Positions 1-40,343 of a DNA stretch of 40,343 nt are shown here, one piece after another. The notes beneath the pieces are model-generated. The model did no database searches. It saw only the letters and a program-made list of their open reading frames with translations, and was not told where the DNA came from. This DNA comes from an uncultured Asticcacaulis sp. (GTDB lineage Bacteria; Pseudomonadota; Alphaproteobacteria; Caulobacterales; Caulobacteraceae), in the NCBI GenBank assembly GCA_936940865.1, contig CAKZJB010000159.1:1-40343 (forward strand), in the 5' to 3' direction. The stretch's first letter is position 1. Every line of letters begins with the position of its first letter. A program made the translations under genes and the position numbers.

Positions 1-272
1 TCGCCATCCTCGACGGTGCCGTCGAACCCGTCGAGAAACGGGCCGATATAGGAGCCGAACTGGCCGACGATCATCTTGCCGCTATGGTCGGCGATCAGCG
101 GAAAGGCGTCGCCCTGCTCGCGGATGCCAGGCGACATGGCGGTGCGGACGAGTGTCGCGTCCATCTCGATCCGCGCGTTGCGCAGCGCATTCTCGATGAT
201 GTCGAGCGTGACAGGGTCGACCGGGACGGTGGCGAAGGGGGTCGAATTGGCCTGGATGATCTGTGCGGGCAT
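1..272 (-). CDS. hyuB: Hydantoinase B / oxoprolinase beta-type subunit, N-terminal part (runs off left edge)
   Basis: This is the 5' end of a gene read leftwards from an ATG at 272; about 90 codons are present and the rest lies outside the window. The N-terminus carries the family hallmark VDPVTLDIIENALRNA, then a segment ending in MSPGIREQGDAFPL, typical of HyuB/HydB (N-methylhydantoinase B, 5-oxoprolinase and acetophenone-carboxylase-like subunits). These subunits pair with HyuA in ATP-dependent opening of cyclic amides or carboxylation of ketones. The start lies 12 nt downstream of the hyuA stop codon, as expected for a hyuAB operon. The substrate cannot be told from 90 residues. This gene and the hyuA part next to it fit poorly with the polysaccharide locus to the right (see the junction at 1902-1925). 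Confidence 0.85.
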   Translation of the reverse strand, partial: MPAQIIQANSTPFATVPVDPVTLDIIENALRNARIEMDATLVRTAMSPGIREQGDAFPLIADHSGKMIVGQFGSYIGPFLDGFDGTVEDG

Positions 273-284
273 GGTGCGATTTCC

Positions 285-2885
285 TCAGGCGAGATGGATC
301 AGGATGTTGCCGACATGGTCGACCTTGCCGGTGCAGCCGGCCTCGATCAGCGTGGTGGAGTCCATCTCTACGACGATCGCGGGGCCCGGGATGACGTCGC
401 CGGCGCGCAGGCGCGAGCGCTCGTAGATCACCGCCGGCACCATCGCACCGTCGGCCCAGAGCTCATGGTCACGGATCTTCGCGGCGGACGGATCGCCATT
501 GCCCTGTTCGAGCGGCGGCGCCGGCAGATCGAGCGCAGGGCCCATCGCCACGGCGCGCAGGTTCACCAACTCGTGGGCGCTGTCCATGTTGAAGGTGAAC
601 AGGCGCTTGTGCTCCGTATCGAAGCGGTCGGTCACGCCCTTCAGGCCGTCGCGGCGCAGCACCTCGGCATCGATCGACAGCGGCACTTCGAAGGCCTGGC
701 CCGCATAGCGGACGTCGACTTCGAACTGACTGGTGATCTCGGAGTCGGGCACGCCATCCGACTTGAGCTCGGCGCGGGTCTGCTCGGCCATCTCGTCGAG
801 AATGGCGATCAGTTCCTCGGCCTTGGTGTTGGTGGCGAGGCGCGAGAAGCTGCGCGCGGTTTCGGTGCGCATCTGGGTGGTCGCATCGCCGAGCGCGCAC
901 AGCACGCCCGGGCTGACCGGCGAGACGGCGGGCCAGCTGCCCATCAGTCGCGCGACCGCGTTGACGTGGAGCGGACCGGCGCCGCCGAAGCCCATCAGTG
1001 CGAAATCGCGCGGGTCATAGCCCTGCTGGACCGAGATCATGCGCAGCGCGCCGAACATATTCTCGTTGACGATGTCGATGATGCCGCGCGCGGCTTCCAT
1101 CAGGCCGATGCCGAGCGCATCGGCGATCGTCTGTACCGCCTTCTTCGCGCCCTCGCGATCCAGCTTGAAGGTTCCGCCGAGCAGCGCCTCGGGCAGATAG
1201 CCAAGCACGACATTGGCATCGGTGACGGTCGGCAACGTACCGCCCTTGCCATAGGCGACCGGGCCGGGGACCGCGCCCGCAGACTGCGGGCCGACGCGCA
1301 GCGCTTTGGTCAGTTCGGGCACATAGGCGATCGAGCCGCCGCCTGCGCCGACCGTCTTGACGTCGAGCGCCGAGGCGCGAACCGACAGGTGGCCGACCTC
1401 CGTGGTGCGCTGGCGGCGCGCCTCGAGATTTTCGATCAGCGCTACGTCAGTCGAGGTGCCGCCGACGTCGAGCGTCAGGATATTCTTGATGCCGGCGTTG
1501 CGGCCGACCCATATCGCCCCGGTGACGCCGCCTGCAGGGCCCGACATCAGGATGTTGACCGGATGCTCCTCGGCCTTCTGCGCGGACATCAAGCCGCCGT
1601 CCGAGCGGAGCAGCGACAGCTTGCCGGCCATGCCCGCCGAGGCGAGCTTGTTGCGCAGATTGGAAACATATTTGCCCACCACCGGACGGACCGAGGCGTT
1701 GGCGACGGTCGTCAGGGTGCGCTCATATTCCTGCATTTCGGGCAGGACTTCGTGGCTCAGCGATACCGGAACGCCGGGTAGAACTTCGGCCGCCAATTCG
1801 CCGACGCGCTTCTCGTGCGCACCGTTGAGATAGGCGTTGATCAAGCTGACCGTGATCGCCTCGACGCCCTGCGCCTTCAGGAATTCGAGCTGGGCGCGGA
1901 TGTCGTCGTCGTCGATCGGACCGAGATCGACTGTTGCCGCCTGGCCGGCCTGGGCGGCGGTCAGGGTTACGGTCTGGCGATACCAGACGATGCCGTCGAA
2001 GCTTTTCAGCGCCGGAATGCCGCTGGTTTCCCAATCGCCCTGCGGGACCATCGTCGGCCAGGCGCCGTCGGCGAACGACGGGCCCGACCACTGCGACAGG
2101 TTGCGGAAATCGGGATCATGCTCGCGCCACCATGTGTCCCGCACCTGGTCCCACTTCGCCAGCGCGGCTTTCGGGTCCGTCCGGTATAGATCCTCGACCT
2201 GCAAGGTTTCCCGCATCCCGGCGACCGGATCGAGGCCCTGGCGGCTGATCCAGACCTGCGCGGCGGTGCCGCCCCACGATGCGTGGATCATGCCCTGCGG
2301 AACGTGCAACGTGTCGGCCAGTTGCCGCGCCATGAAGTAGCAGACGGCCGAGGTATCGCCGGCCGTCTCCGGCGACGACACCTGCCAGCCGGTCGCCTTG
2401 GCGAAACCCGTCACCGGCACCGGCTGCGAATTGCGCGGCACGTTGAGGATGCGCAGCTGCGGATCGTAGGCGCCCGCCGCATTCGTCGCCGCCTTGAGCG
2501 GAAACTCCATGTTCGACTGACCGGAACACAGCCAGACGTCGCCGATCAGGATATCGGTCAGGGTCTGGCTGTGGCCGGCGGAATCGCGAAAGGCCAGGGT
2601 GTAGGGGCCGCCCGCGCCCTGCGGCGGCAGGTTCAGCGAAAACGCGCCGGACGCGTCGGCCCGGCCGCTGGCGTTCGCCACCACCTTGTTGGATGCGGAC
2701 AAGACAAGATCGACCGTCGCATTGGCCGCGGCACGCCCCCATAGGGCCACCGGCTTGTCCCGTTGCAGCACCGCGTGATCAGTGAAGACAGGGGCCAGCC
2801 CGGCCCCGTCTTGCGCGCAGGCGCCCGTGACGCCTGCCAGAGTGACCAGGCCGGTTGCAAGGCCTGCCGCAATCTTGGTTTTCAT
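285..2885 (-). CDS. In-frame chimera: N-terminal half of a SASA-type acetylesterase joined to the C-terminal two thirds of hydantoinase A
   Basis: One open frame of 866 codons starts at an ATG preceded by AAGGACG, 11 nt after the fucosidase stop. Residues 1-25 are a signal peptide. Residues 30 to about 322 match a sialate-O-acetylesterase (SASA, carbohydrate acetylesterase) protein: the nucleophile block CSGQSNMEF has Ser124, followed by the HASWGGT block and the start of the jelly-roll motif LGPIDD. At about residues 323-328 the frame switches to hydantoinase A: SLSHEVLPEMQEYERT, then LLRSDGGLMSA, SGPAGGVTGA and LDVGGTSTDVAL, through to the usual HyuA C-terminus. The esterase lacks its C-terminal half, including the region that normally supplies the catalytic His. 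HyuA lacks roughly its first 150-170 residues, which hold part of the nucleotide-binding fold. Neither half should therefore work. Most likely this is an assembly chimera or a recombination at a short stretch encoding P-I-D-D-D-D. Confidence 0.85.
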   Translation of the reverse strand: MKTKIAAGLATGLVTLAGVTGACAQDGAGLAPVFTDHAVLQRDKPVALWGRAAANATVDLVLSASNKVVANASGRADASGAFSLNLPPQGAGGPYTLAFRDSAGHSQTLTDILIGDVWLCSGQSNMEFPLKAATNAAGAYDPQLRILNVPRNSQPVPVTGFAKATGWQVSSPETAGDTSAVCYFMARQLADTLHVPQGMIHASWGGTAAQVWISRQGLDPVAGMRETLQVEDLYRTDPKAALAKWDQVRDTWWREHDPDFRNLSQWSGPSFADGAWPTMVPQGDWETSGIPALKSFDGIVWYRQTVTLTAAQAGQAATVDLGPIDDDDIRAQLEFLKAQGVEAITVSLINAYLNGAHEKRVGELAAEVLPGVPVSLSHEVLPEMQEYERTLTTVANASVRPVVGKYVSNLRNKLASAGMAGKLSLLRSDGGLMSAQKAEEHPVNILMSGPAGGVTGAIWVGRNAGIKNILTLDVGGTSTDVALIENLEARRQRTTEVGHLSVRASALDVKTVGAGGGSIAYVPELTKALRVGPQSAGAVPGPVAYGKGGTLPTVTDANVVLGYLPEALLGGTFKLDREGAKKAVQTIADALGIGLMEAARGIIDIVNENMFGALRMISVQQGYDPRDFALMGFGGAGPLHVNAVARLMGSWPAVSPVSPGVLCALGDATTQMRTETARSFSRLATNTKAEELIAILDEMAEQTRAELKSDGVPDSEITSQFEVDVRYAGQAFEVPLSIDAEVLRRDGLKGVTDRFDTEHKRLFTFNMDSAHELVNLRAVAMGPALDLPAPPLEQGNGDPSAAKIRDHELWADGAMVPAVIYERSRLRAGDVIPGPAIVVEMDSTTLIEAGCTGKVDHVGNILIHLA
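1902..1925. other. Chimera junction between acetylesterase and hydantoinase A coding sequence
   Basis: On the minus strand the codons change from a SASA-family jelly-roll strand (Q-A-A-T-V-D-L-G-P-I-D-D) to a HyuA helix (D-D-I-R-A-Q-L-E-F-L-K). Both families naturally carry an acidic P-[IL]-D-[DE]-[DE]-D stretch at this point, encoded here by a GAC-rich run. A short shared sequence of this kind could join two unrelated reads or two genomic loci without breaking the frame. The exact base cannot be fixed because the shared motif is ambiguous. Confidence 0.7.
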
Positions 2886-2896
2886 GGCAGACGTCC

Positions 2897-4480
2897 TTAG
2901 GAAATCTTGAACGCGCTGGCGTGGCGGGTCGGCAGCTCTGCCGGCAGGTCGATGACCAGCGCCTGGTCGGTCTGGCGGAAGGTGAGCGGCTTTTGCCATC
3001 CCAGTAGCGTCACGCGCTTGACCGGCCGCTTTTGATGGCCGGCAGCCCGGCCGAGCGAGGTGATGGCGACGCTCTGTTTCGGCAGCCCCAGCGTGATGGC
3101 ATAGAGGGTATCGCCCTTTGTGGTGAAGCGGATGTCCCTGGCCGTATAGGCCGCGTTTTCCTGGAAGGCCCCGGTTGCCGTCTCGGTCGGCCCTTCGCCG
3201 AACACCGTCCACGGCCGCGTGCCGTGAATGGCCTCTGCATTGACCTTCATCCACGCCGCAAGTTCGTCGAGCAGGGTCTGCGATTCCGGCGGCAGGCTGC
3301 CGTCGGCGTAGAGCACGACGTTGAGCAGAAGGTTGCCGTTTTTGCTGACGATATCGGACAGCATGTAGATGACGTCCGGCGCGGTCTTGTAGGTAAAATT
3401 GTCGCTGTAGAACCAGTCGCCGTTAGAGGTGTCGGTCTGCCACGGCAAGGGATTGATACCTTTCAGCACGCCGCGCTCGACGTCCTGCACGCACATGGCG
3501 CGGTCGAATTCGCCGGAGCCGAAATCCTTGCAATTATAGACGGCGTCCGTGCTCTGACGGCCCATGCGGCTGTTGTACAGGTGGGCCAGGAGCGAGCGCC
3601 CGACGACGCCGAACGGCAGGCCGCCGTCGGAATAGAGCAGGTCCGGCTGGTAGCTGTCGACCAGATCGCGGATGCGGTTGAACCAGATTTGATGGTACTT
3701 CGGATCGTGCGTGTACCAGGTGTCGGCGCCGCCGCGATAAGGCTCGTCGTGCTTCGGGTGATAAAGGTCCGAGTAGGCCGGTTCGGCGCCGTCATAGGGC
3801 ACGCCGATCTGCGGCCAGAACTGGTCGTACTGGTGGCTGGGGTAGAACCAGTTATGGCTGGCGCCGAGGTGTTCCGACACGCCGAAACGCAGGCCACGCT
3901 TGGTGGCCGCCGCCTTCCAGGTGCCGACGACGTCGCGCTTCGGCCCCATGGCAACCGCGTTCCAGCGATGGTGCTTCGAGTTCCACAGGTCGAAATTGTC
4001 GTGGTGGACGCCCATGCTGACAAAGTACTTGGCGCCGGCGGCCACATACTTGTCCATCAGGGCTTCGGGATCCCACTTGTCCGCGGTCCACAGGGGAATG
4101 ATGTCCTTGTAGCCAACCTTGGACGGGTGACCGTAGTGCTTCAGGTGGTGGTCGTAGTGCGGATGCCCGGGAATATACATGTTGCGGGCGTACCAGTCAC
4201 CGGCGCGCGGCACCGCCTGCGGCCCCCAGTGCGCCCAGATGCCGAACTTGGCGTCGCGGAACCAGTCCGGCGCGCGGTAGGTTTTGAGCGAAGCCATGTC
4301 GGGATTGAAGGGCCCGGACGCCATCGGCAGGTCGTAGGCAGGCGCGGCAGGCGTCTTGGCGCAGGCGTCCGCTCCGCCGGCGGACGGGGAATCCTGCGCG
4401 AACGCTGCCACCGGCGCCGCCAGCCCGAAGGCTGCGGCAAGGGGAGCTCCCAACAGGTTGCGCTTGCTGATCGTGACCAT
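2897..4480 (-). CDS. GH29 alpha-L-fucosidase, exported
   Basis: The product is 527 aa. It hydrolyses terminal alpha-L-fucosyl residues, here probably those on xyloglucan galactosyl side chains, in the periplasm. Residues 1-29 form a signal peptide with a KR pair (SKRNLLGAPL) and an A-F-A-Q cleavage region. The catalytic domain follows: AKFGIWAHWGPQ near 77-88, SMGVHHDNFDLW near 155-166, and LLYSDGGLPFG near 281-291, where Asp285 is the predicted GH29 nucleophile. Length is normal for the family. I chose the ATG at 4480, 10 nt after AAGGA; a GTG at 4486 is also possible but sits only 4 nt from it. The gene lies downstream of GH74 and 11 nt upstream of the acetylesterase, so the three probably share a transcript. 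GH29 assignment is firm; the substrate is inferred from context. Confidence 0.9.
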   Translation of the reverse strand: MVTISKRNLLGAPLAAAFGLAAPVAAFAQDSPSAGGADACAKTPAAPAYDLPMASGPFNPDMASLKTYRAPDWFRDAKFGIWAHWGPQAVPRAGDWYARNMYIPGHPHYDHHLKHYGHPSKVGYKDIIPLWTADKWDPEALMDKYVAAGAKYFVSMGVHHDNFDLWNSKHHRWNAVAMGPKRDVVGTWKAAATKRGLRFGVSEHLGASHNWFYPSHQYDQFWPQIGVPYDGAEPAYSDLYHPKHDEPYRGGADTWYTHDPKYHQIWFNRIRDLVDSYQPDLLYSDGGLPFGVVGRSLLAHLYNSRMGRQSTDAVYNCKDFGSGEFDRAMCVQDVERGVLKGINPLPWQTDTSNGDWFYSDNFTYKTAPDVIYMLSDIVSKNGNLLLNVVLYADGSLPPESQTLLDELAAWMKVNAEAIHGTRPWTVFGEGPTETATGAFQENAAYTARDIRFTTKGDTLYAITLGLPKQSVAITSLGRAAGHQKRPVKRVTLLGWQKPLTFRQTDQALVIDLPAELPTRHASAFKIS

Positions 4481-4486
4481 ATCCAC

Positions 4487-4670
4487 AATATCCTTAAAAG
4501 TGTAATTTATCGCCGGAAAAACTGTTCGCCAAATGGGCGCGCCGGACGCAGGATCGGGTCAGGTTCCTCCGTCCGGCGCTTCCGCCGTCCCGCCCGAAGC
4601 ATCATGGCGCGACCTCGCCAGGGGTGAGGACGTCGGTTCGGGACGGCAGATTTCATGATCGTGGCCGGGG
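4487..4670 (-). other. Spacer between GH74 and GH29 genes with a long-range inverted repeat
   Basis: This 184-nt gap is longer than the other gaps inside the operon. It contains a 9-bp inverted repeat, GCCGTCCCG at 4584-4592 and CGGGACGGC at 4639-4647, with a 46-nt loop. It may form an RNA structure in the transcript; no T-run follows, so it is not a standard terminator. I see no gene in it. Confidence 0.4.
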
Positions 4671-6911
4671 TTATTTTGCCGGCGACGCCTCCTTTTGGTC
4701 GCTCGCCGGCTGTCCGATCGCCACGCCGCGCCCGGCGGTCGTGATATAGACAAGACCGAACTGGCGCGGGTCCCCGATTACCTCTCCGCCCCCACCGTAC
4801 TGGTGGGCGTCGTCATTGATCCGGACCCAGCTTTTCCCTTCGTCCGTGGACCGGAAAATGCCCCAGACGCCCTTGTAGCGTCCCCACATATAGACCGACG
4901 GATAGGTTTGCCCTTCGGCGGCCTTGCCGAAGCCGACCGCAACAGCCTCGCTGACATCCGCAATGGCTGCAAAGGGCGATTTCACATCCGGCGAATGGCC
5001 GAGGCCCTGCGGGGTAGGCACCCAGATATCCCGTACATGACCGGGCACGGCGCGGGGCAGGCCTGCCCCCCTCCAGGGTTCCAGAACGGGCAGTCCCTTC
5101 GCAAAGACCTTAAACGTCGCGCCGCCGTCCGCGCTGACCGACATCTCGCCGGTGCTGGTGTCGTAGACGTAGAAGACACCGTCGGCGGCACGGTCCGAGA
5201 ACAGCGGGAAGGTCCGTCCCTGAACCACGGGATAGCCACCGGACTTGAGCCAGGTCTTGCCACGGTCGCTGGAATAGTAGGCGTCTCCCTTGCCGGTCGC
5301 CCAGACCATTGCCGTGCCGTTGGCGGAAACGGCGATGCGGCCGGGCGAATACCAGCCCTTGTCGTCATGCAGGACGAGCGGCGGGCTGGACGGCATGTCG
5401 GCCCAGGTCTTGCCGTTGTCCAGCGACAGCAGGGCATGATTTTTGGCGGCGTCGCCATCGGCCATCCGCACGACCAGGCCGGGATTGAGCTCCGCAAAAT
5501 CGACGACACGGTTGCTGCCGGCGGCCGGATTGAAATAGCCGCCGTCCAGGGGCGGGGACCCTTCGAAATTCAGAAAACGAAAGCCGCCGACATCGCCGAC
5601 GGCGGCGATGAGGTGCGCCCCGGCCGGGGGGCTGGCCAGGTCCAGCGCCGCCGTCTCTTCGAAATTGTCGAGTTCGAACGTCCAGACGACAGGCTTCCGG
5701 CTGTCGGCGTCGGTCAGGTTTTCCGTCATCCATAAGCCGTCGCCGGTGCCGTAGATGGCCTCGTTCGGGTCGAACGGATTGATGTCGATATCCGACATCC
5801 AGTGTCCCATGGTGTCGGCCGGCCGGTTGGCCAGAATCCAGGGAATGTAAGGCGACTCGTGCTTCGACAGCGGGCGAAGGTCGGTCCAGTGCTGGCCGCC
5901 ATCGAGGCTGCGGAAGATGGTGTCGCCCCCCCACCAGCGGTCGAGCGTGGTGACGACCAGGGTCCCGGGCTTGCCGGCCGCGGCACTCACTCCCGCATAG
6001 CAGAAGGACGGACCGCCATTGCCCGGCTTCTGTGGCGTGATGTCTTTCCAGGTGCCGGCCGCCGGATCGAGCGCATGGACCGCGCCGTCCTTGCAGTTGT
6101 TGGGGCCGGACTGGTCGGCGAAGGTGACATAGAGGGCATTGCCGGAAGCGTCGAAGTCGGCGTGATGGGCCACGAACCCCCTGGGGGTGCCGGCCACGGC
6201 CTGCCAGCTGGCTCCGCCGTCGTGGCTCACATAAAGACTGTGCTCCTGGCTGTTCACACCGACATAGAGGGTCTTGGACGGCGCGCCCGGACTTGCCGAT
6301 CGCGGGTCGAACAGCACGAAGTTGACGTGCTTTTCCGGAAAGGACCCGACGGACGACCATGTCTTGGCGCCATCGCTGCTCTTGAGCAGCCCGTCATTGG
6401 ACGAGCCGAGAAACAGGATGTCGCCGCTGTTGGGATCGACCGCCAGGCGTTCGCCCGTGCCGCGGCCGTCTTCATTGCCGCCGAGCTTGACCGGCAGGTC
6501 GGCCTTGGCCCAGGTTGCACCGCGGTCGCCGGAACGCCACACTGTACCGGTCGACGCCCATTGGCTGGTGTAAAGACCTGTAGCGATATAGACCTTGTCT
6601 GGGTCCCGGGCGTCGAGCGCCAGGCTCAGGACGCCGAAGTCCTCGTTCCGGCCCATGCCGTCGAGCAGCGGAATCCATGTCCGGTCGGCGGCGTCCCAGC
6701 GATAGGCGCCGCCGACGTCGGTTCGCGCATAGAGCAGGCCCTTTTCCGTCGGATGGTAAACGAAACCATCGACAAAACCGCCCCCGCCCATCGGCGCGGT
6801 CGCCCACACATAGGGCTCGGCCTTGACCTTGGGCGCCTCAGCGCCGGCGGATGCGGCCATGAGCAACGCCGCCATGGCGGCCCCGGTGAGGCCCGTCACA
6901 ATCCTCTTCAT
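4671..6911 (-). CDS. GH74 xyloglucan endo-hydrolase (endo-xyloglucanase / oligoxyloglucanase)
   Basis: The product is 746 aa, starting at an ATG with GGAAGG 7 nt upstream. Residues 1-24 are a signal peptide. The rest is the double seven-bladed propeller of GH74, visible as many BNR/Asp-box repeats of the S-x-D-x-G-x-x-W type (RSGDRGATW, KSSDGAKTW, SHDGGASW, RSLDGGQHW, SLDNGKTW, SSDRGKTW, STDEGKSW). The two catalytic Asp residues of GH74 are present: Asp65 in ARTDVGGAYRW and Asp439 in VGDVGGFRF. GH74 enzymes cut the beta-1,4-glucan backbone of xyloglucan with inversion. The start lies 69 nt downstream of the halogenase 1 stop on the same strand, so it probably belongs to the receptor 1 transcript. 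This gene is the main evidence that xyloglucan is the substrate of the left locus. Confidence 0.93.
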   Translation of the reverse strand: MKRIVTGLTGAAMAALLMAASAGAEAPKVKAEPYVWATAPMGGGGFVDGFVYHPTEKGLLYARTDVGGAYRWDAADRTWIPLLDGMGRNEDFGVLSLALDARDPDKVYIATGLYTSQWASTGTVWRSGDRGATWAKADLPVKLGGNEDGRGTGERLAVDPNSGDILFLGSSNDGLLKSSDGAKTWSSVGSFPEKHVNFVLFDPRSASPGAPSKTLYVGVNSQEHSLYVSHDGGASWQAVAGTPRGFVAHHADFDASGNALYVTFADQSGPNNCKDGAVHALDPAAGTWKDITPQKPGNGGPSFCYAGVSAAAGKPGTLVVTTLDRWWGGDTIFRSLDGGQHWTDLRPLSKHESPYIPWILANRPADTMGHWMSDIDINPFDPNEAIYGTGDGLWMTENLTDADSRKPVVWTFELDNFEETAALDLASPPAGAHLIAAVGDVGGFRFLNFEGSPPLDGGYFNPAAGSNRVVDFAELNPGLVVRMADGDAAKNHALLSLDNGKTWADMPSSPPLVLHDDKGWYSPGRIAVSANGTAMVWATGKGDAYYSSDRGKTWLKSGGYPVVQGRTFPLFSDRAADGVFYVYDTSTGEMSVSADGGATFKVFAKGLPVLEPWRGAGLPRAVPGHVRDIWVPTPQGLGHSPDVKSPFAAIADVSEAVAVGFGKAAEGQTYPSVYMWGRYKGVWGIFRSTDEGKSWVRINDDAHQYGGGGEVIGDPRQFGLVYITTAGRGVAIGQPASDQKEASPAK

Positions 6912-6980
6912 GTCGTCGCCTTCCCTTGTCTTTTCTATAATCGGCGCACGTTCCCGGGACGCGCGCCTGGACTGCGCCGC

Positions 6981-8471
6981 TTAAGTCGCCTTGCAGTACT
7001 GATTGATGAAATCCTGATGCGAAGGGACCGCTTGCGCCGAGCGCACGATCTCCTCGCGACGCAATTCCATACCCTTGCGGATCTGCTCCAACGGATAGAG
7101 ATCAGCCGCTATGGCGTAGCGCTCTGGAACGAGGCCGTTGCCCAACAGGATCGCGAGCCAACTCGGCTCCATATAGGATTCAAGATCACCCAGCGGGATT
7201 TGGCCGGTGGCCTTCCAGACCTCAAGCTTGTGCCGCAGGCTGTCAGGTATCTCGATGTCGCGGCATGCCGCCCACAATGGCTCGGGCCGGCGGGAGAGGT
7301 AGTAGTGCGCAATGATGAAGTCGCGTATGCGCTCGATCTCGGTGGTGGTTATCCGGTTATATTCGTCGCGCAGAACGGGGTTGATGGTCCCTTGGGGGAA
7401 GAATTGAAGCAACTTCAACACTCCCTGGATAATCAATTGTATGCCGGTTGACTCCAGCGGTTCGAGAAAGCTGGAGGCAAAGCCGATCCCAATACAATTG
7501 CGGTTCCAGAACAGCTTGCGATGCCCGGATGTAAAGCGGAACACCCTCGGCTCCGCCAACAGTTCGCCCTCGACACTGCCCAGGAGTGCTTGGCGCGCCG
7601 CGTCGTCGCTCCAGAAATCCGAATTATAGACCATGCCATTGCCACTGCGATGCTGCAGGGGAATGGTCCAGCGCCAGCCCCCGGCGTGCGCGGTGGATCG
7701 CGTAAACGGCATGGGCGCGCCCACACGTTTCGATGGGACCGCCATGGCGCTGTTGCACAGCAACCAGCGCGACCAGTCAACAAATGGCGTGTCCAACGCC
7801 TTTCCCAGCAATTCGGACGCGAAACCCGTGCAATCCAGGAACAGGTCGCCGGGAACCGCAACGCCGTTGGCAAGATGGATGGCGGTAATATTGCCGGAGG
7901 CGCCATCCAGATCGAAGTGCGTCATCTTGCCTTCGATACGCTGCACGCCTAACCCGGTCGCCACGTCCCGCAGATAGCGGGCGTACAATGCCGCGTCAAA
8001 ATGATAGGCATGGTGATAGCGCGAACTCAGCTCATCGCTGATCGCAAAATTGTTGTTCTTGGCCACGGCGTAGGCGAACGAGTAGTCGTCGATCGGGCGC
8101 TCGTCGCCCGCTTGCCGCAGTCTCAGCCAGTAGTGCTGTGGCGATACTCCGTCAACCTGGTGACCATAGTCGCTGAACGCGTGGAAATGCCGGTTTCCGG
8201 CAACGCCCCAGTCGCAAAATTCAATGCCGAGCTTGAACGTGCCCTGGGTGCGGCGAACAAAGTCATATTCGTCAATGCCCAGCAAAGCGTTGCAGAGCGT
8301 CAGCAACGGGACCGTCGCCTCCCCGACGCCGATGATGCCGATTTCCTCGGATTCAACCAGAGTGATGCGGATTTGACTGCGATTCGTCTTCCTGGCCAGC
8401 AGAGCGGCCGCGATCCACCCCGCCGCGCCGCCGCCCAGTATGACGATTTGCTGTTGCTGTACGCTGTTCAT
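6981..8471 (-). CDS. Flavin-dependent tryptophan-halogenase-like protein 1
   Basis: The product is 496 aa. It has the FAD-binding GGGAAGW motif (13-19), a GxGE-type motif (IGVGEAT), the active-site Lys80 in GTFKLGIEF, the halogenase signature GWRWTIP (265-271) and Glu340 in EPLESTGI. The last two correspond to the W-x-W-x-I motif and Glu346 of PrnA, and Lys80 to PrnA Lys79. The enzyme should make hypohalous acid from FADH2, O2 and halide and use a Lys to halogenate an aromatic substrate. The natural substrate of this receptor-linked group is unknown. I chose the ATG at 8471 (GCGAGG 7 nt upstream) over the upstream Met codons. It lies between receptor 1 and GH74 on one strand. No flavin reductase gene is nearby. 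Confidence 0.92.
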   Translation of the reverse strand: MNSVQQQQIVILGGGAAGWIAAALLARKTNRSQIRITLVESEEIGIIGVGEATVPLLTLCNALLGIDEYDFVRRTQGTFKLGIEFCDWGVAGNRHFHAFSDYGHQVDGVSPQHYWLRLRQAGDERPIDDYSFAYAVAKNNNFAISDELSSRYHHAYHFDAALYARYLRDVATGLGVQRIEGKMTHFDLDGASGNITAIHLANGVAVPGDLFLDCTGFASELLGKALDTPFVDWSRWLLCNSAMAVPSKRVGAPMPFTRSTAHAGGWRWTIPLQHRSGNGMVYNSDFWSDDAARQALLGSVEGELLAEPRVFRFTSGHRKLFWNRNCIGIGFASSFLEPLESTGIQLIIQGVLKLLQFFPQGTINPVLRDEYNRITTTEIERIRDFIIAHYYLSRRPEPLWAACRDIEIPDSLRHKLEVWKATGQIPLGDLESYMEPSWLAILLGNGLVPERYAIAADLYPLEQIRKGMELRREEIVRSAQAVPSHQDFINQYCKAT

Positions 8472-8611
8472 AAACATACCTCGCCATGAACACATCCGAC
8501 GCCATGTCTGGCGAACGGGTTTCAGGCCTACGCGGGGGTTGGATGTCGGTCAAGTCGCACAAGCCGCCCGCGATAAGCGACCGGCAGGATACGACGCCGC
8601 GACTGTATTTG

Positions 8612-8647
8612 AAAAAAGGAAGGGCGCTTCTAATGAAGCGCCCTTCC
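8612..8647 (-). terminator. Rho-independent terminator after TonB receptor 1
   Basis: A perfect 13-bp inverted repeat (GGAAGGGCGCTTC at 8618-8630, GAAGCGCCCTTCC at 8635-8647) has a 4-nt loop and is followed on the minus strand by six T residues (8612-8617). It lies 12 nt past the receptor stop and about 140 nt before halogenase 1. It should end most receptor transcripts and let only some read through to the halogenase and hydrolase genes. Confidence 0.9.
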
Positions 8648-8659
8648 CCGTTCAGACCG

Positions 8660-11600
8660 TTAGAAGCGCGCCCGCACGGTAATATCGTAGCGCTGATCGC
8701 TGACGTTAAAGTCGTACGGCTCGAACACGCCCGGCACCGGCTCCTGAAGCGTTTTCGACTTCGTGTTGAGAAGGTTGTTCGCGCTGAAGGAAACGGAAAC
8801 CTTGTCGTTCACGCTGTAGTCGAAGCCCATATCCAGGTAACCGGCCGCGGCCGTGTAGGCGGGGACCATGTTGTACACCGGGAACGAATGGGTGCTGTCA
8901 AAGTTGGTGGGGCTGGTGTTGAGGGTGTAGGGGTTGCCGCCGCTCGTCGCATAGGACAGCGGATTGACGTTGGTCGACATCAGCGCCTTGTCGCGCCAGT
9001 TATACGCCAGACGGACATTGACCGCCTTATAGCTGTACAGCAACTGAATGTTGTAGGCCCACTTCGACAACCCTGCGTAGGGGAGCTTGGGGTAGGTCTG
9101 CGGCACCGTGCCGTCCGGGTTGAGGCCCGGCAGGGACCCATTGGCGGGCGGGGGAGTCACCACGCTGTTGGCCTGCTGGGCAGGGTTTCGGCTGTCGATA
9201 TAGGTCACGTTGCCGTCAATGCCAAACCCGCGAAGCCAGCCTGGGAGCGTATCGAAGAAGGTGCGGCCACCGAGCTCAAAGCCCTTGATGGTAGCCGTTT
9301 GCTCCGACGTTTTGTTCTGCAGATAGAGCCACGGAAGATTGAGGGTAGTCGGCGTCCCCGGATCCGGATCCCCTGCCTTGGCCGGAGCCTTAACACCATT
9401 GGGATATTCCAGCGCCGGAATGGGCAGATTGTTCTGGATGAACGAATAGAATATCGGGGCATCCTCAATCTGCTTGCCGAACAGGTCGAGATACAGGAAG
9501 CTGGATGACGTCGGATAGTATTCGAACGAAATATCCTGACTGTTGATCATGGTCGGCTTCATATTCGCGCCCCCGCCCTGAACGGAAACACCTGTGAGAA
9601 CCCCGGGGGCCTGCGGATTTCCGCCAGCAAGCGTTCTGGCCGTAATCGAACCACCCGCGCGGATGTCATTGAGATTCGGCAAAGACGTCGACCTCGACGC
9701 CGCAGCGCGAATGATGAACTTGCTGCTTACGTCGAACTTGATGTTGAATGACGGCAGGATACGCGAGTAGCTGTAGTCCCGGGTCTGCATGCTGTAACCC
9801 GAAGCGAACGCATAGAGCGTCGGGAACGTCACGTTCGCGTTCGGATTAGCACTGAGCTGCTGCTGCGCGTTGAAGTACGCTATGCTGTCCGCCGTGGTTA
9901 GAGCAAAGTTCTGGCCATTCGGCGTGTAGAGCAGACCGTCCCCATGCAGGGTTTCGGCGACATCACGAACGCCGAAATTACCCGAGAATGGCGGAATGAA
10001 GCCGATAGCATCGTGCGCGAACTTGAACTCGATATAGACGGACCGGGTGTCGATGGTGCTGACGGTCTTGTTCAGCCCCTGATCGATATACTTCGTCCAG
10101 TAGTCAGCTGCCGTCCCGTTGGCGATCTGCCCGTTATAGGTCTGGAGCAAATGGTACCAGTCATAACTTTGCAGCAGCGATTGGCTCGGGACGTACATCT
10201 GGGCCGGAATAACGGCCTTGCCGCCAAAGAAGTTCTTGAAGGTGGCGACTTCATAATCCGACGACGGGACGTTTGTGTTCGTCAGATATTGAATATTCCC
10301 AATGCCATAGGTCGGGTCGTTGGGGTGAGCCCCCCACGGATTGGCCAGCCACGATACGCTGAGCGGCGCGTACCAGGTCCCAGCGAAGTCGTCCTTTTCA
10401 GTGCGGTTGGCGGCACGCGCGCCAAAGGTGACGGTGCGCAGGAAGCCATCATCGCTGACGTGGTATTCAACGTCGAAGTGGGTGGCGAGCATCGTCCCCT
10501 TATTATTGGGTTTATGATAGTTCATAGAACTCAGATACGCCGCGCTCTTATCCAGCAGGCCGGCGGTGGAAAGACCGGACAGCTTCGGCAGAGCCCCCGT
10601 CAGGTCGATGTCCATCGAGTCGACCAGCTGGCTGCTCTGGGAAAGGCCAGCGCCAAACTGCTCGCCCTTCATGCTGGACGTGACAGATTGCACACCGCCA
10701 CGCACCGTCATCCGATCACTGGGCCTCCACAGGAAGCTCTGCGAAATGTCCAGTGTGGAGCTTTTGCTGTGCGAAACCCCAGCCCCGCCGCCCGGGTTAA
10801 ACGTGCCATGAGGGCCACACTGCACCAGGACGGGCGCATTCGGCGACCAATCCCACTGAAGCGACGACGCGGGACTGCCAAAGACGCCACCGCAATCAAT
10901 CATATATTGCTGGGGGAACCAGCCGCCGTTCGCCGCCTTGAAACTGTCGCTCGCCGTCGTGTTCGTCCAATCCACCGAATTTCCCGTGGACCCGACCGTA
11001 AGGCTACCCCGACGGAGGCCGCCATTGGCATCATACTCAACCGGAGTGCCGATCTTGGGCATGACGGCGGATGCCGCCGAAGGGCTCGACCCCACCGAAC
11101 CGTTGTTCGACCAGCTGTCGTCGTTATATTGCGAATAGAACACCGTGTTGGTAAACGTCAGATTATCCGACGGCTTCCACTGGATGGCCTGATAGGCGCC
11201 ATAGCGTTGACGGTTACTGACACTGTTGCTCCAGTTGAACGAGCTGGGCACAAAAGCCAGATGATCGGCGCGCGTGGAGGTCGGGGCATATTCGGCGAAC
11301 ATGGCGCCGACAGCCAGGTCACTGCTCTGCTGGTGGAGGCCGCTGTAGGCGAAATCCCACAATACGCCGACTTCACCTATGTTGGTATCGAAACGCTTTG
11401 AGAACAACGCGGAAATGCGAGGCGACCCCTTGGCAACCTGGGTGCCGTAGCTGCCGCCGACCGTGAGGGCAACCTGCGTCGTCTTGAAATCGAAGGGCAG
11501 ACGGGTGCGAAGATCGATCGATGACGCCCCGCCTTCAATGAGGTCAGCGCGCGACGCCTTGTAGACATCGACACCAGCCATCAATTCGGGCGTGACTTCG

Positions 11601-12049
11601 TTCCAGCTGATGGCGCTCGCGCCGTTGGCGCTGAACAGCTGCTGGCCGTTAAGCGTACTCGAATTGAAGGGAAGACCGCGCACGGAGATGCCCGACCCTT
11701 CGATCTGGAACGCCGTGCTGCCTCCATTGGTCCCACCAAAACGGGATATGGTCACACCCGAAACGCGTTGAAGCACTTCGGTGATCGAATTGTCGGGCAG
11801 CTTGCCGGCTTCATCGGCGACGACAGAGTCGACGATCGTGTCCGAATTCTTCTTGATCTCGATGGCGGTCCTCAGCGCCTTGCGGCGCGCCGTGACGATG
11901 AGAACCGAATTGTCGGCCGCCTTGGCGTCCGTCGCGTCGGCGCCTCCCTTGTTCGCCGCCGCGTCCTGGGCCATGGCCGAAACGGCCGTCGCCATGACGA
12001 TTGCAGAAACGCCCGCGCTCAATATGAGCTTGCGTGTGATGTTATTCAT
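8660..12049 (-). CDS. TonB-dependent receptor 1 (Xanthomonas/Caulobacter carbohydrate type)
   Basis: The product is 1129 aa. The start is the ATG at 12049 with AGAGGAA upstream, which begins a signal peptide (MNNITRKLILSAG, cleaved after A-M-A). A TonB-box-like SVLIVTAR follows, then the plug: NSDTIVDSVVADEAGKLPD, EVLQRVSGVTISR and an IEGSGISVRGLP region. The rest is a beta-barrel ending in Phe (VRARF), the usual outer-membrane assembly signal. It belongs to the long receptors that import oligosaccharides. Being first in line before halogenase 1, GH74, GH29 and an esterase, it probably takes up xyloglucan oligosaccharides. It resembles receptor 3 (30578-33625) in the plug, with matching NSDxxVDSxVADxxGKLPD and PELMAGVD blocks, more than it resembles receptor 2. 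Confidence 0.93.
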   Translation of the reverse strand: MNNITRKLILSAGVSAIVMATAVSAMAQDAAANKGGADATDAKAADNSVLIVTARRKALRTAIEIKKNSDTIVDSVVADEAGKLPDNSITEVLQRVSGVTISRFGGTNGGSTAFQIEGSGISVRGLPFNSSTLNGQQLFSANGASAISWNEVTPELMAGVDVYKASRADLIEGGASSIDLRTRLPFDFKTTQVALTVGGSYGTQVAKGSPRISALFSKRFDTNIGEVGVLWDFAYSGLHQQSSDLAVGAMFAEYAPTSTRADHLAFVPSSFNWSNSVSNRQRYGAYQAIQWKPSDNLTFTNTVFYSQYNDDSWSNNGSVGSSPSAASAVMPKIGTPVEYDANGGLRRGSLTVGSTGNSVDWTNTTASDSFKAANGGWFPQQYMIDCGGVFGSPASSLQWDWSPNAPVLVQCGPHGTFNPGGGAGVSHSKSSTLDISQSFLWRPSDRMTVRGGVQSVTSSMKGEQFGAGLSQSSQLVDSMDIDLTGALPKLSGLSTAGLLDKSAAYLSSMNYHKPNNKGTMLATHFDVEYHVSDDGFLRTVTFGARAANRTEKDDFAGTWYAPLSVSWLANPWGAHPNDPTYGIGNIQYLTNTNVPSSDYEVATFKNFFGGKAVIPAQMYVPSQSLLQSYDWYHLLQTYNGQIANGTAADYWTKYIDQGLNKTVSTIDTRSVYIEFKFAHDAIGFIPPFSGNFGVRDVAETLHGDGLLYTPNGQNFALTTADSIAYFNAQQQLSANPNANVTFPTLYAFASGYSMQTRDYSYSRILPSFNIKFDVSSKFIIRAAASRSTSLPNLNDIRAGGSITARTLAGGNPQAPGVLTGVSVQGGGANMKPTMINSQDISFEYYPTSSSFLYLDLFGKQIEDAPIFYSFIQNNLPIPALEYPNGVKAPAKAGDPDPGTPTTLNLPWLYLQNKTSEQTATIKGFELGGRTFFDTLPGWLRGFGIDGNVTYIDSRNPAQQANSVVTPPPANGSLPGLNPDGTVPQTYPKLPYAGLSKWAYNIQLLYSYKAVNVRLAYNWRDKALMSTNVNPLSYATSGGNPYTLNTSPTNFDSTHSFPVYNMVPAYTAAAGYLDMGFDYSVNDKVSVSFSANNLLNTKSKTLQEPVPGVFEPYDFNVSDQRYDITVRARF

Positions 12050-12146
12050 TACTGTTTCCTCTGGTGCCGAAACTGACGCCATCGCCGCTTCGATTTTCTG
12101 CCCCGGCGACACGCGTGCCGCCATTTGTAAGACGATTATGTAAGCG

Positions 12147-12187
12147 TTGAATTTTTGTTCAAGGATAAAATTGAATTTTGCATTCAA
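12147..12187. promoter_or_regulatory. Two tandem dyads upstream of TonB receptor 1
   Basis: TTGAA-N6-TTCAA at 12147-12162 and TTGAAT-N5-ATTCAA at 12171-12187 lie about 100-140 bp before the receptor start, with centres about 24-25 bp apart. The spacing and symmetry suit a dimeric regulator such as an IclR protein, but no binder is known. Confidence 0.4.
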
Positions 12188-12239
12188 AACAGCCGGCTGT
12201 TGCGATGTTGCCACATATGAAAGTCAGTGTCACATGAGC

Positions 12240-12274
12240 AAAAAAAAGCCCCCTTGCGCTGCGGGAGCAAGGGG
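12240..12274 (-). terminator. Rho-independent terminator of the candidate small RNA
   Basis: An 8-bp GC-rich stem (arms 12250-12257 and 12267-12274) with a 9-nt loop is followed on the minus strand by G, C and eight T residues. It lies within the upstream region of receptor 1 with no protein gene ahead of it. Confidence 0.85.
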
Positions 12275-12384
12275 AAAGGCTGGGAGGATAGGATGGTTCG
12301 GGAGAACGAGACCCTCCATTTAGCGCATAAGCTCGCTCGAAACGCGCCGCAGCAGGTCAGGGAACCCTCAGGCCGCAAGCTTAT
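12240..12384 (-). ncRNA. Candidate small RNA (about 145 nt) upstream of TonB receptor 1
   Basis: Read on the minus strand, a sigma-70-like promoter (TTGATT at 12413-12418, 16-nt spacer, TATTGT at 12391-12396) is followed at the expected start point by a structured stretch. The 5' arm ATAAGCTTGC (12375-12384) pairs with GCGAGCTTAT (12327-12336) with one G-U. A second hairpin GTTC-TCCC-GAAC (12296-12307) presents a C-rich loop. A single-stranded CCTCCC (12282-12287) could pair with ribosome-binding sites. The last element is a strong terminator, CCCCTTGC/GCAAGGGG at 12250-12274, with eight T residues at 12240-12247. No gene lies upstream that this terminator could serve. An alternative is that it is an attenuated leader of receptor 1, whose start is about 190 nt further on. 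Confidence 0.5.
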
Positions 12385-12390
12385 TGTCCT

Positions 12391-12418
12391 ACAATACGAC
12401 ATCCCGCGCGCAAATCAA
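12391..12418 (-). promoter_or_regulatory. Predicted sigma-70-type promoter of the candidate small RNA
   Basis: On the minus strand a -35-like TTGATT (12413-12418) and a -10-like TATTGT (12391-12396) are 16 nt apart. The predicted start near 12384 coincides with the first base of the 5' stem. Each hexamer matches the consensus at four of six bases. Confidence 0.4.
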
Positions 12419-12646
12419 ATATAAAATTTGCTTTCTTTCGTGAAATTTTAAAAGGCTTTTCGGGACACCGGTGGCAAAAACGGTGCTGCACAGGCCACGA
12501 CGGTCGCATTTGGTCATTAAGTCTGCGAATTGACTTCATTTTTCATATGATGTTGATTGGCAAAATCCTAAAAATGGACCATTACAGGGGCCGGGCCCCG
12601 GCACCCCGGGAATACGTCCTTTTCATACCTTGGCGCGTGAAGCAGA

Positions 12647-13444
12647 ATGGCGAGACCGAAATCAGACGAGACCGACGACGCGGAAGACGCCGGCCTGAAA
12701 TATCGCGCGCCGGCACTCGAAAAAGGCCTCGACATCGTCGAACTGCTGGCCGCCTCCCCCCGTCCCATGCCGCCCAAGCTGATCTCCGAGAAGCTCGGCA
12801 AGTCGGTCAGCGAGCTTTTCCGCATGGTCCAGGTCCTGGAAAACCGCGGCTACGTCGCCATGGCGGAAAACCAGAGCGGTTATGAGCTGACCAACAAGCT
12901 GTTTTCGCTCGGCATGGCGCGGGGCATCAGCAAGAACCTGCTCGATCATGCCGTCCCGGCCATGCGGGCCCTGAGCGAAGACATCCTTCAGGCCTGCCAC
13001 ATCGTCGTGGCGTCCGACGACCAGGTCGTGGTCGTCGGCCAGATGGACGCGCCGGCCAATCCCAGCTTCCATATCCGCGTCGGCTTCCGCCAGAACATCG
13101 TCGACGCGACGTCAGGCGCCCTCCTCTACGCCTTCCAGAAGCCAAAGGTGCGCGACGCCTGGCGCAATGCTCTGAAGCCGGCCGTTTCCGCCGACGAATG
13201 GCAAAAATTCGAGACCCTGGCGGAAACGGCCCTGGCCAAGGGCTACCTGGTGGCGCAAAGCGCCTACACCGAGAGCATCACCGACATCTCCAGCCCCGTC
13301 TTCAGCGACCGGGGCCTCATCGCCGCCCTGACCATCCCCTATATCAAGAACCGGTTGAGCGTCAGCGTAGAGGAGTGCGCCAAATCCCTGGTCGAGGCGG
13401 CCGGCGCCCTGTCGAAGGCCCTGGGCGCCCCCCCCGAATCGTAA
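12647..13444 (+). CDS. IclR-family transcriptional regulator 1
   Basis: The product is 265 aa. An N-terminal winged helix (about 20-85) includes APALEKGLDIVELLA and the recognition-helix stretch ISEKLGKSVSELFRMVQVLE. The C-terminal effector domain (about 95-260) contains CHIVVASDDQVVVVG, a V-G-F-R-Q segment and the late ITDISSPVFSDRG block typical of IclR proteins. These regulators bind as dimers or tetramers and respond to small organic acids or sugars. It diverges from receptor 1, so it is the natural candidate regulator of that locus. It is closest in design to IclR 3 (38518-39306): both share the APALEKG and S-E-[LI]-F-R motifs. The ribosome-binding site is weak, so the start is not certain. 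Confidence 0.9.
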   Translation: MARPKSDETDDAEDAGLKYRAPALEKGLDIVELLAASPRPMPPKLISEKLGKSVSELFRMVQVLENRGYVAMAENQSGYELTNKLFSLGMARGISKNLLDHAVPAMRALSEDILQACHIVVASDDQVVVVGQMDAPANPSFHIRVGFRQNIVDATSGALLYAFQKPKVRDAWRNALKPAVSADEWQKFETLAETALAKGYLVAQSAYTESITDISSPVFSDRGLIAALTIPYIKNRLSVSVEECAKSLVEAAGALSKALGAPPES

Positions 13445-13456
13445 ATCTCGTCCCGC

Positions 13457-14659
13457 TCAGGCACCGTGGTCTTTTGGCGATATTCGGAAGACAAACGCGA
13501 AGACCGTGCTCCACGGCGCGCTTTCCTCCAGCAGGACGAGGTCTCCGCCATGGGCCAGGGCTATCTGGCGGGCCAGGTTAAGCCCGGTTCCCGTGCCCGT
13601 GGGCTTGGTGGTGACAAAGGCATGGAAGATCTTGTCGCGCAGGCCGTCCGCGATACCGGCCCCGGTATCGCCTATGCATATCCGGACTTCGTCATGGTGG
13701 CGGACGATCGACACGCCTATGCGCCGCGGGCCTTCGGCTGCGGCACAGGCTTCGGCCGCGTTTGTCAGCACGTTGATAAGGGCCTGCGCCATCAGGGCTT
13801 CGTCGAGGTCGAGGCGCGTAATATCGGCGGGCAAGTCCAGGTCGATCGCGACGCCGCGGGCCACCGGGCTCTGCTCGAAGACCCTGATGACGTCGTGGAG
13901 CAAGGCCCCGGGATCGACGGACTCCGGCTCCGGCTCCGGCAGGCGGGCAAGCGACCGGTAGGCCTCGACGAACCGCGCAAGGCCGCCGGCGCGCTGGATG
14001 AGGAAGTCGAGGGCTTCGCGCGCGGCCCCTGCGGCCTCCGAGGTTTCCCCGTCGAGATGCTTGCGCGCGACGCCGGCCAGCGACGCGACGGGCGTCAGTG
14101 AATTCATGATTTCGTGACTGAGAACCCGCAGCAGGTCGCGCAGGGCCGTCGCTTCCGCCACGCGAAGCTCGGACTGCACGTCGGCCAGGCTGACGAGACG
14201 CACGGCCCGTCCGGCCGTCACGACCTCGCTGACGCCTACCGCGTAGGCCCTGTCGTGCAGACGCACGACCTTCCCCGCTCCGGTGTCGTTGCGCTCGATC
14301 GCGTCCGTCAGTTCCACCGGAACATCCGCCGGCCGGTCATCCGTACGGAACAGCGTCCGCGCCGCCCGGTTCAGGGCCCGGACGCAGCGATCCGGACCGT
14401 ACGACAGCAACGGGATGGGCACCTGGTCCAGCGCCGCCGCCAGTGCGGCCCCCTCCGCCGCGGGCACGGACGATACCGGCGGTTCCGGAACGGCATCCGG
14501 GGCTTCCCGCAGCAGCGGCACGGCGCAACCGGCCGCGACCATCAGGCCAAGGATCAGATTGGCCCACAGATGGTGTTCCGCCGCCTCGAAGACCAGCATT
14601 GCGGCTGCGGCAAGGCCGCCGGCCAACGCAAGACGTATCGTGGCCGCCCTAGAGACCAT
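13457..14659 (-). CDS. Membrane-bound sensor histidine kinase (NtrB-like)
   Basis: The product is 400 aa. Residues 8-50 hold two membrane segments with almost no periplasmic loop, so the signal is probably sensed in the membrane or cytoplasm. A PAS-like region follows (about 75-165). The dimerisation domain has the H box LSHEIMNSLTP with His182. The ATPase domain has Asn300 in NVLTNAAEAC, the G1 box DTGAGI (331-336), an F-box-like IFHAFVTTK and the G2 box GTGTGL (355-360). All catalytic motifs are intact. The start overlaps the 3' end of the response-regulator gene by 11 nt, so the two are translationally coupled and form a two-component pair. Given the neighbouring ABC transporter it may respond to envelope stress or an exported compound; this is inference. 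Confidence 0.92.
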   Translation of the reverse strand: MVSRAATIRLALAGGLAAAAMLVFEAAEHHLWANLILGLMVAAGCAVPLLREAPDAVPEPPVSSVPAAEGAALAAALDQVPIPLLSYGPDRCVRALNRAARTLFRTDDRPADVPVELTDAIERNDTGAGKVVRLHDRAYAVGVSEVVTAGRAVRLVSLADVQSELRVAEATALRDLLRVLSHEIMNSLTPVASLAGVARKHLDGETSEAAGAAREALDFLIQRAGGLARFVEAYRSLARLPEPEPESVDPGALLHDVIRVFEQSPVARGVAIDLDLPADITRLDLDEALMAQALINVLTNAAEACAAAEGPRRIGVSIVRHHDEVRICIGDTGAGIADGLRDKIFHAFVTTKPTGTGTGLNLARQIALAHGGDLVLLEESAPWSTVFAFVFRISPKDHGA

Positions 14660-15860
14660 GCCGGGCCATCCGGCGGTAAAGGGTCTGGCGGGTCACGCCA
14701 AGTTCGACCGCCGCCTTCGAGATGCTGAAATTGTGGCGCTTCAGCGCCTCCTGGATGATGAACTTCTCGGTCCGCTCGAGGCTCAGGCCCACGTCAGCAC
14801 TTTCCACGCGGTCGTCGGGCAGGTCGAGGTCGGCCGGCGCAATGGCCGGTCCTTCGGCGGCCACGACCGCGCGCTCCACGACCCGGCGCAGGGCGTGCAG
14901 GTTGTCGCCCCACGCGATCCCCCTGAGGGCGGCGAGGGCATCGGGCTGCAGGGAGCGGGTTGGCAGTCCCTGCTGCAGGGCGAAAACCCGGGCGAAATGG
15001 GCCGCCAGCACCGCGACATCGTCGCCCCGGTCGCGCAGCGGGGGCAAGGCGATCGCGAGCTGGCTCAGGGCATAGATCAGGCTGCGCGAAAGTCCGATGT
15101 CGCCCGAGGGCCGGGTCGTCGTAGCCACCACGCGGTTATTGTGCCGCGCGGCCGACTGGAGCCATGCCGACAGGAGAAGCGCCAGGGCCGGGTCCAGCCT
15201 GTCGATGTCCTCGAGCACCAGGGTCGTGTCCGAAAGCCCCTCCAGGGCATCTATCCTCAGGTCGTTCGCTTCGACGACCTTCAGATGCCCGCGCCCCGAC
15301 TGGCGATGCAGGGCCTGGGCGACCAGGCTCTTGCCTGTTCCGGGCTCGCCTTCCAGAAGGACCGAGGCCGCCAGCGGCGCGTAGCGCGCGACGAGATCCC
15401 TGACCCGGACGATCGCTTCGCACGCGCCGACGATCAGACCGGAGTCGGCGGGCGCCTGGGCCGCGGCGGCGGGCGGCGGGCGGTGGCGAAGGGCATCCTC
15501 GACGGCATCGAGCAGCCGTTCATTGTTCCACGGCTTCATGATGAAATTGTGGGCCCCGGCGCGCAGCGCCTGGACGGCGACCGTAAGTCCGCTGTGGCCC
15601 GTGACCACCACGACGGCCGCATCGGGGTTGTGGCGGCGGATGTCGCGAAGGCAGGCCAGCCCCTCCTCGCCCGACATCTGGGCGCGCGAGAAATTGAGAT
15701 CGAGCAGTATCGCATCGACCCGCTCGGCCGCCAGGATGCTGAACGCTTCAGCGGGATTGGCGGCGCCCAGGAATCCGTACCCGGCCGACTTCAGGAGCAA
15801 CTCGGCGGTCTTCAGGACATTTGGATCGTCGTCGACAAACAGAATCTGGCTGGGGGACAT
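14649..15860 (-). CDS. NtrC-like response regulator with a shortened AAA+ domain lacking the GAFTGA loop
   Basis: The product is 403 aa. The receiver domain (1-120) has Asp10/Asp11, the phospho-acceptor Asp54 in ILLDLNF and Lys109. The central AAA+ domain has Walker A GEPGTGKS (171-178) and a Walker-B-like TLVLEDID (213-220). Only about 35 residues separate them, against roughly 65-70 in NtrC proteins, and the sigma-54-contacting GAFTGA loop is absent. A Fis-type helix-turn-helix closes the protein (KAAVELGVTRQTLYRRM). It probably does not activate sigma-54 RNA polymerase and may act on sigma-70 promoters, as known for GAFTGA-lacking HupR and Rhodobacter NtrC. I chose the ATG at 15860; the upstream in-frame alternative at 15908 is a TTG. 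Its operon partner is the histidine kinase. Confidence 0.88.
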   Translation of the reverse strand: MSPSQILFVDDDPNVLKTAELLLKSAGYGFLGAANPAEAFSILAAERVDAILLDLNFSRAQMSGEEGLACLRDIRRHNPDAAVVVVTGHSGLTVAVQALRAGAHNFIMKPWNNERLLDAVEDALRHRPPPAAAAQAPADSGLIVGACEAIVRVRDLVARYAPLAASVLLEGEPGTGKSLVAQALHRQSGRGHLKVVEANDLRIDALEGLSDTTLVLEDIDRLDPALALLLSAWLQSAARHNNRVVATTTRPSGDIGLSRSLIYALSQLAIALPPLRDRGDDVAVLAAHFARVFALQQGLPTRSLQPDALAALRGIAWGDNLHALRRVVERAVVAAEGPAIAPADLDLPDDRVESADVGLSLERTEKFIIQEALKRHNFSISKAAVELGVTRQTLYRRMARHGL

Positions 15861-15867
15861 GTACGAA

Positions 15868-15885
15868 TTCGGACACTTCGGACAA
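15868..15885. promoter_or_regulatory. Tandem 9-bp direct repeat just upstream of the response-regulator gene
   Basis: TTCGGACAC and TTCGGACAA stand head to tail, 8 nt before the regulator's start codon. A tandem half-site at this place could be an autoregulatory binding site. It is only two units long. Confidence 0.3.
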
Positions 15886-16002
15886 CAGGCCCGTAAAGCT
15901 GTCGCCAAACCGGCAAAAAGTCAAATAAAACCGACGCGTTAGTTTGACGGTCAGGATGAGGTAAACTCGGCGGACGCACAGGGCAGGAAAAGATACAAAA
16001 AG

Positions 16003-16722
16003 ATGTTGATGCCGATCCTCACCGAACACGCCGTTTCCGACGCCGTCGAATCGACCGACGACGCGCTGACACTTGGTCTGGACATTCTGGAATACGTGGG
16101 GGCCGCGCCGGCGCCCATGGGTGTATCCGAGATCGCCCGGCAGGTGAAGGCTCCGCGGATCCAGGTTTTTCGCGCCATCAAGGCCCTCGAAAAGCTCGGC
16201 TATATCGCCGGCGGCGCCGGCCGCGGCGCTTACGTGGCCACGTCCAGACTCTATGAACTGGGGATCAAGGCCCCCTTCATTCAGCGCCTTGTCGACCGGG
16301 CCAGGCCGGTGATGCAGGCCCTGTCCGACGAAGCGCTGCAGTCCTGCAATCTTTCCGTTCCCTTCGGCCGCCACCTTTCGGTCATCCTGCAGACGCCGTC
16401 TCCCGGCGCCTTCTGCATCAATGTCCCGACCGGCTATCGCTATCTCGATCCGGCCTCGGCGCCCGCCGCCGCCTGCCTGGCCATGACCCGCGATCCCGTC
16501 CAGGCCGAGAGCGTCCTGGAAGGCGTCACCGACCTGAGCTGCCCGATATTCGATGGCGACAACGTGGCGGCCGTCCTGACCATCCCCTACGTCCGGACGA
16601 TCGAAAGCCGTCCCATGGATCTTTGCCTGAGGGGGCTTCAGCAGGCCGCCGCGGCCCTTTCCGTCGAACGGACGGGCCCCGCCCCCCGGCTGACGGTCCT
16701 GTACGGTGGACGCGATAGCTGA
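16003..16722 (+). CDS. IclR-family transcriptional regulator 2 (short)
   Basis: The product is 239 aa. A winged helix occupies about residues 18-80 (TLGLDILEYVG, then EIARQVKAPRIQVFRAIKALE). The effector domain is shortened: the stretch that usually precedes the G-Y block is missing, and LEGVTDLSCPIFDGDN connects directly to the terminal helix. It runs divergently from the response regulator (142 nt between starts) and in line with the ABC transporter genes, 36 nt before the ATPase start. It may therefore be co-transcribed with and control that transporter. It is more distant from IclR 1 and 3 than those are from each other. The exact start is uncertain, as a second Met lies two codons on. 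Confidence 0.85.
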   Translation: MLMPILTEHAVSDAVESTDDALTLGLDILEYVGAAPAPMGVSEIARQVKAPRIQVFRAIKALEKLGYIAGGAGRGAYVATSRLYELGIKAPFIQRLVDRARPVMQALSDEALQSCNLSVPFGRHLSVILQTPSPGAFCINVPTGYRYLDPASAPAAACLAMTRDPVQAESVLEGVTDLSCPIFDGDNVAAVLTIPYVRTIESRPMDLCLRGLQQAAAALSVERTGPAPRLTVLYGGRDS

Positions 16723-16758
16723 TATCAGGAACGATACATAAGACACCGTGGCGTCCTC

Positions 16759-17445
16759 ATGCCGCTTATCAGCCTGCGCAACGTCCATTTCAATTACCAG
16801 ACAAGCGATCGCACGGTCGCGGCGCTGCGGGGCGTATCCCTTGATATTGAAGCCGGCGACTTCGTTGCCGTCTGCGGTCCGTCGGGCTGCGGCAAGTCGA
16901 CCCTGCTCAACATCATGGGCACGCTGGACCGCCCCACTTCCGGACAGTACATCCATGACGGCGAAGATCTGGCGGGTTTCACGCCCGGGCGGCTGGCGCA
17001 GTTGCGCGCCCGCCATATCGGATTCGTCTTCCAGAGTTTCAATCTGATCGACAGCCTCACCGTCTACGACAATATCGAACTGGCGCTGCTGTACCGTCAC
17101 GACCGTGAGCGGAACCTGCGTAACCGGATCATGGACGCCATGGACAAGGTCGGCATAGCGCACCGCGCCAACCATCTGCCGCGCCAGCTTTCGGGCGGCC
17201 AGCAACAGCGCTGCGCCATCGCCCGCGCCATCGTCGGCAGGCCGTCGCTCATTCTCGCCGACGAACCGACCGGCAATCTCGATTCCGAAAATGCCGCCCA
17301 GATCTTCGGCATACTGAAGGCGCTTCATGCCGACGGCAGTACCCTGGTGGTGGTCACACACTCTCCCGGCCAGGCGGACCAGGCCGGGCGCGTCGTCGAA
17401 ATGCTCGACGGCCGCATCCTCCTCTCCCGGCGCCGGGTCGCATGA
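16759..17445 (+). CDS. MacB/LolD-type ABC transporter ATP-binding protein
   Basis: The product is 228 aa, the usual length for this class. It has Walker [10 protein letters not shown] (40-48), the Q loop with Gln92 in FQSFNL, the signature LSGGQQQR (144-151), Walker [13 protein letters not shown] (164-175) and the H-loop His201 in [14 protein letters not shown] is characteristic of the MacB/LolD/FtsE group (type VII ABC systems), which drive mechanotransmission or extraction across the envelope rather than import through the membrane. Its stop overlaps the permease start by 4 nt (ATGA), so the two are translationally coupled. There is no MFP/adaptor or outer-membrane channel gene next to it. 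Confidence 0.93.
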
Positions 17446-19823
17446 GACTGCGCGCCTCCGTCCTTGTCCATGTCGGCCGGTCCCTCCTGCGCTACTGGGG
17501 CCTGAGCCTGCTGAACGCCCTCGGCCTGGCAATCGGGTCGGCCGCCGCCATCATCATCGCCCTCTATATCCGCGACGAGCTGACCTTCGACCGCTTCCTG
17601 CCCGGAGCCGACAAGGTCACGATGGTGACTTCGGTCTACAGCCCCCCTGACAGTCCCGTCGTCAGCAACGACAAGTCGCCGGCCGGGGTGGCGGAGTGGC
17701 TGCGCGCCGACGCTCCGGCCGTCGAAGCAGCGACGCGCCTCATTCCCGTGGAGTGGCCCGTCCGCTCCTCCCGCTTCGAGTCGATCGAAAATATATACTG
17801 GGCCGATCCCAATCTGTTCGATGTCCTGCGCTTCAGGGCCGTTGCCGGTGACCTCACGACCGCGCTGGCGAAACCCTATACGGTCGTCATTACCCAGGCC
17901 GTGGCGCGGCGGTATTTCGGTCGCGACGACGTGGTGGGCCAGACCCTGGTGATCAATGGCGGATCACCCGTCGTCATTACCGCCGTCCTTGCCGATTTCC
18001 CCGCCAACAACAGCGTGAACCGGGAAATCTTCATCTCGGGGCTTTCGGCGTACAGCATGACGGCGGTCTTCCATCTGCACCCCGACTGGCAATGGGCGTC
18101 CAGCTATACCTTCCTGCGCCTGAAGCCCGGCGCGCATCTGGCGCCCGAAACCGTCCGGCAGATCACGGCGCGGCATTGGAACAACACCTTCAACCTGCCG
18201 GCGGAGTTTCACCTCGTACGGCTTACCGAACTGCACTTCCAGCCTGAGGCGGACAGTCAGATGTCGCCCCGGGGCCATCGGGATACGGTCATGACGATGG
18301 CTTTCGTCGCGGCCCTTATTCCCTTCCTCGCGGCCGTCAATTTTGCCGGCCTGATGACGGCGCAGATCGATGAGCGCCGCGCCGAAATGGCCATCCGACG
18401 CAGCCTTGGCGCCCAACGCCATCATCTTTTTCTCCAGGTATTCATGGAGACCTTCTGTATCAATGCCCTTGCGACGCTGGCGGGACTGGCGCTGGCCGAA
18501 CGCCTGCTCCCCCTTGTCAACCGGCTGCTCGGACTTGAAATGTCCCTGTGGGCCGCGCCCGGTTTCGCCGTCGGCTGCGCGCTCGCCGCCGCCCTGACAG
18601 GCGTGGCGGCCGGCCTGTACCCGGCGATCGTGCTTTCCAACGTGCCCGCCAGCCCGTCGAGAGAAGCCGGGCTGTCCGGCGGCCGCGGCTATATCGGACG
18701 GGTCGGCTGGATCGCGGTCCAGTTTTCCCTGCTGATCACGCTGCTTATCGCCTCGCATACCGTCTACCGTCAGTGGGCGTTCGCCACCGGCGCCGCCCTG
18801 AACTTCGACGCCGCCGGCGTCGTCCAGATCGAGGTCTATCAAAATCATGGCCTGGAAGACTCTTTCCGGCAGCATATCGTGGAACTGAAAGACGTGCGGG
18901 ACGCGTCCTATTCCCGCTTCGTGCCGGAGGAACGGGATACCCGCCCCGGCTGGGTGATCCTGCCCAACGGCCATCGGATGCAGTTCAACCGGGAATCGGT
19001 CGACACGCACTTTTTTCACATGTTCGGCATACGCCTGCTCGCCGGCCGGAACTTCTCCGGCGTCTACAATGCCAACCACACCCCGGGCGAAATTATTCTC
19101 AGCCGCTCGGTCGCGCGGGCCCTGGGCTATCGCACGCCCGCCGACGCGGTCGGGCGCTACCTGGCGTATGAGGGCGACCACGATCACATCCGGTCCCAGA
19201 TCATCGGCGTCGTCGACGACATGCGCATCGACACGGTGCGCGAGCCCCTGCAGCCGATGATTTTCGACAATCAGGCCTTCTTCTTCACCCGGCTCAATGT
19301 CAAACTCCAAACGGGCGCCGAAGCGGCGGGACTGGCCGCCATAAATAACGTCTGGCGGCACGACTACCCCGCCGCGAACCCGATCGTCCTCTATCCCTAC
19401 GTCGATTACCTCGGCGGCCTCTATCGCGACATGATCCAGCAATGGTGGGCCTTCGGTCTTCTGTCGATCGTCGGAGTCTGCATTTCCATACTGGGGCTGA
19501 CGGGCCTTTCGGTCTACCTGGCAAGGACGCGATTGCGCGAAATCGCCATCCGCAACGCCCTTGGCGCCCGTCTCTGGGATATTTTCCTGCTGCGCATCGA
19601 GCCCTTCGTCAGGCCGCTGCTGATCGCCAACGTGATTGCCGGCGTGGCCGCATGGACGCTGATGTCCTGGTGGCTGCGTTCATTCAGCGCCCACGTCGAT
19701 CTCGACCCCATCTCCTTTGCCGCCGCCGGGGCGCTGACCGTTTTCATCGCCCTGGTGACCCTGGCGCTGCACGCCGTATCGGCCGCACCCGCCCGGTCGA
19801 GTCAGCCGCTGCGCACCGACTGA
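17442..19823 (+). CDS. FtsX/MacB-type ABC transporter permease, large two-module form
   Basis: The product is 793 aa. A first membrane helix (about 14-40) is followed by a MacB-like periplasmic domain (45-280), then helices near 285-310, 335-360, 368-400 and 425-448. A second periplasmic domain follows (450-660), then three helices at 668-783. The FtsX coupling motif occurs twice: RRAEMAIRRSLGA near 310-325 and RLREIAIRNALGA near 690-705. This duplicated form of about 800 residues is common among ABC permeases linked to two-component genes. The substrate is unknown; export of a peptide, lipoprotein or toxic compound is possible. The gene ends 191 nt before the convergent halogenase 2, with a palindromic repeat element between them. 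Confidence 0.9.
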   Translation: MRLRASVLVHVGRSLLRYWGLSLLNALGLAIGSAAAIIIALYIRDELTFDRFLPGADKVTMVTSVYSPPDSPVVSNDKSPAGVAEWLRADAPAVEAATRLIPVEWPVRSSRFESIENIYWADPNLFDVLRFRAVAGDLTTALAKPYTVVITQAVARRYFGRDDVVGQTLVINGGSPVVITAVLADFPANNSVNREIFISGLSAYSMTAVFHLHPDWQWASSYTFLRLKPGAHLAPETVRQITARHWNNTFNLPAEFHLVRLTELHFQPEADSQMSPRGHRDTVMTMAFVAALIPFLAAVNFAGLMTAQIDERRAEMAIRRSLGAQRHHLFLQVFMETFCINALATLAGLALAERLLPLVNRLLGLEMSLWAAPGFAVGCALAAALTGVAAGLYPAIVLSNVPASPSREAGLSGGRGYIGRVGWIAVQFSLLITLLIASHTVYRQWAFATGAALNFDAAGVVQIEVYQNHGLEDSFRQHIVELKDVRDASYSRFVPEERDTRPGWVILPNGHRMQFNRESVDTHFFHMFGIRLLAGRNFSGVYNANHTPGEIILSRSVARALGYRTPADAVGRYLAYEGDHDHIRSQIIGVVDDMRIDTVREPLQPMIFDNQAFFFTRLNVKLQTGAEAAGLAAINNVWRHDYPAANPIVLYPYVDYLGGLYRDMIQQWWAFGLLSIVGVCISILGLTGLSVYLARTRLREIAIRNALGARLWDIFLLRIEPFVRPLLIANVIAGVAAWTLMSWWLRSFSAHVDLDPISFAAAGALTVFIALVTLALHAVSAAPARSSQPLRTD

Positions 19824-19829
19824 AACCTT

Positions 19830-20015
19830 ATACCAACGGCGATTGGCTTCGACTCGATGACCGCCCGCAAGGGCGCCAATCTTTTCTTACCCTGTCCGCC
19901 GCCGCCTTGTCCTCAAGGAGCGAAGCGTCAGGACAACGCTTCATGGTCCTCAAAGAGCGAAGCGTTAGGACAACGCTTCATGGTCCTCAAAGAGCGAAGC
20001 GTCAGGACAACGCTT
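19830..20015. repeat. Intergenic palindromic repeat, copy 1, with three 37-bp units
   Basis: The element starts with ATACCAACGGCGATTGG and GCAAGGGCGCCAATCTTTTC, then a CCGCCGCCTTG block. Three tandem units follow: 19910-19946, 19947-19983 and 19984-20015 (the last cut short). Each unit contains GAAGCGT(T/C)-AGGAC-AACGCTTC, a near-perfect hairpin, and begins with TCCTCAA(A/G)(A/G)AG. The last unit ends exactly inside the halogenase 2 stop codon. It fills the convergent gap between the ABC permease and halogenase 2 and could serve as a two-way terminator. Confidence 0.85.
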
Positions 20016-21499
20016 TAAAGCTTCGCCAGAAAATCCTCGTGGCTCGGCATGTAGTCGCAGCAATTCCTTATGGTCTGACGTGTTTCCGCCAGCCAGCGCT
20101 CCATGTCTTCCCGCTTCAGGCTGAGCGTCAGCGGATCCGGCGCGCGCGGCCTCAGGCCCTGCCCCCACATGACCGCCAGCCAGCTCGGCGTCCGGAACTG
20201 CTCGCCGCCGTCGGGCGGAATCCGTCCGCGGCTTTCGAACAGGCGGATGCGGTCGCTCAGGCGCTCCGGGACCTCCATGCCGGCGCAATACCGCCAGAAC
20301 GGCGAGTCGTCTCTCTGGGTGACATGGTAATGCAGGATCAGGAAATCCCGGATGTCTTCGTATTCCCCGACCATCTGGCCGTTGTAGGTCTTGATGTCGA
20401 TCGGATCGAAGCCCTTGTCGGGAAACAGGTACTGCAACCGCGTTATCGCGTTCTGGATCAGCATGATCGAGGTCGATTCCAGCGGCTCCAGAAAGCCCGC
20501 CGACAGACCGACCGCGACGCAGTTCTTCTCCCAGAAACGCTCACGCCGGCCGGTCGTGAAACGCAGCAGGCGCGGCTCGGCCAGCGCCTTGCCGTCGAGA
20601 TTGTCGGTGAGTTGCCGTAAGGCCGCCGAGTCGCTTGTGAAGGCGCTCGAAAAGACATGGCCGTTGCCGTCGCGATGTTGCAGCGGGATACGCCACTGCC
20701 ACCCGGCCGTCAGCGCCTGCGATCGTGTAAAGGGCGGCGGCGCGCCGTCCCGCGCCGTCGGTACGGCCCAGGCGCGGTCGCACGGCAGCCAGTGCGACCA
20801 GTCGACGAAGCCGACCCCCAGCGCCTCCCCCAGCAGCAGGGCGCGAAAGCCCGTGCAGTCGATGAACAGGTCCCCATCGACCGAGCGGCCGTCGTCGAGC
20901 GCAAGGCTGCGAATAAAACCGGCGTCGTCGAGCCGGACGTTGGCAATCCGGCCCTCGAGCCGCCGGACCCCGGCCTTTTCGGACAGCCCCCGCAGATATT
21001 GCGCATACAGCGAGGCATCGAACTGGAAGGCGTAGGCGATATCCGCCAGCGGCGAATTGGAGCGCGACGGCCGCATGAATTTGCCGTGCAGCGAGGCCAG
21101 GGTCTGGAGGTTGTAGGCGTCCAGCGGCTCGTCGCCGTTTTCCAGGACTTGCCGCAGCCAGACGGCATGAAACGGCAGAGCCCCGTATTCGCGGCCGTGC
21201 GGCCCGAAAGAGTGATGATAGCGGTTGCCCAGGTGGCCCCAGTCGCTGAATTCGATCCCCAGCTTGAAGGTTCCGCGCGTGAAACGGACGAAGTCGTTTT
21301 CATCTATACCGATGAAGCGGTTGTAGACGTGGATGTAGGGCGTCGTCGCCTCGCCGACGCCGACCGTTCCGATCTCCTCGCTTTCGACCAGAACGATCTC
21401 GTCGAAATTGTCGCGCATAACCCGGGAAAACCACGCGGCAGTCATCCAGCCCGCGGTTCCGCCGCCGGCAATGACCACCTTTCTGACAGGCTCGACCAT
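20015..21499 (-). CDS. Flavin-dependent tryptophan-halogenase-like protein 2
   Basis: The product is 494 aa. It carries GGGTAGW (12-18) for FAD, IGTVGVGEAT, the active-site Lys79 in GTFKLGIEF, the signature GWQWRIP and EPLESTS with the PrnA Glu346 equivalent. It differs from halogenases 1 and 3 in having Ser instead of Gly/Ala after PLEST. I chose the Met at 21499 because MVEPVRKVVIAGGG begins right at the first beta-strand; an in-frame ATG at 21544 would add 15 residues of low-complexity sequence. It follows TonB receptor 2 by 139 nt with a hairpin between. The 3' end abuts a palindromic repeat whose last base is part of the stop codon. As with its paralogues, the substrate is unknown and no flavin reductase is near. 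Confidence 0.92.
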   Translation of the reverse strand: MVEPVRKVVIAGGGTAGWMTAAWFSRVMRDNFDEIVLVESEEIGTVGVGEATTPYIHVYNRFIGIDENDFVRFTRGTFKLGIEFSDWGHLGNRYHHSFGPHGREYGALPFHAVWLRQVLENGDEPLDAYNLQTLASLHGKFMRPSRSNSPLADIAYAFQFDASLYAQYLRGLSEKAGVRRLEGRIANVRLDDAGFIRSLALDDGRSVDGDLFIDCTGFRALLLGEALGVGFVDWSHWLPCDRAWAVPTARDGAPPPFTRSQALTAGWQWRIPLQHRDGNGHVFSSAFTSDSAALRQLTDNLDGKALAEPRLLRFTTGRRERFWEKNCVAVGLSAGFLEPLESTSIMLIQNAITRLQYLFPDKGFDPIDIKTYNGQMVGEYEDIRDFLILHYHVTQRDDSPFWRYCAGMEVPERLSDRIRLFESRGRIPPDGGEQFRTPSWLAVMWGQGLRPRAPDPLTLSLKREDMERWLAETRQTIRNCCDYMPSHEDFLAKL

Positions 21500-21595
21500 T
21501 GCAATCTCATGAAAAGGTGGCCCGGCGCCAGGACGCCGGGCCATGAGTTAACCACTGCCGGAGGAAGAAAGTTGGCAGCGGCACGAGCTTGGGGT

Positions 21596-21629
21596 GATGC
21601 GGGGCGCCAGGGAAAAAACGCCCCGCATC
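21596..21629. terminator. Strong hairpin between TonB receptor 2 and halogenase 2
   Basis: A perfect 11-bp stem (GATGCGGGGCG at 21596-21606, CGCCCCGCATC at 21619-21629) lies 9 nt past the receptor stop, with a 12-nt loop that holds the only A/T run. No T-run follows the stem on the minus strand, so it may stabilise the receptor mRNA 3' end or slow the polymerase rather than end transcription outright. Confidence 0.6.
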
Positions 21630-21638
21630 GCAAGGCCG

Positions 21639-24600
21639 TCAGAAGTTGGCCTTGATGGTGAAGGTGTAGGTCCGGCCGTCGTAGTCGATCCAGCGAACCA
21701 GGTTGTGGTCGTTCTCGTACTCGTAGCGCAGCGAGTTGGTCAGGTTGTAACCGTCGAACGACAGGGTGATGTTGTCGGTCACGTTATAGGACGCCGACAG
21801 GTCGAGCTGGCCGCGTGCGCGCACCGACCGGGCGCTGCCGGTATAGGTGCCGTTGGCGTTGAGCGGATAGTCGGAGCGCCAGTTGTAGACGGCGCGGATG
21901 CCGAACTTCGACGTTTCGTAATAGCCGATCAGGTTGACCACGTGCTTGGAGATGCCCGGGAACGGCGCGATCGCCGGGCTCTTCGACGTCGTATAGGCGT
22001 AGTTGAAGTCGCCGCCGAAGTTCTTCCAGAAGCCGGGCAGGAAATCCAGGTTCTGCTGGACGTTGAACTCCAGGCCGTTGACATAGGTCGGCTTGTCGAG
22101 GTTGTAGGAGCCGTGGGCGTTGACGTAGACCGTCTTGGTCGAGGTGCTGAGACCGGTCGCGACGCAGTTGGTACCGTTCCAGTTCAGCGCGCCGTAGCCC
22201 CAGTTCGAGCCGCTGGCCGGACACAGGATGGCCGGATCGCTGGTGCCGGTGATGCGGCCCGTGATCGTCTTCTTGAACCAGGCCAGCGAGATCACGCCGT
22301 TGGGACGGTTATACCATTCCAGCGACAGGTCGTAGGAGTCGGCCAGGTACGGGTGCAGGCCTGCATTGCCGAGCGCGACGGTGGCGTTGTAGATCTGCAT
22401 GGATGGCGTCGAGGCGCTGCCGTCCAGCAGGGGCTGGCCGAACTGCGACACGGGCGAGAACTGGCGCGCCTGCGGACGGACATAGGTCTTGTAGTAGGCG
22501 CCGCGCAGCACCAGATCGTCGCGTACGTCAGCGACGAAGATCGCCGACGGCAGCCAGTAGTGGTACTTGTTCTTCAGCGTATGCCACGAGAAGTTCGACA
22601 GTGCGCCCACGCCGTCGGCGAACGGCGTGACCTGATCCAGCGTATCGGTCGTTTCCTCGGTGCCTTCATAGCGCAGGCCGACATTGCCGCGGACGCGGTG
22701 GCCGGCGAGGCTGGTCTCGTACTTGGCCTGCAGATAGGCTTCGGTCAGATCGTTGTCGTCGGTATAGTTGTAGTTGGCGAAGGCGCCGTCGGCATAGAGG
22801 ATGTTGAAGCCCACCGCCGACAAGCCACCGCCGTTATAGACGGTCACCGGCGTCACGGCCGAAATGAACTTTTCGGCATCGAGCACTTGCCAGTTCTTGG
22901 AAATCGCGGCCTTGCCGTCCATGAAGTCGTTGACCGACGGCGCGGTGATCAGCATGTCCGAGGTCAGGGCCGACAACTTGGCGCCGTAGGCCATGTTGCG
23001 GAAGCCATGAGAAACAAAGTGGTTCTGTTCGAGGCGGAAGCCGCCCTGGACGCTGGTGATGGGGCCCCACTTGACGAAGTGCTCGACATCCAGCTGCGCC
23101 GAGTTCACGTGGTTGACCGCGAAGCTTTCGGAACCGGAGATGTTGAGGTTGTAGGCGCCGTCGGCCGTGTACCAGTTTTCCGGATCGCTGTTGGACCAGC
23201 TCGTCCAGCTATGCATCAGCGTATTTTGCGGCGTCGGCGTGACGCTGTACGAGAAGTCGTCGAGATTGCCGAGGCCGGTATTGAACAGCGCCACGGTGCC
23301 GTTGCCGGCCGTCGTCGGGTTGGTCTGGAGATCGAGTTCGGTTTCGACCGATGCGTTCGAGCCCTTGGACATGGCCAGGACGCCCGCAACGCGCCAGTCC
23401 TCAGTGTGCCAGTCGAGATTCGAGACGAAACCTTCGGACTGCTGGTGCTGCGAATAGAGGCGGGTCGACGACTTCGCCGGGAAGTTCGTCATGGTGATGT
23501 CGGAATAGAGGTAGCGGCCGTCCGAGGTCTGGATCGGCGTGCCGTGCGGCGTGACGATGCCCGCGCCGTCCCACATCGAATTGATGAGGAAGTACTGCGT
23601 CGTCTTCGGCAGGTTGCGGTCGGTATAGTAGCCGACCAGACCGATCTTGGTGTTGTCGTTCGGCTTCCATTCCAGGCCGCCGGACGCCGACCAGAGGTCG
23701 CCGACGTTCATGCGGGTATATTGACGCAGGGCGCTGTCGAACCAGGCGCCCGACGTCCCCTTCGAACCGGTCGTGCTGTTGATATAGGGCGCGGCCTGCG
23801 ACTGGGTCATGCCCATGGCGTCGGCCAGGCTGCGGCAGAAGCTGCCGCCCGTGCAGGCCGTCGGCGAGAAGTACTGGCCGTAGGCCGACGAAAACTGGGA
23901 CGGCGTCAGGCCGGTCATGGCCGTGTCGAGCGCGCTGTACGAATTGAAGCGCAGCGTGTCGCGGCGGAAATTCTCGTGCTTGTAGGCCAGGGTGCCGAAC
24001 ACCGCGAAGTCCGGCGAGAAGTGCTTGTTGTAGCCGATCGTGTAGGCCGGCGAGGTCAGGTTGCCGAGCGAGTTGTTTTCGATCGCGACCTTGGCGAAGC
24101 CGCCGTCCTTGCGCGACAGAGCCGGCGCGATCTGCATGTCGACATTGCCCGACAGGCCACCCGACTGGGCATTGGCCATCGGCGACTTCTCAACGACAAA
24201 GGCGCTGAAGATGTCCGAGTTGAACGCGCCCAAAGGACCGCTCGAATCGTCGGACAGCGAGGGCGGCTCGGCGAAGGCTTGGCCGTTCAGCGTCGTACGC
24301 GCATAGGAACCCGGCATGCCGCGGACGTTGATCGTCGCGTTGCGGCCTTCGGCTTCGCGGTTGATCTGGACGCCGGGAATGCGCTGCAGCGCCTCACCGA
24401 CATTCAGGTCGGGAAAGCGGCCGAGGCCGTCCGACGAAATCCCGTCAGTGATTTCAATGTTGTTCTTCTTGGCCCTGACGGCGTCAGCGTAGCTTTTCTT
24501 GAAGCCCGTCACCACGACGACGTCGCTGCTGGCGGCCTGGGGCGCCGGCCCGTCGGCGGCGTAAGCCACGCCGGCCATGCTCCCCATCAGCATGGATGCA

Positions 24601-24650
24601 CTCAGTAAAACAGTTTTGAGGGTTCTTGCCCCGTTTGCCGGTCTTGCCAT
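21639..24650 (-). CDS. TonB-dependent receptor 2 (Xanthomonas/Caulobacter type)
   Basis: The product is 1003 aa. The ATG at 24650 has GAGGAATT 4-9 nt upstream and opens a signal peptide (TLKTVLLSASMLMGSMAG, cleaved near A-Y-A-A). SSDVVVVTGF is the TonB-box-like segment. The plug has LGRFPDLNVGEALQRIPGV, INVRGMPGSYARTTLNG and a VVEKSPMANAQSGGLSG region. The barrel ends in Phe (FTIKANF). The plug differs clearly from those of receptors 1 and 3, which lack the G-R-F-P-D form, so this receptor probably takes a different ligand. It is followed by halogenase 2 but no hydrolase. The GH42 and GH97 genes lie upstream on the same strand but are cut off by a terminator at 25296-25327. Confidence 0.93.
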   Translation of the reverse strand: MARPANGARTLKTVLLSASMLMGSMAGVAYAADGPAPQAASSDVVVVTGFKKSYADAVRAKKNNIEITDGISSDGLGRFPDLNVGEALQRIPGVQINREAEGRNATINVRGMPGSYARTTLNGQAFAEPPSLSDDSSGPLGAFNSDIFSAFVVEKSPMANAQSGGLSGNVDMQIAPALSRKDGGFAKVAIENNSLGNLTSPAYTIGYNKHFSPDFAVFGTLAYKHENFRRDTLRFNSYSALDTAMTGLTPSQFSSAYGQYFSPTACTGGSFCRSLADAMGMTQSQAAPYINSTTGSKGTSGAWFDSALRQYTRMNVGDLWSASGGLEWKPNDNTKIGLVGYYTDRNLPKTTQYFLINSMWDGAGIVTPHGTPIQTSDGRYLYSDITMTNFPAKSSTRLYSQHQQSEGFVSNLDWHTEDWRVAGVLAMSKGSNASVETELDLQTNPTTAGNGTVALFNTGLGNLDDFSYSVTPTPQNTLMHSWTSWSNSDPENWYTADGAYNLNISGSESFAVNHVNSAQLDVEHFVKWGPITSVQGGFRLEQNHFVSHGFRNMAYGAKLSALTSDMLITAPSVNDFMDGKAAISKNWQVLDAEKFISAVTPVTVYNGGGLSAVGFNILYADGAFANYNYTDDNDLTEAYLQAKYETSLAGHRVRGNVGLRYEGTEETTDTLDQVTPFADGVGALSNFSWHTLKNKYHYWLPSAIFVADVRDDLVLRGAYYKTYVRPQARQFSPVSQFGQPLLDGSASTPSMQIYNATVALGNAGLHPYLADSYDLSLEWYNRPNGVISLAWFKKTITGRITGTSDPAILCPASGSNWGYGALNWNGTNCVATGLSTSTKTVYVNAHGSYNLDKPTYVNGLEFNVQQNLDFLPGFWKNFGGDFNYAYTTSKSPAIAPFPGISKHVVNLIGYYETSKFGIRAVYNWRSDYPLNANGTYTGSARSVRARGQLDLSASYNVTDNITLSFDGYNLTNSLRYEYENDHNLVRWIDYDGRTYTFTIKANF

Positions 24651-25295
24651 CAAATTCCTCCTTTGCGGCATTGTTGAACACGTAATACCAATTTTCCGGC
24701 CACGATGGCCCGGCTCGAACGGGAATGCATATCTCGATATCAATGACCGGACGGCCTCGGCAGCCCGGCTTGACGCAAAATATTCATTAGTACTTTTTAT
24801 TTTTTTATACGAAACTTACGTTCCATCCTCGTTATTGGGCCCGGGCACCGCGAAATCCACAATCTGCGTTCGCGGCGGGCTTCAGGACTGCGGCTTCATA
24901 AGGAAATAAATACTTCCTTTGGTTTTAAGCAGTTGAAGCAGGACAAGCGTAGGATTTCGGCACAAAAATGTCAATTGATCACAAAAATGGAACAAAAATT
25001 TTAAGCGCAGAGTCAGGCCGGCGGCGGAGACGGGAAACGCCCCCGAATAATGAAATCAATTTTCTCTAATGGTAATATTTTTTATTATACAAAAACCTAG
25101 CCGGGCGGTGCCGGTACCATAGACCGCATCTCATCTCCCGGCCACGGCTTGCCCCGAGTTGCAAAAAGGGCACATATAGAACATTTCTTAGCGCCCCCGC
25201 GGCCCAAAACAGTACCAATACATGCCCTATTTCCGGCGCCTGCCGCGACCTGGCGATGAATCGGCGAATCGCCGACGGGCTTGGCCATAGCCCAG
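24651..25295. other. Long AT-rich region upstream of TonB receptor 2
   Basis: About 645 bp without a gene. It contains AT-rich blocks near 24775-24820 and 25065-25095, three ACAAAAAT(G/T) direct repeats at 24962-25000 around a TCAATTGA palindrome (24971-24978), and a perfect 15-bp dyad TCGGCGA-A-TCGCCGA at 25261-25275. It should hold the receptor 2 promoter. I could not fix -35/-10 boxes with confidence. Confidence 0.5.
24962..25000. promoter_or_regulatory. Direct repeats upstream of TonB receptor 2
   Basis: ACAAAAATG occurs at 24962-24970 and 24981-24989 and ACAAAAATT at 24992-25000, with the palindrome TCAATTGA between the first two. The last copy sits in GAACAAAAATT, an 11-mer that also occurs inside the first dyad upstream of TonB receptor 1. 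Confidence 0.35.
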
Positions 25296-25327
25296 GAAAA
25301 AGGGGCCGCGGTCACCCGCAGCCCCTT
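25296..25327 (-). terminator. Rho-independent terminator after the GH42 gene
   Basis: A 12-bp stem with one G-U pair (arms 25300-25311 and 25316-25327, 4-nt loop) is followed on the minus strand by a T-run from the A-rich 25296-25301. It lies about 20 nt past the GH42 stop and separates this operon from TonB receptor 2. Confidence 0.85.
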
Positions 25328-25348
25328 CTTTCCGATCACCTTCAACCG

Positions 25349-27523
25349 CTATTTTCCATCGTCTTCGATGATGGCCAGGTCCCACGGCGCCAGCGTCAGC
25401 GTGTCGCCGGCGTTCACCCTGCGGCCGGTCAGAAGGTCGCTGCCGCCCTTGAAGGCATAGGGGAAACTGACCTCGGCACCCGAATAGTTGAAGTAGTAGC
25501 GGACCTGGCGGTTGAAGCCATTGACGCCGCTCTGCGCATGGACGCCTTTCGGCAGGTTTTGGTCCGGTCCGGTCATGCCGAGTTCGGTCAGGTAGGACCG
25601 CAGCACCTCGGTCTGCAGCTTGTCGGAAAGATAGGTGCCTTCATAGATCACCTTGCCGGCGCCGTAATTATTGGCCGTGATCGCCGGCCAGCGGCCGTAG
25701 AAGGGGTGGTCGTACCAGGCCAAAGCCTTCGCCGTATCGAGCTGGAGGAACTCGGCCCAGTACTGCACCTTGTTGTCGCCGCCCGCATGATAGGGATCGT
25801 CCTTCAGCGTCAGCGCCTGCGGCAGGTTGGAGAATTCCTGGTAATGGAAGCCCAACGCCTCGCGCAGGGGACCAGGCGCCATCGTCCAGCGCACGGCAGT
25901 GCTCTCGTTGGTGAAGCCGCTCTTGAAGGTCATCAGCACGTGGCCGCCCGTCTTGACGTAGTCCGAGATGCGCTGCAGCAGCGCGTCGTCGGCAACATAA
26001 AGCGCAGGAACGATCAACAGCTTGTACCGGGAGAAATCCTGCGTTTCCGGGAAAACGAAATCCGCTCCCGTATTCAGGTCGTACAGCGACCGGTGGATTT
26101 GCCTGACCAGCGAGCCGTAGTCGGCCTTGCTGCCGCCGTTGCCCCACTGGCTGTCCTTGGCGAACGGCATGTCGTTGATGGCATTGAGCGAATCGCGGCT
26201 CCACAGGATAGCGACATCATTGTGGATCTTCAGGTTCACCAGCCGCGGGCCGATCTTTTGCAGTTCGTGCGCGGTGCGGCTCATCTCGGCATAGGCGCGG
26301 TTGGGCTCGAGGTCGTGCGACAGCACCCCCTTCCAGTAGGTTTCCTGGTTGGCGGGGATCGACGCCCAGTGCCAGTATTCGACCATGTTGGCGCCATTGG
26401 CGATGTGCGTATAGACGTCTTCGCGGAACTGGCCGTCATAGGGCGGGTACTGGAAGGACGAGCTCCAGTCCGTCGTCTGGGCGTTGGTCTCGGTGACCAG
26501 GAAGTTGTCGCCCTTGAGCGATCGCGTGAAATCGGCCTGGGCCGCCTGATCGGCGCCGTTGTAATAGTCGGGCGGCGACCAGTGGTAGATGTTGACGCCC
26601 GCGATATCGAGCGAAGATGCGACCGCCTCCTCGTTGACGTCGGCATGCATCTGACCGGCGAAATCGGTCGTCACGAACTGGCGCGGCCCGGCGCATTCGC
26701 GCACCAGGTCCGACTGCCAGTGCAGAAAGTCGGTGACGCGCATCTGGCTCCAGCGCGACCATTCGAGCTTGTAGCCCGTGCTTTGCGCGCCGTCGCGGGT
26801 CGGCAGGTCCTCCCAGGTATGGATGTCCTGGCCCCAGTAGTTGAGGAACCAGGCCTTGTTGAGGTTTTCCGGGGTGCCGAACTTCTTTTCGAGATAGTGC
26901 CGGAAGCCGATGAAGACGTCGTCGTTGGCCGCGCCGTAGCTGCTGGTCTCGTTGTCGATCTGCCAGCCGATGACGTTGGGATTATCCTTGTAATGGGCGA
27001 CGATACGCCGGATCAGCCGCTCGGCATAGAAGCGGTAGGCCGGCGAATCGGTGTCCATATTCTGGCGCATGCCATAGGTGTTGGGCGGGCTGTTCAGCCG
27101 GCGCGCCAGGATTTCCGGATGCTGATGCGCCATCCACGGCGGAATGGAATAGGTCGGCGTCCCCATGATGACCTTTATGCCGGCCTTGCCCATGGCGTCG
27201 ACGACGCGGTCCATCCAGGCATAGTCGAAATGGCCGTCTTCCGGCTCCCACAGGCTCCAGGTCGACTCGCCCATGCGCACGACGTTGAAGCCGGCGGCCT
27301 TCATCATCGCTATGTCCTTGTCGAGGCGGTCATAGGGCATGTATTCGTGATAATAGGCCGCGCCATAAAGAATGGTCGGGAATTCGGGCGCGGCCGCTTT
27401 AGCCGGAGCCTTTGGTGTTTCGGCCGCCACGGGCGAACCCACGGCCAGAAGTGCGCCGGCAAGCAAGGCCGTGACAGCGGCCTGCCCCCGCCTCTTGATG
27501 TTTCGAAACGTCCGGGTCGTCAT
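25349..27523 (-). CDS. GH42 beta-galactosidase, exported
   Basis: The product is 724 aa. The ATG at 27523 has GGGGAAAA upstream. Residues 1-38 are a signal peptide with an RR pair (IKRRGQAAVTALLAG). The TIM barrel opens with LYGAAYYHEYMPYDR. The acid/base is Glu192 in GWQIDNETSSYG and the nucleophile Glu345 in LVTETNAQTTDW, both in the GH42 positions. A flavodoxin-like trimerisation domain follows (about 420-640) and a small C-terminal beta domain. GH42 enzymes remove terminal beta-galactose from short oligosaccharides. It stands 199 nt after the GH97 gene on the same strand and ends in a clear terminator. In this setting it may remove galactose from xyloglucan or galactan oligosaccharides. 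Confidence 0.92.
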   Translation of the reverse strand: MTTRTFRNIKRRGQAAVTALLAGALLAVGSPVAAETPKAPAKAAAPEFPTILYGAAYYHEYMPYDRLDKDIAMMKAAGFNVVRMGESTWSLWEPEDGHFDYAWMDRVVDAMGKAGIKVIMGTPTYSIPPWMAHQHPEILARRLNSPPNTYGMRQNMDTDSPAYRFYAERLIRRIVAHYKDNPNVIGWQIDNETSSYGAANDDVFIGFRHYLEKKFGTPENLNKAWFLNYWGQDIHTWEDLPTRDGAQSTGYKLEWSRWSQMRVTDFLHWQSDLVRECAGPRQFVTTDFAGQMHADVNEEAVASSLDIAGVNIYHWSPPDYYNGADQAAQADFTRSLKGDNFLVTETNAQTTDWSSSFQYPPYDGQFREDVYTHIANGANMVEYWHWASIPANQETYWKGVLSHDLEPNRAYAEMSRTAHELQKIGPRLVNLKIHNDVAILWSRDSLNAINDMPFAKDSQWGNGGSKADYGSLVRQIHRSLYDLNTGADFVFPETQDFSRYKLLIVPALYVADDALLQRISDYVKTGGHVLMTFKSGFTNESTAVRWTMAPGPLREALGFHYQEFSNLPQALTLKDDPYHAGGDNKVQYWAEFLQLDTAKALAWYDHPFYGRWPAITANNYGAGKVIYEGTYLSDKLQTEVLRSYLTELGMTGPDQNLPKGVHAQSGVNGFNRQVRYYFNYSGAEVSFPYAFKGGSDLLTGRRVNAGDTLTLAPWDLAIIEDDGK

Positions 27524-27560
27524 GCTTTTCCCCAAGCTTTTGATTTTTGGCTACGGCTGA

Positions 27561-27591
27561 AACAATTGTTCGTATATGAAAACGTATTTCA
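27561..27591. promoter_or_regulatory. Two dyads just upstream of the GH42 gene
   Basis: A perfect palindrome AACAATTGTT (27561-27570) is followed by TGAAA-N5-TTTCA (27577-27591). The second resembles the 15-bp TGGAAAT-N-ATTTCCA form known for E. coli IclR. Both lie 38-68 bp before the start codon, a usual place for an operator, and suggest that GH42 has its own promoter. Confidence 0.4.
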
Positions 27592-27650
27592 CCTGCGAGC
27601 ATAGCGGACTCACGGGAACATTGCAATAATCAGACAAATGAAAACGCCAA

Positions 27651-27687
27651 CGGCCATGCCGCGCTTTTATCAAACACGCCATGGCCG
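27651..27687. other. Inverted repeat between GH97 and GH42 genes
   Basis: CGGCCATG (27651-27658) and CATGGCCG (27680-27687) form an 8-bp stem with a 21-nt loop, 35 nt past the GH97 stop. Downstream on the minus strand only a short GTTTT follows, so it is at best a weak terminator. Confidence 0.35.
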
Positions 27688-27722
27688 GGTCATTGCAAGC
27701 CAGTTCCCTGGAATCCGCGAAG

Positions 27723-29594
27723 TTACCGTTTGGGGCTCAACACGATGACGCCCCCGCCCGCGCCTTTCATGGCAAGCGAGACATGGCTTTTCGCCGTCAC
27801 GACCGTGGTGCTTTCCGCAAGGCTGTTGGGGTCGGCGCCGTCGACCCATTGCCGGGCCGAATAGACCCCCTTGCCGAGGAACGACAGGGGAATGTCGACC
27901 GTCCGGCCGTCCTGGTTGGTCATGGCGCCGACATACCAGATGTCGCGTTTACGCCGCGCCAGCGCGACATAGGTTTCGGGCGTGCCGCCGATAAAGCGCG
28001 TCTCGTCCCAGGCCGTCGGCACCATCTTTACGAAGTCGAAGCCCTGGGCGTCCTTATAGGCGTCGGGATCGTCGGACACCATCTGCAGCGGACTGTCATA
28101 GACGACGTACATGGCCAGGGCCTGGCCGCGGGTCGTCTGGGTCATGGGCATCAGGTCGCGGACCTGGAAGGTTTCCGGTGTGGCGTTGTGGAAACCGCCC
28201 GGCGTATAGTCCATCGGCCCCAGCAGCATGCGCGTATAGGCCAGGCGGACATTGTGGTCAGGCGTAATATGCCTGGAGAACTTGTTCCATTCGGCGCCCA
28301 TCACGCCTTCCTGGGTTATGAAGTTGGGATAGGTGCGCTGAAGGCCCCCCGGCGGATAGGCGCCGTGCATGTCGAGCAGCATGTGCCGCTTCGCCGTGCC
28401 TTCGGCCAGGTCGTGGTAGAAATTCACCATCTCCTGATCGTCGCGCTCCATGAAGTCGACCTTGATCCCCTTGATGCCCCAGCGCTGGTAGGTGTCGAGC
28501 ACCTGGTCGATACGCGGCTGGACATGGCGCCAGTGCGCCCACAGGAGCAGGCCCACATGGCGGTCGGCCGCGTATTTCACCAGGGCCGGCATGTCGATGG
28601 CCGGATCCGGGCGGGTAATATCCGTTCCGGGATCGGGATTGCAGCACGGCGTCGCCCCGTAAGCCCAGCCGGCGTCGATCAGGAAATAGGGAAAGCCCGA
28701 TGCCGCGGCGAAGTCGATAAAGCGCTCATAGCGCTCCATGGTCGGCTTGGCGCCGGCGGTCGGCCCCGACCACCAGTCCCAGGCGACCTTGCCAGGCTTG
28801 ACCCACGAAAAGTCGCCCTGCGCCTGCGGCGCCAGATTGCCGATCAGCGGCGAAGGGATCAGGTCGCCGGCACGGTCGCCCATCATGACGATGCGCCAGG
28901 CGCTGGAAAGGCCGCTGGCCGAACGGACGGCCACATCCGGAGTACCCGGAAGCGGGGTCACGCGCACATGGAAACCATGGGCGACCGGCTCGAGGCCGCT
29001 GCCGGCATAGCCCGCCAGGCCGGACTGGGCGATGGCGAAATGGGTGCGCCCGCTGGCTGACGCGCACACGGCCGGAATATCGTAGAGCTTGTCGGCCTTG
29101 AGTTCGGACACCTTCAAGAGGCTAGACGGCATTTCGTGCGAACCAACATATTCACCGACCTCGCATTCGGCGTCGTTCGGAAACAGGAAGCCGGTCGCTT
29201 CGCCCTTTATCGCGTGGGCCGCCCCGTCCGCCAGGCGATAGCGGAAGGCGATGCCGCCATTGTAGGCGCGGGCCTCAAGGGTCACCTGGCGGTGTTTACC
29301 CGTGGTTTCGCGATAGGTCACCACGACGCCGTTATAGGCATCGACGGCGAGGTTCGCCTTGGTGGCGACCAGCGGGATGGTGCGCTTGCGGCTCTCCTTG
29401 CGAACCGCGGCGGCGGCCAGGGGACCATAGGGATCTGTCTCCGCCGGGATCAAGCCGAGCGGCGACGACGCCACGATCTCCTCGCCCTTGCGCGACACCG
29501 AATAGTGCGTGCCATCTCCGGACAGCCTGAATTCGATGGTCTTGTCCGGGGACGCAACAACGAGGCCGGCCGCCGCGGCGAGAATGGGAAGCAT
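27723..29594 (-). CDS. GH97 glycosidase, retaining (alpha-galactosidase type)
   Basis: The product is 623 aa, normal for GH97. A short signal peptide (LPILAAAAGLVVA) starts at the ATG 29594, preceded by AAGGA. An N-terminal beta-sandwich (about 15-265) leads into the TIM barrel: KVAWDWWSGPTAG, FPYFLIDAGWAYG, KGIKVDFMERDDQEM and NFITQEGVMGAEWNK. Asp380 in KVDFM is where the retaining GH97 enzymes, such as the Bacteroides BtGH97b alpha-galactosidase, have their nucleophile; inverting SusB-type alpha-glucosidases lack it. This favours alpha-galactosidase over alpha-glucosidase. Glu429 and Glu435 are acid/base or calcium-ligand candidates. It heads a minus-strand pair with GH42 and lies 131 nt after the small helix-turn-helix-like gene. 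Confidence 0.9.
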   Translation of the reverse strand: MLPILAAAAGLVVASPDKTIEFRLSGDGTHYSVSRKGEEIVASSPLGLIPAETDPYGPLAAAAVRKESRKRTIPLVATKANLAVDAYNGVVVTYRETTGKHRQVTLEARAYNGGIAFRYRLADGAAHAIKGEATGFLFPNDAECEVGEYVGSHEMPSSLLKVSELKADKLYDIPAVCASASGRTHFAIAQSGLAGYAGSGLEPVAHGFHVRVTPLPGTPDVAVRSASGLSSAWRIVMMGDRAGDLIPSPLIGNLAPQAQGDFSWVKPGKVAWDWWSGPTAGAKPTMERYERFIDFAAASGFPYFLIDAGWAYGATPCCNPDPGTDITRPDPAIDMPALVKYAADRHVGLLLWAHWRHVQPRIDQVLDTYQRWGIKGIKVDFMERDDQEMVNFYHDLAEGTAKRHMLLDMHGAYPPGGLQRTYPNFITQEGVMGAEWNKFSRHITPDHNVRLAYTRMLLGPMDYTPGGFHNATPETFQVRDLMPMTQTTRGQALAMYVVYDSPLQMVSDDPDAYKDAQGFDFVKMVPTAWDETRFIGGTPETYVALARRKRDIWYVGAMTNQDGRTVDIPLSFLGKGVYSARQWVDGADPNSLAESTTVVTAKSHVSLAMKGAGGGVIVLSPKR

Positions 29595-29725
29595 GGGTGG
29601 TCCTTCTGCAGACAGGCTTTTACGGCGGGCCGAAGACACCGCCCCGGCCGCGCACATTCAGATGCGTTACTTAACTATCACATGCGGAAATTTGTTTTGC
29701 ACGTAAAATATCACACCGCCACGGG

Positions 29726-30196
29726 TCATGCCCGGCGTATTTCCCAGCGGAAGCGCGACCGCGACTGCTCGATCTTCCGCACCAGCCCCTTCTGATTTTG
29801 TACCCACAGGCTGACGCAGACGCGGTGCGTCATGTTTTTCAGGCGGCCGGCGTCGGCTATGTCCAGCGCCTGAAGGGTCATGATTTCGATCGCTATGTCG
29901 CGGGCGCTTAACGAACGCTCCGTGGCGGCGAGCACCCGCAGCACCATGCTGGGGACACTTCTTGCGTCCGGCATTTGCACTTCGTGAGCCGGCTCGGGGC
30001 GTGCCGAGCCGCTTACCGCCCTGATCGCGGAATTCACGCAGCCGAATTCGCTGGAGAGCTGCTCAAGATGTTGACGAATGCGTTCGATCTCGTCGCCGAT
30101 ATCGGTCAATTTCCGGAGGAGCGTCTGAAGCTCCGCCGCACCTTCGGCCGGGTTTACGCCTGCGCTGTGGGCCATAGGTCGCTGAATAATTTCCAT
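29726..30196 (-). CDS. Small coiled-coil plus winged-helix-like protein, unknown function
   Basis: The product is 156 aa. Residues 18-55 form an amphipathic, coiled-coil-like helix (LQTLLRKLTDIGDEIERI, then a Q-H-L-E-Q-L stretch). Residues 80-155 look like a winged helix: PSMVLRVLAATERSLSARD, then a T-H-R-V helix and a wing ending in FRWEIRRA. This layout, a short coil followed by a 'prepare next round of division' type HTH, resembles conserved hypothetical proteins of alphaproteobacteria; I do not know a function. It stands upstream of GH97 on the same strand and diverges from TonB receptor 3. A perfect dyad lies 20 bp before its start. It may be a local regulator. Start choice is weak: Met at 30175 is an alternative. 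Confidence 0.65.
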   Translation of the reverse strand: MEIIQRPMAHSAGVNPAEGAAELQTLLRKLTDIGDEIERIRQHLEQLSSEFGCVNSAIRAVSGSARPEPAHEVQMPDARSVPSMVLRVLAATERSLSARDIAIEIMTLQALDIADAGRLKNMTHRVCVSLWVQNQKGLVRKIEQSRSRFRWEIRRA

Positions 30197-30577
30197 TTAT
30201 TGTCATTAGTAAAAATGCAATCGAATTGCAACGATATATTGACTGCGTAATACAGCCGGAATCGGAACCGCCCATGCGGCCTTCTTTCCATTTCATGGCG
30301 AGCCGCAAATAGCGCCGCAAAAAATAAACATTATATTTCAGTTTTTTATTTCCAATTGTGATGCCGCCATCACAACCTGCCTTTGAAACAGTTCGCGCAA
30401 TGTGTGCCGCCCGCGCCACATTACACTGACAAATCGATCGGGCGCATGGACTGCTGATTTCCTGAATGATAATTGTTATCATAGGTGGAAGATTCGCACC
30501 CGCGCCACGCAGGACGGCTCCACCCTACAGCCAAAAATGAACAGAACAGGCCGCCTCGCGCGGCGGGGAAGAAACAC
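30197..30577. promoter_or_regulatory. Divergent control region of TonB receptor 3 with three perfect dyads
   Basis: This 381-bp gap between divergent genes contains TGCAAT-CGA-ATTGCA (30216-30230), TTGTGATG-CCGC-CATCACAA (30356-30375) and ATGATAA-TTG-TTATCAT (30466-30482). The last is 95 bp before the receptor start and the first 20 bp before the small HTH-like gene. All have perfect arms of six to eight bases and odd or even centres that differ, so at least two different proteins are probably involved. Confidence 0.55.
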
Positions 30578-33500
30578 ATGAACCTCAGCAACAGACTCCG
30601 GTATTCTGTCCTTCTGTCAGGCGTATCCTTTTTCGCACTTGGAATGACAGCGCTGGCGGCACCCGCTGACGCGCAGGACAAGGCGGCGTCGCCGAAGGAC
30701 GACCAGGTCGTCGTCGTCACCGGCCAGCGCGCGGCGTTGAAATCGGCTCAGAAAATCAAGCAGAATTCGGACGAGGTCGTCGATTCGATCGTCGCCGACG
30801 ATATCGGCAAGCTGCCCGACCGCTCCGTCATCGAAGTCCTGCAACGCGTCGTCGGCGTCTCGATCAGCCACTCCTACAACGACATCGCCGGCCATACGGA
30901 CCCCGAACACTTCGCGGTCGAAGGCAGCGGCGTCACGATCCGCGGCATGACCTACGTGCGGTCGGAAATCAACGGCCGGGACAGCTTCAGCGCCAATGGC
31001 GGCCGGTCACTGAGTTTCGAAGACGTCCCGCCGGAACTGATGGCCGGGGTCGACATCTACAAGAACCCGTCCGCCGAGCAGATCGAAGGCGCGATCAGCG
31101 GCCTCGTCAATCTGCGCACCGCCATGCCGTTCGATTTCAAGGGCATGAAGATCAGCGGCGCCGTCGGCGCGAACTATGCCGAACTGGCCGGCGGATCGCC
31201 CAAGCCGTCGGCGTCCGTCCTGTTCTCGGACCGCTGGCATACGGACGCCGGTGAATTCGGCCTTCTCGTCGACCTGGCGCATTCGGAAACCCAGACCCGC
31301 ACCGATGGCGTCGAACAATTTTCCCTGTACCCGCGCGTCCAGAGCCTGGAAGCCACCAACAACGCGGCGAACTCGGCCTGGCTGCCGGTGGGCAAGACGA
31401 CCTGGATTTCGCCGGGCGATTCCTCCTGGCGGACCCTGGCCTATAACCGCAAGCGCGACGGCCAGTATCTGGCCCTGCAATGGCGTCCGAACGACTCGGT
31501 CGACACGTCGCTGACCGTGTTCCGGTCGTACTACAAGTTCCACTGGGACGAAAACGCCATCTTCGCGTCGGTGAACCCGTACAACATCGTGCCGGCCGCC
31601 AACACCAACTTCACGATCGAGAACAATATCGTCGTCGCCGGCACCGAAGCGGATACCGCCGACAACGGCATTCCGTTCAATGACGACGTGCGTTCGGCCG
31701 ACCGCATGTCCACCACGACCGACTCGTCCTGGAAGCTCAGCTGGCACGTCAATGACAAGCTGACCCTGAAGTCCGACCTGCAATACGTCTATGCGACGAT
31801 GAAGAGCGACGACTTCACCGTCGCCTCGGGTGTGAACATCCCTTATGAAACCTACGATCTGCGCGGCAAATTCCCGACGGCCTCGGTGGACCCCGCCTAC
31901 CTGACCAACCCCAACAACTATTATTGGGCCTTCACCATGGACGGCCTCAGCCGCGCCACCGGCAAGGAATGGTCGTGGCGCGGCGACGCCGACTACGACC
32001 TGGGCGACGGTTTCTTCAAATCGTTGCGCGCCGGCATCCGTGTCAACGACCGCACCGCCCACACCGAATTGTCGGAGCCCGGCAACGGCTATAACTGGGC
32101 CGCGGTCTCGCAGACCTGGATGCTGGGCTGGTACGAGCCGAGCCTGGCTTACTTCAACCAGTTCCCGGCGCCTTACAAGACGTTCAGCTTCCCGAACTAT
32201 ATGAACGGCGCCCTCAACGTGCCGTCGGCCGTCATCTTCCCCGCCACGTCGCTTGCGACCGGCTGGCCGAATACGTTCGCGACGCTGCAAAGCTACCAGA
32301 CCCAGCTCTGCCAGCAGCTGAACCCGGGCTGCGTCAACGGCTGGAAGCCTGCGGCATTGTCAGGCGACCCCTCGAAGGGCGGAATAAACACGCAGAGCGA
32401 AAAGACGTCCGCCGCCTACCTGACCCTGCGCTTCGGTTCCGACACGGCGGCGATTCCCTTCGACGGCAATATCGGCGTCCGCATCGTGAAGACCGAGGAC
32501 GAAGCCAACGGCTATATGTCGCTGACCCAATTTACACCCGACCCCAAGCTGCCCCCCGGGACCTATTACTCGTTCGCCGGCTTCGCCAACCCCATAAGTG
32601 CGAAGAACAGCTTCACCAATGTCCTGCCCAGCCTGAACGTCCGTTTCAAGCTGTCGCATGACCTGCAGGCCCGGATCGCCTTGTCGAAGGGCATTTCGCG
32701 CCCGGACTTCTCTCAACTCCAGGCCTTCACCTCACTGGGCACCAGTATCGACAACACGACCACAGTCCAGCATTTCACCGGGTCGAGCAGCGGCAATCCG
32801 TATTTGCGGCCGACCACATCGGATAACCTGGACCTGACGCTGGAATGGTACTTCGCGCCCACCGGCTCGCTCACCGGCGCGCTTTTCGCCAAGAACCTGA
32901 AGGATGTCGTCGTAAACCAGCTCTTCAACGTCACCGAAAACGACACCGCCGGTAACCCGCACGTCTTTACCGCCAACGGCCCGATCAACGGCGCCAGCGG
33001 GTCGATAAAAGGCTTCGAAGTGGCCTATCAGCAGTATTACGACGAGTACCTGCCGAACTGGGCGAAGGGCTTCGGACTGCAGGCAAACGTCACCTTCATC
33101 GACAGCCACCGCAAACTGTACACGCCGGTGACGAGCGCCTACTGCGACTCGTCCAACAGCCAGACCGCGAACCTGAACCTGAACCTCAACGGCTGCGATA
33201 CGGACGGACGGACCTTCGGCAACCTGCCCCTGCAGAACCTGTCGAAATACGCCTATAACCTGGCGATCCTGTACGACAAGGGACCGCTGTCCGGGCGCCT
33301 GGCCTATAGCTGGCGCAGCCGGTACCTGCTCGGCGTCAACGTCAACGCCGCCAACGGTGGCAACGGCCTGAACACGGATATCAGCAGTCCCAACTACGGC
33401 CAGCAGAATATCAGTTTCGGCCTGCCGGTCTATGGCGACGACTATGGCCAGCTCGACGGCGGGATCTTCTACAAGATCAACGACCACGTCACCCTCGGCC

Positions 33501-33625
33501 TCGAGGCCCAGAACCTGACGGACGCCGTTTACAAGGAGGTTGTCCAGCAGCACGTCGCGAACCACGGTCTGGCCTGGTACAAGAGCGGACGCAGCTTCAC
33601 CGCCCAGGTTCGCATGACTTTCTAG
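30578..33625 (+). CDS. TonB-dependent receptor 3 (Xanthomonas/Caulobacter carbohydrate type)
   Basis: The product is 1015 aa. I chose the ATG at 30578 with GGGGAAG upstream; it opens a signal peptide (RLRYSVLLSGVSFFALG, cleaved after A-D-A-Q). DQVVVVTGQR is the TonB-box-like segment. The plug has NSDEVVDSIVADDIGKLPD, EVLQRVVGVSIS and VEGSGVTIRGMTYVRSEING, and PELMAGVDIYKNPSAEQIEG marks the plug end. The barrel ends in Phe (VRMTF). It shares the plug style of receptor 1. It heads the plus-strand set with halogenase 3, an acetylesterase and GH27, so a galactose-bearing, acetylated oligosaccharide is a plausible ligand. Confidence 0.93.
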   Translation: MNLSNRLRYSVLLSGVSFFALGMTALAAPADAQDKAASPKDDQVVVVTGQRAALKSAQKIKQNSDEVVDSIVADDIGKLPDRSVIEVLQRVVGVSISHSYNDIAGHTDPEHFAVEGSGVTIRGMTYVRSEINGRDSFSANGGRSLSFEDVPPELMAGVDIYKNPSAEQIEGAISGLVNLRTAMPFDFKGMKISGAVGANYAELAGGSPKPSASVLFSDRWHTDAGEFGLLVDLAHSETQTRTDGVEQFSLYPRVQSLEATNNAANSAWLPVGKTTWISPGDSSWRTLAYNRKRDGQYLALQWRPNDSVDTSLTVFRSYYKFHWDENAIFASVNPYNIVPAANTNFTIENNIVVAGTEADTADNGIPFNDDVRSADRMSTTTDSSWKLSWHVNDKLTLKSDLQYVYATMKSDDFTVASGVNIPYETYDLRGKFPTASVDPAYLTNPNNYYWAFTMDGLSRATGKEWSWRGDADYDLGDGFFKSLRAGIRVNDRTAHTELSEPGNGYNWAAVSQTWMLGWYEPSLAYFNQFPAPYKTFSFPNYMNGALNVPSAVIFPATSLATGWPNTFATLQSYQTQLCQQLNPGCVNGWKPAALSGDPSKGGINTQSEKTSAAYLTLRFGSDTAAIPFDGNIGVRIVKTEDEANGYMSLTQFTPDPKLPPGTYYSFAGFANPISAKNSFTNVLPSLNVRFKLSHDLQARIALSKGISRPDFSQLQAFTSLGTSIDNTTTVQHFTGSSSGNPYLRPTTSDNLDLTLEWYFAPTGSLTGALFAKNLKDVVVNQLFNVTENDTAGNPHVFTANGPINGASGSIKGFEVAYQQYYDEYLPNWAKGFGLQANVTFIDSHRKLYTPVTSAYCDSSNSQTANLNLNLNGCDTDGRTFGNLPLQNLSKYAYNLAILYDKGPLSGRLAYSWRSRYLLGVNVNAANGGNGLNTDISSPNYGQQNISFGLPVYGDDYGQLDGGIFYKINDHVTLGLEAQNLTDAVYKEVVQQHVANHGLAWYKSGRSFTAQVRMTF

Positions 33626-33727
33626 GATTGGCTGGCCGGGGCACTCCCTGTCTCCGGCCGGCCTTGCGATGCGGGCCGATCCTTGCCGCGTCGCTGTCCA
33701 AGTCCGTACAAGGATCATCCCTGACTT

Positions 33728-33762
33728 GTCCTCCCGGCCGTCCGTGCCGGGAGGACTCTTTT
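33728..33762 (+). terminator. Rho-independent terminator between TonB receptor 3 and halogenase 3
   Basis: A perfect 10-bp stem (GTCCTCCCGG at 33728-33737, CCGGGAGGAC at 33747-33756) with a 9-nt loop is followed by TCTTTT (33757-33762). It lies about 100 nt past the receptor stop and 20 nt before the halogenase start, so the halogenase depends on read-through. A weaker GGCCGGGG/CTCCGGCC hairpin lies before it near 33634-33660. Confidence 0.85.
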
Positions 33763-33782
33763 CCAGAGGTTCCCGGTTCGTC

Positions 33783-35300
33783 ATGGCCAGGCCCATAAAG
33801 AAAATCGTCATCGTCGGCGGCGGCACGGCCGGCTGGATGACCGCCGCACCGCTGGCCCGGCGGCTTGGCAAGTCGTGCGTCATCGACCTGGTCGAGTCGC
33901 CCGAGATCGGAACGATCGGCGTCGGCGAAGCGACCCTGCCCACCATCCGCTATTACAACAGAAGCCTCGGCATCGACGGCGCCGACTTCGTGAAGAAGAC
34001 CCAGGCCAGCTTCAAGCTCGGCATCGAATTCAAGGACTGGGGCCACATCGGCAACCGCTTCTTCCACGGCTTCGGCGACTTCGGCCCCAGTATTGAGAAC
34101 CGCTCGCCCCATACGCACTGGCTGCGCCTGAAACAGGCCGATCCGAACTTTCCATCCTGCGAGGACTGGTCGGTCGCCACCGTCCTGGCGCGCAACAACC
34201 GCTTCACCCCGCCGTCCGGCGACCAGCCGTCGGCCGCCAACGCCTATTCCTTCGGCTATCACTTCGACGCCGGTCTCTATGCCGCCTATCTGCGCGACTA
34301 CGCCGTGGCGCGCGGCGTCAATCGCATCGAGGCGAAGATCGTCGATGTCGAGCTGCGGCCCGAGGACGGTTTCATAACGGCGGTCCGCCTGGAGGACGGC
34401 CGGCGCGTCGAAGGCGACCTGTTCGTCGACTGCTCGGGCTTTCGCGGCCTCCTGATCGAAGGGGCCCTGAAGGCTGGTTTCATCGACTGGAGCGACCAGC
34501 TGCTGTGCGACAGCGCGCTGGCCGTACCCTGTGCCCGCACCGAACCGCTGACGCCCTACACCACATCGACGGCCAAGACGGCGGGCTGGGTATGGCGCAT
34601 TCCGCTGCAGCACCGCACCGGCAACGGCCACGTCTATTCCAGCCACTTCATGAGCGACGCGGAGGCCGAGAGCATCCTGATGGCAGGACTCGACGGCAAG
34701 GCCCTGGACGCGCCGCGCCAGATCCGCTTCAGGACGGGCCGGCGCCGCAAGGCCTGGGTGAAAAACTGCGTCGCCATCGGCCTGGCCGGGGGCTTTATCG
34801 AGCCCCTGGAATCGACGGCGATCCGGCTGATCGAAAGCGGCGTAGGCGGCCTGCTCCAGCTCTTTCCCGATATGGCGTTCCGACCACACCTGGCGGACGA
34901 GTTCAACCGCCAGACCGCAGGCCAGTACGAATATATCCGCGACTTCGTCGTCATGCACTACAAGCTGACGCACCGTGACGATTCCGACTTCTGGCGGCAC
35001 TGCGCCGCGCAACCCGTGTCGGACGCCCTGCGGCATCAGATCGATATCTTCCGCGAAAGCGGCCGCATCGTGATCCTCGATCCCGAAGGCTTTACCGAGC
35101 CGTCGTGGGTATCGCTCTTTCTCGGCCTCGGCCTCATTCCCGACAGCCATGACCCGTTCGCCGATCTTATCGACATGGGCCAGCTGCGCGAGCACTTCGC
35201 CCGCATCCGCCGGCTGATCCAGCAGACGGCAGCCGCCGCGCCGCTGCATGCCGACTATATCGCGCGGCATTGCAACGCCGTCCCGGAGCCGGTCCCCTGA
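33783..35300 (+). CDS. Flavin-dependent tryptophan-halogenase-like protein 3
   Basis: The product is 505 aa. It has GGGTAGW (12-18), IGTIGVGEAT, active-site Lys78 in ASFKLGIEF, the signature GWVWRIP and EPLESTA with the PrnA Glu346 equivalent. The G-T-F-K of the other two copies is A-S-F-K here. The Met at 33783 is the natural start (MARPIKKIVIVGGG); the ribosome-binding site AGAGG is 13 nt away, further than usual, right after a terminator. That arrangement predicts low translation. The gene follows receptor 3 and precedes the acetylesterase and GH27 on the same strand. Halogenation of an indole or phenol compound is the expected chemistry; its target in sugar use is not known. Confidence 0.92.
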   Translation: MARPIKKIVIVGGGTAGWMTAAPLARRLGKSCVIDLVESPEIGTIGVGEATLPTIRYYNRSLGIDGADFVKKTQASFKLGIEFKDWGHIGNRFFHGFGDFGPSIENRSPHTHWLRLKQADPNFPSCEDWSVATVLARNNRFTPPSGDQPSAANAYSFGYHFDAGLYAAYLRDYAVARGVNRIEAKIVDVELRPEDGFITAVRLEDGRRVEGDLFVDCSGFRGLLIEGALKAGFIDWSDQLLCDSALAVPCARTEPLTPYTTSTAKTAGWVWRIPLQHRTGNGHVYSSHFMSDAEAESILMAGLDGKALDAPRQIRFRTGRRRKAWVKNCVAIGLAGGFIEPLESTAIRLIESGVGGLLQLFPDMAFRPHLADEFNRQTAGQYEYIRDFVVMHYKLTHRDDSDFWRHCAAQPVSDALRHQIDIFRESGRIVILDPEGFTEPSWVSLFLGLGLIPDSHDPFADLIDMGQLREHFARIRRLIQQTAAAAPLHADYIARHCNAVPEPVP

Positions 35301-35353
35301 CGGGCGGCCGACACAGACAATACGACCGCAAACCAATTCCAAGGAGTGTTTCC

Positions 35354-36343
35354 ATGAGCCTGTCACGCCGCGATCTCGTAAAATCCCCCCTGGCCCTTGC
35401 CGCCGCCTCGACGGTCGGACTGGCGGCGGCCGCGGACGTCCGGGCACAACCGGCCACGGTGGACACCCGGGAGCGCATCCAACTATGGCCGCGTACACCG
35501 GATGGCGCCCTGCATCCGGACATGGCCGAACTGATCGAGCAGACCTCGACCAGCCCCTACTACAGCAGCCGGCGCGCCAGCCGCATCCTGAAGCCCTACA
35601 TGATCGCCATGCCGGCCGCCCAGCCCAACGGATCGGCCGTGCTGATCATTCCCGGCGGCAGCTTCCAGTACGCCTACTTCGAGCACGAGGGCTATTACGT
35701 CGCCGACATCCTCAATCGCGTGGGCATCTCCTGCTTCATCCTGATCTACCGGATGGCCCAGGACGGCTGGAAAGATCCCGTCCGTGTCGGCCCGGCCGAC
35801 GCCCAGCGCGCCATGCGCATGATCCGCGCCCAGGCTGCCCGTTTCCATCTCGATCCGGAACGGGTCGGAGTCCTGGGTTTCAGCGCCGGCGGCTTCCTGA
35901 CGACGACGCTCGCGACGCGCCACGCGGCGCCGCTCTATGCCCCGGTCGACGCCACCGACAAGCTCAGCGCCCGGCCCTTCCTGGCCGCGCCGATCTATCC
36001 GGTGCAAAGCGTCGATCCGGCCTATGCCTATGGGGGCGTGGCGCCGTCGCTGTTCGGCGGCACGCCGACACCCGCCCAGATCCGCGAGTGGTCGCCCGAC
36101 CTTAATGTAACCGCTGATGCCGCACCGACCTTCCTGGTCCACGCCGAGGATGACGGCGCCGTGCCGGTCGCCAACACGGTACGGCTGCGCGACGCCATGG
36201 TTGCGGCAAAGATCACGGTCGAGACCCACCTGTTCGCCCATGGCGGTCACGGCTTCGGCGTGGGGGGCCGTCCCGGCAGCCCCGATGGCCTGTGGCTGCC
36301 GCTGTTCATCAATTTCGCCCGCGAGCAAAAGTTGTTTGCCTAA
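35354..36343 (+). CDS. Tat-exported alpha/beta-hydrolase, probable acetylesterase of hemicellulose
   Basis: The product is 329 aa, with AAGGAG 7 nt before the ATG. The twin-arginine signal SRRDLVKS (4-11) and a hydrophobic stretch ending in V-R-A-Q show export by the Tat system. The alpha/beta-hydrolase fold (BD-FAE/acetyl-xylan-esterase-like) has the oxyanion-hole IPGGSF (99-104), the nucleophile elbow GFSAGG with Ser177, Asp266/267 in HAEDDGAVP and His299 in GGHGFG. All three catalytic residues are present. Its place before GH27 and after receptor 3 suggests removal of acetyl groups from galactosyl or backbone sugars. It may take over the role of the truncated SASA esterase of the left locus. 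Confidence 0.88.
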   Translation: MSLSRRDLVKSPLALAAASTVGLAAAADVRAQPATVDTRERIQLWPRTPDGALHPDMAELIEQTSTSPYYSSRRASRILKPYMIAMPAAQPNGSAVLIIPGGSFQYAYFEHEGYYVADILNRVGISCFILIYRMAQDGWKDPVRVGPADAQRAMRMIRAQAARFHLDPERVGVLGFSAGGFLTTTLATRHAAPLYAPVDATDKLSARPFLAAPIYPVQSVDPAYAYGGVAPSLFGGTPTPAQIREWSPDLNVTADAAPTFLVHAEDDGAVPVANTVRLRDAMVAAKITVETHLFAHGGHGFGVGGRPGSPDGLWLPLFINFAREQKLFA

Positions 36344-36424
36344 AGACCAAGCCGGCTCATTATGCGGCGATTCGGCCAGGATCAGGGGCCGGGCCATTCA
36401 TAACGAACCTTATTGGGAGACCTC

Positions 36425-38347
36425 ATGAGGCGATTTGCTCACGGGCTGGTCAGCAGCCTTGTCCTTGCGTTACTGTGCAGCGGCGGCGCCCATGCCGCCA
36501 CCGATCCCCTCGCGCCCGCCGCCCGCTGGACGGCCGTGACAACCGGACAGGCCCAAAAGCCGCCCATGGGCTGGAATTCGTGGAACGCCTTCCACACCGA
36601 CCTGACCGAGGCCAAGGTGCTCGATTCGGCCAAGGCCATCGTCGACAGCGGCCTGGCGGCGAAAGGCTATCGCTATATCAACCTCGACGACGGCTGGTGG
36701 CTGAAGCGCCGGGCGCGCGACGGCCGCATGCAGGTGCGTACGGCCCTGTTCCCTTCGGCGGCTACGGGCGGGGCCGATGAGACCAGTTTCCGGCCGTTCA
36801 CGGACCGCATCCATGCCATGGGGCTGAAGGCCGGCATCTACTCGGATATCGGCGCCAACAACTGTTCGCAGGCCTTCGGCGGCCCCAATACGCCCAACCT
36901 GCCCGAGGGCACGGTGGCCGAGCGCGAAGTCGGGCTCTACGGCCACATCGACCAGGACATCAAGCTCTATTTCGGCGATTGGGGATTCGACTATATCAAG
37001 GTCGACGGCTGTGGCATCCGCGCGTTCGGAGCGGACAGCCCGCGGGTAAAATCCGGCCTGTATCGCGCACTCCCCCCGCTGATCGACGTCGAGGAAATCC
37101 GCCGCACGAACATCCCCGCCGTCCGCAAGCTTTACCAGCAGGTCGCCGACGCGCTGCGCAAGACAAATCCGGACGGCGACTATGTGTTCTCGATCTGCGC
37201 CTGGGGCTCCGCCGATGTGCGGGCCTGGGCCAAGGACGTGGGGAACCTGTCGCGAACCAGCGACGATATCACACCGAGCTGGACGCGCATGCTGGCCAAT
37301 TTCGACAGCGCGGCCAACCGTCCGCTCTACGCGCATCCCGGTTCGTGGAACGATCCCGACATGCTCTTCGTCGGCCACGGTGACTTCGACGAGCATCACC
37401 TGACCGAAGCCAAATCGCATTTCGCGCTCTGGTCGATGCTGTCGGCACCCTTGTTAATCGGCTACGACCTGAGGAACGCGCCGCAGCCGCTCATGGATAT
37501 CCTGGGCAACAGCGACATCATCGCGATCGACCAGGATCCCGCCGGCAATCAGGCCGTACTGGCCTACGACACGGATGATGTCCAGATCCTGGTGAAGACG
37601 CTGAGCAATGGCCACAAGGCGGTCGCGGTCTTCAACCGCGGACTGGCGCCGGCCGACGTGACGCTGACGGCCCGGCACCTGAAGTTCGCCGCGACCTCGC
37701 CGGTTACGCTCAGGGACCTGTGGAGCGGAACCACCCTCCCCGCCTTCTCCGGCGAAACCAAACTGCATCTCGATCCGCGCCAGACGCTTATCTTCGATGC
37801 CTCTGGCTCGCGCGCCCTGGCGGACGGTCTCTATCTGTCCGAAATGCCCGGGCGGGTGAACCCGGCGGTCGATGGCGTCGTCATTCCCCAGCCGGATCCG
37901 ACGATCCATCGCATGATCAATCCCTGGGGTGCGACGACGGATACCGGCGAACCGCCCGCCTACACCGGGTGGGGCGGCGCCCAGGCCGATGCGACACCCT
38001 ACCGCCAGGCGCTGCGCGTCGATGGCCGGATGTTTGAGACGGGCCTCGGCGTCCTTGCCAATTCCCGGTTCGAGGTTCGGGCCGATGGCGGATTCCGCCG
38101 CTTCGTCGCCGAAGTGGGCGTCGACGACTCGACCTTTGATACCGGCGACGTCGTGACCTTCTCCGTCTATGGTGACGGCAAGCTTCTCGCGACCTCCAGG
38201 CCGGTACGCTTCGGCCAACCCGTACAGGCCCTGCGCGCAAATATTTCCGGCGTGAGAATCGTCGAACTGGTGGCGCGCGGCAAATCGGCCAGGAACAAGA
38301 CGCCGACAGTCGTCACCTGGGGCAATGCGGCCTTGCTGAAGGACTAA
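36425..38347 (+). CDS. GH27 alpha-galactosidase with C-terminal NPCBM-like domain
   Basis: The product is 640 aa; the ATG has GGGAG 6 nt upstream. Residues 1-25 are a signal peptide. The GH27 barrel starts with PPMGWNSWNAF and continues with INLDDGWW and GLKAGIYSDIG. The nucleophile is Asp194 in YIKVDGCG, and the acid/base is Asp280 or Asp281 in LSRTSDDITPSW. A beta-sandwich follows (about 390-470), then an NPCBM-type carbohydrate-binding domain (about 500-640, with GWGGAQADATPYRQ and a V-G-V-D-D-S motif). GH27 enzymes release alpha-galactose; some act as beta-L-arabinopyranosidases. The stop codon lies one base before a palindromic repeat element. It probably belongs to the receptor 3 transcript. 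Confidence 0.92.
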   Translation: MRRFAHGLVSSLVLALLCSGGAHAATDPLAPAARWTAVTTGQAQKPPMGWNSWNAFHTDLTEAKVLDSAKAIVDSGLAAKGYRYINLDDGWWLKRRARDGRMQVRTALFPSAATGGADETSFRPFTDRIHAMGLKAGIYSDIGANNCSQAFGGPNTPNLPEGTVAEREVGLYGHIDQDIKLYFGDWGFDYIKVDGCGIRAFGADSPRVKSGLYRALPPLIDVEEIRRTNIPAVRKLYQQVADALRKTNPDGDYVFSICAWGSADVRAWAKDVGNLSRTSDDITPSWTRMLANFDSAANRPLYAHPGSWNDPDMLFVGHGDFDEHHLTEAKSHFALWSMLSAPLLIGYDLRNAPQPLMDILGNSDIIAIDQDPAGNQAVLAYDTDDVQILVKTLSNGHKAVAVFNRGLAPADVTLTARHLKFAATSPVTLRDLWSGTTLPAFSGETKLHLDPRQTLIFDASGSRALADGLYLSEMPGRVNPAVDGVVIPQPDPTIHRMINPWGATTDTGEPPAYTGWGGAQADATPYRQALRVDGRMFETGLGVLANSRFEVRADGGFRRFVAEVGVDDSTFDTGDVVTFSVYGDGKLLATSRPVRFGQPVQALRANISGVRIVELVARGKSARNKTPTVVTWGNAALLKD

Positions 38348-38458
38348 TACCAACGGCGATTGATTTGACTCGATCGCCGTTGGCAAGGGCGCCAATCTTT
38401 TCGTACTTTTCCCGCCGCCGTCTTGTCCTCATTGGGACAACGCTTCGTGGGCGGCGGG
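38347..38458. repeat. Intergenic palindromic repeat, copy 2, short form
   Basis: It starts at the GH27 stop codon. A perfect 11-bp inverted repeat CCAACGGCGAT/ATCGCCGTTGG (38350-38360, 38373-38383) opens it, followed by GCAAGGGCGCCAATCTTTTC. CCCGCCGCC (38411-38419) and GGCGGCGGG (38450-38458) frame a shrunken 25-bp unit, TCCTCATTGGGACAACGC and TTCGTGG, in place of full 37-bp units. It lies between convergent genes (GH27 and IclR 3) and can fold into two hairpins, so it may end both transcripts. Confidence 0.85.
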
Positions 38459-38517
38459 CCGTTCCCGCATCGCTGCGTGTTCGCCGATCTCTTTCGCGGA
38501 CGCGCAGCGCTGCCGCT

Positions 38518-39306
38518 TCAGACCTCGCGCCTGTCGCGGCCCGTCAGGTCAGCCGTGATCCGGCTGGCGGTCTCGGCCAGAATATCCTGGGCCTGGTCGA
38601 GATGCACGGACTGGGTGCCGTCGATCAGGCGGAGAAAGGGCACGGTCAGTGCGGCGGCGATGTCGCCGTGAAAGTCGAAGACCGGATAGCTGACGTCCGT
38701 GACGCCGAGCGTGCGAGCACTTTCCATGCGCTCGTACCCGCGTTCCCGCACCGCGCTCAAGGTCGCCTGCAGCCTCGGATCGGCGGGCGCACCCGGCGAG
38801 ATGAATTCCGCGCCCAGGTCGCTGAAGGCCAGCAGGACATGCCCGGAACAGGTGGTCTCCAGATCCAGCTGCGTTCCGATGCGGACATGGAAACCCGTGG
38901 GCCCTGGATTCTGCTGCCGCATGATGACCAGGCCCTTGTTGCCGTTGCGCATCACCAGGTGGCATGACTGGTCGGTCGCGCGGGCGAACTCCCGCATATG
39001 CGGAGACGCCACGGCCGCCAGCTCCTCGGCCGGCGTCGCCCGGAAAGCCAGATCCAGAACCAGCGGCGTGACGCGGTATTTGTCGCCGGGGCTTTTGCGC
39101 AGCCAGCGGCGGCGTTCCATGACCATGATGATGCGGAAGATTTCGCTCATCGACAGGCCCAGCCCCGCTGCGATTTCCGAAGCGGTCAGCCCCTCCGGGG
39201 TCCGCGCCAGGAGCTCGATGACATTGAAGCCCTTTTCGAGCGCCGGGGCGACATAGGTGGGACTGCCGACCGTACCTTCGGTCTTGGCATTTATTTTCCT
39301 GCTCAT
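38518..39306 (-). CDS. IclR-family transcriptional regulator 3
   Basis: The product is 262 aa. The winged helix (about 15-80) contains APALEKGFNVIELLART and the recognition helix GLGLSMSEIFRIIMVME. The effector domain (about 95-255) contains SCHLVMRNGNKGLVIMRQ, the ligand-pocket-like G-F-H-V-R-I-G block, a C-S-G-H segment and VTDVSYPVFDFHGD. It is closest to IclR 1: the APALEKG and S-E-[LI]-F-R motifs and the F-H-[VI]-R-[IV]-G block are shared. It converges on GH27 and lies upstream of a repeat and a GH2-like gene on its own strand. It may control the GH27 or GH2 side of the cluster. The ribosome-binding site is weak. Confidence 0.9.
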   Translation of the reverse strand: MSRKINAKTEGTVGSPTYVAPALEKGFNVIELLARTPEGLTASEIAAGLGLSMSEIFRIIMVMERRRWLRKSPGDKYRVTPLVLDLAFRATPAEELAAVASPHMREFARATDQSCHLVMRNGNKGLVIMRQQNPGPTGFHVRIGTQLDLETTCSGHVLLAFSDLGAEFISPGAPADPRLQATLSAVRERGYERMESARTLGVTDVSYPVFDFHGDIAAALTVPFLRLIDGTQSVHLDQAQDILAETASRITADLTGRDRREV

Positions 39307-39423
39307 CTTTAATTACTTAAGCGGAGGTTCGGGAACTGGCAAGTGCAAACGTGGCCCATGCACGTCGCGATCGGGAACAGGAGAGGCCCTGGCCTGGCCC
39401 GGCCCGGCCCGGCCTTCTGTCCG

Positions 39424-39585
39424 ATCCCAACGGCGGTCGACTTTGACTCGGTCGCCGTCGGCAAGGGCGCCAATCGTTTCGGACCTTGCCCGCCGCCGTC
39501 TTGTCCTCAAGGAGCGAAGCGTTAGGACAACGCTTCGTGGTCCTCAAGGAGCGAAGCGTCAGGACAACGCTTCGTGGGCGGCGAG
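39424..39585. repeat. Intergenic palindromic repeat, copy 3, with two 37-bp units
   Basis: It has the same order as copies 1 and 2: a CCCAACGGCGGTCGA start, GCAAGGGCGCCAATCGTTTC, CCCGCCGCCGTCTTG, then full units at 39504-39540 and 39541-39577 and a closing GCGGCGAG. The two units differ at one base only (GCGTT against GCGTC in the stem). Unlike copies 1 and 2 it lies between two genes on the same strand. Confidence 0.85.
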
Positions 39586-39604
39586 CCATGCGGCGTTTGA
39601 GCGG

Positions 39605-39636
39605 AAAAAAACGACGGTCATTCTTTATGGCCGTCG
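39605..39636 (-). terminator. Rho-independent terminator after the GH2-like gene
   Basis: Stem CGACGG/CCGTCG (39612-39617, 39631-39636) is extended by CAT/ATG after one mismatch, with a 5-nt loop. Seven T residues follow on the minus strand (39605-39611). It begins 13 nt past the stop codon. Confidence 0.8.
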
Positions 39637-39649
39637 GTATAAACCGCCA

Positions 39650-40343
39650 TTACCGCACGTCCAACATGCCCTTGATGCTTATGTCCGCAAGACCGCACGA
39701 TCCTCCCGCGGGAACGGACAGCGTCAGCCGCAATTGCCTTCCCGTAATCGCCGGTGTCGCGATGTCGAGTTGATCGGACACGCCCAAAGCGCTGCCCAGC
39801 GGCTGCCATTTACCGTCCGTGCCTTGCGCTTCGGCGCTGACGTCGCAGCGGCCGGCGGGCGCAAAACGGAGCGCAAGATGGCGATAGGTCAGGATGCGCT
39901 CGGGGTCGACGACGATCGTGGGATGCCGGTCCGCCGCGTCGGGCGCCCACCAGGTGGCGGGATCGCCGTCATTGGCCAGCGAAGCCGGGTGGCTGGCGTC
40001 GCTCGAACTGGCGCTGACGGGATTATGCAGGCCGAAGGTTTCGTCCGCCGCTTCGGCCGGCCGGTAAGGAACATAGGGCCGGTCGGCGGCGAGCGGCGTT
40101 TTGCCGGCGACAAAGGCCGGCCCGTCGATCGTCTTCACTGTCAGCACGCCGTCCTTGAGGCCGGGCGACGTCGCCCGGATGCGCGTGGTTCCCGCCTGCC
40201 AGCTGCGCATGGCGATCGCCGCCTGGCCATCGCGGATCGGAATGTCGCCGTCGGGCGTAAAATCGATGTCGCGGCCCGTCGGCAGTTCGCCCGGCCCGGC
40301 TTCCAGGCGCAGATGGACCGGCGGGCTGTTGCTCAGCGGCTTT
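39650..40343 (-). CDS. C-terminal part of a probable GH2 beta-galactosidase with a discoidin-like domain (runs off right edge)
   Basis: About 230 residues are present in the frame that reads KPLSNSPPV from the edge; the 5' end lies outside. The first part (RDGQAAIAMRSWQAGTTRIR and ATSPGLKDG) matches the Ig-like C-terminal domain of large GH2 beta-galactosidases. From about DETFGLHNPVSASSSDASHP on there is an F5/8-type (discoidin, CBM32-like) domain: ANDGDPATWWAPD, then a strand pattern with I-V-V-D-P-E-R and a terminal ISIKGMLDVR. An ATG at 40210 is internal and should not be taken as the start. The catalytic barrel is not in the window, so GH2 is inferred from domain order; another hydrolase with the same tail is possible. 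Confidence 0.65.
   Translation of the reverse strand, partial: KPLSNSPPVHLRLEAGPGELPTGRDIDFTPDGDIPIRDGQAAIAMRSWQAGTTRIRATSPGLKDGVLTVKTIDGPAFVAGKTPLAADRPYVPYRPAEAADETFGLHNPVSASSSDASHPASLANDGDPATWWAPDAADRHPTIVVDPERILTYRHLALRFAPAGRCDVSAEAQGTDGKWQPLGSALGVSDQLDIATPAITGRQLRLTLSVPAGGSCGLADISIKGMLDVR

Follow-up and report, generated by a model that had tools for sequence, protein, structure and literature searches.

Does the open frame at positions 285 to 2885, which begins as an acetylesterase and ends as a hydantoinase subunit, represent a real hybrid gene, or was it created when the contig was put together? The window, i.e. the whole stretch of DNA analysed here (40,343 bases), is the entire contig C159 of the draft genome G000, which comprises 245 contigs and 5.07 Mb (completeness 99.98, contamination 3.12). 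A single open frame of 866 aa runs on the minus strand from an ATG at 2885 to a stop at 285 with no stop in between, as a preliminary description had reported, and within it the esterase half passes into hydantoinase subunit A (HyuA) at about 1908-1921 (Table 1). Ser124, which had been named as the nucleophile, is indeed the serine of a GQSNM motif, and the N-terminus agrees by eye with the proposed signal peptide. Both partners are cut, as had been stated; however, the loss from HyuA is about 133-138 residues and not 150-170.

Table 1 Features of the hybrid frame, its surroundings and dispersed repeats
Feature	Position	Strand	Basis
N-terminal half of CE20/SASA-type acetylesterase, residues 1-326	1908..2885	-	62-69% identity to same-genus esterases
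Junction zone	1908..1921	-	14/14 bases as in closest hyuA among the matches listed; 11/14 as in G003 esterase
Hydantoinase/oxoprolinase subunit A without first ~133-138 residues	285..1921	-	Pfam and HyuA comparisons
HyuB, first 90 residues, cut by contig end	1..272	-	Comparison with HyuB
Second break in the foreign tail	677..711		L055 identity 94.5% (678-1921) versus 77.3% (1-677)
Dispersed repeats	19830-19983, 38345-38431, 39424-39642; G000:C180 9221-9444		

The HyuA-like reading of the hybrid protein starts at about residue 321. Pfam retained only positions 128-175 of the 176 of Hydant_A_N, at residues 321-368, followed by nearly whole Hydantoinase_A and Hydant_A_C domains, so that the N-terminal domain of HyuA is incomplete while the core and C-terminal parts are almost entire. 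In this the protein resembles known Hydantoinase A members (PF01968; N-methylhydantoinase, 7hk5; 5-oxoprolinase, 6yra), and the start of HyuB follows as in a plasmid relative; it differs from them in the missing N-terminal residues and in that the gene was not found in 24 other genomes of the genus. In the esterase half SASA was not called, and a Big_6-like stretch of the hybrid scored 25.5 bits, below the cut-off of 27.6.

The same fusion was sought in other genomes, since its presence in relatives had been proposed as a sign that it is real. With the fused protein as query, matches were obtained in 48 of 61 genomes (own included). No match spanned the junction in the 60 relatives: all rows lay within residues 1-330 or started at residue 312 or later, except for a weak HyuA alignment (32%) in G047 that starts at residue 286. 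In a sample of the order (398 genomes, own included) a match at E 1e-120 was found in 21, and none of the 397 other genomes matched both halves when the top two candidates of each genome were compared at this limit. A 1035-aa open frame in G372 was considered as a second fusion and rejected, as it contains an ordinary 682-aa HyuA. A search of the own genome for another copy of the junction gave partial, weak matches but no match to the stretch in full. That the frame encodes a real, working fusion of esterase and hydantoinase, as its openness alone would suggest, can be given almost no credence: the C-terminal SGNH part with the DxH motif is absent, most of the N-terminal domain of HyuA is missing, one half appears by eye to be secreted whereas HyuA enzymes are cytosolic, and none of the 60 relatives or the 397 order genomes, the latter with two candidates scored for each, has such a protein.

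Esterase sequence on two contigs

About 326-328 of the roughly 658 residues of the esterase are retained in the window, and this half is 62-69% identical to the intact esterases of four genomes of the same genus (G003, G024, G021 and G018). When the G003 esterase, P0004 (658 aa), was searched against the genome under study, its residues 1-333 matched the window half and its residues 403-657 matched a separate piece on contig C180 with 76% identity. This piece (G000:C180:13447-14217) lies 2 bases from the edge of C180, which is 14,219 bases long. Both halves match the same gene in the four relatives at 62-76%, and when placed on the intact gene they are spaced by 210 nt in G003, G024 and G021 and by 211 nt in G018. 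The ends of C180 and C159 showed no overlap with another contig, with matches at chance level only.

The search with P0004 also detected paralogues on contigs C226 and C10, and weakly on C195 and C18. That the C180 piece is part of a paralogue was rejected, because the two halves are no more than 31-46% identical to the intact, CE20-like copies on C226 and C10. The gene adjoining the esterase on C180 encodes a GH62-like enzyme (Pfam). The esterase and the GH62-like gene form one continuous alignment in three of the four relatives (G024, G021 and G018), and in G003 the GH62-like gene is present about 10 kb from the esterase. The simplest reading is that the esterase gene is intact and that a gap of about 210 nt in the assembly splits it; it would then encode a complete CE20-type acetylesterase in what resembles a hemicellulose (plant-polysaccharide) locus.

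P0004 aligns with PDB 7kmm (residues 32-656) and with 9h4u (residues 29-656), which we take, in part from chain names, to be the CE20 enzymes XacXaeA and Fl8CE20_II. Pfam placed SASA in the second half of P0004 and a Glyco_hydro_2_N match at residues 295-373, which gives the protein a GH2-like central stretch. According to PMC12313940, CE20 enzymes of this kind have an ancillary beta-sandwich inserted in the SGNH domain; the serine precedes this insert and the DxH motif follows it. The GQSNM serine in the window half, the GH2-like middle in P0004 and a DIH motif near the C-terminus in the C180 half would fit this order, with the two motifs sitting on two separate contigs. Unlike a CE20 enzyme, the window holds half of the protein only, ending midway through the inserted domain and lacking the C-terminal DxH part. 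This half is not expected to be active, since the join falls in the inserted domain (295-373 of P0004).

Source of the hydantoinase tail

The two sides of the frame differ in their relationships: the esterase is related to the same genus, whereas the closest HyuA among the matches listed is that of a Rhizorhabdus MAG (L055; 92% at the amino acid level). Over 544 codons, the hyuA of the window and that of L055 differ by 89 synonymous and 42 non-synonymous codon changes. The RecA of the genome is 97.5% identical to that of G003, 80.5% to that of a Caulobacter and 70.4-75.4% to those of eight other named genomes compared, including the Rhizorhabdus MAG (74.1%). At E 1e-50 HyuA was found in none of the 24 other genus genomes compared (with the own genome, 1 of 25), and HyuA proteins of 74-84% identity are present in other genera of the same family in the order sample. 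HyuA is foreign to the compared genus genomes but not to their family at large. Differing relationships of this kind would also follow from horizontal transfer, and relatives of HyuA were found on sphingomonad plasmids in a plasmid search.

The missing parts of both tail genes were also sought. Neither residues 1-133 of HyuA nor residues 91-625 of HyuB, whose reading starts at 272 and reaches the contig end after its first 90 residues, were found elsewhere in the assembly. When 11.6 kb around the L055 hyuA was compared with the genome, the 1.9 kb of the window was the only strong match, and the five further matches were short (38-284 bases, 71-87%).

G+C content showed no step at the junction. 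Comparison of codon use on the two sides, which had been proposed as a check, was only weakly informative because the native and foreign ranges overlap. The HyuA piece scored -0.005, near the bottom of the native range (mean 0.021, sd 0.012) and inside the foreign range (mean -0.017, sd 0.031); only 1 of 27 native genes scored clearly below it and one more was equal to three decimals. As the foreign set also included hyuA genes, which favours the foreign side, codon use was dropped as proof of a misjoin.

A second break was found inside the tail. Identity to L055 at the nucleotide level is 94.5% over 1921-678 and 77.3% over 677-1, and the change is abrupt; none of 1000 codon-block shuffles reached the observed contrast. 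Against 81 other hyuA loci the window drops mildly (mean 80.6 to 76.4%), and L055 drops still less (80.9 to 79.1%). The tail may have been put together from two sources, or natural recombination may have altered hyuA in the lineage of the window or of L055.

Taken together, the half esterase at the edge of C180, the failure to find the start of HyuA and the rest of HyuB in the assembly, the lack of this HyuA in the 24 other genus genomes compared and the lack of the fusion in the other genomes searched give good support to an artefact, and it is very probable that the fusion is a misjoin in a chimeric contig and not a real hybrid gene.

Junction word and route of the join

At the protein level, the common run reads ...VDLGPIDDDDIRAQLEF... 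in the window, ...IDLGPIDDSDTTWVNG... in an esterase relative and ...EVRPIDDDDIRAQLEF... in a HyuA relative, which agrees with the earlier claim of an acidic run common to both families. The esterase motif G-[PA]-[IV]-D-D-[SGVIA]-D was readable in 20 of 24 loci, the other 4 giving no pattern match, and the HyuA relatives hit by the pattern have P-[IL]-D-[DE]-x-[DE]. Going down from 1921, the window is identical to the L055 hyuA over 77 bases until the first mismatch; above 1921 it diverges from that gene and tracks the esterases, while agreement with the esterases fades below 1908. Within 1908-1921 all 14 bases equal the L055 hyuA and 11 of 14 equal the G003 esterase, counted by hand on the alignment; the native esterase bases here are unassembled. 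For a word to extend as far as 1901, residue 327 would have to be Asp, and none of the 20 readable esterase loci has Asp there. Any exact word common to both genes may be about 14 nt or less.

These data fit the following route. The assembly of an intact acetylesterase gene would have broken inside the gene, leaving its C-terminal part on C180 and its N-terminal part on C159, about 210 nt apart, and C159 would then have been wrongly extended into hyuA-hyuB DNA of another, sphingomonad-like bacterium. Because both genes encode P-I-D-D-x-D at the join point, they would carry a similar GAC-rich word, and this word is the presumed cause of the join, which probably took place in the assembler or during library making and not in the cell. 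The k of usual de Bruijn assemblers is larger than 14 nt. A word of at most 14 nt would be shorter than this, which casts doubt on a join by a shared k-mer alone; a library chimera, as a fair alternative, or some other route is as likely.

For metagenome assembly, PMC7299287 describes how chimeric contigs can arise from shared k-mers, and the GUNC paper (PMC8201837) names misassembly as one of their sources, though a relatively rare one. As in the cases treated there (PMC7299287, PMC8201837), two lineages lie in one contig and the true continuation lies at the end of another; in contrast to them, the join here is in frame and the common word may fall short of the usual k-mer length. Both sources deal with metagenome assemblies; the genome studied here may come from the binning of a metagenome or from an isolate with contamination.

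The shortness of the word also bears on a real recent insertion or illegitimate recombination, by which a sphingomonad-like hyuAB segment would have entered the esterase gene at a microhomology, with C180 as its far side. Short microhomology is also expected at the junctions of illegitimate recombination, and the 14-nt word suits it better than it suits an assembler k-mer; the intact HyuA frame with its excess of synonymous over non-synonymous differences from L055 looks like that of a recent arrival, and related genes are carried by sphingomonad plasmids. However, the HyuB rest and the neighbours of the closest HyuA listed were not found in the assembly, so that the insert would have to be cut immediately by gaps on both sides. 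Moreover, C180 stops inside the esterase and not in foreign DNA, and 210 nt of the esterase would also have to be deleted or unassembled. Such an insertion is improbable, and so is its more specific form, in which a relative of Caulobacter would very recently have captured sphingomonad-like hyuAB at a short microhomology in coding sequence, splitting the esterase and leaving an in-frame hybrid. Of the artefact and the recent recombination that the preliminary description had placed side by side, the former is thus favoured by the C180 half 210-211 nt away and by the absent hyuA start and HyuB remainder.

Under the misjoin reading, a hybrid gene whose frame stays open can result from a join at a short codon-repeat word, and an uninterrupted frame does not by itself prove that a fusion is real. 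Pending a decision from reads, positions 1-1921 of the window are best treated as foreign to the contig, with the esterase divided between C159 and C180.

Other genes and repeats on the contig

Short dispersed repeats of about 88-225 bases with 87-91% identity are shared between C159 and C180, and by their coordinates they lie between long ORFs. An alpha-L-fucosidase gene and a gene for a BNR-repeat protein (window 2904-6938) have a second copy at G000:C233 6653-14377, with 86% and 76% nucleotide identity, respectively, which may reflect a duplicated polysaccharide locus or a mixture of strains.

Three pairs of tryptophan-halogenase-like and TonB-receptor-like genes were found at 6981-12214, 20015-24743 and 30485-35300, lying among glycosidase genes (fucosidase, GH42, GH97 and melibiase), and an IclR-type regulator is encoded at 12647-13444. 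One halogenase, the named glycosidases and the IclR-type regulator were assigned by Pfam, and the remaining genes by sight of their translations. When positions 6900-12400 of the window were compared with plasmids, the matches listed had 60-80% identity and extended over no more than 24% of the query.
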